From assembly GCF_033473495.1 (NCBI RefSeq), contig NC_088942.1, forward strand, positions 1,426,001 through 1,490,000: 64,000 nucleotides of DNA. Direction: 5' to 3'. Shown here piece by piece: positions 1 to 64,000 of the stretch; position 1 is the first letter of the stretch; each line of letters starts with the position of its first letter. Below the pieces are notes generated by a model. It ran no database searches, was not told the DNA's origin, and saw only the letters and a list, made by a program, of their open reading frames with translations. The stretch comes from Cercospora beticola. Taxonomy: Eukaryota > Ascomycota > Dothideomycetes > Mycosphaerellales > Mycosphaerellaceae. The translations under genes were made by a program, and so were the position numbers.

Positions 1-373
1 CACAGCATCCGGCGAGGAACATGTTGTTCCCGCCCGAGTACGAGGAGCATTTGATAGATTGAGAAAAGTTCTTGACTAACAGATTTTGAATCTGATCTTT
101 CCGATGGAGAGGGGTTTGGAGGTCTTCGGAATCGGTGTGTTGGCAGAAGTCATTGCGAGAGCAGAGGATGGTATTGCAGCTGTAGAACACGGGCAGAGCT
201 TCGGAGTAGATCTGAGAGCTGGTGCGGAGGATGGAGGTATTGGGACTTCCGGCTACGATTTGGCGGAGTTTGAGGGGGCGAGAGAAGGTGAGGATGTGGG
301 AGTAGATGAGAGAGCGGAGTTCGCCTGGGAGGCGCGTGAGGAAGAAGCATTCGTGGTTGCCGTCCGTAGTCAT
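1..373 (-). CDS. F-box/2EXR-like protein, C-terminally cut by the window edge
   Basis: An open frame on the minus strand starts at an ATG at 373-371 and runs off the left edge with no stop, giving about 124 residues. The N-terminus contains CFFLTRLPGELRSLIYSHIL at residues 8-27. This is the L-P-x-E-L-R-x-x-I-Y helix pattern of fungal F-box-like and 2EXR domains, and it is followed by a segment like those seen in many fungal hypothetical proteins (TSSQIYSEALPVFY). Such proteins are usually taken to be substrate adaptors or are uncharacterised; no function can be assigned here. The gene is divergent from the Mo25 gene to its right. The frame stays open upstream of the chosen ATG, so an earlier exon cannot be ruled out. 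Confidence 0.65.
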   Translation of the reverse strand, partial: MTTDGNHECFFLTRLPGELRSLIYSHILTFSRPLKLRQIVAGSPNTSILRTSSQIYSEALPVFYSCNTILCSRNDFCQHTDSEDLQTPLHRKDQIQNLLVKNFSQSIKCSSYSGGNNMFLAGCC

Positions 374-907
374 TTTGATTGCAATGCTGGAAGGAAGTGT
401 CAATGTTTCGCACGACGACGAGATGCACGAGCGACAGAGTTCTGACTTCTGGTCGAGCTCGGGTGGTGGAAGCTGCAGGGCGTTATCGGCGACGAGGTGC
501 ATGCGGATGCCCACGCGAGCCCGTCGCCGAGACACGCTGATGGGGGATTTGTCTCATCTCAACGCCCGAGCCTCCATCCTCACGTCCATTGTTTGTGTGT
601 TTTGAGCGTTGGCGCCATGTTCGTGTTGTTGTTGTCGCCGTCTGTGCCCGTTGCCGCCCACGATTGGGCAAAGGCGGGGCGCGACGCGATTCATTGATCA
701 CGCCTCATGGCCTCGCCTCACACCCACCACCGCAAACTGCAGGAGGAATCGACACGTCGGACCTTGCAGTAGCGCGGCCGACATGCTGCACTGCGCTGGA
801 ATGACAGCACTCTAGTCCGACAGTGACAGCTCAGGCAATCCCTCGAACAACACCACCGCCTCCTCGTCCTCCTCAGCACACCGCTCCGCGGGCAGGAGAG
901 GGACAGC
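374..907. promoter_or_regulatory. Divergent intergenic region, F-box-like gene / hymA
   Basis: These 534 bases separate two divergent start codons and should hold both promoters. Several short overlapping frames exist on both strands but none shows a recognisable domain. No clear TATA box was seen. Confidence 0.5.
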
Positions 908-2261
908 ATGGCCTTCCTCTTTGGCCGCAATCGCCAGCGGTCGGCGCTGGACATGGTCAAGACCGTCAAGGACCTGCTCCAGAAGCTGCCCAAGGAAGAT
1001 GGACAACAACAGCAGCAACAGACAACAAAAGTACAGCCTTCCCCTCGACCACAACAAACATACCCCTCCGACTAACAAGCCATATGCAGCTGGAGGAGGA
1101 CATCGCCCGAAACCTTGCCCAAATGAAAGTCACTCTCCAAGGCACCCCCGAACTCGAAACCTCACCCGACCAAATTTACCAACTCGTCATGGCCACCCTC
1201 TCCGAACAACTCCTCCCCATCCTCGTCTCCTCGATCCCACGCCTCCCCTTCGAAGCTCGCAAAGACACCCAAACCATCATCTCCAACATCTTCCGCTTCC
1301 GCCAACCCGGCAATATACCCTCACCAAACAACAACTCTGAACCTGACGCCCTCCGCGAAGTAATCCGCAAACAACCCGAGATAATAATCGCCCTCTGCAA
1401 CGGCTACTCCCGCCGCGAAAGCGCCAGCGCCTGCGGCGGAATCCTCAAAGAAGCATTAAAACACGACGCCGTAGCAGCCGTGATCCTCTACGACGAACCC
1501 CGCTCCGACGGCACAGTCCTCGACATCTACTCCGACGTCGACGTCTCGCACCCGGCAAGCGGAAAAGGCACATTTTGGAAATTCTTCACATGGATCGATC
1601 AATCCAGCTTCGAAGTCTCCGCCGACGCATTCGATTGTTTTCGATTGATTTTGACAAAACACAAGAGTCTCGTGGCACAGTACATTAATACGAATTTCGA
1701 CATGTTCTTTTCGCGGTATAACGAAACGTTGATCAAGAGCGAGAGTTATGTGACAAAGAGACAGAGTATCAAATTGTTGGGCGAGGTGTTGTTAGATCGG
1801 AGTTTCTACGAATGCATGTGTCGATATGTGGAGAGCGGGGAGAACTTGAAGCTCATAATGTGGCAGCTCAAGGATGACAGGAGGATGGTGCAGTATGAAG
1901 CCTTTCACGTTTTCAAGGTGAGTTCAAAACCCCTCGGCACCCGCTGCTGCATTATGTTTGGATTATACTGATCAATGGTGATCCGTAGATCTTCGCAGCA
2001 AACCCTCACAAATCACCAGAGGTCCAAAAATTCCTCATCATGAATAAATCGAAACTTCTGAAATTCTTACCGAAATTCTTGGAAGATCGCACAGATGACG
2101 ATCAGTTCAATGATGAAAAGGCGTGGTTGATCAAGAGTATCAGTAATTTGCCAGACACGACTGCAGGGATACGGAGTCCAAATACTGGAAGCGGGAACGG
2201 AACGCCGACGAGCACGACGAGTCCTTCGCACGGCGGAGGGGCACAAGGTGTGAGATCGTGA
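908..2261 (+). CDS. hymA: Mo25 family scaffold protein (HymA / Cab39-like)
   Basis: Three exons (908-1030, 1090-1917, 1989-2261) encode 407 residues. The protein starts MAFLFGRNRQRSALDMVKTVKDLL, the canonical Mo25 N-terminus, and continues through armadillo-like helices with conserved stretches such as EIIIALCNGYSR, GTFWKFFTWID and VTKRQSIKLLGEVLLDRSFY. Mo25 proteins are scaffolds that activate germinal-centre kinases in the MOR/RAM network; in Aspergillus HymA is needed for conidiophore development. Six glutamines (residues 33-38) follow the first helix and end at the first intron. Both introns have good ends (gtacag...atgcag; gtgagt...ccgtag) and the first has a CTAAC branch site. The last 25 or so residues are Gly/Ser/Thr-rich and probably disordered. 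Confidence 0.95.
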
Positions 2262-5205
2262 GGGAATTCGAAAGTCCCCATTCTTGAGAGCGATAGTGGA
2301 TAGAGCAGAGTGAGGTGGGACGACGGCGTTGACTGGTTTGATTCTGGATGTTGCTTTTGAGGAACAGCCAAAAGAGCGCACAATTGCTTTGGCCGAAGAC
2401 CTGGAATGTTAAGCAGCGAGGCTCGTTGCATGAGATATGTTTGAATGGCATGAATTGATGTGGCGTTTGTTTGATGTGGCAGTCTAAATGGTCTCTCTTC
2501 CGCGACGGGGAGGGAAAGGCTGAGATGTAGCATTCGTGCAGCGCGCGGATCTCTTTGAGACCATGCAAAGGAAGGGTAAATGCATTTGGAGCTCTTGCAA
2601 GACGAAAGAGGAAAATGAGAACGTATGCAATGACCTACATCTTGTGTTCAGAAATTCATCCGTGTCTCTGGGAAATTTGGCCAGTACAGGCAGGTGAGCG
2701 CAGCATCGCTGGCCGCGAAGATGGGAATTGATGGCCGTGGTATCAGCCTGATTAGGTCGAAAGTGCAGAACAGTACGCAGGCAGCCGCTTAGAACGTCGA
2801 GGACCGCGGTATCATTGTTGCTGCATCTCACCTCTTTGAGCCAACTCGTACATGCAAGCTCCTCGTGCTACCTGCGCCTGTCCTCGTTCGCCTACGTAGG
2901 TAGCTTCGGCACTCTTGTTTCGCCTAGTGCTGGAGCACCTATTGCATTTCGGAGCCGAAGCAGCTATGCGCGTACGCTGACCACACTTCCGCCAGTATCG
3001 ATTTAATGTTCTGGTTGTAAGTTGCTGTCTTCCGGCCTATCTGATCATTGACCAGAAAGTGGTAAGCCTCTGGTGGTCTTGTGCTACTCGTGGATGGAAG
3101 GAGCAAGGCGAGAAGACCGGCGCGAGAGAACGATTGGAGCTTATTGTTCCTGTTTGATGCTGCCGAGCAAGGTCGTGAATGCACCACGAGCAGGAGCTAT
3201 TGTGTGACAGCTGTAGTGTCCAGTGCTGCAGCATAGATTGCTTCGCAGGTCGCTCCGGAGGGGCATGATCCTCGAGGAGGATTTGAAGTGTTCGCATGCG
3301 ATTCGTGCCGCGGCTAGTCACGTCAGTGTGAGATTGCTTCGTGTCAGGCGCTTGAGTGGAAGAAGAAGGCCCTTGAACTGGATGGGTGCTGGGAGGAGTA
3401 GCTAATATGAACTCGGACAAGAACCTTGAACTACTCTGAGTCAGCAATAATTCGATACGACTTGCGAGAAATCTCCCGACGTCATCGTGAGAGGTCATTG
3501 CTATACACGCTTTGCTTCGCATAGGCATTCATGCACCACGACGAGCGTATCTCGGAGTGTCTACCGCCTTTTAGCGCTGTCAGTCGCTTGGCCACTTCGT
3601 GTCACACGGCAGTCACTGGGCAAAAGCACGAGCAAAAGTCTCTCATGGCGATATGTTGGGTGAGCATGCTGGATTCGTGCTGCAGTGAAACCATGTCTTG
3701 GCTTGTGCAGAACCCACATGCCTCGGGAGATATCGTCGACCCTTGCCAGACGGGGCGTTGAGTAGCTGGGGCTCTGCCAATGGATACGATTGTCTGTTGA
3801 TTGCTTGCAGAGTCGGTGGAGGTGCGCTGGCAGATGCGCTCGCGTGCAGCAGGTACCGCATCACTAGGAGGTACGGAGCAGGTCGTGTTCTGCTGGGCTG
3901 AAGCAGGTGCGACAGACACGAGCATATAACGGATCTCTTGTGACACGCTGCGTGATGCTCCCTCTTGTCGGCGACGGCGTCCGGACTTCGAGATGTGAGG
4001 CCCAAGAGACAGGTTTTGCAATCGGCACATTCGCCAGCAGGTTCGGCAGTGTGCGGTGTGCAGCCATCACAGGCAGGCGGGAGGGTGTGACATGCGCCGA
4101 CAATGGCAGGGCGAGCAGGTCGGGAGGGCGTGTTCAGCACCGAGATCCATCGATGTCCAAGTACTTGTGTACATGAGAGCGGCTCCTCCGGCGTGCAATC
4201 TGCACCAACCTGGCACATGAAAGTGTCGTCTGTTCGAGGCTTGGCTTCACATGCGATAGTGGATACGGTTGAGAGGTCCGCCCCTGGTGATGCATGATGC
4301 GGGTTGTGGTCGGAGCGTCTCATTGGGAGAAGTGCAAGAGCAACGGCGATGCATTATCTCTCGCCCCAATCAGACGGGCGGATGGAGGGCGTGCCACGGG
4401 GAGAGGATCGAGATGAAGGCAGACCACGGAACAGCTGGGCCAGCTCTATCGTGAGTGTCGCGGAACAGGTTTGCTGTGTGATATGAAGCTTCGAGACGCG
4501 TCCCAGGCGTGCGCCCCAGGTCGAAGCATGGACGGCGTGCCGAGAAGCGAACGCGCGCTGACTGGCTCGCTTGCCGGTTGTTGGGAGGGCAGGTACGTCA
4601 GGGCACATTTCCGCCATGGCGAACGACTTTCACATGCAAAACCGCGTGTGGCTGCTCGCTGAAGAAACCGCGCTGGGCGATGGATAGCCAGCAGGTTGCT
4701 GGAAGACACCGTGTGAGTCGTCAAGTACCCGCTTTGCGCCTGCTTGCTCAACGCCTTCCTCCTGCCTCCATATCTCTGCGCCCGTCTGCACATTCCTCAC
4801 ACCCTCTCCCATCCCCAACTCCCAGCACGCCGCAGTTGAACCTATCCGACGTCCAGTCAGCCCACCGATAGCAGCCACGAGCTCCCATTAGCTTGTCCGG
4901 TATGTCGCACATGAAGCTGATAGCATTGCATCGCAACCCACAAGCGGCCCAATGACTGACGGAGCTCGCAGCGACCAAGAACTGCCCTCTTCAGGTTTCA
5001 GAAAAAAAGGTAAGAGCCAACTCGTCTCATCCTGCTCTTTCTCCACAAACCTTCCCCTCCAAAGGTTCAGGATCGCAACAACGACAGACTTTGTGACATT
5101 TGCACTACATTCCAACACCCCTCGACCCCGCGCCGACTCCACGCCTGGCATTGCATTGCATCTCCTCGCGCCGCTGTTCTGACCAACACGCCGCAGCTTC
5201 TCATC
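2262..5205. other. Long gene-free stretch between hymA and CAP20
   Basis: About 2.9 kb without a convincing gene. Open frames of 60-226 codons overlap on both strands, most conspicuously a 226-codon minus frame at 3643-4323. None has a recognisable domain, signal peptide, coherent splice pattern or consistent coding bias. The right end probably holds the promoter and leader of the perilipin gene. A non-coding RNA or lineage-specific small genes cannot be excluded from sequence alone. Confidence 0.5.
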
Positions 5206-6089
5206 ATGCCTCACGCAACCGAGACCCTCACCAACGGCGACAAGCCACAGTCCAAGTTCCTGTCCCACATCACCTCCTACCCAGCCGTGCACGACGGCAT
5301 CGAGACCTACAAGACCAACCCGTACGGCAAGAAGTCAATCGAGATTGCTGATGGTGTCTACACTCGCTTCGGCAAGCCAGTCGAGCCATACCTGCAGAGA
5401 CCAGCAGGATACGCAGCTCCTTACCTTCAGAAGGCTGATGAGCTGGCCGACTCTGGCCTCACACAAGTCGAGACTCGCTTTCCCATCGTGAAGGAGGACA
5501 CCGACAAGGTCGTTGAAGCTGCCAAGAGTTCCATCCTCGCTCCTGTCGTCTACTTGTACGGCACATGGCAGGGTGAGTACAGTGGAAGTGGAGAAGCCGT
5601 TGCCAGTCGCTGACGAGACCATCAGACGAGTACACCAAGACTGCTCGACACAACGACCGCGGTGCTGGTCTTACCACTCTCATCCTGGCACTCGTCAGCA
5701 CCAACCTCAAGATTGCTTCCGACGTCTTCCAGGTCATCGCCGACACATTAGGCCCAAAGTGAGATTGTCACGGACGTTGTTTGTGAGCAAAATACGTACT
5801 GACTGAGTCAATCAGGTACGAAGAGAGCAAGAAGAAGTCTGCCGACTACGTCAACAATGCCCAGGACCATCTTAACAACTTGAAGAACAACGCCTCCGGC
5901 AAGTTCAACGACGCTCAAAAATATGGCCAGGACAAGTACAACGAGGCTCAAAAGTACGGCCAGGAGAAGTACGATGAGGCTCAAAAGTACGGCAATGAGA
6001 AGAAGGACCAAGCCAAGCAGACCAAGGACGAGGCAAAGGACCAGGCAAAGCAGACCAAGGACGAGGCCAAGAAGCAGGCGAACAAGTAG
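5206..6089 (+). CDS. CAP20: CAP20-type perilipin (lipid-droplet coat protein)
   Basis: Three exons (5206-5572, 5626-5758, 5816-6089) give 257 residues; both introns have gtgag donors and cag acceptors. The body matches the fungal perilipin family (Colletotrichum CAP20, Metarhizium MPL1): FLSHITSYPAVHDGI near the start, then GKPVEPYLQRPAGYAAPYLQKADELAD and VETRFPIVKED. These proteins coat lipid droplets and in plant and insect pathogens influence appressorium turgor and virulence. The C-terminal third (about residues 196-255) is made of five tandem 11-residue units, three of the type NEAQKYGQEKY and two of the type DQAKQTKDEAK, forming a highly charged amphipathic tail. The start was chosen at the only ATG that opens the conserved N-terminus. 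Confidence 0.9.
5907..6071 (+). repeat. Five tandem 33-nt units in the CAP20 3' end
   Basis: Units at 5907-5939, 5940-5972 and 5973-6005 encode (N/D)-(D/E)-A-Q-K-Y-G-(Q/N)-(D/E)-K-(Y/K). Units at 6006-6038 and 6039-6071 encode D-Q-A-K-Q-T-K-D-E-A-K. The 11-codon period fits an 11/3 amphipathic helix as in perilipins and LEA proteins. Confidence 0.9.
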
Positions 6090-7048
6090 ACGCCACCCTC
6101 CCTCCTCCAGAACTGCCGACTTACGGGCTGTAATGTCTTTTGTTTTGCGTTGATGGCTGATGCGGTGTTCATCATATGTACAGGACGAATCCGCGGCCCA
6201 CTCGGATCCGCATCAAGCCAAAGAATGGAACGAGGAGCAAGCAGCAGAATGCAGGATTAGTAGAAGCTCCTCATGTTGGCGCGGGTTTAGACGAAATATG
6301 GTGGGGACCTCGTCCTTAGAACGGGAGCGAGAGCATGCGATTCTTGTCTGTTGCGAGCATGTTTTTCCAGCTGTCCGTTCTCGGTGCTACTGTTGTTGTC
6401 GATGATATGAAAGAAGCGATACCACATGTATTTATGCATAGACTTTATTACCTTAGCGAGGAACGCTCAGATTGCACTTGCATTGCCATGGTCGATACTG
6501 TTACTTTCATATTGCTCCGCTGCTTGCCTGTCCCACTACTCATAAGCCTTCAATCCTGCTGGCTGACTTTGCTTTGATATGCGACCTCACTTCGCATGAC
6601 GCTGGGCACAATCGAGAACCATTGTCACTGGATCTTTGAATCGCTAGAATCTCTGGAAGTTTAAGGAAATGTGTCTTGGTATACCAAAAATACAGAGAGA
6701 AATACTCGTCTCACTTCCCCAAAAAAGACCGCTGGACTCCGCTGCGAGCGTTTTCGTATCTTCTCGCGCCTGTGTATGGTATGCAGCAGCTGTCGCAATT
6801 GCTGGAAACAAGTCTATCAGTGGCTCTGCTCTCCTCTTCCAGCTGCCCGATCTTTCGGTGATGGTAAAAGCTGAACCCGCGATCTCATCCCACGAAAATG
6901 CTCCTCGTATCGCCCACTGTCTGTCATGCTCCGTTGTATGCGCCTCTTCCTTGATAACCTTCATTATTGCCCTTGCTTGCAGCTGTATGAAATTGTCTCT
7001 AGAACTTCTTCTCTTCTCTTTTCTGCCGCTCTCATCTCATCCCATCTT
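6090..7048. other. Convergent intergenic region, CAP20 / glfB 3' ends
   Basis: The 959 bases lie between two convergent stop codons. Short open frames occur on the plus strand (for example around 6669-7142), but they partly run antisense into the transporter and have no recognisable domain. Only 3' untranslated sequence is expected. Confidence 0.5.
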
Positions 7049-8441
7049 TCATGACCCGTTCGTCTTGCCGGCCCAGCCCTTAGCAAAGCGATCTGATGCG
7101 GCGCCCGCGAGCGTGCCTGGGTTGTATTCGGCTGGGACGTAGCCGCTTTGGGAGATTCCGCCGAGGAGGACGAAGATGGTGATGAGGACGAGGCCGAAGA
7201 CGATGAGTTTGCGGAGGGCGGGGTGGCGGGCTCCGTAGTCGGCCCAGGCGCGTTGGGCGCCGCCGAAGTGTTCCTGAAGAATGGTGTTAGATGGGGATTT
7301 GGGGAGGGTAAGGGTTGGGGCAGATTGGACATACCTTGAGCTTGTCTGAGCCGAGCTTGTAGTAGACGAGACCTCCGAGGGCGATGGAGTAGCCGAAGGC
7401 TTGGAGGCCGGAGACTGGGTCGTGGAAGATCATCATGGAGGCTACGACGAGGAGGATATCCTTGAGGACACCGGAGAGGGTCATGACGAGGGATGAGGTC
7501 TTGCCGATCTGGAAATCTGGTTAGTAGGCTGTCTGACTTCTGCTTGAAAAGCGCACATACCAGGAACACGACAGAGACGTTCAAGAGGAACGCGATCATG
7601 GCATTGATGATCAATGTCAGGTATCCGACTTTCTCCACATCTGCCAGAGTCATCTTTGGCACCTCAATGAAGAGCGCAGTGAGACCGTTCATGATGGCGC
7701 AAGCTGGGGCGAAGTAGTAGAGTGAGACCAATGGGTCCATCTTGAACTCGGCGCTGCTCAGCAGACGCTGTACCATGACGAGACGAGTGGCTTCGAAGAC
7801 GATTCCTCCGACCTGGTAGAGGAAACCGGTCATGTTGAATTGGATCTCGCCGTACGAGGCAATAACGACACCAATGACGATGAAGGAGACATTGCCGAGC
7901 GTCTTGAAGTTGACTGGAGCAACTCCGAAGATCCAAGATGCGATAAGGACAGCGACTGGAGTCGTGGCCTGGAAAATGTCAGCTCACTCTGCCATCCCTC
8001 CCGTGCAATTCCGCCCTGTCTCACCTTGAGCATCTGAATAAAGGACACGGAGAGGTACAAGTATGTCAAGTTACCGCAAATCAGCGACAGCGAGAACATC
8101 AGTCCAATGGGCACAATGGCACGAAGATAGATCTTGCCCGTCATGGGCACCTTCTTCCGCGAGTCCAGGACTGAGGTGCATCGGGCCAGTATTTGGGTCA
8201 TGAAGGTCGCAAAGGCCAAATGCCATGTTGTGAGCACAATGGGATACCGGAACCCAGCGGTATCGAGGATCCATTTGTTGAAGATGATGACGCTGGATGA
8301 GAGCGAAATCCAGGTTGCGATGTAGACTGCTGGGTGCAGACTGGCCTTGGGCGGCTGGCTCTTCTCTGCGTCGGGGTTGACTGTGGGCAGCACCTCTGCA
8401 GGGCGCTCCTGCTCGCCTGATTGCCGTTCTTTCTCAGCCAT
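7049..8441 (-). CDS. glfB: UDP-galactofuranose transporter, TPT/DUF250 family
   Basis: Four exons on the minus strand (8441-8025, 7968-7561, 7508-7335, 7273-7049) encode 407 residues. The sequence is a classic triose-phosphate-transporter-family nucleotide-sugar transporter with about ten membrane segments. Family landmarks include VIIFNKWIL near residue 55, LIINAMIAFLLNVSVVFLIGKTSSL across the second intron, and a GLQAFGYSIALGGLVYYKLG segment near the end. The gene is divergent from the UDP-galactopyranose mutase gene. In Aspergillus the UDP-Galf Golgi transporter (GlfB/UgtA) likewise lies beside the mutase gene, so the substrate is inferred to be UDP-Galf delivered to Golgi galactofuranosyltransferases. 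Substrate identity is not provable from the family alone; GDP-mannose or other sugars are alternatives. Confidence 0.88.
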
Positions 8442-9678
8442 TGTGTATGTACGTGTGTGTGGGGTGTGCGGGTGGTGGTAGGCGCGGTGGTGGTGTCGCG
8501 AAGGATGGACAAAAATGTGGTCCCTGGGGAGAGGTGTTCGCGCGCGTTGAATCTAGTTAGTTCCGGGGGCGCGATCGTCTAGTTATCGATTGGGAGATTT
8601 TCCCGACAATGCCGTAGCGGAGGTCGTGAGCGGGCAGGGAAAGATCACAGCACAACTGCAAAAGTGCAATTGAAAGACGCAGTAAGAAAAGAAGAAAGGG
8701 AGTGGCAGAAGAGGACGTGTCGTTGGTGTGGTATGCAGTTGCGGCTGCACGAACGTGTAGATTTTTGGGGAAACGACCCAAAAAACGTCGCAGGCCGCGC
8801 AAAGCAACAGGGTTCATGTGTACAACTAGTTAGCCTCTGGCCTATCCCTTGTCCTCTCACCCAATAGCCTTAGTCGCTAGCTCCGCTCGGCTACTGAGTG
8901 GTGATGGCGACAACGCGCGTATGTTGAGAATGATCGCCCCCAAAAGAAGCTGTCGCAAGAAACTACTGAGCGTGCTTGTTATTGCGATGCTGCAGCATGT
9001 CTGTGATCGTTTCTGCTGCAACTACGCGTCCGGAATGCTGACAATAGTCTCACGGATATGTGCACAGTAGGTGTACCACGGCTTCCGTCCTGCAAATGGG
9101 AGTTCGTTTGAACACTCAGCAATTTTCCGTCCCATCTCAGCTGAGCAGTTGACGCCACAGGGCTGGGCAGGGCGCACGTGTGGACGAGGAGGACGCTGGC
9201 TTGCGAGTTGCTGTGCTGCCCCTGAGCCAGCGCCGCACATCGCTACTGCGAACAACGATTGATGACCGGGCAATCCAATCACTCGGCCGGTGCGTCATCG
9301 GGCCATGTCGCCCATAATTTCTCCTGGTTTGCCCGTGGGTGATCGTGTGTGCTGCTGGCCCTATCGTGTCAAGGGCAGGCCGACGTCGACGACTTGCCGC
9401 TTGTATCAGAATTGCTCGAGTCGCACCAGTCCGCTTCCGGGCCTCCGTTTCACACCACGGACCCACACGACCCTTGCTCGCTTTGGAGAAAAGTCAAGCT
9501 ATGGCCTCAGCTAAATATCGGCCTTGGTGGCGGTGTGGTGGGATGTTTATTGGAGTCGACGACGACATTTTGTCTACTCCTTCTCCTTTCCTGCCGCTTT
9601 TACATACACCTTCTGTCGTCGACATTCGCCTGCGCACTCTCGCACGTCGAATTCCTTCAGCAGATTCCCACCGCAAAC
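8442..9678. promoter_or_regulatory. Divergent promoter region, glfB / glfA
   Basis: The 1237 bases separate the start codons of the transporter and the mutase. The 5' leader of glfB is GT-rich on the plus strand (8447-8500), and a CT-rich tract (9570-9610) precedes the glfA start. No protein-coding gene was recognised. Confidence 0.55.
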
Positions 9679-11537
<1,859 letters not shown>

Positions 11538-12264
11538 ATGGATTACTAGAAGCTGGGAGATGTGGAAGAGCACGGCGTTACAATATTGCATTGTAGGTGC
11601 ATGTCATTTGGTTTCGACATGAGACGGGCATGATATAGAGGGCAACGCTGCTGTTGCTGCAGGATAAAGCATGATTGAGATACCATACAGCCGAAGCAGA
11701 GGCGAGGAATAGATGCGAATTGCACATGTCCAGTTGGGATTGTGTCCCACAAAAATATTCCAACTTTCGTGCAATTCAGGAATGGTGAGTCTAGCTCTCT
11801 CGTCGAGCGAACGCTGACTCTCAGGTGCTGCTTCCATGTAAAGCTCTCTAACATGGGTAGCTTTTGACTTGCGGCCACAAAGGTACCAAAAGGACACCAC
11901 CTTCACTTCTTGGCATGGCTGTACTCGACGAGACAGACGCTATGCACACAAGCCTTGCCATGGACTGAGAGACGACATGCAACTTGGCGAATACCCCCGA
12001 TGTGCTCATCGTGCAGAGAATGGAGGTGCAAAGTGAAGTCAAAGGACGTTGGCTTAACTTCCTCCAGCTCCCCTTGCAATCGGTATGCTGGAAAGTTTAT
12101 TTTTGCGTCCTTACCTTTGCGATGACTGTGACGGGCAGGAGCTTTAGATTGGAGGTGCAGATGTGAGGACGCAAAATTCACGGTGCGTGGTATAAGACTC
12201 ACGTCTAACCTCACACATCTACGACACAACACAAGACCAGACGATCGCAAGCACAGTACACAAC
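11538..12264. other. Intergenic, glfA 3' end to DUF7587-like gene promoter
   Basis: The 727 bases hold the glfA 3' UTR and presumably the promoter of the next gene. Minus-strand open frames (up to 141 codons) have no recognisable features. Confidence 0.45.
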
Positions 12265-14547
12265 ATGGCGCGCCAAAAACCAGCCTCTCGTGCCGACAAG
12301 CCTCCGTCCATGGTGTGGACCTACCCAATGCAAGTCACGCTCCATCTGCTCAGCACGGAGTTCAATTTGGCTGGTCAAAATCGAGCCGATGCATTCAACA
12401 CGGTCTTTGCGAAAGAGCTGGCAGCCAGTGGCGTGGTTGGTGGAGCTCGACCGCATGTCCTCTACGCGCAATACTACATGCGCACCAAGCCGGACAAAGC
12501 CAAATGCTGGTTGACCATATGCGCAGAGCCTACGACGCAAGAGGAATTTGATCAGAGAGAGGGCCTCAGGGGAAGGATTCGTCAAGCTATGCAGAATGGA
12601 AGTCAAGCTGTTCAGAAGGGAGGTCAACCTAAAGTCAGCAAGGCGACTCCTCGTATGGTCCGCGTTGCCTCGTCTGCGCCTGTCCATGAAGAGACCAGCG
12701 TCGAGGTGACCTTTAGACAACTCCCGTTGACACCTCCTTCAAAAGTTGCTCGACCTGCTCCTGTTCAGCGCGACGCTCCGTCGGTTGCATCTCCTCCGCA
12801 GAAGAAGCGCCGCGTGCTGCCAGAACAAGAAGCTCATCAGCTCGCTACTCCTGTCACGCCTGCTGTTCAACAGCCAGAATTTGCAGTCTCGCGTGCAAGA
12901 AGCAAGACAACGAGCGCCCTAGTCCCGGTGATCAATCGATCGGAAACATTGCAGCAAGCACTGCTACCGTCACCAACGACTGTGTCCCGCAAATTCCGAA
13001 AGCAAAGCGCTATTTCGAAGCCGCGGACTCCGACCAAGAAATTTGAGTATTGGAGGAACGATGGGTCCAAGCCTCGTATGTCAGAGAGAAGACTTGAAGG
13101 TCTTCAACAACAAGTGGTTCCTATTCCACGAGATGCCGCGCATCCTCCGGCAACAGGCCTTCTGTTCAGGTAAAGCACTTCCGCCCGACCCTGTGACAAG
13201 TCGCAATTCTAACACTCTCCAGATACTGGGTCGAATCCGACCAGCCCACCCACAACTCCGAGGAGGGCTTTATCGCACGCAAATATTTCCAGTCCAATGT
13301 GGTCCATTTCAGACCCCCAAAGAGCAGTGATGTCGATCTCACTGATGTGTTCAATCAGTAAGCCTTGTCCGAGCAAGTGTACTAAGGCCTGTACCTAACG
13401 CGGAACAGCATGGATAGAAAGCTTAAAGACACGCCTTTCGTGTCCACTTGTAATCGCTTAGTCTGGAGTCTCAGACTCGCCCTCTCTGAGATGCGGAAAG
13501 GCGTTAGGAACGGCCGGATCACTCTCATCGACCCGAGCAAGCTGGATAAGAGAGCCGTGTTCTGGGCACGGTAAGTAGTTCCACGGTTGACGTGTGAAGC
13601 ATTTAGCTAATAGCATCCGCAGACCTTTCCACGATGAATTGACGCAGAAGATGGCTCCCTGGAGCAACGGTGCCCAGAGGTATTGCGGCACGTATGAGTT
13701 CCTGGTCTGGGGCGCCATCCACAAGGAGGCCATCGTCCATACAATCAAGGTCAAAGATCTCCTCCGCCTGTCAAAGACCTCGCCAGCTATCGACCACGTT
13801 CTGAGGGCTGACATACTGAGCGAAAAATCGGCCTTGTTCAGAAAGGAGAGCGATTTCATCAGGCAAAAGGTACCACTCAACACCTTCTCAGTGAAGGCCA
13901 TTGCCGAGATTGCAAGATTTTTGGGCTTGGACCGCACTTCACCCCTCGACCACATATCTCATATCGTTGCCGATATCGTCCAAGGATGGCATTTACAAGT
14001 CGTGCCGCGCGATCAACAGGAATGGCGCGCCCTCGCGACCCTGTTCGCACGCAATTATCTCAGCACTCCGGCAGGCCTGGTACAGGAGCAGACAGTACGC
14101 ATGGCCTTTCTTGATGGCGTCCGATTCGGCCAGGGCCAGTTCAACGCTCGGCATAAGCCAGAGACTGTCGCCGCCATGACCAAGCGCGCAAAAATGGTTG
14201 GCCTGGAGTGTCCGGCAAGGATCATCACCGACGAGCTTGATGCTATCAAAGTGATGGCATGGAGCCAAGAGCAACGTGTTGGCAAGCTCTTGAAAAGCCG
14301 AAAGGAGCAACTCATGCTCGAAGAAGGCTTCGTTGAGTCCAGCGAAGAGGAAGAAGATCAGGAGGAGGAAGATGATCCAATGATGCTTGACGATGAGCCA
14401 CCAACTGCAGGACCTTCGCGGCCACGACTAGCACCGCCGCAACCCAATTGGAGCTGGACCCGTCAAATGATCAGACAGGACGAGGACGATGCCCATTCCG
14501 ATCTTGGCGGCGCCTTCGAGTTTGATGCCGCTGGTCGCGTTGTTTAG
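12265..14547 (+). CDS. DUF7587-like protein, function unknown
   Basis: Four exons (12265-13169, 13223-13357, 13409-13570, 13623-14547) encode 708 residues, with clean phase-matched introns. Residues 1-110 form a moderately ordered N-terminal region. Residues 110-290 are low-complexity and basic, with a PPQKKRRVLP stretch resembling a nuclear localisation signal. Around residues 296-470 lies a block beginning LLFRYWVESDQPTHNSEEGF, which resembles the fungal DUF7587 domain. Its pattern of hydrophobic-FR-x-W/F followed by a Ser/Gly-rich loop and GF(I/V)A is recalled from other fungal proteins. A tail near residue 645 is very acidic (SSEEEEDQEEEDD). Function is unknown; the basic/acidic layout suggests a nuclear protein. 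A second member of the family lies at 48662-49909. Confidence 0.75.
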
Positions 14548-14993
14548 AGGCACTTTCCGCTTCTGACTATTCATTCGAGAGTTCTGTTCAACTGACATTG
14601 CTATGCTGGCGGCAAAGAAACTTTTGTCTGCAAATTACTGTCTCGTTGCAGCTGAGACTTTTGCACGATGACGGAGTTCTATGGGTTTCCCTCGTTGCCA
14701 GCTTCGAGTGCTCGACGAGGTGCTGGAAAAAGGATAGAAGAATTGTTAGCACATTGTTTCAGCATTACATAGCCCAGGAGATCAGAATCTTGGGCTGCAA
14801 AAGTTTGTATCGATCATCGTAATAGCTTCCCCAAAACCACCACCGCAATGCTTTCACGCCGTGCTGCAACTTGTATGTCGAAATCCTCTCGATCTCAAAA
14901 GTCAATCTCACCATCAAAGCCTGTTCGCCAAAATCAACCATGACCTCTGATCAGCTCACTCAATTCTCCCAAGTACCTCACAACAACACAAAA
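14548..14993. other. Convergent 3' region
   Basis: The 446 bases between two convergent stop codons show no gene; 3' UTRs are expected here. Confidence 0.5.
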
Positions 14994-15841
14994 TCACCCA
15001 CCTCTACCCCCCTCCTCAATCCTCATCTGCGCCGCCTGCCTCTCAATCAAATCCTCGCTCCCCAACATAGCCTTCGTCGGATCCTCTCCACTTCCATACA
15101 ACGCCCCCTCCGCAGAATTCGGCCCATAATCCATAGGCGGAAAAGTCGGCTGATATGGAATCCCATCCTTCAAATATAAGATCAACCTATAAGCCGTGTT
15201 GCCGTTCAGATAGTATCGGTGAAGGCGTTTCGATCTGATGAAGCCGAGTTTTTCGTAGATTTTTAGGGAGGGGAGGTTGTGGGTTTCGGTTTCGAGGGCG
15301 ATCTTGGACTTGTTAGATTGGCGAAGCTGGAGAATTGGATGAGGGAGGGAAGAGGTGACTGACTTCATCTGCATTCTCTTCAATCATAGCTTCGCATGCC
15401 ATGCGAACGAGTTTACTTGCTATGCCTTTTCCGCGTTGGTCTTCTCGCGTGGCGAGCATTGCGATGTAGCCGCGGAGAGGTCCTCCGCGGTGGGGTTCGA
15501 GTTTGCAGACGATGACTCCGATGAGTTCATCTTGGGGATTAAGTGCCTGGAAAATTCATCAGAAAAGGGTTCCTTCTTCTGTTGTTCAGAGATGGTTATA
15601 CTAAGAAGCATAACTTCCCCCATTGGTAGAGAAAGTAGCGGTAGACGTAAATACTATAAGGCTCGGAAAGGTCTTTGGAGATAAGCTGTTTGATGGCGGG
15701 AAGCCATGGTGATTCTTTCTCGGAGCCGTAGCAGATGTAGCGAATTTCGTCAGCAGAATCTGAGTCTGAGGTCGTCTTCTTCTTGCTGCTGGTTGCTTCG
15801 GTCTTGGCAGTATCGGCCTCGGACTCGGCGGAGTTGTTCAT
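14994..15841 (-). CDS. NAA30: N-alpha-acetyltransferase 30, NatC catalytic subunit
   Basis: Three exons on the minus strand (15841-15602, 15546-15364, 15302-14994) encode 243 residues. [21 protein letters not shown] (about residues 60-80) is the signature N-terminal part of Mak3/Naa30. The GNAT core follows: [33 protein letters not shown] with the acetyl-CoA loop Q-R-G-K-G-I-A at 117-123, then [35 protein letters not shown]. NatC acetylates N-termini starting Met-Leu, Met-Ile, Met-Phe and similar. Residues 1-40 are Ser/Thr/Glu-rich and poorly conserved. The C-terminal 60 residues extend past the yeast protein, as in other filamentous fungi. The first intron donor (gtataa) is weak but gives the conserved LCFLAL junction. 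Confidence 0.93.
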
Positions 15842-16144
15842 TAGATTGAGTTTTCGGTCGGGATGGTCTTGAAGCGGGCATCGGATGTGAGTCTCGGCCG
15901 CTTGTGTGACATGTGAAGAGTGTTGAGAGAAGCCAAGATCCACGATATGAGATTCGATTGTCTGGCATGTGAAAGTCTTCAACGGCTGCTTGCATGTGAA
16001 GGTGAACGGACAATCCCGGTTGCCTACTGAGGCGGGCATGTGACGTACTTGTTTGAATAAAGTTTGGCTGACAGGCACAAAGTTGTCGCGTGGGCCAACT
16101 TTCGCTCTTTGTTCCTCTTCCGCCAGATTCCGCCAGACGCTGCC
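15842..16144. promoter_or_regulatory. Divergent promoter, NAA30 / LRO1
   Basis: Only 303 bases separate the two start codons, so control elements are probably shared. The frame upstream of the NAA30 ATG is open but not conserved. Confidence 0.5.
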
Positions 16145-18526
16145 ATGTCTGAATCGTGGACGTCTCTGCGGAGACGCATCTTTGGCGGCAGCGGAAGCAG
16201 CGACAGCACACCTGCAGAGTCGCGAGACTCAAGTCCGGCCCCAGCACCTCACGAAGCTTTGAAACGACCCGGCGCGTATCGTGTGCTGACGAACGAGAAA
16301 TTCGATGAGTTGAAGAAGGCCGTGAAGAGCAGCAAGGGTAAGAAGAGGAGGAACGCGTGGGTATTTGGCCTTGGACTGCTGGGAGGGCTGTCGGCAGCGG
16401 GTTTCTTTGCGAGCAAAGATGGCGCCCTGGATCAGTTGGTGTCGATGGCTGGGCTAGAGGATATGAACTTGGACAGCTTAATGGATGTATTGCCTACAGG
16501 GCTCATACGGGATGTGCAGGACATTCAGGTAAGCCATTTCTGCCACAAGTCGAGACCCGGAGCTGATCAGTTGACAAAGGTAATTTTATATAGTCTCGAG
16601 AGAAACAAGCTATTGATTACGACTCCTTCGCAATCGGTCTCCACGCTCGCAATGAGGGCATTCGTGCGAAATATCCCGTGATTATGGTTCCTGGTGTGAT
16701 ATCGACAGGTTTGGAAAGCTGGGGTACAGAAGACTCGTCAAGACAATACTTCAGAAAGAGACTATGGGGCTCGTGGAGTATGATGAGAGCGCTGATACTG
16801 GACAAGGCAAGTTGGAAGAGGCACGTTATGCTGGACAAGAAGACTGGTCTTGATCCGCCCGGCATCAAGCTAAGAGCGGCGCAAGGCTTCGATGCGGCCG
16901 ACTTCTTCATTACAGGATACTGGATATGGAACAAGATCCTTGAGAATCTGGCGACGATTGGATATGACCCTACGAATGCTTTCACGGCTGCGTACGACTG
17001 GCGCATGAGCTATCTCAATTATGAGATTCGAGATCAGTACTTTACACGCCTGAAGAATCACATTGAGATCGCAAAGCACGTGTCCGGCAAGAAGGCTGTT
17101 ATGCTGTCTCATTCGATGGGCTCGCAGGTACTGTTCTACTTCTTCCGCTGGGTAGAGGCAGAGGGATACGGCAACGGAGGACCATCATGGGTCAACGACC
17201 ATATTGAGTCGTGGATCAACATCTCTGGCTGCATGCTTGGTGCCCTCAAGGATGTACCAGCCGTGCTAAGTGGCGAAATGAGAGACACTGTTCAGCTGAA
17301 TGCCTTTGCAGTCTATGGCCTCGAGAAGTTCCTGTCGCGAATAGAACGCGCCGAGATCTTCCGCGCCATGCCTGGTATCTCCTCTATGCTTCCTATCGGC
17401 GGGACAGCAGTCTGGGGAGACGAAAACGGCGCGCCAGATGATGCTTGGAACCAGACTACCACTTATGGAAAGTTCTTGAACTTCAGAGAGATTAACAATA
17501 CTTTGACCCCAGGGAACATGTCTGTCCCAGGAGCCATCGACTACCTCTTCAAGAATACTGAAAAGTGGTATGTAGACCAGATTAAGAGCAGCTACAGTCG
17601 TGGTGTTGCACACACCAAGGATGAAGTCGAAGCCAACATGGACACGCCAGCCAAATGGATGAACCCGCTTGAGATTCGCCTTCCCATCGCGCCGGACATG
17701 AAGATCTTCTGTTTCTATGGTATCGGCAAGCCGACCGAAAGAGCTTACTACTACCGCGAAGAGCAAGATGCTAACAATGATACTGCTGTCATGATCGGTA
17801 AGGTTGAAATTTCTCCTGCACACATCCACATGCTTACGACTAACTCTCATGCCCGCAGACTCTACAGTCACCACCCCAGATGGCCTGGTTGACCACGGCG
17901 TCGTAATGGGTGAAGGCGACGGAACAGTAAACATCCTCAGCACAGGCTACATGTGCAACAAAGGCTGGAAAATCAAACGCTACAACCCCGCCAACATCCC
18001 TGTCGTCGCATACGAAATGCCTCACGAACCCGATCGTTTCAATCCTCGCGGTGGACCCAACACCGCAGATCACGTCGATATTTTGGGCAGAAGCTCGTTG
18101 AACGATTTGATACTGCGAGTTGCTGGAGGAAAAGGACATTTTATTCAGGATAATATTGTGAGTAATATTCTGGAGTATGCGGAGAAGGTGAAGATTGGTC
18201 CGGATTATGAGGGTGAGGAGAGAGTTGGCGATGCGAAGCCGCTCAAGAAGGGGGAGGCGGATGCTGTGAGTTTGCATCCGGAGGATGAAATTCCGCCTGG
18301 TGGGGAAGAAGAGAAGGATGGCGATGAGAAGAAGGGTGGAGAGGAGACGAATACCCGTGAAGAGGCCAGTAAGCAGAGTATTGATGATGATGATAAGAAA
18401 GGTGGTGCGGGGACGAACACGGATGGTGAGGCGAGCGGGATGGAGAAGACGGGAGAGAAAACTACGGAGACGACGGAGGAAGATGCGAAGGGGAAAGGTG
18501 GCAGCGCAGAGAAGGACGAGCTGTAG
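16145..18526 (+). CDS. LRO1: Phospholipid:diacylglycerol acyltransferase (PDAT) with C-terminal KDEL
   Basis: Three exons (16145-16528, 16594-17797, 17859-18526) give 751 residues. PDAT moves an acyl chain from a phospholipid to diacylglycerol, making triacylglycerol at the ER. After a basic cytosolic stretch (KGKKRRN, 64-70) a single membrane anchor spans about residues 71-89, giving a type II topology with a luminal catalytic domain. LCAT-family hallmarks: [17 protein letters not shown] lid region, nucleophile in SHSMGS (Ser302), Asp550 in GDGTV and His601 in DHVDILG; the spacing matches yeast Lro1. The last 120 or so residues are a repetitive acidic/lysine-rich tail ending exactly in KDEL, a canonical ER-retrieval signal. 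The second intron has a CTAAC branch site and in-frame read-through would add 29 residues then stop. Confidence 0.95.
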
Positions 18527-18738
18527 GACAGCGTGTTCTTTGTCGGCGCTGTGCTTGATGGCGTGGTCGCGGGCGTGAGAGAGTTGTGAGACATGATACC
18601 ACTTTTACAGATATACCCAGAATGCACATACATTGTCTCGCATTTGCTCGCATTGCTCCAATGGCATATTCAAGGATAGAACAACGGAAGTAGACAGTAG
18701 TGAATGCTAAGCAAATTTTGGTTGGAACCAGCACCATG

Positions 18739-20118
18739 TTACACCATACCTCTATTCTGCGTAATCTGCTCTTTCGCAACCAGCACAGGACTCTCGTCGT
18801 CAATTCGTAGCACACTTTCCTGCTCGATATCCGTCTGCACATGGATATGCCCATCACTCACCTGCCGCTCCTCCGAACTCGACTTGTTCAAGCGCGGCCC
18901 CAGCTCAATATCTTCTGAGCTCTCCAGTAGCATATCCTGCCGGCCTGTCCAGGACCTCTTTGCTTTATGGGTTTTGAAACTGGCGCTTTGGCTCGTAACA
19001 TGCGTGTAACAGCGACTCTTCGACCGCGAATGTGTACTTTCGGGCGTCCAGCCGTCTGACGTGTTTGGTGCGTCGGGTTTGACGAATGAAGGGCCAGAAC
19101 TGGAGTGCGTGCCGTATTTCGATGCGCCTTTGAGCCATGTAGGGAAGAGACAGCGGAGGGTCGGGAGGCATGAGCAGATGATGCCGGTATTCATCTCAAT
19201 AGATGACCAGATGCATGCCATAGCATTCTCGTAAGTGATATCTTTGGACGACATCAAGTGGTACAGAGATGGCAGTCGTAAGATAGACACAATAACGACC
19301 AGTCCTCCGATCGCAAAGACTCCGACCAGGGCCCACTTCTGGCGCCGAGGCAATTGAAGCTTGTTGAGGAATGGCAATGGCAGTACAGTGATCAAGATGT
19401 CGGTGATCATGTTGAGTGACGTACTCGCAAGTGAAAGTGCCAGTCTGTCTTGACATGTTTTGTGCTTGATAGAGTGGTCCCAGAATGCTGCCGGCGGAGT
19501 GCAGGTGAGTATAGCTGATATGATTCTCCATATCGCATAGCATGAGACAATTGCCATGAGTGTGTATGTGGCGATGCGGATACCCCTTTGCGGAAACATG
19601 CGAAGGTACTGGAACATGATCGAAAACTTGGTGCAGAATAGCGAGCAGTTGTATACGATGATCATCAGCCAGTACTGCAGTCCGCATTGTCAGTGCTATG
19701 GTCGGGCTGTCTTTGGGCATCACTGACCGCTCTGAGGTTCAACATGGCCTCGTGAGGTCCTAGTGTCCATTCGTGGCTGCCGAGGCCGGTCTTCACCTAC
19801 TTCCCAAGTCAGGTCCGTATTCTTCGCTGAGAGCTGTGTCGAATTGGTTTATGAGAGGGGTAAAGCATTACCTGTGCGATCATAGTCGCTGTCGTAGCCC
19901 ACGCAAAGGACTTTTCCGAGTCAGCGACGCTGCTTGGGCACGTTCGAACAATAACGACTGCTCACCACTGATCCAAATATGCAGGCATCGTCTCGGCCAG
20001 CAGTTCTCGAGACGATAAATCGAGCGTAAAGGCGGAGAACTACCGCGACCGTGGCCAGAGATGTCATGACCACGGTCCAGGCCACAATCGCGGGTTTGCT
20101 TGCACTTCCATACAGCAT
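18739..20118 (-). CDS. Fungal rhodopsin-like seven-helix membrane protein (A)
   Basis: Four exons on the minus strand (20118-19966, 19910-19872, 19796-19728, 19674-18739) encode 398 residues. The layout fits the fungal 'rhodopsin domain' integral membrane family (Pfam Fung_rhodopsin type). Landmarks: VAVVLRLYARFIVSRTAGRDD after helix 1, a WA(T)-type second helix, YWLMIIVYNCSLFCTKFSIMFQYLR for helix 3, DILITVLPLPFLNKLQLPRRQKW and SSIEMNTGIICSCLPTLRCL. Members are fungal-specific and mostly unstudied; many lie in secondary-metabolite clusters. The family lacks the retinal lysine of true rhodopsins, so light sensing is not implied. The C-terminal 110 residues are a Ser-rich cytosolic tail. It forms the left edge of the predicted peptide cluster; membership is inferred from position. 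Confidence 0.85.
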
Positions 20119-21027
20119 CGTCTCAGTCGTGTGCCGCGACCAGCTATGCGTCTATGCGATCACCGGTGTCGAGCATATGTTTCCGGCCTCATGCTGCACA
20201 TCAATGCAGGTGGTTGGGAGGTGATGTCGGGCGGAGACATTGTCCGCCGCCATCATCCGGTAAGCTGTTCTCCAGGAAGGCCGCTGCAGTATTCTCCATG
20301 ACCTTGTCTCCTTTGTCGGCACAAGCATCCTGAGCCAGCTTTTTTAAGTATCTGAGCTTAATTTCGTCGCATAGTATCGAGAGCGTGCTTGCCTATGATC
20401 CTGGGCATACTGGATTCTCGACCATATAATGACCGCGCAGTATCGCAGAACAGCCTGTGCCCGGGGTCGGATTCACACAGCGTCGTTCGAGAAGGCAATC
20501 TCCATGTGGAACTCTCGTGCAAGTCTGCGACGGGCAACAAGCCTTGCTCAAGCGGGAGGAAGCTCTGCTGGGATCACTGAACTTTATGGAGGTCCGACGT
20601 CTCCGCAGTTTCGAGTGGTTATCTAGCGGGTAACCAACGCATCCAGACGATCGGATGCGGACGTTCGTGAGATCCAGGCCAAAGTCAACATGTCTCTTCC
20701 ATTGATGGAGTGTCAACGCATCCGAGGATATGTCCACTCGACTGTCGATCCGATCAAGACCTCTCAATCTCGCCCTGCTCCCGAGGACTCAGTAATCCAG
20801 ACGATGAGCGCCAAGGGTGGAATTCTGTAATCGGGCCTGAGGTGATCAGGAAGAACTTCGTGCCTTTCTGTGAAGAAGGAGCCATACGCGCTAGCGACAC
20901 GCCAAGAGAATTAGTCTCGCTTGGGGAGCGGTGCCTTGTCTTCAACACGCGTTCATCGCCTCTATTTCTACAAAACGATGCATCGGCAGGGCAGGATGCA
21001 GACGACACACGCAGCCATTCTTGAGGG
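20119..21027. other. Gene-free stretch inside the cluster
   Basis: The 909 bases lie between the rhodopsin-like A start and the monooxygenase stop. They should contain the promoter of the former and the 3' UTR of the latter. Frames up to 124 codons occur without signal peptide or domain. Confidence 0.45.
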
Positions 21028-22342
21028 TTACCGCAGCCTCGCCTCCAATTCCCGCACAGCTTCGTCGCGTGCTTTGCCGTTGTCAAAGTCCAGGATGAAA
21101 TCCCACCGCTGTGGCAATCTGCCCTTGAGACCGGCATGATCCATTGTGTATTCCGGATCGTTTCCCGTGAATATCAGACCCGTCTCCCGACTGGAGTCAA
21201 CAATCTTCTGTGTGCGGGGCCGGCGTGCTTCATCGTACACCTGCAGTGCTACTGATGCCTGCTTCGGCGTGGTTATCCGACCCAACAGCGACGAGAGCAC
21301 GAGAGCGTCTTCCATGGACATGCCGCCTCCCGACGACTGCCACGGAGTAGTTGCATGTGCTGCATCACCCATCACGGCTATCGGACCATCCGCGTATGTT
21401 CGTGCATGGGCGTGTTCCCACGTGCACCAGCACTGCACTGTTTTCTGGTCACCAATCACCTGTTGCAAAGTTAGCATGGTTTCGACCAACATCAGAAGGC
21501 CAACTAACAGCTGATAGGGCATTCCGTAGATGGGACGGCCAGCCCTCGAAATAGCCCTTGAACTCTTGAGCGTCTACTTCCTTCATCCAGGCATCGCCGG
21601 TGTCGATCTTCACTGTCGCAATGAACTGGATCAGTTCGCCTTCATTGAGCACATTGTGCATCATAAAGGTCCCCTTGCCAACCCAACCCCACTCCCGAGG
21701 GTCTTTGGTGTCCACGTAGTCAGCGCCAAGGATAGGTTTCAATTTCTCGTACGGCTGCAGCGTGGGTATTGCCATCATGTCGGCAGACACAGGCACTGCT
21801 GCTGGATCAGACTCGCCGAGAACAATCTTCCTGACAAAGCTGTGAATGCCATCTGCACCGATGAGGATGTCGGTCTCATGTGTGGAGCCATCTCCAAAAT
21901 GCAGCACGAGAGGTCCATCGCCGCTACGATCGACTGTCTTCAGCTTCTTGGATGCATGCATTCGTTCGCTCGGAACGCTTGCCAGGAGTTCTTTCAGCAA
22001 TGCAGCGCGATGCACGATACTGGTCAATCTCTTGCCTTCTTTCCTCGCATCGATTTCGTCGATCATCGTTCCTGCCCCAGGTCCCAGCGCCAGCATCAAT
22101 CTGGCGCCATAATGCGGCACAGAACCTGCCCGTTCGAGTGCTTCTCTTGCCGAAGGGCCGATGAGTTCTAACGCTTGGAAGGCATTGCGGGTCATGCCAA
22201 CAGCCATTCCAGCTTCACGAAACTCGGTGGCAGACTCGAATATGTGGACGTCAAGATGGTCGTGTTTGATCAGAGCGTGCATCAGCGTGGCGCCTGCCAT
22301 GCCTCCACCTGAGATGGCAATCCGGACTTTAGACTGAGCCAT
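21028..22342 (-). CDS. FAD-dependent monooxygenase, salicylate-hydroxylase-like
   Basis: Two exons on the minus strand (22342-21509, 21459-21028) encode 421 residues. It has the three fingerprints of group A flavin monooxygenases: the dinucleotide fold motif ISGGGMAGATL (Gly12-Gly17), the D-G motif IGADGIHSFVRK (Asp164-Gly165) and the ribityl-binding G-D motif GDAAHATTPWQSSGGG from Gly309. These enzymes use NAD(P)H and O2 to hydroxylate or epoxidise mainly aromatic substrates. No membrane segment or signal peptide is present, so it is probably cytosolic. It lies 512 bases downstream of the precursor gene on the same strand. A role in modifying the cluster peptide (for example on Tyr or Phe) or an unrelated catabolic role are both possible. 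Confidence 0.9.
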
Positions 22343-22854
22343 GTTTGCAAAGGTGGTGTTGGTTGCAAGCTGAGAATGCTGACGGACGTCTCACATCCAC
22401 GAGAGTTTGTGCACCGAACGAGAACGAGTGTTGGCAGGTGAGGACAATTCTCACTTCACATGTCGCGATAACTGATTTGGTGTGGAAGACGTGCCAACGG
22501 CCGCGCAAGTCACGTCACACGCGGACCTGCAGAGCAGCTTCCTCCTCAGCTCGGTGCCTGGTCAGATCAGCAGCGACAATGCCACCATGCACCCGCAGCG
22601 GCGCACGGGCAGCTGCGAGCAGAGTGTGATCCACGTGCTCGGTTCACAAATCGCGCAGTGCAGTGTGTCCGGCCGGAACAATGAAGACCTGAAAGCAGCT
22701 GACATTGATCGACATTACCGAACGAGGGTCCAATTGCCCCACCAAGCCACCACTTCGACCCTCAATACAACCTGCTCTATCCTTGCGAGCGTGGGTCGCA
22801 CACCTATCCTACAGATGAGGGCATGGATGGAACACTCATAGCGTGAAGAAAAGA
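22343..22854. other. Spacer between monooxygenase start and precursor 3' end
   Basis: The 512 bases probably hold the precursor 3' UTR and the monooxygenase promoter. A 119-codon plus-strand frame (22482-22841) has no recognisable features and was not called. Confidence 0.45.
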
Positions 22855-23220
22855 TCACTCCTTGTAGAAGGCATCTGCATCTGTGGAAGATCAGAATCGC
22901 ATTCATCGGGACATGCCCTACTAACTCACCGAATTCAGTCGTGCCATCCCGAGCCGTGACTACAATACCAGCGAGTGCGTCGTCGTCTCGCCTGCCCTTG
23001 TACCAGGCATCTGCGTCTGCGGGATATCAGAATCGCGCTCAATCAGTCATGTTTTATGCACTCACCAAATTCAGTCGTGCCATCCCGCGCTTCGAGTGCT
23101 GCATCGTTTCGCCTGTCCTTGTAGAAGGCATCCGCGTCTGGGAAAGTCAGTATCGAACTCACCAACATGTGCATCTACACTCACCGAATTCAGTTGTACC
23201 GTCTCGAGCTGAGACTATGC
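22855..23220 (-). repeat. Tandemly duplicated exon-plus-intron units in the precursor gene
   Basis: The end of exon 2 with intron 2, exon 3 with intron 3, and exon 4 with intron 4 are diverged copies of one unit, followed by a truncated exon 5. Each exon copy ends GAATT(C/T)G at the donor. Introns share similar 3' ends, cgat(a/t)ctga followed by a short pyrimidine run and cag. The unit spans about 120-136 nt. Confidence 0.85.
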
Positions 23221-23481
23221 CAGCGAGCGCATCATCTTCCCTTCTATTCACTGCTATTGACCGAGCTTGTCTGTTCCTGTGTGCAATATCGAAGCTGGAC
23301 TTGACAGCCTCATCTCGACTTGAGACAGCATTCGGCGACGACGCTTGACCTTCTGCAACTCAACTCGTTAGTGCAAAGCGCGCATGGAACTGATTTGACA
23401 ACCAGGCTTACGAGGCTCAATGATTACAGGTGCGGCAAATGCCAATGCAATGTATGCCAAGGCGACGATGAACGACTTCAT
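22855..23481 (-). CDS. Secreted repeat precursor peptide (predicted RiPP precursor)
   Basis: Five exons on the minus strand (23481-23412, 23352-23185, 23137-23066, 23016-22930, 22880-22855) give 140 residues in a continuous frame; every junction is phase 1 with gt(g/a)ag...cag ends. Residues 1-16 (MKSFIVALAYIALAFA) are a signal peptide. A linker follows to the first dibasic site, RR 60-61. Three copies of ARDGTTEFDADA[F/W]YK lie at 72-86, 96-110 and 125-139; copies 1 and 2 are followed by D/G-RR (88-89, 112-113) and copy 3 by a final Glu. Copies 1 and 3 are preceded by DDALAGIV; copy 2 is shorter. Signal peptide, Kex2-type sites and near-identical repeats beside UstYa-like genes are the hallmarks of dikaritin precursors. 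The exact core is unknown; F-DADA-(F/W)-YK is the likely candidate. It lacks the Trp-Cys pattern of alpha-pheromones. Confidence 0.85.
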
Positions 23482-24342
23482 GGCTACTAGCTTCGGTGGA
23501 TTTGTTCTGGTTGATGGTGCAAGAAGTCGACGACTCATGGAAAGGGAAAGATCAAGATATGAAAACACGCCGAGACCACACATCTATACCGCCACGAATG
23601 CTTGCTACGAAACCTTGCTCAAAGTTGCATCGATTGTGACACAACAGCAGCAAGCTCGCGGACCCGTTGCCTGACAAGGCAACTGACGCGTATCTAATAA
23701 AGGGTCGAGCAACTGGCGTACGTGAGTCCGTAGTAGGGTATGAGCCGGCCTCAAACTCGCATCACATGCTTTAGTTGCTTCGTTGGCCGGAAAAGAGAGG
23801 CAACTATCGGGACTCACGGATTGAGACGCGGAGCACTGGGGAGCCGTCTCAGAATTCGTGAAGCCAGTGTGGTTGATCACTGCATGTGTATCAGCGAGCC
23901 ATGAACAGCTGCCAATTCCGGTGTAGCACTTGCACACGAGGTGGTGCACAAAGAATCATCGAATGACCCGATCACCGAAAACCCCACATGCTGATGATCA
24001 TTCACTGCAGATCATTCCTGCAACGCGCTAGACCCGGGCAGTTTCATGCCAAGCGAGTATGTCTATCACAGCACTAAAGCTATTCGCTCTGCGAGAGCTG
24101 AAGACGTACCCTGCACGGCACACAAATCCTTCCAATTGCTTTGCATGTACGAACAAGCTCATGTGGCTGACAGCAGGATTACGCCAGCGGAATGCACCTG
24201 CAGCGTGGCGTGAAGGTAGCTGATCCATCATGGCTGGAGGCCTGACGTGAAGCTGTGACATTCTGCAGGCCCGCGAGACATTTCCTGACATGCGTCGATA
24301 CTGACCAGAGCAGTCGCTTCAGCACCAGCACCAGCACTGAAC
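23482..24342. promoter_or_regulatory. Divergent promoter region, precursor / UstYa-like A
   Basis: The 861 bases separate the divergent starts of the precursor and the first DUF3328 gene, consistent with co-expression. A 114-codon minus frame (23605-23949) is Cys-rich but starts without a signal peptide and was not called. Confidence 0.5.
23582..23588 (-). promoter_or_regulatory. Possible TATA element of the precursor gene
   Basis: TATAGAT on the minus strand lies about 100 bases upstream of the precursor ATG, followed by a pyrimidine-rich leader (tttccctttcc). Weak evidence from position and sequence only. Confidence 0.35.
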
Positions 24343-25203
24343 ATGGAACGCGAAGAAGAGCGGCCGTTTCTAGAGCAGAAGCTGGAAGACAGCGAGTGGC
24401 AGCAATATGTTCAACGGCGAAACTACAGACAACCTCCACGAATGTGGCTATGGCTATCTACAATCCTCAACATCGTCTTGTTCGCCGTATCTCTTTTTCT
24501 AGTATTCTTGCTAGCCTTCAAGCAGCAAGACACGACGATCCCTGAGCCATACTGTAAGCAATGACCAGAAAACCGATTCGTCCAAAATCAATCCTAAATC
24601 AATACAGCACCAGCCAATGAAGCCATTTCATACGAATATCGAAACATGACCGGGAACGAGAAAATCATGGTTGGCGACCCCACGCCCGCCTGGGAAGAAG
24701 CCATGCACAATCTCCTCGAAGGAACTCTCATTCGCGTCTCCCAAGAAGAACTCGATATCCTTGGCGAAGACTCCGTACCTCTCAAAGACGGAGGTTTCGC
24801 AGCCGGATTAGGCGTGGCGCATAACATCCACTGCGTGAAGAGGATCAAGCAATTCATGTACTTTGATTACTTCTATCCTGATGTCGAAGTTGGGAGCGGG
24901 CATTATAAGTATTTGCAACATCATGCCGGTAAGACCTGAATTTCGAATGACTAGAACATTATTTTCGAGCTGACATTGGATTTTGTTCCAGATCATTGCC
25001 TTAATTTCCTTCGTCAGAGTGTGATGTGCCATATGGATACTTCGTTATACACGCTCGTTTGGACGCCAGGAGAAGATGGCAAGGATGTGATTAAGCATAG
25101 GGCACCTGGGGAACAGAAATGTGTGAGTTGGGATAAGATGCAGGAGTGGATGCAAGCGAGGAGTACCAGTACGACTGTGTTGGTTCATAACTCGGAACAC
25201 TAG
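24343..25203 (+). CDS. UstYa-family (DUF3328) oxidase-like protein A
   Basis: Three exons (24343-24553, 24608-24928, 24992-25203) encode 247 residues. A charged N-terminus precedes one membrane helix (about 35-59), then the family's PEPYSPANEAISYE motif (68-80). The two signature motifs are intact: HNIHC at 142-146, followed by VKRIKQFMYFDYFY, and HHADHC with HxxHC at 176-180, followed by LNFLRQSVMCHMD. UstYa/UstYb-type proteins are membrane-anchored, probably copper-dependent oxidases that form macrocyclic ether or C-N links or halogenate in dikaritin, cyclochlorotine and victorin pathways. Both splice sites regenerate the motifs exactly. It is divergent from the precursor and convergent with the second family member only 79 bases away. 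Confidence 0.93.
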
Positions 25204-25282
25204 TCTCGAATGCCATGAGCCAATTACTGAACCATCGATTCTTATGCCCAAGAGAAGTTGACTAGATTTGGAGACCTGTCTG

Positions 25283-26196
25283 CTACGGACCGAAACTCCC
25301 CTCCTCAGCTTCATCCAGTACGTGGTCTTGCAACGGCGCGGGTATTGCTTTCTTATCCACCCACTCCTTGAATGGCTCCCACTTGATACACTTCCTTTCA
25401 TGATGACTGTAGCCTTTGAGCCCATGTGGAGCTTGCGAGTCGAAGTGCACTGTATGGACAGTCAAATCTGGTTGACACATCAACGCCGACCGAATGACTT
25501 CAATGCAATGATCGTAGTGCTCGGCCGTCAGCCGTCCATCATCGATCACATCTTGATACGATTCTTTGTGTGTCCATTGATATAGTCGTTTCTGCGATTG
25601 ATTACCATTAGTCGCTCGTCTGCCATTGAGATTCCTCTGTCGTTCTACTCACCAGACAGTGTAATTGATGGAATACTGCATAGTATCCTACGTAACCTCC
25701 TGTGCCTTTCACTGCTACTGATGACTTGTTCATCTTCTTCATTTCGGCCGGAGGCATATCGAGCATGGCTGGTCTTAGAAGATCTGACCAGGCTTCATCG
25801 AGCTCGGGGCGTGGTAGGCCGACGAATGGGCCTTTGGGTTCGACGTTTGGGATGCGGATTTCATGCTCTATGACATTGCGAGCAGGAGCTGTAGGAGAGT
25901 CTGGTTTAGTTTTCTGTCGAATCGGTCGTCCAATTGTACTCACAATAAATTTCTTGGACATCATCTGGTCGTTTCGAGATTCCTTTTGACGAGCTTGTCG
26001 AGTATGTGTGGTTTGCTGACATGTTGAATACCATGAAGCCAACATTGGCGGCGAGAAATGCCGCATGAAGAACGAAGAGGAGGTAGTGGATTCTTGTCCA
26101 TGATGGTTTCTTCTTGATCGTTTCATTGCTGGGTAAGGTACCATCTTCGGTCGTTCTCAGGAAAGGCTTCTCTTCGTCATATTCATTGAACGCCAT
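25283..26196 (-). CDS. UstYa-family (DUF3328) oxidase-like protein B
   Basis: Three exons on the minus strand (26196-25944, 25888-25653, 25591-25283) encode 265 residues. The start is the ATG in an excellent context (accgccATGG). One membrane helix spans about 36-58 (HYLLFVLHAAFLAANVGFMVF). The family motif IYSPARNVIEHE is at 83-94. The catalytic pair is complete: HQLHC at 158-162, then KRLYQWTH, and HYDHC at 188-192, then IEVIRSALMCQPD. It is distinctly different from protein A, so the two are not recent duplicates. This mirrors the UstYa plus UstYb pairs that act together in known pathways. The last exon continues with a conserved KCIKWEPFKEWV block. Confidence 0.93.
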
Positions 26197-27233
26197 GGCG
26201 GTGCCTGCCAAAACGAAGTCCGTCTCTCTTGCTAGAACGTGAGCAGCCCAACGCGTTTGTTGCAGTCACTCTCGACATTCTTTCTCACGACCAGCTCACA
26301 CTCGTTCGAGGATGTCGCACGCGAACGGGCACCCGATCCTACTAGCTCGCACAGAGTCCAGCTGCGCACACGAGCTGAATGCCGTGGGGGCCGTCTGACA
26401 GTCCCTCCGCATGACGCACGCCAACTTGTACAACCTTGTGGTATATTGCAGCCGGCAGACCTCTTCTTACCTGTGATCCTTCGGGCATTGCTCCACCTTC
26501 ATTCCTCCAGTGACAACCAAGCCTGGCTCCTTCCAAGGACCCCTCAAGCCACCAAGGATCCGAAGATCTACGCTATGCAAAGCTAAGCACAAGTATGCAT
26601 ATTTCTCGACTACCGAAACGAATCACAGCCTGTGTCACTCGCACATGTGGCGTGTACTCTGTGTGTATAACCGTAGATCTCTTTCTGCTTTACCCGCCTG
26701 CTTATCGGGCAATAACCCGAGGCGCCTTTCATATCGGAAAGTTGGAAATGCGGGACGTTTCTGCGCAGATCTTTTCCACTTTGTCTGCTCTACCAAAGGT
26801 GATCGTCAGCTTCGGTCGCCGGGCCTGCGAATCTGTACCATTGGTCGCAGATCATAAGAATAGTACGGTTACGCTGCGAATACGTACCACAAACTATTGC
26901 TGCACAGAAGGTAGTATTTCGACTAGCGATGCTTTCGAGTGGATGGTTTACTCAGCTTTCCGCCGCATGTAGTACCTTGGTTTTTTGCCACGCAATGCTC
27001 ATGTGCTGTTCGCGTGCCGGAGAGCTCAAACCAGATGCGTGTGCCGGGTTTGTGCTCCTGCGAGTGTTGTTAGTCTGGTCACAGTATTATCATCAGCCGT
27101 AGCTGCTGCGCGTATTTGCGCTCGTGTCCACCCTCAGGCAGACGAATCCTCAGCTCTTGAGGAACCCAACAATTTACCAACAGGGTTCGGTATTCCAAGT
27201 CGTTGCTGATGAGCTGTCTCTCATTTGATCAAC
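26197..27233. promoter_or_regulatory. Divergent region, UstYa-like B / rhodopsin-like B
   Basis: About 1 kb between divergent starts with no recognisable gene. Small frames (115-125 codons) overlap in several phases. Confidence 0.45.
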
Positions 27234-28628
27234 ATGGGAAGTTATCATTATGTTAATTTCGCCTCGGTCACGGCTATTGGCATCATCTTTCCCGTGCTTG
27301 GTCTCATCGCTCTTGGGATACGAATCTATGGGCGAGTCAAGTATACGAGATCGTTAGACATTGATGATGTTCTCATCGTCCCAGCTGCGGTGAGTCAAGC
27401 GCAAAGAGGGCTCCATTCTCAGTCAACGAAGCTGATCGCAGTGTCAAGATCCTTATGGTCGCCGCAGGAGTGGGCATGGTCATCGCTGCGCAGATGGGAT
27501 TCGTCGGAGGCCATGCGCCATACAGGACATTCGAAGAACTCATGTTCGGGAAGCCAGAGCGTCAGCTTATGCTCGAAAAGGTTGGTCGGACTCGTGCGTT
27601 TCTGTGTTGAATTTCATCGCTCATTCGCCTTGCACAGCTCGAATACGCATACTGGATTGGCCATGTCCTCGTCATCGGCTTCACCAAGTTGACCTTCCTC
27701 TTCTTTTCCCGAAGAATATTCCGAGGACGTGGAGCTCAAACGAAATTTGACTACGTGAACTGGCTCATGATTGGAGTAGTGACAGTGTGGATGGTGGCAT
27801 ATGTATTCCTGGAAATTTTCAGTATGTCTTGCTCCATTCTCCAGGCTTCTTGTTGCTTACAATTCTAGTGTGTGGCTTGAACTTCTGGGCTGCCTGGGAC
27901 ACAGTCTACGCGCTGAGGACCTACTGCATGGATACCTTTGCGTTGTTGACATCCTGCGCGATCACGAACTGGGTCATCGACTTGGCGATCTTCGCCATTC
28001 CTCTTGTTATGGTGAGCATTCTTCGCGCTCGCAGGATCAATACCATCGTGCTGACCATGAAACAGATCAACAGCCTGCAAATGACAGCAAGACGGAAGGT
28101 CCAGGCCTCACTTGTCTTTGCCCTCGGTCTCTTGTAAGTAGTCCCAGAGTTGTGCTGGCTCGGAGCTAATGTGTACAAAGTACGGTAATCGCTGGATTGC
28201 TGCGCATGATCATCGTCTGTCAAGTCGTCGAAAATGGCCTCATGAGCCCAACGATAACTCTGCTCGGCACAACCTTCGAAACCACCGACAATGAAGGTAC
28301 AATATCCCTCATACTGTTCTGGACGTACGTCGAAATCGGAGTTGGTTTCCTCGTGGTATGCCTGGTCGCATGCGGGAGGGTGTTCGACGAAGCGTCCGCA
28401 CCGGTTCTTCGAAAGCTCAAATCGATGGTATCAGCGGCGACCAGCGTGGCGTCAAGGGCGTCGAGCAGGTCCTCGTTGTTTTCAGAAAATTCTAAAGACG
28501 AGAAGGATGATCACAGAATTAGTGTTTCGACAAAGGTTGAAGTGGTGTCAAAGGATGAAGAGAAAGGTATGCCAGCAGTCCCTGAATGGTTGCAAGCTAG
28601 CCGGAGAGGGACATTAGACCTAGATTAG
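27234..28628 (+). CDS. Fungal rhodopsin-like seven-helix membrane protein (B)
   Basis: Six exons (27234-27389, 27449-27580, 27638-27821, 27869-28011, 28066-28133, 28181-28628) give 376 residues. The sequence shows seven predicted helices of the fungal rhodopsin-like family. Landmarks: IALGIRIYGRVKYTRSLDIDDVL, EYAYWIGHVLVIGFTKLTFLFFSRRIFRG, CGLNFWAAWDTV, WVIDLAIFAIPLVMINSLQMTARRKVQASLVFALG and LFWTYVEIGVGFLVVCL. The acceptor of the first intron was placed at tcaag (27448) because the nearer cag would shift the frame. A Ser/Lys-rich cytosolic tail of about 80 residues ends the protein. Function is unknown. With protein A it brackets the RiPP cluster; a role in product sensing, resistance or transport is speculation. 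Confidence 0.83.
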
Positions 28629-28773
28629 CAGTATGTCGGTCTGAAAGGAATTGTCTGTGCTTGCATGGTGTCTTCAAAGTCACCGATACCTCTACAGACT
28701 CACCGCAAACGCCCGCGCTATGCATTTTCCGCTCATTTGTCCAGATGCAATGTTGTACACACTTTCAAGCCGC

Positions 28774-31700
28774 TCACCAGCCTCTTCTTGCGCTTCTCGC
28801 CTCGTGACCCTTCTCCTTCTTCCTGCTCTTCTTGCTTTCATACTTTCTCTGCTTACTCTTCTGCCATCGTTCTGGCTCGGTGACGGCTTCGATTCTTCTC
28901 TTCTGTCTCCGCTCCTCCCTTCTGAGTTTCGCTTCGCTACGAGTGACGGCCAACGCAGCCAAGAACTTCTCCTGACCAAGCTTCTGTTGGATCAAATTCA
29001 GAAGCTCTGCAGCGTTGTCCTGCAACTTTTGGTGCCGGTCGCCCGGGGCTTTGGGCACAGTCGGGTCCGTGAGTGCATAAAGTGGGCGAAGAATGGGCTG
29101 AAGACTCGTGCCAGGGATGCTACCCAAGTGCTTGATAGTCTTTGCGAGGGTATCCAGGGCAGCTGTGCGAGAGACAATGGAGAATTTATCAGCCATCAGC
29201 ATTGACGACAGCCGGCGGAGCAGATGAGCGATTGCCAGCTCGGAGACGCGTTCATCCTCATCCTGCTCTTCATCATCTTCAGAGGCTTCGGAACTCAGTA
29301 CGGCCTGATCGTTCCATGGCATCTCGTTGGCCGCGAAGAAACGACCAAGATCGGCAAGATTGCGCACAATGTGGGCTGTGAGACTGTCCTCAGTGCTGAG
29401 AGCTACAGCGCGTAGCGCTCGCAAAGAGACAAGACAAAGGCGTCGCATGTCCTCTGCGCCGAGCTCGAGACCTCCAGAGCCTCTCAAAGGCAGACCAGCA
29501 AGGCCTGTTGCAGTTTTGGAGCTGGTGCTTGCAAAGTCCGCGAAATAGTCCCCTTGGAGCGAAGCAACCATTGTCTGCACTCGTGCATCGTCAGTGGCCG
29601 GGAGCTTATGAACGGCTTGCCATACGTCTTCAGAAGACTCTGCGAGTCCAACTTCAGGAAAGCGCTGGACTAGGACAGCAAGGACCTGCAACGCATCATG
29701 GACCACTTGCGGTTGAGAGAACTCTCCATCCTGCTCCGTGAGGATGTCCTCCACTTTACTACGCAACCCGGCAAGCTGCTTCTGCGATAGCTGACGGTTC
29801 TGGAGTAGGATTCTCCAGCACTGCAATGATCCGGCCTTGAGCAGTGGCTTATCTTTCCTCAGCCACGTCTCCATGGTGCTGAGCAGTTGCGCCATCAATT
29901 TATCATCTTCTGCTCGTTCGAAGATCTTGGCAATGAGCAGCTCGGCCGAATCACGACACTTGGCATCAGGATCAGCAATTAGCAACGGCACCAGAGTCAA
30001 GAAAATCTCGAGTGCTCGATCTTGTATCACATCGTCGCCGACCTTGTCCAGCATTGAGTACAAGAATGTCATCACGCTTTGTCGTCCTGCAGCATGTTTG
30101 TACTTCAGGTTCGTGACGAGGAAGGACGTCTGCTTCTCCCATCGATCTTTGCCTTGTGGGAAGTCCATGACGAAAGTGAAATATGCACTTCTCGCGCTGT
30201 CTCTAATCGACTGATCCGGGTTGGTAACCATAGCCTTGCCCACCTCATCCATGACTTCGTAGACTTCTGCAATAACAATCTTTCGTCCAAGGATTGCCCG
30301 TAAGAATTTGTAGATGACGCCCTGACGATCTGGCTCATCGACATCGTTCTTGACACGCTTCAGTAGCAGCGCGATATCCTTTTCTTTGATCTGCACGGAG
30401 CGTCTCTCGCGTAACACGGACGTGATGAGCTCAAGCGCTGCTTGAGAAGCATCAGTAGTACTGCTGGAAGCGCTTTTGATCATCGCAACGGCCTCTTTGA
30501 CATAGACAGGTGCATCCTCCTCCAGCTGCTTGATGGGAACGCGCATGATGGTTGACAAAAACCGGACTGCGGCAAGCTTGACTTCTTCTTGGCCTTGTAT
30601 CAGAGCATCTCCTGCCATAGGTAAAAATTCTGCCATGTTTGCAGGTGTTTGCAAGTCTTCATGGCGCCGGACTACCTTTCTGAGCAGACTGAGCGCAAAT
30701 GCGATGAGCTTGTACCTGTAGGACGCAGTACCGCCTTTAGGGCCAAGTTTCTTCTTCTCCGGTTCTGGCTGGATCTCATAACGCTTGCGGCGCTCATCAA
30801 TCGCGGGTTTCGATGTCTGAGCATTCTCTCCAGCATAGACCTGGCTAACTATCTCCCAGCAAAACTTGAGCATGTCTCGGCTGTCAGCCTCAGGGTTCTG
30901 GTCCAGTCCTTTGCGAAGCCGTAGGAGTAGATCATCGATCTTCTTGACCGATTTGTTGTCCAGCATTTCAGAGAGCATGCTATGGAGCGGTCGTACCAGA
31001 GCTCCTAATTGACGTACTGGGGTCACTCGCGAGAGAAGTTCCATCGTGTCGTAGCTTTTGCTACTCTTGACTTCCTTCATTCCACTCTTGTACTCCTCGG
31101 CATCCTTTTCTTGGCCAGTAACGCCAAAGATATCATCCATGATCACGTCCATGAGATGTGGTAGACATTCATCGAGATCACCCGGCTTAAAACTGTCGAG
31201 ACTGCCGACTAGCAGAGAGTGCACAGTAAAGGACAAGACGTGCAATTGATAGCCGCGTTTCAAGGATCCCTTGAGCTCCTTCAGGATAAAGCTGAAATAA
31301 GTAGGCCCGACGAACTCCAGTATCTGTGCAAGGGCCTTTCTCGTTTGGTCACGAGCTTCTTGGCTTCTACTGCGTAGAACGTGGCAAATGTCCGTAAGCA
31401 CTCCAGGCAGTCGCGAGGCAAATTCCTCTTGCGGCAAAGATGACATGAGCTTGACAATCGTCACGGCTATAGAAATGCGTCGGTCGACAGTAGACTCATC
31501 TTTCTGCTGCAGGTATGCCAGCAGGGGAGTGAGCTGCTCTCTGATGATAGCTTCGCTGATTGGTCTTTGATCTTGAGGCAGGGCGATGATGCCCTCGACC
31601 ATCTCACGAAGAAGCTGGAGGACTCGCTTCTCGATAGTCTCGTGATCATCTTTCTCCTTGTTCTTGAGATAGCCGATGTACCGCTGGAATGTGGAACGGA

Positions 31701-34700
31701 AACTGTTTTTATTGAGGGCTTTGCCAAGCGCACCAATGGCTTTCCTGGTCTGATTAGCAAGATTGAGTCCAGCCTCTCCCTCAGCCGCGTCGAAGACGAA
31801 ATGTTCTAGGAGTGGCAGAAGTATGCGAAAGGCACTATTCGAACCCACATTTGCGGCCTCGCTTTCAAGCACTTGCACTGCAGCCATCCTGCGCCGGAGT
31901 TGAATATGTAGCACGTTGAGAAAGAAAGACGTCTCCTCATCCTCGTGCCCCCGGAGGCGTAAACCACTGATCTTCTGCCATTCCGGAAATGTTCCAATGA
32001 TGTGATTCAGGACCTGGCAGTACTCGGCCCGTACCAGCTCGGACTTCTCATGCATACCACGCTCGATGCCGGCGAGCACGGCATGTTCGAGCAGCGACAT
32101 CCATCGCTGCTGATCGGCGTGCTTTGATGCAGCAGACACGAACAGCTGGAGGCCATACGAAGCATCAGTGCGGTTCACGCGGTCTTCCGGATCGCGGATG
32201 TAGAAGAGCAAGTTGTGTACCAGTGGTAACCATTGCTCAATGGTGAAATCTGAGCTGGAGGACTTCACCTTGTTGAAAGCGCTGTCGCGCCGCTGGAAAT
32301 CCGGTTCATCCAGTCGTGTTCCCCGGGCATTCATGTCTTCGCAAACATGAGCGATGTCACTCAGTGATGGGTCATCACGTACAAGTGCAGCGAGGACCTT
32401 AGAAAGTAGCACTCGGCTCTCTGCATGGGACAGACGGGAATACAGTACGCAAACCGCATCGTACAAATCATCTCTGCTCTCTACACCGAAGTTCTCGATG
32501 AGAGGCAAGATCGTCCGCAGCAGACCAGACTTGGTTGGAGGAGAAACCTCCCTGTTGGGTTTCTTGAGAAGTTCCGTGCATGTCCTGGTAACGTGCGCAG
32601 CTTCAGACTCTGATTGAATCCGCCCAGCAAGCTGTGAGAAAGAGTGCACACAGGCATCTAGAGCATCCTTGGACGGCTGCTGCTCAATGACTGCTCCGAT
32701 GGCTTTGACGAAGCTTGACACATGAGGCTGCAGAATTGTTGGCTCGATGTCAATCGTAACAAGGTTGTCCAAGACTTGCTGGAGCACAAATAATTGTACT
32801 TCTTTCTTTGTGTGCTTGCCTTGAAGTAGGTCTGCCACCTGCGCCAATATCGCGTGTCCAGGTCCAATGAACAAGGAAGCAGTATCATTGCGTTCGCTCC
32901 AGGCAGAGAAGAGACGTAAGGTACCTGACACGGATTGCGCAGTTTCGATTGCAAACGAGCTCAAGCGAGGCAAGATCAGCTTTTCAGTGACTATGAGACC
33001 ATATTGTTGTGTGTCAAAAGCTGTCATCGTGGCAAAAATCTTGACCAGACACTGTATGCCAGTCTGTCGAATGGAGCGGGCCAAGGCCGGATCGGAGCCG
33101 TTCTCTTGTTCCAGCTTGTGCGCTGCACTGATGGTACATGCAAGGATGACTCGCGCGAGCTTTGGCGCGAATGTCTCGAGACCATCACCAAGCGTTCGCA
33201 GCATGTCGTCCAACATGTTGACCAGACCAAGTTGCTGACGTAGCGACGTCCTGGGCATCGGGATCTCATCAGTGCTCTTCTCAAATTCTTCACCAGCGAG
33301 GGGCTTGCACGCAATGTCGAGAAATGCTCCCAATGTATCTTCGCCAAATCTTGACAAAGCAACAAATATCGCCTTGCGGCGGCCGGATTGGCCTTCCTTA
33401 CCGCCTGCTACCGCGCGGCCGTACAACAAGCGCAGAAGAACTGGCATTAGAGTTGCATGATCTTCCGGACGGATGCCGTCCTCGCCTTCCCCAGATTCAG
33501 CTGCATCGTGCAAAAAGACCGACAGCTCTTCACGGAACCGGTTTTCGTCAAGAAGATTATTGAGGTGTTCTTGATATCGGGTGAGCGACTTGTCTTTCCA
33601 AGCGAGCACAGCTTTGAGCGCGGACTTCTGAATCTCAAGATCACCGTTTCCACATAGCGCCAGTAGTGCGCTAAACACGGCTTCCGCCTTGTACAGCACT
33701 CTCGGGTTGTTGAATTGAGCAAAGATTCCCAGCAAGGCCTTCTGGTCCTTCCGCGCCCAACGATCCGAGCCCGATGCTTCATCGTCGCCTTCCTGCACCG
33801 ATCCTGCCCATCTTAGCAGAGTGGGAACAAGCAAACGCGAACGTTTCTCTGCGATCTGTGGAATCTTGCTCAAGACCCGCAGTGCTTGAGATCGCGCACT
33901 TTGCGAGATCAATGGCATTTTTCGCGTGTCTAAGCTTAGTTGTTCTTCGGGGGAAGGCAGACCGCTGTATGGGACCTCGAAAACTTGCTTAGAAATTGCT
34001 TGCATCTTGGCGAAATTTGGGCATTCGAAGCTCGAAAAGACTTTGAAGCCGTCAGTGTCGACGTCCATCAGCTGAGGTGTCTGTGGCAGCGGCTCGTCAT
34101 CCGATTTTCCATCGATCCATTTCTGAGCTAGGCTTATGACAACTTCTTCTCCGACCTTGTTCTGACTGATAGCGGCAAGCGCTTCGCTAGCGTCCTCCCA
34201 CGCCTGGGAAAGATTCAAGTGGAGCAAGCCGAAGAGGAAGGTTGGGATGGCTCTTTGCATGACGTCGCCGCTGGACAAGGTGGTGTATTGTGGTGGAATG
34301 CGTCGAATGTTCATGGACATTGACCTGGCGGCTTCTAGGGAGATGGGTATCGACTCCACGAGGATCGCAGTCGCAAGGATCGTTGGCTCTTCCAATCCTC
34401 GCAACCTGTACAGTTCTTGGAGGATGTCCAGAACATCCTGCCTGATTGAGTGCGACGCCGAACACAGAGAAGACACAAGCACATCTTCAAGTACGCGAAT
34501 ATGCTCGCCCTGAACGTCCGTCGGCTTGTACTCCTTGATGAAGGTCAGCAGATTGGTCCAGAAGGCTGGCAGAGGTGCCATTTCCGGACTTCTTTGGCAA
34601 AGTGCCGGCCATGAGCCAGAGAGAAATGTCGTTGCAGGTCTCATGACAAGCAATTGGCGCAGGACGGAGCCGTATATGAGCGATTTTGTCTCAAGTGGAG

Positions 34701-36360
34701 TGGCATCTTCGGCATGAAGTACTGCTTCTACCAAGTTCAGTGATGCCTCGCGGAAGCTATCAACAGTGCTGTCGTCGATCGCAAGATGCGGCAATGCACG
34801 AAGTAGCAAATTCGAATGCGCAAGAGCTTGAGTGCTATCAGCTTGGACGCTGTTGATTTCTGCGATACAGGCCAGCATATGTTGTATGGCAGTTCTCGAG
34901 CATTTCAGCTTCAGATCCGGCCTCGTTCCACCTACGCGAACGACCAGTGAGAGAAGGTGGGGGTCGTTGAGTTCAGCTCGCTCAGCAACAAAATTTCGCA
35001 GATATGGTAGCAAAATCTCGTTGAAACGATCCGCGCCAAGTCTGTGCACCATATCGCAGAATTGTGCGAAATAAGGAGCCCAGGTGCCGTTGCGGAAAAT
35101 GTCTAGCGTCTTGACCATCTTCTGGACAGCTCCGATGGGCGCCGACTGCAGTACCAGGGCGTATAGACTGAGTACAGCGTGTGCGAGCTTTGCGTCTTGT
35201 TCCTGTAGCCTCTGAGCTGCGGTGGCAAGGTCCTCAGTGACTTGCACAACAGTTTTCCATTCTGTGATACGAGAGCCTTTGCGTACGGACACGGCTGTGG
35301 AAAGCAGGGAAGTGCAGAATTGGATGCTAGTGGCACTAGCTGCACCTACGCTCTGTTGTATGTGCAAGACAATCGTGTCTAAGACAGGCTTGAAACCCTC
35401 CTGGTTGCTGAAGTGGATAAAGTCGGTTAGCAACCCACAAACGATGCGCTCGGCACTGGCCGATTCATCCTGCATGATCCTCTCAGCCGTCGGGAAAGTT
35501 GTCTGCAGTATAGCGGCACCGCCGTTGGCGAGCCCTTGCTGAACGCCTCGAATCGATTCACTAAGCACAGCCATGACACCTTGCTGATGGAGATCCGCGG
35601 TAGTCTCCGTGGTCGTCTGAGCACAGTCGTTCAGTATGCGTTCTACGACGGTAGTCAGGGGCTTGGAATCCCGTTCATAGACAATGGCTGCTTTTCGCAC
35701 CAGGAACGCGAACGCTTCAGCGGCGTATCGGACGATGAATGGCTTCTGTTTCTCTTTGCCCATATAAGGAGCCAGCAGGTCATACAAAGGTCGGAGGTCC
35801 GGCACGAGCAATCGCGAGAGATGCTTGAACAACCATGCCAAACAGTCAAAACCGGCGTTTATCACTGCCAGGTCTTCGTGCTTTGCGGCGACAGCCAGGA
35901 CGGAAGCCACGGCGCGTTGGAAGTGCTTCTCGAAGCGGGTGTCCAGATCTCGGGCCAAGTTCCATAGCAAATTGAACAGCGGGTCCATAGCCAGCGCATC
36001 GCCTCTTCCAATGTATTCCATCAGCAAGTCCACAATCTTGTTCTCGTTGTGCAGGACCACGGGCAGGTTGTCGCATAGCGGGGCGGCATCTTTGGCGAAT
36101 GCGCTGAAGGTTGTCGACAGATTTGTATCCCTCCATTCTGACAGAGCCTCCCCAAAGTATGTGTGCGAAGTCTCTACCTCCTTCTCTTCCTGCTCAACAT
36201 GTCGCCTCCGTCGAATCGGGTCGATCTTGAGCGTTGCGATGCGCTCGTTGAAGGACTGGAAGCGGTAATTTTTGGTGTGTGCCGTCGTTCGTTTCGTGTC
36301 CTTCTTCGGCTTGACGACCTTACTGGCCTTGACGCCTCGTCCTCTAGCCATGGACGACAT
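28774..36360 (-). CDS. UTP20: U3 snoRNP-associated protein Utp20
   Basis: A single uninterrupted frame of 2528 residues, close to yeast Utp20 (2493). Utp20 is an all-helical HEAT-repeat scaffold of the 90S/SSU processome, needed for 18S rRNA maturation in the nucleolus. The N-terminus has the conserved HTKNYRFQSFNERIATLKID segment, then HEAT-like repeats throughout, including VVLHNENKIVDLLMEYI and FDCLAWLFKHLSRLLVPDL characteristic of the DRIM/Utp20 family. The C-terminus is a lysine/arginine-rich coiled tail (about residues 2460-2528), as in orthologues. The absence of introns across 7.6 kb is unusual beside its intron-bearing neighbours. The ATG at 36360 was chosen; a second in-frame ATG three codons on is equally usable. 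Confidence 0.95.
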   Translation of the reverse strand: MSSMARGRGVKASKVVKPKKDTKRTTAHTKNYRFQSFNERIATLKIDPIRRRRHVEQEEKEVETSHTYFGEALSEWRDTNLSTTFSAFAKDAAPLCDNLPVVLHNENKIVDLLMEYIGRGDALAMDPLFNLLWNLARDLDTRFEKHFQRAVASVLAVAAKHEDLAVINAGFDCLAWLFKHLSRLLVPDLRPLYDLLAPYMGKEKQKPFIVRYAAEAFAFLVRKAAIVYERDSKPLTTVVERILNDCAQTTTETTADLHQQGVMAVLSESIRGVQQGLANGGAAILQTTFPTAERIMQDESASAERIVCGLLTDFIHFSNQEGFKPVLDTIVLHIQQSVGAASATSIQFCTSLLSTAVSVRKGSRITEWKTVVQVTEDLATAAQRLQEQDAKLAHAVLSLYALVLQSAPIGAVQKMVKTLDIFRNGTWAPYFAQFCDMVHRLGADRFNEILLPYLRNFVAERAELNDPHLLSLVVRVGGTRPDLKLKCSRTAIQHMLACIAEINSVQADSTQALAHSNLLLRALPHLAIDDSTVDSFREASLNLVEAVLHAEDATPLETKSLIYGSVLRQLLVMRPATTFLSGSWPALCQRSPEMAPLPAFWTNLLTFIKEYKPTDVQGEHIRVLEDVLVSSLCSASHSIRQDVLDILQELYRLRGLEEPTILATAILVESIPISLEAARSMSMNIRRIPPQYTTLSSGDVMQRAIPTFLFGLLHLNLSQAWEDASEALAAISQNKVGEEVVISLAQKWIDGKSDDEPLPQTPQLMDVDTDGFKVFSSFECPNFAKMQAISKQVFEVPYSGLPSPEEQLSLDTRKMPLISQSARSQALRVLSKIPQIAEKRSRLLVPTLLRWAGSVQEGDDEASGSDRWARKDQKALLGIFAQFNNPRVLYKAEAVFSALLALCGNGDLEIQKSALKAVLAWKDKSLTRYQEHLNNLLDENRFREELSVFLHDAAESGEGEDGIRPEDHATLMPVLLRLLYGRAVAGGKEGQSGRRKAIFVALSRFGEDTLGAFLDIACKPLAGEEFEKSTDEIPMPRTSLRQQLGLVNMLDDMLRTLGDGLETFAPKLARVILACTISAAHKLEQENGSDPALARSIRQTGIQCLVKIFATMTAFDTQQYGLIVTEKLILPRLSSFAIETAQSVSGTLRLFSAWSERNDTASLFIGPGHAILAQVADLLQGKHTKKEVQLFVLQQVLDNLVTIDIEPTILQPHVSSFVKAIGAVIEQQPSKDALDACVHSFSQLAGRIQSESEAAHVTRTCTELLKKPNREVSPPTKSGLLRTILPLIENFGVESRDDLYDAVCVLYSRLSHAESRVLLSKVLAALVRDDPSLSDIAHVCEDMNARGTRLDEPDFQRRDSAFNKVKSSSSDFTIEQWLPLVHNLLFYIRDPEDRVNRTDASYGLQLFVSAASKHADQQRWMSLLEHAVLAGIERGMHEKSELVRAEYCQVLNHIIGTFPEWQKISGLRLRGHEDEETSFFLNVLHIQLRRRMAAVQVLESEAANVGSNSAFRILLPLLEHFVFDAAEGEAGLNLANQTRKAIGALGKALNKNSFRSTFQRYIGYLKNKEKDDHETIEKRVLQLLREMVEGIIALPQDQRPISEAIIREQLTPLLAYLQQKDESTVDRRISIAVTIVKLMSSLPQEEFASRLPGVLTDICHVLRSRSQEARDQTRKALAQILEFVGPTYFSFILKELKGSLKRGYQLHVLSFTVHSLLVGSLDSFKPGDLDECLPHLMDVIMDDIFGVTGQEKDAEEYKSGMKEVKSSKSYDTMELLSRVTPVRQLGALVRPLHSMLSEMLDNKSVKKIDDLLLRLRKGLDQNPEADSRDMLKFCWEIVSQVYAGENAQTSKPAIDERRKRYEIQPEPEKKKLGPKGGTASYRYKLIAFALSLLRKVVRRHEDLQTPANMAEFLPMAGDALIQGQEEVKLAAVRFLSTIMRVPIKQLEEDAPVYVKEAVAMIKSASSSTTDASQAALELITSVLRERRSVQIKEKDIALLLKRVKNDVDEPDRQGVIYKFLRAILGRKIVIAEVYEVMDEVGKAMVTNPDQSIRDSARSAYFTFVMDFPQGKDRWEKQTSFLVTNLKYKHAAGRQSVMTFLYSMLDKVGDDVIQDRALEIFLTLVPLLIADPDAKCRDSAELLIAKIFERAEDDKLMAQLLSTMETWLRKDKPLLKAGSLQCWRILLQNRQLSQKQLAGLRSKVEDILTEQDGEFSQPQVVHDALQVLAVLVQRFPEVGLAESSEDVWQAVHKLPATDDARVQTMVASLQGDYFADFASTSSKTATGLAGLPLRGSGGLELGAEDMRRLCLVSLRALRAVALSTEDSLTAHIVRNLADLGRFFAANEMPWNDQAVLSSEASEDDEEQDEDERVSELAIAHLLRRLSSMLMADKFSIVSRTAALDTLAKTIKHLGSIPGTSLQPILRPLYALTDPTVPKAPGDRHQKLQDNAAELLNLIQQKLGQEKFLAALAVTRSEAKLRREERRQKRRIEAVTEPERWQKSKQRKYESKKSRKKEKGHEARSARRGW

Positions 36361-36739
36361 GCTGTCTACATGTCGCTGTCTTGCAGACGGTCGCCAAAAA
36401 AGTTCAAAAGTTCTCGAGAGCTTCCAGCGGACTTCTTAAACTAGCCGAAAGCTTATCTTGCATCGCGCTTTCCCCCTTTGGGAGCAGCATGAAAAGACAT
36501 CGCGAGCGGAGAGGAAGTCGCGTAACACATGTGCATCACCGAGAGAAGCCACCCGCCTCCAATAGCCAGACCTTTTGTGCATTCCAAAGGGCTCATGGGC
36601 AGGAATCGCATATGTTCGTCGATGCTCAATTGAGATCAGCCGTCGTCACATGAGTGCTTCCAGCTTCCTCTCACAAGCTCATCACTGAATTCACCTCACG
36701 CGTCGGCAACTGACGACAATCGCACGTCGAGCATAAAAC
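36361..36739. promoter_or_regulatory. Divergent promoter, UTP20 / DRN1
   Basis: The 379 bases separate two genes of RNA processing. No TATA box is evident. The compact arrangement suggests co-regulation, for example with ribosome biogenesis genes. Confidence 0.5.
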
Positions 36740-38591
36740 ATGGCTTCTAAGATGTAAGTTCCATGCCACATCCACAGCAAGACTTCCTATGGCTGCCAAT
36801 ATGGACGTTGACATGGTGATTTCCGCCAATTCAGCCTTCGACCAGGGCCTCGATGTGCCTATCGACATGGACGACCACATGGGCCTCCATGTCGGACTCA
36901 GCGATGCCACTGCTAACACCATACGCAGTGCCATAATCGGCGATGTCAACGGGAAGTTCTCTACTGTCTTCGGACAGAAACTCGCCACCATGCAGAAGAA
37001 GCAGAACTTCGCCTTTGCGATTGTCGCCGGCAATCTTTTTGCAGAGCCCGATACGATCACTGAGGAGGAGAAAGTAGAGCAAGAAAAGCTTCTCGCCGGC
37101 CAGATTGAGATTCCTGTCACGACATATTTCACGATCAGCACGCGCGCACTCCCATCGCCAGTCCTTGAGAGACTACGAAACAACAATGGCGAGCTTTGCC
37201 CGAATCTCAGTGTTCTTGCCCGTAAATCTCTCTTCAAGACGTCAGAAGCATTTAAGATCGTCACTCTGGGTGGCAACTACGCCGATGTGTTGCCCGACGA
37301 CGCCGACGAGTACACTGCCAAGTATACTGACAAGGACATCGGCGAAGCTGCTGCGTTCGGCGAGGTGGACATCCTGATCACCAGCGACTGGCCTGCAGAA
37401 ATCAGGATCGGGTCTAAGAATCAGTACGAAGGACGCTCACCGCCCGGAATCCGAGGCTTGGGCGACTTGGTCAGCGCACTAAAGCCTCGATATCACTTCT
37501 CCACTTCGCAGCGATTCTTCGAGCGCGAGCCCTTCTTCCATAATGCGGAGCCTCCACGACCGATCACTCGCTTCGTTAGTGTTGCACCGTTTGGTACTGT
37601 CAAGTCAAGCGGCGCGGGTGCCGAGAAATGGATCGCTGCATACAATCTGGAGCCATCAGCGCCTGCTCCGCAGGTCCCACCTGAGGGAACCACGGCGACT
37701 CCTTTTGTGCAGACGAGAAAGCGCAAATCTATTGATGCAAATGGTGGAGCTCAGAATGGGTTCCGCTTCGCCAGCGGCGGAGGACGCTCATACAACGACT
37801 GGGATGGAGATCAGGGCCGACCGTACAAGCGCGGCAAGCGGCAACATCAGCGCAACCAGCGACAAGAACCACAGGAATGCTACTTCTGTCTTGGCAAGAA
37901 CAACGCCGAAGTGCACATGATTACTTCGATCGGAGACAATGCGTACATGACCATCGCCAAAGGCCCTCTGGCAACCCGGCAGACCTTTCCAAAGCTTGGC
38001 ATTCCTTGCCACATGCTGATAATTCCGGTGGAACACGCGCCAACCATCCAGGCGCTGAACGAAGAAACTCGTGAAGCGACACACAAAGAGATGAGTCGGT
38101 ACCGCGATGCCCTTCACAACATGATTTCGAGTAAATCTACCTCTGGTGCAGACGGAGAAGCCGAACTCGGTGCAGTGACCTGGGAGATCAGCAGAGGCGG
38201 CGGTGTGCATTTGCACTGGCAATTCCTCCCTGTACCCGTCGCGATGGTCAAAGACGGCCGTATAGAGGCTGCATTCGATGTGGAGGCCGAAAACCAGCAC
38301 TATCCGAGATTCGCCAAGACAGATGGAGAGAAAGCCGCTGCACAGGAGGGTCACTACTTCAAAGCTATGATCTGGTCGGAAGGAAGCGAGAAGGAAATAG
38401 TGTTGCCTCTCGACGAGACTTTCCGATTCGATCTACAGTTTGGGAGAAGAGTACTCGGGAAATTGATGGGCCTTGAGGAGCGAAGCCACTGGCGCGATGT
38501 GGCACAGAGCCAAGCAGAGGAGGATGCGGACGCTTCCGCTTTCAAAGAGGCTTTCAAGCAATACGACTTCACGTTGACGGACGATGACTGA
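36740..38591 (+). CDS. DRN1: CwfJ-family protein, Drn1/CWF19L1-like lariat debranching partner
   Basis: Two exons (36740-36753, 36929-38591) encode 558 residues. A 14-nt first exon (Met-Ala-Ser-Lys-Ile) joins to AIIGDVNGKFSTVFGQKL, giving the conserved Dbr1-like metallophosphatase-related N-terminal domain (KIAIIGDVNG, AFAIVAGNLF). Near residue 322 the CwfJ C-terminal domain 1 begins with the zinc-type ECYFCLGKNNAEVH and a HIT-like core (HMLIIPVEHAPT, VHLHWQFLPVP). CwfJ domain 2 ends the protein with the typical QYDFTLTDDD. Drn1 binds the Dbr1 debranching enzyme and the spliceosome and helps intron lariat turnover. The 175-nt intron happens to be an open in-frame stretch, so an ATG at 36789 also opens a long frame, but that start lacks the conserved first strand. 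Confidence 0.9.
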
Positions 38592-38855
38592 ATCGAGGCA
38601 TGCTGAAAATGGAGCGCCTGGCACGACGAATTGCGATCTGCATGAGTGTAAATTCGAGTTCCAGAGGCCCTCCCATGCATCGCGACATTTGGATTCGGGC
38701 AAGTGCATCAGACATCCAAGGCTGGCGGGATGTGCAACAAAAGCTGCACAGTGAGCACCGGAAAGCATGGTCCCACCTCGAGTCTGCTGGAAGTTTGGAA
38801 TAGATCTGCAGTCAATCTATTCGCAGACATCGATTTGATCTGGTCAATGTTCATA

Positions 38856-39976
38856 CTATTCCTGCTTCTTCAGTTCCAGATTTGGATTCTTTGCAATTGC
38901 TCCGACCTCTGCTGGGAGCAATGCACCCTTTGGTGGAGTACTCTTGGCCTTAAAGTCATCGCATATGCTCTCCATCGTCACCCATTCGATACCCTCGTGC
39001 TTGTTTATTCTCTCGATGATTCTACTCAAAGCATTAGAGACTGTTAACAGCATGACAACTTGTGTTTTCTCACCTTTCAAGCATAAGCAATCCATGAGGA
39101 TGTCCGCACACATCAGGATGCACAGTCACAGGGAACACAAACTCATCGTACTCGCGATAGAAATAGTCAAACTGATCCATCCACAGCTCTTCGACATCGC
39201 GCGGGTTGACCCAGCCATGACTATTCGGTGCCTTTTTGATGAACATCATCGGAGGCAGATCGTCCAGATACCAAGAAGCAGGGATTTCGACAAGTCCTGT
39301 CATCGGTCCACCTTCGAGAGGCTATGTCACACAATTCAGATCAGCTACACCGCTTTCCGCACCAGGCTTCAAAGCTCTTACCTTCATCCAATGCTCCGGA
39401 TGTTTCTTGAAATCAATCGGAGTCCACTTATCTCCAGTCCGCAACCAATAGCATTGACAATCGTGGTGACTGAAACTGTGATCATACTCCAGCCCATACT
39501 TCAACATCAATTCCGCTCCTTCTTGACTACTCTCCCACCAGGGCGCCACAATGCCTCTCGGCGGCTTACCCTGGAACTCTGTAATCAGTTTGTAACACTT
39601 ATCCATCACAGCTGTCTGCTGCTCGAGTGTCATGGCAATGGGATTCTCGTGACTGTAGCCATGCAGACCGATTTCATGGCCAGCATCTGCAATCATGCGG
39701 CATTCTTCCGGGAAAGTCTCAAGACTGTGGCCCGGAATGAACCAAGTTGTGGTGATGTTGTATTTCTCGAAGAGCTTGAGGAGACGTCGTACGCCGATGG
39801 TGCCGGCGAAGAGACCGCGAGATATGTCGGAGGTTGAGTCTTCGCCGCCATAGCTACCAAGCCAACCGGCGACAGCGTCGATGTCAACGCTGATGCAGCA
39901 TTGTACTCCTAGAGATTGTGAGTGTTGTTGATGAAGAGTTGACAAGGTAATTTTGAGATATACTCTTGTTGCCCAT
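38856..39976 (-). CDS. Polysaccharide deacetylase (NodB-fold) family enzyme, PuuE/HpPgdA-like
   Basis: Four exons on the minus strand (39976-39964, 39908-39382, 39321-39074, 39021-38856) give 317 residues. A 13-nt first exon (Met-Gly-Asn-Lys) splices to [19 protein letters not shown], the N-terminal metal-site region (Asp in SVDIDA). HGYSHENP provides the HxxxH zinc ligands, and [10 protein letters not shown] is the next NodB motif. The absence of a signal peptide and the SVD-D-A-x-x-GWLG pattern place it with cytosolic deacetylase-fold hydrolases related to allantoinase PuuE and Helicobacter PgdA, rather than secreted chitin deacetylases. The substrate could be a cyclic amide or N-acetyl sugar; it cannot be settled here. 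Frame is maintained across all junctions. Confidence 0.88.
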
Positions 39977-40503
39977 GTTTATTGCACTTGCTTACGAGCT
40001 TTCTCTTTTCTTCAATCGCTGCTGCACTGCTATCCAGTTACCTTGATGGAGAGCAAGAGGCCACATGTCAGTATATAAGCAATTCCATCCCGCTTGGGCC
40101 TACGCCCACTCATTTCTTCTCCTCGCGTTGGCGAAGGCATTGGTAGTGGGGCTGTTGCCCGTGGGCCGGCGGCCAACATCCCAAGCAAGCTCTGTGTCTT
40201 GATGACGTCGCAGATGACCTACAAACCCATGCAGCCATGCTTTGTTCGAACTCTTATCGCAGCCAATACGAGACGGCTGTGCTACAGCTTTCGGCTGCTA
40301 GGACGTGAGGAAGGTGAGTGTACAAGGTCATGAGCAGGTGGAAAGAGGGGAAGCCTGTGCTCGTGTGTCACCATTCGGGATCGCATTTCGCGCCTCGACG
40401 CCGAGATACATCCTCACTCAAGGCAGCCGCCACCACGCGCTAGAGAATATAGTGCAATCCGCCATCATCAAGATAAATACTGGAGGTGTCAAACGATGGA
40501 AAT
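39977..40503. promoter_or_regulatory. Divergent region, deacetylase / F-box gene
   Basis: The 527 bases between divergent starts hold no recognisable gene. Confidence 0.45.
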
Positions 40504-41289
40504 ATGCCTGAATCATCACCCAAGTCTTTCACTTCTCTCTGGCCATCAACACCACCAAGACCATTCCAAACACTTTCACCAAAAATTCCAACAATAACCG
40601 CCACCCAAAAAGTCCTAACAACCTACGAACTCCTCGAACCCATCCTCCTCCACCTCCCCTTCAACCAGCTTCTCACCAGCCAACGCGTCTCCAAAACCTG
40701 GCACACCCTCATAACCCGCTCTATCCACATCCAAGAAAAACTATTCCTCTTCTCTCCCCACAAACCCATAAAACCCATCAAACCCATCCACCGCGAAAGC
40801 CTCCACGGCGCCTACAGAGTCCTCTATCGCGCCAAAAACTTCCAACTATGTCCCGCCACCCCAGCAGCCGAACCTCGACCCCAAGCATTTACATATGGCA
40901 TGTACAACCACCCAGTCCCACCGCTTCCGAGACAATACAGGAAAGCCAGCGTTTTAGCGAGATGGAACCTTACGGATTCTGGAGATATATTGCATTTTTC
41001 GATAGGGATGGGAGGACTTCTTGATCCGAACTTCCCGCCAGAAGAAGAAATTGCATCCTGGAAGAATATGCATATTGCATCGCCGCCTTTGGAGGCTGTG
41101 GATTTGGATTTCTTACCTGATGTGCCAGAGTATAGTTATACTTTGACGATTTGGAATCCGAAAGGCGTGACGTTAGGAGAACTGTATGAATGGACGTTCA
41201 AGTTGGGAAGATTGTTTGAGAAGTCGGGTGGTTTTAGGCTGACTGAGAGGATCACAGTGGCGAGTTTCTGGGTTTATGCATCTGAGTGA
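40504..41289 (+). CDS. F-box domain protein
   Basis: An intronless frame of 261 residues from the ATG at 40504; an in-frame GTG codon 18 bases upstream is not a plausible start. Residues 32-75 carry an F-box-like motif (TTYELLEPILLHLPFNQLLTSQRVSKTWHTLI), followed by a typical fungal IQEKLFLF strand. F-box proteins are substrate receptors of SCF ubiquitin ligases, with the F-box binding Skp1. The rest has no named domain; it contains a short KPIKPIKPI run. Coding-strand composition flips from C/A-rich before about 40940 to G/T-rich after it. Substrate unknown. Confidence 0.8.
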   Translation: MPESSPKSFTSLWPSTPPRPFQTLSPKIPTITATQKVLTTYELLEPILLHLPFNQLLTSQRVSKTWHTLITRSIHIQEKLFLFSPHKPIKPIKPIHRESLHGAYRVLYRAKNFQLCPATPAAEPRPQAFTYGMYNHPVPPLPRQYRKASVLARWNLTDSGDILHFSIGMGGLLDPNFPPEEEIASWKNMHIASPPLEAVDLDFLPDVPEYSYTLTIWNPKGVTLGELYEWTFKLGRLFEKSGGFRLTERITVASFWVYASE

Positions 41290-41726
41290 AGCTGTGACAA
41301 GGAAAGAGAAGGAACGTTACTGGAACATTTTCGCCGTGCTGGAGCACGCATTGATCTCTCACAGGAACGAGTTGTTAGCTGCTGCGGGTATCACTCATCG
41401 CAAGGGCATCGAAAGTCGCGAATAGGAACATCGATTGCATTACTGTTGTTCTCGACGTATTGATGCTCAAGGAAATGCTTGGCGGCAATGGTAAAGTGAA
41501 GCGGGCGAATAGAATGTTGAGCGTTTTGGCCAACTCGTTTTACTGCAATACCACCTTGCAGCCACGTTATGCTCCGCGATTTCTCCCACTCAGCTCTCAG
41601 TGAGGAAGCTGGACCGCAGGTCTTCCTCGTCCTGATGACCTCAGGACTAACCACGAGCTTTCCACTGCGCTCACTTCTCCCGAGGTCTTACAGACAAGTT
41701 CATACTCATCGCAGTGACGCCCACGC
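41290..41726. other. Convergent 3' region
   Basis: The 437 bases between convergent stops contain only short frames; 3' UTRs expected. Confidence 0.5.
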
Positions 41727-42716
41727 TCATCTGTGGAAGAGCGAAGAACCACGTCGTGACAGACTAGCATCGGCCGCATTGGCAGTCGTTCGTTGGTCAG
41801 ATACATCTAACGAAGTGGCCTCGTAAGTCCGAGGTCCGATGGTAGAAGGATACGCGTCGGGCTCCAGAGTGAAGCGTCGAATTGGATTGGGGTTCCTTTG
41901 ATTCTCTTTTTCCATGCGGTAGGCGTTATCACGCTGACGTTGGAGCTCATTGTTCGAGCGAGTGGCAGCATCGAGCTTTTCTTGCAGCTCTCTGTTCAAC
42001 AGCTGAGCGTGAACGAGTTCATTCTGTGTATCTCTGCAACGCCCCTTCGCATCTTCAACCTGCTCAGATCGGCCGTCGAGGCGGCCTTGCAATCGACCGA
42101 TTCGCTCTGCGAACTCTAGGCGGACGGCGGCCTCGACGCCGTTTGCTGCTTTCAGTTGTGTTTCGAGCGACGTAATCCGCGAACGGTAGTGCTCGATAAC
42201 AGTCTCTTGAGCCGTGTTGAGTCGCAGTGACGCCTGGCCCTCGACGAGCACAGAACCGGTGCACTTCTGTTTGAGCACATCTTCTGCGATCAAGAGCTCG
42301 TTCTCGCGCTGGGCTAAGGCGTTCTCCCGGGTTCTTACTCGTGACTCTCGTCTGGCAAGTGCAACCCCCTCACGAGCGAGAAGCGCGGCGATGGTGGCCT
42401 TGTCTTTGTGGACCCTGTGGGCGACATACATGACTTCGGCTGTGCGGCGCCTCCTCTTCACGATCTGGAGGAGACGGCTTTGCGTAGGTGCAGGCCGAGA
42501 ATGAGTGCGGCGCTCGTCTTTCGTGGGTGGCGAAGGCCAGCTCGCAAACGCGTCGGTTGTTGCGTTACCAATTTCCTGGCCATGAACTCGGCTCTCACGT
42601 GTGTGCGATGTAGCCGGCAGAAGTTTTGACCCAGTAGTCGTGTTGTGGAAGCCATTCGTACGCCGCTGGAACGGCGGCGGCGGCGGCGGCAGCGACGGCA
42701 GCAATGGTCTCGACAT
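41727..42716 (-). CDS. Coiled-coil protein of unknown function
   Basis: The frame from the ATG at 42716 encodes 329 residues (the frame itself opens further upstream but without another ATG). A proline run (PSLPPPPPPF) lies near the N-terminus. Residues about 95-270 form a long heptad-rich helix with many Ala, Arg, Glu and Gln (ARRESRVRTRENALAQRENELL, LNRELQEKLDAATRSNNELQRQRDNAYRMEKENQ), predicted coiled coil. The basic KRRRRT segment near residue 89 could be a nuclear signal. No domain was recognised and no function is proposed. A short upstream exon is possible. Confidence 0.6.
   Translation of the reverse strand: MSRPLLPSLPPPPPPFQRRTNGFHNTTTGSKLLPATSHTRESRVHGQEIGNATTDAFASWPSPPTKDERRTHSRPAPTQSRLLQIVKRRRRTAEVMYVAHRVHKDKATIAALLAREGVALARRESRVRTRENALAQRENELLIAEDVLKQKCTGSVLVEGQASLRLNTAQETVIEHYRSRITSLETQLKAANGVEAAVRLEFAERIGRLQGRLDGRSEQVEDAKGRCRDTQNELVHAQLLNRELQEKLDAATRSNNELQRQRDNAYRMEKENQRNPNPIRRFTLEPDAYPSTIGPRTYEATSLDVSDQRTTANAADASLSRRGSSLFHR
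42672..42690 (+). repeat. Short (CGG)n microsatellite
   Basis: Six consecutive CGG/GGC triplets, read on the minus strand as the Pro run of the coiled-coil protein. Confidence 0.85.
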
Positions 42717-42974
42717 TCTGAAGTCGCTGTTGACATGCGAATGTGATGAGGTTGGAGCAGTCTGGAAGGGAGGTGGAATATGGACTTTGTTCGGCACGCA
42801 CCTTCCACGTCCACCGTTGCACGCGACGTGACTTCCATGCAGCTCGCAGGCTGACCAAGCTGCAATGCTCCGCCATCACTTTTTTGACGTACTTCCGCTC
42901 TTCTGCGCTTCACTTCACTTCGGTCGAAGAAGCCCATGGCTGTCGGAAACACGCATCGGCCTCCTTCAGCGCTC

Positions 42975-44684
42975 TCATATAGGATGCACCCGACTACTCT
43001 TCATCTCTCCCGGCTCATTGAACAACTCCTCAATCGGATTCTTGTTCAAAGCCTCATACCACTGCAAAAAGCTCCCAATAAAATAACACGCAGAACCCCA
43101 CATAGTCGCAAGATCACCTATGAATCAAAAGTCAGCAAACATTCCACCCCCAAAATCCGCCTCACTCAATCGCCTGTTCAACTCACTTTGATACTCCGCC
43201 CAATGCGCCTCCTCCCCACTCGCAAGCGCTTTAATCCCAAAACAAGCAATCAACTCAAACCCCACCGACCCAGCCGTCGACCAAACTCCAATCCACCAGC
43301 CCAAAATCCCCGGCTCAGGTTTCCACCACTTCTCCTGCGTCTCCAACATAAACATCAAACTCGCAATCAAAAAGCACAAAGCAGCCACGACCTGCGGGAT
43401 CCAAAATGCAGCCAACTCCTGCCAAGGTTTCAAAGATGTCAGAATTCCGGGTAAAATGACCACGGCCGTGACACCATATAGCGTGACACCGAAAAGTTGA
43501 ATTGCACAAGCCAAGTATCCGATCTCGTAGACGTGATGTGATCGAAGGGCTTTCCATGTCGGCCACCACCGCCAGGTTGAGTACCATACACTGCCTTGAA
43601 GACTTTCATCGCCACCGAGATCCACGCCTCCGCGTCGAGGAGCAGGAGATTTGCCTTGAGGGTAGATCGACCCGGGTCGACGAAGACAGTCTTCTTTCGT
43701 CTTCCATCCTGCCTCAGGATCAACGTCACCATCTGCGTCTGGCATCTTCGTGTCCGGGTTTCGATGCGGACGTCGAGGCTTCACGTGTCCGAAAAAGTCT
43801 TTGACTTTCTCGTCTAATAGCTTCTTGGAATCTTCCTCGTGCCCGTCTAGTAATCTCCTCATCGCTGCTCCATGAAATGACCCGTCGTTCACCGCTTCGA
43901 GATAGGCCGCCACAGCTCCAACTTGGTAAAACAGAGCTCCGATGAAGAAGCACAAGGGACCACCCAGCTTGTCCGCAGATGCAGTCTCAAACCCTACGCC
44001 AAAAGCCACAGGACCCCAGGCGAGCGCGCCGTCTGCAACGAAGAGCGCAGAGCCGATGGTATAGGACGCGCCACTCCAGAAAGACATATCCCAGTAGGGG
44101 AAAGTGGTGGCCATGCGATAGAGGTTATGTGCGATGTCGGTGATCTTCGAGCTCATGCGAGGAGTGTAGCGCAATGGCAGAAAGGACCCGTTTCCATCGT
44201 CCTCGACTGGTAATCGAGGGACGGCAATAGAATTCCTGCCCTTGCGATTATCTCTGGCGCGCCAGAGCAGAGACGTTTCTTCTTGTGGCGTAGCAGAATC
44301 CGAGTCATCCTGGTACCGCACTTTCATGCGGATCGTGGTGGGATTAAGGAAGCGAGAGACGCCATGTGCGTGGACGCTGTCGAAGTGCAGCTTGTGTCCG
44401 AATGTTCTGACTTTGTCGACCACGCCGGCTTGAACATCATCGACAGCGGTCTTGAATTTGTCAAGATGAGGGTGTTCACCGCTGATCGAGGTGGTACTTT
44501 GTGCGCGTTTACTGGATTTACGGGTTGAACGGCTTGTGCTTCTGCCGCCAGATTTGTCGGCCGTGACTGAAGGTGAGGTCGCGTAGTCCAGCCGACTGGT
44601 GCGAGGTGCTTCGGCAGTCTGAGCTTGTGATTGCTGCTCCAATTCGTCCTTCACGAACGGGTCGGGGTTGTCAAAGTTTTCCAT
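42975..44684 (-). CDS. Fungal polytopic membrane protein of unknown function
   Basis: Two exons on the minus strand (44684-43187, 43117-42975) give 546 residues. The first 190 residues are hydrophilic and Ser/Thr/Arg-rich, probably cytosolic. About seven or eight membrane segments follow, for example ASYTIGSALFVADGALAWGPVAFG, LCFFIGALFYQVGAVAAYLEA, YEIGYLACAIQLFGVTLYGVTAVVILPGIL and FWIPQVVAALCFLIASLMFML, plus SACYFIGSFLQWYEALNKNP in the last exon. A charged loop of about 110 residues separates the first and second halves. This resembles a conserved fungal 'integral membrane protein' group without an assigned role. The final exon was recognised because splicing at gtgagt...ttcatag restores a hydrophobic, W-rich C-terminus. 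Confidence 0.82.
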
Positions 44685-47064
44685 AGTTTGACATATCTCA
44701 GCAAGATCTGAAACGTGCAATGAGTTCTGTAAGCAGCAACAAGATTGACGCGCAAGCTTTGCTCAAGCTCGACACGGCTTGGAGGGCAGAGCTTGAGTTG
44801 TGCTTTTGGCGCAATAGTCGAAGGATCACAGGATGAGACTCCGAGAAGGACTGTGGTGATGACATGCTGAATAACAAGGTTCACGATAAATGGCGGATGA
44901 CCAGAAAAGAGAGCGGTGCAATTGGAGCGCAGTGCGACTTCTCAGATCTGCTCCACTCACGATGAGCCAGAGAGTGCCAGAGACCTGGTATCCTTGTTTG
45001 TTGAGCATGACTTGTATGCAGCGACGACGGAGTGGCTTGCCGTTGGCATTTCGACGATCGTGATCTGCGTGCAGCTTCTGCGAAACCGACGCAACGACCG
45101 ACTTTCACGTAAGTACTTTCGCTGAGTGGGATTATCAGATGTCTGTGAGGCCCCAGTCGTGCACTCACAAATCATCAATGGAATTCGAATGGAGGAAATT
45201 ACTGTATTAATTTCCGTCTGTAGCGATGGTACGAGGATAGTCCTGGATATGTTCGTTGGCGGGGTGACCGCCGGTGCATTGGAGGGGACATCGTTGCCAC
45301 TCCGAGCACATTGTGCTATTGATCTGGACGAAATTCTCCTCGTGCGGGCGAAGCAAAGGACCGTCGTATTGCATGATTGTCAACATGTGCTGCTAAGGAT
45401 CGCTACGATGCATGCGAAGTCTTCAGGATATCTGTGGTGGTCGTTCCTTGCCTGCGGCAGTCAGCTACACGTGTTCGGCAGCTTCCAGTCGTCTTTCTCG
45501 TTGAAGCATTGCATACGCCGTGGAGTGGATTTTTGCAGTCATGTAGGAATGGGCATGTTCGTGGTGCCCGACAAGCAGAGACAGGCACAGCAGACTGACG
45601 AATGCCGGCCATTGATAGCCGCTGACTCGAGCACAGATGCGCAATGTGCGATTTGATAGCACAATTTTTCTCCTGTCAGACGTTCTTAACATGCATATAG
45701 CGTTCTTAATATTGATTGTCGTGTGTCTTTGTGGAAGAGATGAGACGGAGTCTTGCATCAAAGCTGCTGGAAGAATACCTTGCCCTTCTTCACAAGTCAG
45801 CAGTCAGCCCAGACTGAAAGCATCAGGCAACAGAGCTGACTTGTGCCTCATCAACACAGACAAAGATGCAGGAACAGGCACATGTGAAGAAAGGGCATCC
45901 ACGGAGTTGCGGGACCAACCATTCCGCAGGTGGTGATTAGAAAAGTGGAGACCGGTTCCGGCCAGGAATATTGAGCTGGGGTGGAATATATTGACCAAGG
46001 AACCATGGAGACTGCCCTGGTGCTGGACTTCCACTTCCAGTCATGTCACGGGCTGAAGGAACCCATCACCCATCACGCCCGCTTGAGTTGAGGACATGCT
46101 CAGCGGTATCGGTACTCTCGCCTGCTCGTATCTTTGATGAGAGTGTGATTGACCTCTGGCCGGCTGGTCTTGGCGATCGGTTTTCGAAGTCATGTCGGAT
46201 GTCGGAGGGCGAGACACATCGTACGGCCACGCCGCAAGCCACAGACGGTGCTGCGTCACCAGCGGATGATAGTTGAGATGACTCTGCAAACCGTGTCTGC
46301 CACGGCGCACCAGAGAGTGAAGTAAGGTGACACAAGCTTTGGGGGCAAGGAGATCCGCTGAACAAAGTTCTCGCCCACTTTCCACGTTGTGAGGGAGCTT
46401 AGCGACGCCATCTCATTTCCCGAACTCATGCCACGCGTTGCAAAGTTTCCTCATGCGGCAACAACGCCTGGCGAGGATTCTGGATATGCTTGCCGATCTT
46501 CAGCCCGAGGCGTGATCGCAGACACTTTGGCGTTCAACGTCGCGTGGACATGCTGAGGATGCGCGGCAAGCTTTGTGGCGCGCAGTTTCCCAACGCCGGT
46601 GGTAGCAGTGGTGTGGGCATGGCGGACAGTGCAGGTGGTGGATGCTGCTGTCGGCCATGGAACAGAGCGGCGGTGCGGTGAGAAAATATTGATTTCCAGC
46701 GTTGCGCGAGCAAGAGCAAGGTCTAGACACTGCAAACAGGACGTCGGACAGGGCCATACACCAGCAAGCCTGGACGCCACTTCCGCGCATGCTGCAAGGG
46801 CAGCCGCTGCACCACTTCCGCTGGGATTGGCAGGCACTCGCAGTGATTGGATCCATTCGCCTCTGACAACGTCCCTTCCTGGTCTCATTTGTGTTGCAGC
46901 GCGGCGGCAGGTACTTGATCGATTTCCTCCCCTCTTCCCTTCCCTTCCTCATCGCATCCATCACCCACTCTCGTTTCTACGCAGGCAAACACACTCCGGT
47001 CTCGACCGCATTCACTCGCTACCACCCGCGCAAGAAACCAACAAGAATCACCATTTCCATCAAG
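44685..47064. other. Gene-free stretch upstream of the GPI wall-protein gene
   Basis: About 2.4 kb between divergent starts. Frames up to 176 codons (45126-45656, plus) show no domain or coherent splicing. The last 150 bases form a CT-rich leader (46915-47000) typical of strongly expressed fungal genes. A long promoter for the wall-protein gene is the simplest reading. Confidence 0.5.
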
Positions 47065-47679
47065 ATGCAGTTCGCTATCGCAGCTCTCGGCCTCGCTGCC
47101 GTCGTCTCGGCCTCGTACGCTCCATCGTACGGCCCTCCCAAGAACGCCACCACCACCCACGGCCCAAGCTACACCACCGAGGTCGTGACCAGCTACGAGA
47201 CCTTCTGCCCATCGGCCACGTCGATCGAGCACAACGGCGTCACCTACACCGTCACCGAGGCCACCACCTTGACCATCACCAACTGCCCATGCACCGTGAC
47301 CAAGCCCGTCTACACGTCAGTCGTCACTGCCTGCAGCACATGGTAAAACAGCACCCGTGCCGCGGTATTTAGCGATTTCATTTTCGATCGTACTGACTTC
47401 TCCCGCAGTGCTCCTCCTCCAGCTGAGACTCCAAAGACTCCAGAGACTCCAAACAGCCCAGTGCAGCCACCAGTGCAGCCACCGGCTCCTCACTACCCAT
47501 CCAACAACACTACTCCAGCTCCTCCATCTTACCAGCCACCAGCTGGAACTGCTCCTGGTGCTTACGTTCCTCCAGCTAGCACCAGCCCAATTGCTCCAGC
47601 TTACACCGGTGCCGCTTCCAAGGCCTCGTTCGGTGTTGCCGGTATCATGGCCGCTGCTGGTCTCATTGCCGCTCTCTAA
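47065..47679 (+). CDS. Sed1-like GPI-anchored cell wall protein
   Basis: Two exons (47065-47342, 47409-47679) encode 182 residues. A signal peptide ([16 protein letters not shown]) is followed by a cysteine-containing block, [38 protein letters not shown]. This closely follows the repeat of yeast Sed1/Spi1 and Neurospora CCG-6-type wall proteins. After CSTCAPPPAE comes a Pro/Thr-rich stalk of about 60 residues. The C-terminus [23 protein letters not shown] is a GPI-anchor signal with a likely attachment site in the G-A-A-S region. The mature protein should be linked to plasma membrane or wall glucan. The intron splits the Cys codon of CSTC. Such proteins are structural and among the most abundant transcripts in stationary or stressed cells. 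Confidence 0.9.
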
Positions 47680-48661
47680 ACGCATCTCTCGAACGTGAGA
47701 TGGTGCGCACGGAGCTGAGAGGCAGTGATGTATAAACGGCAGTCACGATAGAGCGGCATCGACATTGGCTGGAAAATCCCCCCCTTGCAGCTGGTCATGA
47801 CGATCCGCATGACAATCGACAAGCGCATTTTGAATTACCATTGTATTCGACACATGCACATTTTGTCAATTTAATGAAACGCCGGACACGGCGGCTACGT
47901 TGGGTGTTTTTATCGACTTCTGATGGCGGTGGCGTTTCTGGAGGCGTAGCATGGCCCTCCACCAATTGACCTCGACGACGAGAAAGATATGCTACGACGG
48001 AAAGAACCTGTACTTAATGCCGTCACTAGAAGACGAGTTTTAACCCACCTTTCACTTCTCTCTCACTTTCTTGTCTCCTGTCGCGTCACATGGACCACGC
48101 TGACCAATAGTCGTCGACCTTGTGCTATCACAGTACCACGCCTTGCATCGCTTGCGACAGCCACATGACTCGGTGCTACCTACCACGTCTCAGCCACGCG
48201 AGGTCGAGCACATGTACCACCATCAACGAATCGTAAGCAGCATGCGAGAACTCGAGCCAGAGAATCCATCTTCCACACTAATGAACCTGTTGGAAAACAC
48301 CACATCAAGCGCCACAGGACCAGTTTCGCACTCGTTGCCGGTCTTGACACCAGGTCTGGCCTTTGATCGCGGTGCCCGAGCTTCTCCTCAAGGCCCCCAA
48401 TGGAGTACGTTCGGAAATTCAAAACACAACTTTGTGCTGTACAGCCACTAATATAGCTCCTACTCCTCGCATTCAAAGACGCTTTTCAATGCCGCGGAGA
48501 TACCAAACCACGTTAAGTCATCGATACTGCCTCGAGACCGAATCTCCTGCATCACTATGTAAAATCGTTGCACTTCGGCTGGCCCATATTCTGCCCACGA
48601 TCCAGTTTCTATAATACGCTGTCAGCATAAGTCCGCCTTGGCTCAGTTGTAAATGATGAAT
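47680..48661. other. Convergent intergenic region
   Basis: The 982 bases between convergent stops contain short frames (up to 109 codons) and no recognised gene. Confidence 0.5.
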
Positions 48662-49909
48662 TCACTCACCAGACGATTCATCATCATTCAAACGCCTGCG
48701 ATTCTTGAAGGTCAAGAGGACAACAGCGATATCGAGATAGTTGAAGCCTTCGAAGCAGGTTGCCGCCACCTGCATCGCCGAACTAATCTCATCCCGTGTA
48801 GTCTTATTACTGGCCGCCCAGTCCGAGCGAAGATCTTGTACTCGCTTGGTCCATTTCTCACTTCCGGTTTGGTCTTTGAACTCCGGGTATAAATCATACA
48901 AGCCACTAAAAAGCAGATTCGCAAGAGAAATCGCGCAGGAGCGATTCCTGATATCCACCATTCCTTGGGAGAGGTATTCGCCATTGTCGTAGCCTTTGGC
49001 TCTCAAAGTCATGAGACTCCATTCCCAGGAAGTAGCGGGAACGTCGTCGCCCAATTTCTTCAACAGCCATTTATCACTCGCAAATTGTCCTCGCGGGAAT
49101 TCAGTTGTATCGACGGCATAGATCATGACTTGATCGAGGGGCCGTCTGCCTTTCCGAGCTCTCCAAAGAGCATATTGGACCACAAAGAGTAAAGAAGAAC
49201 TCCACGACGATAAGTTATCAGTGATGTCTTGATCATCAAAACATTGTTTCCTGAGATGATTATGCAGCCGCTGAGCCGCTGTGCTTCTTGTTCGCGGCGA
49301 GAGAAGATCTATTTTGCTGAGGCCAGGGCTGACAATGCTTGCAGCAGATGCAATGAAGTCTACATTGTTTTGTCCCGAACTGCTGTCGTCGGCCGTGCGA
49401 AATAAATATTTGGGAGGCTCTGGCATTTCGCCACAGCCATCATGTTCGTCCAAAGGCCAGAATAGCGTCGGCCCATTCTGATAGCGGTAGGGGTGATCTT
49501 GCCAGAACCGGACCGCAGTAGCAGATGATGAAACAGCGCTGGCAACTTCTTCTAGTCTCCTGTGGAGATAACTCAACCTCGCTGTATCCTGGGCAATGTC
49601 GTTTTCATACCACGCGAGGGAGGCTTGCAGTACTCGCACACTGTGCACAAAGTCCATGCAGGCTTTCAGTACTCGTTGGTTCAACTTCTGGAGCTCTGCT
49701 TTGCTGACGTCGTGGTCTACCATGCTCAACGTTTGGAAAGAATCAAAGACATCGTCAGCGTCAGGCTCGGGGCTATGTTGCACCATCGTAGACGATGCAG
49801 GCGAGGCCTCGGACTGCTGAGATCGGATCAAGTCTTGTTCAGAAATCGAATGAGAGGCTGTTTTTCTGTTTTCTAACAGCAAACTAGGTTTCGATGCAGG
49901 AGAGGACAT
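48662..49909 (-). CDS. DUF7587-like protein, second copy
   Basis: An intronless frame of 415 residues from ATG 49909. Residues 1-60 are Ser-rich and disordered. Residues 62-125 form a helical, coiled-coil-like segment (SKAELQKLNQRVLKACMDFVHSVRVLQ). From about 165, PEPPKYLFRTADDSSSGQNNVDFIASAASI matches the start of the DUF7587-like block seen at 12265-14547, and YALWRARKGRRPLDQVMIYAVDTTEFPRGQF parallels the 'hydrophobic-R-hydrophobic...IYAID' core of that family. No catalytic residues are evident and no function is known. It differs strongly from the other copy, so this is not a recent duplication. Confidence 0.72.
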   Translation of the reverse strand: MSSPASKPSLLLENRKTASHSISEQDLIRSQQSEASPASSTMVQHSPEPDADDVFDSFQTLSMVDHDVSKAELQKLNQRVLKACMDFVHSVRVLQASLAWYENDIAQDTARLSYLHRRLEEVASAVSSSATAVRFWQDHPYRYQNGPTLFWPLDEHDGCGEMPEPPKYLFRTADDSSSGQNNVDFIASAASIVSPGLSKIDLLSPRTRSTAAQRLHNHLRKQCFDDQDITDNLSSWSSSLLFVVQYALWRARKGRRPLDQVMIYAVDTTEFPRGQFASDKWLLKKLGDDVPATSWEWSLMTLRAKGYDNGEYLSQGMVDIRNRSCAISLANLLFSGLYDLYPEFKDQTGSEKWTKRVQDLRSDWAASNKTTRDEISSAMQVAATCFEGFNYLDIAVVLLTFKNRRRLNDDESSGE

Positions 49910-50431
49910 TATTTCACAACGAGAAGAAGAATTGCTGGCGACTGATGACGATGGTGCAAGTTCCCCACTATCGGCAGGGACATGGCACAGCTACCAGGGC
50001 TATTCGCTTACTCTGCCGCTCTTGATTTGTCGAATCTTGACCGGTTCCAGGTCAATAAGACAGCATTGGAGATGAGGGTGAATGCTGTGTCCATGCAGTG
50101 GCCAACGAAAACCCGTCAATGCTGTTGCACAAACTGTTCTTCATGGGATAATGGAACGATCGAACATGTGCCGCTCTTCGTGGCACTCAATAGGGCTTGT
50201 TTCGTGGTAATGATCGTAGCATATGGGTGTTGTTCGTACAAGTCGCTGAAGCCAGCATCTCTAGTCAAGTGGTGGTAGCATCAGTTGCGTAAAGAACAGA
50301 TACAGCTCCAACATGTTTCTGTACATTCCTTACCCAGACCATCATACAAAAGCACGCCAAATGCTCCACCCAAAATCGTGCTTTGCATCGAAAGCCCCAG
50401 GCGTCGCTCTCCTCCCGCTCCTAACAGAATC
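49910..50431. other. Intergenic, DUF7587-like promoter and EthD 3' end
   Basis: The 522 bases between two minus-strand genes hold no recognised gene. Confidence 0.45.
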
Positions 50432-50755
50432 TCACTTCCCGCCCTTCACGTCCCCATACAGAAAGATGGGTTGCTTATTACTAAAGTTCTTCACATCTTC
50501 CATAATTCCCGCAGCTTCCGGCCCCGTGAAAGCATCACTGAGCTTGTCTTTGCTTGTCCAGAACGTTTCTGAACCGAATGCATAGGGCGGTTTGGAGCCA
50601 TCGGGTCCAGGAGCAAATTCTCGGACGTTCCATCCTGTTACTCCGTACTTGGCCCATTCCTCTGCAATTCTCGGCATGTGCTTCTGAACGTAGTATTCGA
50701 TGTCGTATTGAGCATCCTCGTCATTGGGGAAGAGGACGCTGATGATGAAGGACAT
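50432..50755 (-). CDS. EthD-domain small protein
   Basis: An intronless frame of 107 residues. The ferredoxin-like EthD fold is indicated by FIISVLFPNDEDAQYDIEYYVQKHMPRIAEEWAKYGV, with the conserved Y(Y/W)xxxHMP motif, and by FGSETFWTSKDKLSDAFTGPEAAGIMEDVKNFSN. EthD proteins are dimeric alpha/beta-barrel proteins. Some fungal members act as decarboxylases or cyclases in polyketide pathways; most are uncharacterised. No biosynthetic neighbours are evident here. Length is complete for the family. Confidence 0.85.
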   Translation of the reverse strand: MSFIISVLFPNDEDAQYDIEYYVQKHMPRIAEEWAKYGVTGWNVREFAPGPDGSKPPYAFGSETFWTSKDKLSDAFTGPEAAGIMEDVKNFSNKQPIFLYGDVKGGK

Positions 50756-53307
50756 CGTGCTGTTGTCGGCCTTTGAGAGTTTGAATGGTGTGATTAATGT
50801 GGTGGTATTGTCCGGATTGGATGCGAGGTCGGCGTATATTAATCGCAGAGGCTCTGGATATATACGTCTTGTGTACGTGCTTCTACTTCTTCATCGCTGC
50901 TCGCATAGATTCCGAAGACTTGTTGTGCATTTGTAAGCACTAAGCAGGGTGAGCTCCGGGACTTACGACGACGTGAGCCGTTGTGAGTTGTCCAAAACAT
51001 CGAGATTCATCATCCAGTCTGCTAAAGCTTGCATTCGAGTAATTCCACATATACAAGTCCGGAGTTCTCTATCTCCAGCTGTCAGCTTTGTAATGACTCT
51101 TGCAGTCATGCCACCTCGTTCAGCTTCACCGCAGAAGCTCAAATTGGATGTGCCTTCCAAGCAGCGACATAGAGAAGCCTAAATACGTACCCAGCGCACA
51201 CATCGCTCCCTCCAACCCTTCACTACCCTCAGTCGACCACAGTCTCTCACGATGCCTCGTCCTAAGCTGCTTGTTGTTCTCTCCTCGCAGGACAACGTAC
51301 CAGCAACGGGCAACCTAACGGGCTGGTATCTACCAGAATTCGACCGTCGCAGTTGGCTATCACCGGTCAGCGCATCTAAAGTGAAAGTTCGCCCGTATTT
51401 AGCAGCATCCGATTGACGACTACGGCAGCAGATGTGGTGTCACGGGCCAGCGCACCCGGTCGATTCAAGCAACTTGGCTGCGAGCTTAGGATGCTTCTTC
51501 TTGATACCCTGGCAAATCGTCGACTCTATACGATCCAGCAATGGTGATGGATCGCCTGCCATTCGCGGTCTCGGCCTTGGCCGTCAGCGAGGGCCACGTC
51601 GCACGTCGCTCATCAAGTCGCTCGAACGAGTGGGCTGACGCCCATGACCAACCTAGACATCTTGCACTGTGGTACTGTATGTCGCCCACATGGTGGCATT
51701 GGCAGTATCCGACGTCTCACCAAAGCTCGTAACGATGACCAGCAAGTATAGTGTGGCCTGCAGCGGTGTAGTCTCGAGTGTGGAGGCCGCCCGATGTGCT
51801 GGGGAAGTTACAACTTGGAAGTTGCAGGCGCTCGCAATTCAGCTGCGGAATGAGATAGTTCTAGATGCCTGAGGCATACTGTCCAGGTTTGTGCGATCCA
51901 GCCACTCACACTTGTCCATGTCTTGGCTTTCTGCTTAGCTCCTGAGCTGAACATACCATTTCCCAATACTTCGCCGAGGCAAGCCGCGCGACCAGAACAA
52001 GATTCACCACCCCGCAAACTACAAGTTATAGCAGCATGCCAAGCAGCAATGGCGGAGAGCCGTCAGCAACGCTATAGAATCCTGCTTGCCGTGTTCCTGA
52101 GCGTCCCGAACCCTCTTCCGGACTTCTCTGCGCCAGAGCTCGCTAATAGCTGTCTATAGGTGGTAGTGATCACACTTCAGTTGCCACAAACAGTTAGAGC
52201 CTTGTTCAGATCGACATCACTTCAGCTTCTTCTAGGTTCAAGTGACATCTCATCACACGCTTGAAGCATACCGGCTCTCACAGCTCCAAGCTCAAGCTTC
52301 CGCATGGTCGACATGCATTATTGACAGAAAGCATGAATATTAGCTGTTTTCTTGGCTCGAGTACCGATGCAGTATACAATGCGCACTCTTCTTGTCTCGC
52401 AGGCATTCAGCTTCACGGAGAAGGTGCGATCGAACAATGATGCAGCATCTGCTCAAGGGTCTTCTCCTATGCCTGGCCAGAGAGCGGAGTAGATATGCCA
52501 CCTTCGCCATGTGTGAGCAATTGGCAATCTTTGTGCCCCAGGCACACGACTGAGCGGTGCCTGTACAGCGAGGGAACACGACTGTGGCGTGCTAGATTGT
52601 ACACTGGTTAGAAGAGTGCCTGATGTGCGATCGTACGAACAATTGTTCCCAAGCGTACCAACAGCAAACCAAGCATGGTCCGAAGTATATTGAAGCTGCT
52701 CTTCATCCTGCGGTGCTGAATACCGTAGCAATTGCGCCATATTGTGATATGGCAGTGATCTACACTTCCTTGATCAAGGTTCACTGAGAGTTCATGCCTG
52801 TCCCCCCTCCAACATCACCTCTACAAGCTCGAATCGCTCCCATTTCCCTCACCTCCAGGGCCCCGCTAGACTGACAAGAGAAGGATTTGCATACCATATG
52901 GTCACGAGGATTGCACATTTCCCGAGACAATGGATCGACAGCATAGTCCAAGCAACTTTTCTCAATGCCAACGCCACGCTGACCCACGTTCTGCCTCGGA
53001 ATACTACCTTGTAGGCCTTCGCGTTGACAATCGTCCAGTAGACATCGAAATACTGGATGCGAAGCCTCGGTTTGAAGATCAGGAGAATGTATCCGCCGCG
53101 GAGATGGGATGGACTTTGGAGAAGTGTCTATGGAAGCAGATGCCAGTAGAATAGTAACAGTGGAGGCGGTCGAGGAATATAAGAAGAGCCCTCTTCTCCT
53201 CCAAACGAACGAGCATCAATCAGCTTCACCAAACGCTTCCAGACCAACACACAAGGCTTCCATCACTTCTCACAAAAGGCCCACAAGCTTCATTTCCAAC
53301 CTTCAAA
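50756..53307. other. Gene-free stretch upstream of the HsbA gene
   Basis: About 2.5 kb without a supported gene. Frames are short (up to 95 codons) and lack domains or signal peptides. It should contain promoters of the EthD gene (left) and the HsbA gene (right). Confidence 0.5.
53178..53183 (+). promoter_or_regulatory. TATA-like element of the HsbA gene
   Basis: TATAAG lies 125-130 bases upstream of the HsbA ATG, a plausible distance for a fungal TATA box with a short leader. Confidence 0.4.
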
Positions 53308-53832
53308 ATGTTCTCTGTCAAGAACCTCCTCTTCCTCATCACCACCGCCTCGGCCCTCGTCGTTACCAAACGCGACGCAGCCCAAATCCGCTCCGACCTC
53401 CAACTCATCAACACCGACACCAACGCCCTCAAATCGGCCGCAGACCGCTACAGCGGCGGCCTCTTCGGCGCCATCCCCGTACAAAACGCCGCCGACAAGC
53501 TCGAAGACGACATCAACACCGCCACCGACAACGCCAATGCGTCGGCTCCAGTCTCTGACTCCGAAGCCGCTGATATCATCAGCTACATCAACAACACTCT
53601 CCAGCCATCTGTTGATGCTGCTTTGACCAGCATTGAGAACAAGCGCAGCCAGTTCACTTCTGCTGGTTTGAAGGGAAGTGTTCAGGATACTTTGGCTACT
53701 TTGAGGAAGGACACAAATGAGTATGGTCAGGCTTTGCTTGCTAAGGCTCCGGCTTCGCAGCAGGCCTCTGGTAACGCGGCTTTGACCAGGATTGATAACG
53801 ATTTTGCGGCTACTCAGGCTTTCTATGCTTAG
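53308..53832 (+). CDS. Hydrophobic surface-binding protein A (HsbA) family
   Basis: An intronless frame of 174 residues. A signal peptide (MFSVKNLLFLITTASALVV) ends near KR at 21-22, a possible Kex2 site. The mature part is the all-helical HsbA/cell wall galactomannoprotein domain: DAAQIRSDLQLINTDTNALKSAADRYSGG, then helices with ADKLEDDINTATDNA and LKGSVQDTLATLRKDTNEYGQALL. HsbA proteins are secreted, bind hydrophobic surfaces and recruit esterases, or act as wall mannoproteins. There are no cysteines. The first half of the gene is C-rich on the coding strand, the second half G/T-rich. Confidence 0.9.
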   Translation: MFSVKNLLFLITTASALVVTKRDAAQIRSDLQLINTDTNALKSAADRYSGGLFGAIPVQNAADKLEDDINTATDNANASAPVSDSEAADIISYINNTLQPSVDAALTSIENKRSQFTSAGLKGSVQDTLATLRKDTNEYGQALLAKAPASQQASGNAALTRIDNDFAATQAFYA

Positions 53833-54060
53833 ATTTGTAAATTGATCTAACGAGAAATGATGACGAAAATGGGAGCTCCGAGAATGCTGGGATGAGCATG
53901 GAGATGAAGTCGATTCGAGGCGGCATGGGTCAAAAATAAATGGACACTCGGGCTAGAATCCAGAACAGGAAACAGTAACGCAAAAGTAGCAATCAATTTG
54001 AAATGAATTGGTCTCGTACCACATGTTGCTTAGAATCGTGAATTTCCTCAGCGCTCGCAG

Positions 54061-55780
54061 CTACAACTTTGTTTCATTTGCCTCGCCGTGCTTTGGCCGA
54101 GAAGCAGATCCCACATCCGTCTCGGTGCGGTGAGAGTCATTAAGAACGACCGCGACATCCATGTCCACTTCTGTGACCTCAACTTCCAAGGCGATCTCTC
54201 CGCCTTCTGGGACTTCGTGAGACGCCACAGAATGACCATCAATGTATACGTTCCATGTGCCGCCTGCCAGGTTTTTGAAGACCGGAGCGATCTTATGCTT
54301 GTGGCCATCCCAGCTCTTGACAGTCAATAGTGCGAACCTTTCGACTTCATCATAAATTGCACGAACAAAATCGGCACCTTGCCCGAAATGAAGTCCATCG
54401 ATACAAGGTCTCTGCTGCAACGTCTGAGTAGTCCAGGGCTCATCCCACATAATCTTCTGGCCATTGGGAACGTTCAGTCTTGCGTATCCAATTGCAGCAT
54501 TGCCAGTGAAAGGATCCATATGAGACCATCTTGAATCATCACCAAATTGTTCATCGCGGCGTGGATAGTACAAGCCTCCCTTTTCCCACGTTGGATGTAA
54601 GTGCTGATCAGCAAAATTGAGCAACTGGTGCAATTCTGGTCGCCCGAGCTCGGACAACCATTGAGCAACGTAGCCGAGTGTTGGCGCCGTGTAGGGGATC
54701 GGTGACGCCGGAGCAGCTTTAGCTCTTTCTTTGGCATCTTTCAAAGTATTCTTGTCCGGTGGCACCTGTTCTTCAGTCACCATTGTCCTGAACGCATCTG
54801 CGACTGCTGTTGGATTCAACTGAAGCTCGTTGTCGAAATTTGTGATGTAGCCCAAAGCTTGCGCTTCATAGAGGCCTTCCACGAATTCTGGTCTCCAGGC
54901 ATGCATGAAAGCATTTGCCCATGCTGTGAATGCCAGGCCACGTGCTGGCACTGTGGTGTCTTGTTTCTCGAGCCAAGCATCGGGATACAAAGATCCAGCT
55001 CCTACCATACCCTTCTGCTCCCACGCTGCCAAGTATTTGGGAAGAAGCTCCTCAGTCACACGTGTGCCATGACGAACATCGTTGTAACGCATAGCGATGA
55101 TGGGGAATTGATTGCACACGACGAAGACCATGTTCGGCTCACAGCATACCCCCACATATCGGTTACGCTCCATTTCCCGCAGAATGGCTTGTTGCAAACT
55201 TGTGGTGTCGTAGCTGAAGCGCTCCGGGCCCAGACCGAAGAACAGAGGATTCCAGTCAAACACCAAGGATTCTGGTTTCTCGTATTCGTCGTCATCGAAG
55301 AGCATCGCATACATACTGATCATAAGCAGTAGGTGTCCCGAGTACCTGAACTGCTGTCAGCTAGAAGACACATCACCACCTTGTATTGACATACATGATG
55401 TTTTCTCGCACGACAGGGTCAGCCCATGGTTTGCGGAGCTCTTTGAGGTCCGGATCCGTGACAGTCCCACCAAGACTTGTATTGAACCAGTAGCCCCAAA
55501 CCGCACGATTCAGCATCTTATGAATCAATTGTCGAAAGAGGGCTTTGTACGGACTTCGCAGTATCGGCTGGTGATGGAAATGGGCCGCTCCTGCAGCATA
55601 TGCCATTGTCGCAATCTGGAATCGGTATGCATCAAGAAACTCCTGCAAGGGTTCTTGACTGCCCATGTGGTTCCAGTCTCCATCGAGCTGCGATGCGAGG
55701 TTATGGAAATGCCGTATGTGCCCAAGTTGCTCCCGATTGAGCTTCGGGTATTTGGTGAGATCGAGCTTCAACATGGTCAT
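54061..55780 (-). CDS. Linalool dehydratase/isomerase-domain protein
   Basis: Two exons on the minus strand (55780-55395, 55345-54061) encode 556 residues. The central part matches the (alpha,alpha)6-barrel Ldi domain family: NIMYSGHLLLMISMYAMLFDDDEY, DWNPLFFGLGPERFSYD and VGVCCEPNMVFVVCNQFP. The two cysteines of the bacterial enzyme active site are, as I recall, nine residues apart; Cys197 and Cys206 have that spacing. The bacterial enzyme hydrates myrcene and isomerises linalool to geraniol. Fungal homologues are common but their substrates are unknown. Unlike the periplasmic bacterial enzyme it has no signal peptide. The C-terminal 90 residues add a beta-rich extension ending in an acidic stretch. 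Confidence 0.82.
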
Positions 55781-57462
55781 GATCAGTCTTACTCCTAGTC
55801 ACAGGGATATGCTCATGTGTAAGAACGACACAGAGAGGTAGGACCTTATATGATGAGATCGCTAGCTTCGTTCCCTCGCGGACGTAGTGTCCTTCCGGCC
55901 ATGAGGAACTTCAAACCCGGCCGGAGAACCGGACTTTCATGAAGCAGGGCTCCGGTGATGCAGCCATACTTCAGAAGCCTCCCCAGAAGAGTGTTGAAGA
56001 AGAGCCCGTCGCGGCAGACCCTGGAGAGAAGTGACCAGGGGAGCGTAAGATGCCGTGCCAAGACCAGGGCTTTGTGGTACGCGTCCGAGTTATATGCTCT
56101 TCATTCGTGAACATGCTGGAGTGGCCGCCTACTTCGTGCAGGCTAAGGCATCTCACGGCAATTCCAGTGCCGTCGCCGGTTCTCGAACGTGCATGAGGCG
56201 CTCCTTGATGCCCGCTGTACGTACTATCGTGACTTACGGACTTCCGGGAAGACGACAACTCGTTCCGCTGCAGGTGACACAATCTGATTCGGAATCAGTG
56301 ATGGACTCTGACTCCCGATGGGCGCCGGAAAGTCTGCAATGCTCGGCATACGGGCGTGTGTGTGATGATGGAGGATGCTGGACTCTAGACGCGTGAAGTC
56401 AGACAGCAACGCTCTGATGTCTTGGCACTCAAAGCTTCGCCACCTCTCCTTCTCCTTCCTCGGCCTTTCGTACTTGATCATCAATCATGCTGCCACTTCT
56501 TTCTTTGAATCAACAGATCGCATGATGCAGTGGACCTCTGTAAAGAGAGCACTGATAGTGCAGGCCACAGTTGGCCCACAGCGTCCGAAAGTCGTCTTGC
56601 GGAGCATCGACGACCAGGTTTTTCTGCGAAGAACAAAGGGGCAGAAGCGACCTTGACAGTGGGGAAGTCAAAGAGATTTGTTTTTGGAGCCACAGAACGA
56701 CTTCTACTGCACGCATTTTCTACATTGCTTGTCTCTGTTGCCATTCGGTGACGTGCACAAGACGCTCACTGCTTCGGAAAGCCTCGACTGAGTGCCACCA
56801 GTGTCAGACGAGCAGTAACAGATCCCGAACGAACAAAGAATGACCTGGCTGCACATTTGACCAACCAGCCACAACGCGGTCCCTCTACGAAGCTCACGAC
56901 TCTCGGCTCAGGCGTTGAGGTTGAAAGCCAAGACGTATATTCAACCTACACAAAATGCATCAAATGTAGGCGTTGAAGAGTCCTTAACCATGTCGCTGAT
57001 GGCTGGCTTGTAGTGAACAGAAATGCGCACTTCGTCATCAAAGATATGCTGTCTCGGCAAATGCTCTTTCGAAACGACTGACGACCTTGTGAATCGATCG
57101 AACTGGGACATCGATCTGAAGGAAGATATCCTGCACTACTTCCACGACTCCAGTTTCTCCAATTGCCCCGCCAGAGATGCATTGCGGCGGATGCCTCGAT
57201 GGCAGCTGGGAATTACGCTACGATCAAAGACAATGTTATTGTTCAACGGCATCGACACAAAGAATGTGGGCCTGAAGCACAAAGCTCTTGATGGCTAGGC
57301 AAAGTGAACAATGGCATGTAACGTGTCGAGCATTCACTTCTCGTCTTCGTTGCCAGATACAAATACTTCTCTACCCTTTGCACATTCAGCTCGCCAGACA
57401 AATCTTCGACTTCAATCTCCCAGCTCACTCATCTCGGCCAAACACACCATCCTCGTCTCAAG
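55781..57462. other. Gene-free divergent region
   Basis: About 1.7 kb between divergent starts. Several short frames (up to 113 codons) exist on both strands; none is supported. Confidence 0.5.
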
Positions 57463-58890
57463 ATGGACAACATCCCTATCACGAACACACCGCCAAACAC
57501 TCCGATGTCAGACTCGGGACCCACCCTCTTCGAGTGCGTTGTTTGCACCGACGAATGCCAATGGCCATCAACTCTCGAGATCTTCGGGCACTGCATGTGC
57601 AAAGAATGTTTCGACAGGGGCATGAAGCCTCAATTCGAAAACCATCTCAAGAACGAGTTTTGCGCACCCAAGTGGGAAGGCGATCTGATCAATCTCGATT
57701 CCGTCAAAGCTAACTTTACACCAGAATTTATTCGAGAGTACAAACTGAAGATGGACGAATATGCTGTGTTCCCCAACCGCCGAATCTACTGCGCTGGTCG
57801 CAATGGTGAGCACTGTGGAGCTTTCATCGGATCGAAAGATGAGATGCCTGCAGCTGCGGCATGCCTAAAGTGCGGCGCACTGACTTGTGCTGAATGCAGT
57901 TCGAGCCTCAATCCACGTGCTTTATACAAGCATCACTGCCAAGAGCAGAAGGAGAATACATCGGCCATGGATGGTCTGCAGAGGGGCAAAGATTTCCAAA
58001 CCTGCCCAGAATGCGCTACACCATGTGAACTGATGGATGGCTGCAACCATATGACATGCGAATTGACAGCATGCGGTTGCGAATTCTGCTTCATCTGCGG
58101 CGAACACGCCATGGAAGGTCAAGGGCATTGGGACGTCGGCAAGCCATGTCCGAAGTACAATCACCCGGACGATGGCAATGCAATGTTCGAGCCCCCTGGG
58201 CTAGCTGGGATACCGCTGGGCGGTGACCCCAATGAGTGGCCCGTTCACCCTGACGATGGCAATGCAATGTTCATGCCTCCTGCGATACAGTGGGACCGCT
58301 GGCCCAATCACCCTGATGGGCTACCGGCCGATCCCTTCCTTGACTGGCCTGAGACTCAAGACATTCAGCAAGCTGATGCCGACATGGACATTCTGATGAC
58401 CGAAGTCACCCGCGACGAGAACGATCGACGCGTGTTGAACGACCCTGGGCAGCCAGAAGCGATCCTGCGACGTGTTGATCGCCAGAAGTTGGACGAGATC
58501 CAATCTGCTGTACTCAGCGTTCTTCAAGTCACAGCACACCAGGGGCAGGTGCAACCTTGGATGCCCATGCTTGTGGACTTCATCTCAATTCTGTCGCCTC
58601 TGCTCCAGATATACACTCTGCAGAGCTCACCAGAAGAGGTGCGACAAGCGTGGACAAGATACCGGCAGGCTATAGCAGCTGACCTAGACCGCACCGTCAC
58701 GATTAGGAATATTCCTGAAGTAATGCGCCGCTTTCCAGATCTTTTGCCCATCATCAACAGATGGCAGCTCACAGATTCCGGCGCAGAAGGATGGCAAGAG
58801 CAGTTCCGACTCCAACTGATTGAGAAGCAGCGGGTTCAAGCTATCCAACAGGAAGTCGACGGGCTACTCTTCGCAATGCAGAATCGTTGA
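57463..58890 (+). CDS. RBR-type E3 ubiquitin ligase
   Basis: An intronless frame of 475 residues. RING1 starts at Cys25/Cys28 (ECVVCTDE) with CMCKECF (44-50). The in-between-RING region contains CLKCGALTCAEC (134-145). RING2 is TCPECATPCELMDGCNHMTC (180-199) with the likely catalytic Cys194 in the 'GC-x-H-M-x-C' motif, followed by CGCEFCFICGEH. RBR ligases accept ubiquitin from an E2 on the RING2 cysteine before passing it to substrate. RING1 loops are longer and less regular than usual. After RING2 a Trp/Pro-rich repeat region follows, then a helical C-terminal half (320-475) without a named domain. Substrate unknown. Confidence 0.9.
   Translation: MDNIPITNTPPNTPMSDSGPTLFECVVCTDECQWPSTLEIFGHCMCKECFDRGMKPQFENHLKNEFCAPKWEGDLINLDSVKANFTPEFIREYKLKMDEYAVFPNRRIYCAGRNGEHCGAFIGSKDEMPAAAACLKCGALTCAECSSSLNPRALYKHHCQEQKENTSAMDGLQRGKDFQTCPECATPCELMDGCNHMTCELTACGCEFCFICGEHAMEGQGHWDVGKPCPKYNHPDDGNAMFEPPGLAGIPLGGDPNEWPVHPDDGNAMFMPPAIQWDRWPNHPDGLPADPFLDWPETQDIQQADADMDILMTEVTRDENDRRVLNDPGQPEAILRRVDRQKLDEIQSAVLSVLQVTAHQGQVQPWMPMLVDFISILSPLLQIYTLQSSPEEVRQAWTRYRQAIAADLDRTVTIRNIPEVMRRFPDLLPIINRWQLTDSGAEGWQEQFRLQLIEKQRVQAIQQEVDGLLFAMQNR
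58162..58320 (+). repeat. Internal 84-nt repeat in the RBR ligase gene
   Basis: HPDDGNAMF occurs at residues 234-242 and 262-270, exactly 28 residues apart, with near-identical DNA. A degenerate third copy (NHPDG) starts 20 residues later. Confidence 0.85.
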
Positions 58891-59003
58891 ACAACTCTCT
58901 GACGCTTTCCTAGGATACAGAATGAAGCCGTAGCTAACAACATGACAGCGCATCCTGCTCGGAATTTTGTCTCTTGGTCGTAAGTAATGCAGTCTAAACA
59001 ACA

Positions 59004-59500
59004 TCAAATATCAGAAACACACTGCACCTCAATCTCAAACAACGTCTCTTTACTCCACAAACTATCCACTCCCAACAAAGAATCCGGCGGCGGAAGAGCG
59101 TTCTCTCCCTCTGTACTCCTCCACCACTTCAGAAAGATTTCATCTTTCGCTTTAATCTCCTCTTCACTCCGACTCGTCAATTTCACAACATAGCTACCAA
59201 AAATCAGTGCTTCGCACAAACGAAAGTAGAACAAATTCACACTCACGGTCTAATCATAACAATATCCCCCTTCTTCGCGCCCGTAGCAGCGAGTAATTTG
59301 TCGACTTTCTCCAATGCGAGCTGGATTTGCTCTGCGAAAGATAATTTTGCATTTGCGGTTTGGTCTTTGCCTGTTCCGGTCTGGCCAGCGAAGGAGATGA
59401 GGCGTTTGGTGGAGGAGATTGGGACTATGCTGACTTGGGAGTAGGTTTCTGCTAAGGAGGGGTTGTCTGGTGGGTTGGAGATTTGGACTTGAGAGGTCAT
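59004..59500 (-). CDS. RidA-like (YjgF/YER057c/UK114) family protein
   Basis: Two exons on the minus strand (59500-59247, 59193-59004) give 147 residues. YSQVSIVPISSTKRLISFAGQTG is typical of fungal YjgF-like proteins, and QIQLALEKVDKLLAATGAKKGDIVMIRPYVVKL is the conserved central helix and strand. The end, GVDSLWSKETLFEIEVQCV, matches the 'V..L....-IEIE..A' terminal strand. RidA proteins are trimeric; canonical ones hydrolyse reactive enamines/imines such as 2-aminoacrylate. Here the usual 'R-V-Y-L' strand reads R-P-Y-V and the protein is about 20 residues longer, so it may belong to a divergent subgroup. Confidence 0.88.
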
Positions 59501-59843
59501 TATGGCGAAGTTTTCTTCGGGACAGGGTTTCTTTCTTCTTGTTCTGTGTTTGTTGGATAATCAGAGGGGTGGGCGATTGTCTGGAAAGTAGGAATAATGG
59601 ATTGCTCGATCTCTGTTGAGAGGTGAGGGGACGTCCATTTGTAACAAGAGGCAGACCAATGACGTCCTCAGCGAGGGTCGCTCTCTTGGCGGCCGTCACG
59701 ACACATCTGTTTTACTCTTCCAAGGAGCGGTTCAGCAAACATTGGTCAGCAGGAATATATCACCGTATGCTAGAATATGACGACTAGTTGTGAAGAGACT
59801 GGGACTTTTCGTAACTGTCGTATGAATGCTAGTCAAACAAAAA
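59501..59843. promoter_or_regulatory. RidA-like gene promoter
   Basis: The 343 bases between two minus-strand genes; only promoter and 3' UTR are expected. Confidence 0.45.
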
Positions 59844-62224
59844 CTATGGTGTTCTTCCGCCCACATATGGCGTCTGGTCTCGCACAATATATACCTCTCC
59901 AATCAATACTGACAGCCCCACAACCATCGTTGCAGCGATGATAGGTAGATTGACTCTCGCAAAATCCAGACTCCGGACGCGAATGTGCTTCCTCGCCAAG
60001 ATGTCTCGCCACAGGAGCCCTGCAAGCGAAGCAGAGAAGGCAGTCGAGAACGCGCCATAATTCACGCCAATCGCCATGCTGTATACAGTAGCCCAGAAAG
60101 TCCGCTGAGTGATGATCGTGCCATTGTTCCGGTGTATTTGTACCCAAGCCTGGACAACGCGACAAAGTAGGATCGTAGTGCCGATGTTCGTTCCGGCGAA
60201 GTTGGACATGACCACGGAGAGGAAGCCCATGCCGCCGATAGCGCCGACTGTGCCTGTCTTGTTGACCCAATGGTCCCAGCCGTGTGCAAAGACGGGCACC
60301 CATCTAAGGGAACGGTTAGTGGACATTCGTATTTCTTGCTGTTGACTGGTTTCGCTCACCCTTTCGTCACAAGTGCTTGCACTAACACGAACATGCAGAA
60401 TGCAAATGGAACGAGTTTCCAAGGTAGGTGTGTTGCAACTGTTGTCGCAGTCGGAAATGTGACCTGGCACCAATGGTACGCTCCGACGGCGAGAGACTGA
60501 AGACTAGCAGGGCCAGGTTGGTTTTCGATAGAGTCCGGGAATGTTGCCGCAATCTCCTCCTTCTCTGCAACTTTTTCCTGGGGCGTGCTCGTTGCACTTG
60601 CTGTTTGGCTGTCAGAAGTCTTCTTGCCTTCCATGATCTCATCTGGGGACTTCGTGAGGCTCAAAGGCTCTCCGCTCACATCGAGTGGCGTCTGGATTCC
60701 AGCGGCCGGGGACGCGGTTGCTCTCTGCATCTTGGCGAGTTCGATTTGCTCCTTGCCCTCGCGTGCCAATTTGCGAGTATCATGTCTATTGAGCCAGCCA
60801 AATGTCAAGTCCCAGCAAAACATGATGAACGCAGCAGGGAGCGTGATCCAGAATATTGGGTGCTCATGGCCGCTCTGACTTGATGCGTTGAGAGCTAAGA
60901 TGGTGACCAGAGTCGCTGCCATGATGACCGCGCCGAACCAAGCTCCACCTTTGTCCAGGAATGGATTCATGATTTCTTCGAGCGATAATTGCTGTGCATG
61001 CTCACTGTCGTCGTTCTCTTCATCCTCTGTAGTCCCACGCGCGTTCGGAATGTTAGGGTTGACTGGCGGCTTGTGCTTGACCTCCTCAGGTAGCTGGTGG
61101 AGCTCAATCTTTGACGGAATCAATGCCTCGTATGGAAATACGATGTATAGCAGAAATGGTAGCAATAGAATCGCCGTTGCTATCACCGGAACTACGACGT
61201 TCGCGGTGTAGTGCAAAAATTTGATTTCGAACGCCCCTGCTAGAACCAGATTCGTGGGATTCGAGGACACCAGAACTGCTGACCCGATATTTGCCACGGC
61301 GAATTGCATGTGTATCCATGCTCGAGGATGCTTGATATTGCTTGAGACCCTGCAAAAATATGCCAAGAAGCTCGTTCCACTCAGAACAATCGGGTCGTTT
61401 CCAACAAAGCATGTGAGCAGAAAGAAAAACGAGTAGAGGTAGACGAACAGTCGACGGCCGTGCTCTCCGCCAAGTTGAAGGACTTTGAACGCCAGCCAGC
61501 GGATGAGGCCTGATGCATCGATGGAGATAGCGATATAGGCCAGCGTGAGGAAGAATACCATAATATCGATGGGATTGATGTTCTCCGCTCCGACAGTTCC
61601 ATCCTATCGAGAACGTCAGTGAGACTCGAACGCGCGATACGCCAGAATTCAAGCACTGTATCTGGCAGGGCTACAGATCATGGCGCGTTGGCATTCTCTG
61701 TCTCGAGGGAGGAGTTTGCTTACATGAACTTCCTGTCGTCCAATAGCCAGAATCGCGAGAAGGAAGAGGTCGGCTATCAGAGGCGCCGTGACCATACCCA
61801 TATGGAATTGGAGTCGGACCCAACGCGATGTGTCGGCGTCATCGTAGGGATGGCGGTCGCTTTTCGAAAGGATGCGGAGAGTCTTCAACGCACGAATTGT
61901 CGCATTGTACAATGATCTTGGCACGTATATTGGTACGTAGAATGGGAAGAGCACAATGATATCTATGGCCTTGTCAGATTCAAGTTTGATGAACAACCTC
62001 TGCATATTCCCTCGGAGTGACTGTGCGCGTACACTTGCAAGATCGGGTACTGATCGCTCAGTACTCTGACCAAGTCTTGGGAGCAAATTGCAGAAAAGTG
62101 CTGAATTATCAAGGGTTACCCGAACGTAGCACTTACTTGTAACAATGAACACGATCAGTGTGACAATAGATCGCCAGTTCCTAATCTCGCTCGTGTCGAG
62201 GTTTGTGGTGTCACTTGTGGCCAT
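59844..62224 (-). CDS. ArsB/NhaD/CitMHS-type ion transporter
   Basis: Four exons on the minus strand (62224-62137, 61962-61724, 61603-60360, 60303-59844) encode 676 residues. The ion-transporter superfamily repeat is visible: INPIDIMVFFLTLAYIAISIDASGLIRWLAFKVLQLGG, then FLLTCFVGNDPIVLSGTSFLAYF, with the NDP motif of the first hairpin, and VANIGSAVLVSSNPTNLVLAGAF. The second half carries GFLSVVMSNFAGTNIGTTILL, the matching hairpin. About 11-12 membrane helices are expected. A long charged cytosolic loop (about residues 380-470) lies between the halves, as in other fungal members. Members carry arsenite, citrate or other anions, or Na+/H+; the substrate cannot be assigned. All exon junctions are in phase. 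Confidence 0.88.
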
Positions 62225-62955
62225 GGTGGCACATTCAGCTCCTCAGCTTGTCAGCCAGCACTGCGCAGGGTCGGGTTTCGAAGGTGGCCGCCTTGATGTC
62301 CAGGCATTTCGCAGAGAAGTGCTGTGTATATCCTCCTCTCGGGTCGAGTTTTGACGATGTGAGTGAAGAAAGTCAGAATGCTCCGCCTCCTGCTGCTGCA
62401 CGCGCTCCGCTGCTTTGGGATGGACAGCGCCAAGCCGAGGCCAGCGCGACTCGTTCCGAAGCTTCCAAAATCCTTCGAGAAGCTTTGACGACAGAGAGCA
62501 CAAAGACGGTGGCGCAGTGCAGCTCCCGCTCCACGCTTGACCGGTCGCTGAGCCGACACCAATGGCCGATCGGCGCCGTAATCCAGCTCGCCGCACATGA
62601 CCAGCGGAAGACACCCGGCAAACCTCCTCGCCAGGCCGCACTGCAACGCTTACCTAGGCAAGTGCTCGTGTGAGCAGTGAAGAGGCTCCACCGGGGCACT
62701 TGGCCTGCAGCAGAAACATGGAGTAAGGCCATTGCCTACCACTCTTTGCCATCTGCCCAGGCATTCTTGACTCGTCCACCTCCCGACTTCTTCTCTCCCA
62801 CCGAACATCGTCCTCTTCCACCCCATACTATGTCCTTAGCTGTCCCAGTCAGCGTCCTTGTCCCTACCGCCCCCTCAGCCATCCCGCATCTCGAGCCTCC
62901 ATAGGCAGGCCGATCATCTCCGTCACTGGAAGACTTGCGGCGAAGCACGCCAGAT
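62225..62955. promoter_or_regulatory. Divergent region, transporter / right-edge membrane gene
   Basis: The 731 bases between divergent starts. A small frame from an ATG at 62829 stops after about 24 codons and could act as an upstream ORF in the leader of the next gene. Confidence 0.4.
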
Positions 62956-64000
62956 ATGCCGGCGTTGGAATCTACTTCAACGTTCAGCGAATTGCCGGCC
63001 AACACATCATCACCACAACTCGCAGCAGGCGCGGGGATTGATGTGATCTGCGCATGGCCAGTGTCTGGACAGTACGGTCCAGGCTCTCGGGTTCTGTAAG
63101 TATACAAAGCCACAGATGTGATATCTGCTAACACCTCCAGGTACTACGTCTTGGTAGCGGCATGCATCTTCGCCCGCAAGGTGGAATGGCTGAGGAATGC
63201 TTGTTTGGCCGCAGCATTGCTGTTTCCCGTTGTGGCTGCCATTCACGCCATTGTCCTCGTCTCGGAACACATCGATGAAGCTGTGGACATGGATGTGTAT
63301 GGCGCATTCCAATTCTGCGCTATAGGTGCGCTGGTTGGTCCAGTCACAGTCAGAATATCGGGGACCTACAATAACGAAGCAGGAAGGAATAGCATCTTCG
63401 TATGGGCAATGCTCATCCTTGCCGGACTGTTGAGCTTGACTGTCGAATTCTACCGGATCAATGGCTTTCGATGCCTGGAGGACGATGCCGGAAACCCATT
63501 GTCATCCAATCCAAACCTCTTCCCCTACGAGAAAGCTTCTTGTGGCGTCATCTGCAACGAGGACCAAGGCCCGTTCTCTCCTTTGCGTGGAGGCAGTGCA
63601 AAAAACATCTACCTCATACCTGCCCCCACGAAACTGAACTTCAATGCCGCAACATTGCTCTCCGCAGCATGTTGCCTTCCGGCAATCCTTCTTTGCGTCT
63701 CAACGTGGCTCAACATCCTCGAGATTAATTACAAGAGAATTTTCGGAGACGCAGAGCCGCTGGGTGAGGTACGTGGACACTTCATAGTGAAGTTGATTCG
63801 CAGGTACGCGATAACGGTGATATTCGGCGGCGCAGTCCTAACGATCCTGGTTCTTGGCGAGCGCAACCTTTTTAGCAAGGAAGTTGATTACCAGACGGAA
63901 CCTCTGGCCAACGTAGGACAGTGGGCCCCAATCGCAGGTACAGGTCTTGCGGTTCTTGGATCAGTATACGTCCTTCTCGCAGAAGCAATGACCCGCGAAC
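62956..64000 (+). CDS. Fungal multi-spanning membrane protein, C-terminally cut by the window edge
   Basis: Exon 1 (62956-63095) and exon 2 (63141 to the right edge) give at least 333 residues with no stop. After a Ser/Thr-rich start comes AAGAGIDVICAWPVSGQYGPGSRVLYYVLVAACIFARKVEWLRNACLAAALLFPVVAAIH. This layout recurs in uncharacterised fungal membrane proteins, in which a Gly-Pro-rich extracellular loop precedes the first helices. At least six helices are present, with a Cys-containing extracellular loop (Cys in GFRCLED, ASCGVICNED). The intron splits a Leu codon (gtaagt...ctccag). A GT...AG pair at about 63770-63805 was not treated as an intron because removing it breaks the frame. Function unknown. 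Confidence 0.75.

Follow-up and report, generated by a model that had tools for sequence, protein, structure and literature searches.

The dikaritins (ustiloxin, phomopsin and asperipin-2a, with victorin alongside) share a secreted precursor with multiple cores, Kex2 sites, and UstYa proteins carrying two HxxHC motifs, and a DUF3328 protein with two such motifs is regarded as the mark of the class (PMC12048977). UstY enzymes feature a dicopper site, and the Tyr-O to Phe-C-beta ether of asperipin-2a is among the bonds they make (PMC12186524); the route through the Golgi and Kex2 has also been described (PMC9233826). A peptidase gene is reported to be absent from the asperipin-2a and U. virens ustiloxin clusters (PMC12048977). 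Taking a broader view, Umemura and co-workers counted 7878 Kex2-processed repeat proteins (KEPs), of which 1758 (22%) have DUF3328 neighbours (Umemura 2020, PMC7329392). The locus examined here has the same architecture as these DUF3328-linked KEPs; Cercospora goes unmentioned in the main text of that survey, though its supplementary table may include this protein. The product has been established for few fungal DUF3328 RiPPs. The present locus combines a defined core with a compact set of genes and a natural variant series at one core position, through which UstYa specificity and the role of such peptides in leaf-spot fungi become directly approachable.

The locus lies in a 64 kb stretch (hereafter the window) of the genome of Cercospora beticola, a fungus that causes leaf spot on sugar beet. 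An initial annotation had placed a precursor, two DUF3328 proteins, an FAD monooxygenase and two rhodopsin-like proteins between LRO1- and UTP20-type genes, and Pfam profiles and splice models recover all of them, the left flank being an LCAT-domain gene that we take to be LRO1-type (Table 1). Pfam scans of the block proteins, a set that excludes small ORFs in the gaps, revealed neither a synthase nor a peptidase or tyrosinase.

Table 1. Features of the locus and its flanks (positions within the window)
Feature	Position	Strand	Exons or structure	Basis
LCAT-domain flank gene	16594-18526			PF02450 E 2.2e-91
Left rhodopsin-like gene, candidate member	18739-20119	minus	exons partly modelled	PF20684 E 1.9e-56 (18739-19689), start by eye
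FAD monooxygenase, 421 aa, candidate member	21028-22342	minus	21509-22342, 21028-21459	PF01494 E 9.8e-15
Precursor gene, 140 aa, 5 exons	22855-23481	minus	23412-23481, 23185-23352, 23066-23137, 22930-23016, 22855-22880	splice model + C. kikuchii protein
Intron 2, cuts core 1 between DGTTEF and DADAFYK	23138-23184	minus	GT-AG, 47 nt, phase 1	
Intron 3, cuts core 2, same codon position	23017-23065	minus	GT-AG, 49 nt, phase 1	
Intron 4, cuts core 3, same codon position	22881-22929	minus	GT-AG, 49 nt, phase 1	
UY1, UstYa/DUF3328, 247 aa	24343-25203	plus	24343-24553, 24608-24928, 24992-25203	PF11807 E 4.5e-40
UY2, UstYa/DUF3328, 265 aa	25283-26196	minus	25944-26196, 25653-25888, 25283-25591	PF11807 E 3.2e-37
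Right rhodopsin-like gene, candidate member	27234-28628	plus		PF20684 E 1.3e-6 (27751-28137)
UTP20 flank gene	28774-36435			E 8e-178

The DUF3328 profile finds two proteins in the window, here called UY1 and UY2, and both carry the complete motif pair seen in dikaritin pathways: HNIHC and HADHC in UY1, HQLHC and HYDHC in UY2. UY2 is identical over all 265 residues to CB0940_10477 of Cercospora beticola. Orthologues of UY1 occur in Cercospora, Septoria and Pseudocercospora, and homologues at 44-47% identity are found in Zasmidium, Diaporthe, Hypoxylon and Aspergillus steynii. In a structural model of the UY1 orthologue P0008, of medium overall confidence (mean pLDDT 71.7, pTM 0.49), the HxxHC motifs are predicted to sit on two helices, following one N-terminal helix that looks membrane-spanning; the UY2 model (mean pLDDT 40.6) is too poor for use. 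Among solved structures, the best relative by sequence, SH3 domain-binding protein 5 (E 0.026), is unconvincing, and a fold search of the PDB with the UY1 orthologue model returned 231 matches at E up to 10, with none at E up to 0.001.

The precursor begins with a signal-like N-terminus, MKSFIVALAYIALAFAAP, whose mean hydropathy over residues 3-17 is 2.34; by this calculation it bears the signal peptide expected of a dikaritin precursor. It contains three copies of DGTTEFDADA(F/W)YK, the units reading ARDGTTEFDADA followed by F, W and F, in order, and then YK. An RR pair follows cores 1 and 2, with one further residue between, such that the repeats are separated by Kex2 sites as in the KEPs, and the upstream boundary in Cercospora is a single Arg. 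The earlier claim of a multicore secreted precursor adjacent to a pair of DUF3328 proteins, each with both of its HxxHC motifs, is supported. The linear peptide DGTTEFDADAFYK has a computed average mass of 1479.5. That these repeats exceed chance is argued by two observations: the precursor gene is the only one in the window found by a scan for Kex2-flanked repeated 7-mers, and the DNA pattern for DADA(F/W)YK has three exact matches in 36 Mb, all inside this gene. Allowing one mismatch adds two matches elsewhere (C4 and C9), as against one for a reversed control pattern, and a protein search of the C. beticola genome for paralogues gave four matches, all within the precursor gene itself. Across the three cores, six of the 13 codons vary synonymously only and a single one alters the encoded amino acid (F/W), whereas the spacers are unlike in both length and sequence; taken together, this variation points to selection on the core.

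In all three cores an intron interrupts the sequence at an identical codon position (Table 1), so that, according to the splice model, whole cores arise only through splicing. Introns placed within repeats in this manner can conceal precursors from genome mining. Introns 2-4 resemble one another: once their shared splice ends had been taken out, the observed pairwise scores were reached by 2, 0 and 0 of 2000 shuffled versions, a likeness from which it follows that the repeat unit was probably duplicated at the DNA level together with its intron. Because all three internal exons begin and end in phase 1, exon skipping could alter the number or kind (F or W) of the cores without breaking them, and in silico removal of exon 3, of exon 4 or of the two together indeed leaves whole cores.

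A single search for relatives of the precursor, run against 5.77 billion proteins with an E cut-off of 10, gave seven matches: proteins of C. kikuchii, C. zeina, C. zeae-maydis, Septoria linicola and Pseudocercospora musae, together with P0005 and P0007. The C. kikuchii protein (P0001) is equal in length to the precursor, 94% identical to it and aligns without gaps across the splice junctions. Repeated cores are present in six of the seven; P0007 runs through intron-like sequence. None of the matches comes from Zasmidium, Diaporthe, Hypoxylon or A. steynii. The window protein and the six relatives (five species in three genera, plus P0005) contain 20 core copies, three of them from the window, a count made up of 19 found by regular expression and one overlapping P. 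musae copy read by eye. The shared pattern is R-DG(S/T)TEF(D/N)(A/P)D, continued in the five species by Ala, a variable residue, Tyr and Lys/Arg. Across these species the core is almost unaltered save for that one hydrophobic residue (F, W, M, L, V, A or I) before the invariant Tyr. In P0005 the cores end DADLAFFK or DADLGFFK, with Phe-Phe replacing Tyr, and this protein is a poor fit to any strict requirement for Tyr. The residues preceding DG(S/T)TEF also differ, being a dibasic pair in P. musae and P0005 and a single Arg in Cercospora and Septoria; since a lone Arg precedes the core in Cercospora, the released N-terminus there is uncertain. A core kept so constant from one genus to another suggests that the peptide has a fixed target or acts as a signal, and is not a toxin of the rapidly changing sort.

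The precursor also keeps company with UstYa genes outside C. beticola, as judged from contigs of equal size in bp rather than from gene order. In C. zeae-maydis, precursor CERZMDRAFT_103038, UY1 CERZMDRAFT_52560 and UY2 CERZMDRAFT_103040 share a 241103 bp contig by this measure, and in S. linicola all three genes fall together on one of 2612956 bp. Precursor AC579_3888 and UY2 AC579_3842 of P. musae, with locus tags 46 apart, likewise share a contig of 154818 bp. From the shared contigs in these three species, the supported unit consists of three genes, namely the precursor, UY1 and UY2. With this linkage in other Mycosphaerellaceae, the case for a RiPP locus is stronger than when the initial annotation was made.

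Candidate members of the block are the monooxygenase and both rhodopsin-like genes. The exons of the right rhodopsin-like gene could not be joined into an open frame at the canonical splice sites tried, suggesting a gene that is either mis-modelled or decayed. Across the genome, PF20684 gives 113 exon matches, or about 70 genes, and a PF20684 gene lies within 6 kb of 2/34 UstYa loci, against 0.92 expected (P 0.24). A locus with two such neighbours arises in 1.45% of random placements.

We consider it probable that this is a dikaritin-type RiPP locus with the three-gene supported unit, whose core is oxidised by UY1 and UY2 in the lumen. By its N-terminal signal, the precursor would enter the secretory pathway, where its sites predict Kex2 cleavage at the RR behind cores 1 and 2. 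UY1 and UY2, each with one putative N-terminal membrane helix, would then oxidise the core on the lumenal side, as the chemistry of the family leads one to expect. The same chemistry would favour a side-chain cross-link, most likely involving the invariant Tyr that lies close to the C-terminus of the core; by analogy with the Tyr ethers made by UstY enzymes, this residue is the likeliest donor. The spacers would presumably be removed by further proteases as far as the invariant Arg that precedes DGTTEF. The finished peptide, which the monooxygenase may have tailored, would then be secreted. Several observations count against this reading: the lone Arg ahead of the core in Cercospora and Septoria, the lack of a peptidase or tyrosinase in the Pfam-scanned part of the block, the Phe-Phe of P0005, the reliance of the linkage on equal contig sizes, and the UY1 homologues of Zasmidium, Diaporthe, Hypoxylon and A. 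steynii, from which the precursor search gave no counterpart.

Might the peptides instead be secreted plain and unmodified, pheromone-like or as signals to the host, with the UstYa pair serving some other substrate? A signal might well resemble this core, which is long, acidic and conserved, and 78% of the 7878 Kex2-repeat proteins have no DUF3328 neighbour (PMC7329392). On the other hand, precursor and UstYa genes occur on common contigs in three other species, judged by equal contig sizes, and DUF3328 genes are reported to be rare beside pheromone precursors, with three exceptions (PMC7329392); on balance we find this reading unlikely. Modification and signalling could also be combined, the peptide being a conserved, UstYa-modified secreted signal of the Mycosphaerellaceae rather than a toxin, with a product mix set by splicing. 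This we put forward as a speculative and rather unlikely proposal.

Less probable still is a locus that has fallen silent or is in decay, a remnant from which nothing is made in C. beticola. The right rhodopsin-like gene, not joinable in one frame, would fit such a remnant, but the precursor, UY1, UY2 and the monooxygenase retain open frames and the core codons vary almost only synonymously. It is very improbable, finally, that UY1, UY2 and the monooxygenase act, as in cyclochlorotine biosynthesis, on some small molecule that is synthesised elsewhere, and that the repeat protein is unrelated. DUF3328 proteins do hydroxylate and chlorinate in the cyclochlorotine pathway (PMC12048977), and the automatic name of the protein cluster containing UY2 is "Cyclochlorotine biosynthesis pro..."; yet the block proteins scanned include no synthase, and the precursor remains linked to UstYa genes, again as judged by equal contig sizes.

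Set against described dikaritins, the core that we assign to this probable RiPP locus is longer and acidic, with its Tyr beside the last residue, and neither a peptidase nor a tyrosinase is seen among the scanned proteins. The EDYXI motif of ustiloxin and phomopsin cores (PMC6339444) is absent from the cores here. The epichloecyclins (GigA) likewise derive from a secreted, probably Kex2-processed precursor with imperfect repeats, and Tyr-Ile side-chain cross-links have been proposed for them; they are described as nonapeptides with an N-terminal Ile and an internal Tyr (PMC9233826), whereas the core here begins with Asp. By eye, DADA and a later Tyr are common to this core and the orphan motif DADAATXYV[A/V]D (Le Marquer 2019, PMC6339444), but the present core has in addition its DGTTEF part, and the spacing to Tyr differs. 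The earlier view that the core differs from those of ustiloxin and its kin is supported, as it is unlike the published cores found. The description of the cluster as undescribed holds in part: in the published text searched, which did not extend to the supplementary tables of large surveys, no report of the core strings or of the cluster was found, while orthologues of its proteins are already deposited under hypothetical or UstYa names. As far as these text searches go, the core family was not found in print, and the locus otherwise fits the known DUF3328-linked Kex2 repeat type. Two published datasets may or may not touch on it: the C. kikuchii genome paper reports one antiSMASH fungal-RiPP cluster, which may or may not be this locus, and in banana leaf infected by P. 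fijiensis an increase is seen for four DUF3328 clusters, among which the orthologue may or may not be included (PMC5006380).

Within C. beticola, the 63 exon matches to PF11807 fall into about 45 genes at 34 loci, a gene count that is low, as the grouping merged UY1 with UY2. The repeat scan covered the window, 3-kb stretches around the 30 best matches (L001-L030) and 10-kb stretches at 13 of the 33 other loci (L036-L048). It flagged further repeats at L001, L007/L011/L043, L016 and L021/L038; L016 and L038 did not look precursor-like by eye. Four more candidate Kex2-flanked repeat precursors emerged, with quite different cores (L041, L043, L046 and L047), two of which recur as L019 and L003. 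The cluster described here is accordingly one of at least five candidates in the C. beticola genome, which makes its presence less surprising.

The 10-kb stretch L047, drawn like L041, L043 and L046 from around another UstYa (PF11807) locus of the C. beticola genome, encodes a candidate UstYa-linked precursor with EVPYEVGLTY-type repeats. The reading frame of this precursor shifts from one repeat to the next, which suggests that introns interrupt it, as they do the focal precursor. In the UstYa-linked precursor of L041, a QFYPVYG(V/A)N-type core recurs ~15 times with KR sites in between; that of L043 has three QYIG(V/T)PYAYYNNYKDA repeats, which end in KR sites, and that of L046 two QGYPDGYYEDEAYVPP repeats.

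Candidate repeat precursors at other UstYa loci (C, contig of the C. beticola genome, G000)
Precursor	Stretch	Position in stretch	Strand	Source
L041	G000:C7:40300-50200	~7000-7800 of reverse complement	minus	Kex2-flanked repeat scan
L043	G000:C8:1137600-1147500	~9330-9600	plus	Kex2-flanked repeat scan
L046	G000:C9:445900-455800	~8860-9020	plus	Kex2-flanked repeat scan
L047	G000:C9:616000-625900	~4870-5450	plus	Kex2-flanked repeat scan

For the right-hand rhodopsin-like gene of the window (27234-28628), no joining of the exons in a single frame was found with the canonical splice sites tried, reflecting either mis-modelling or decay of the gene. Besides the window, a PF20684 rhodopsin-like gene also adjoins a UstYa gene, with ~1 kb between them, at G000:C2:2895055-2897246.
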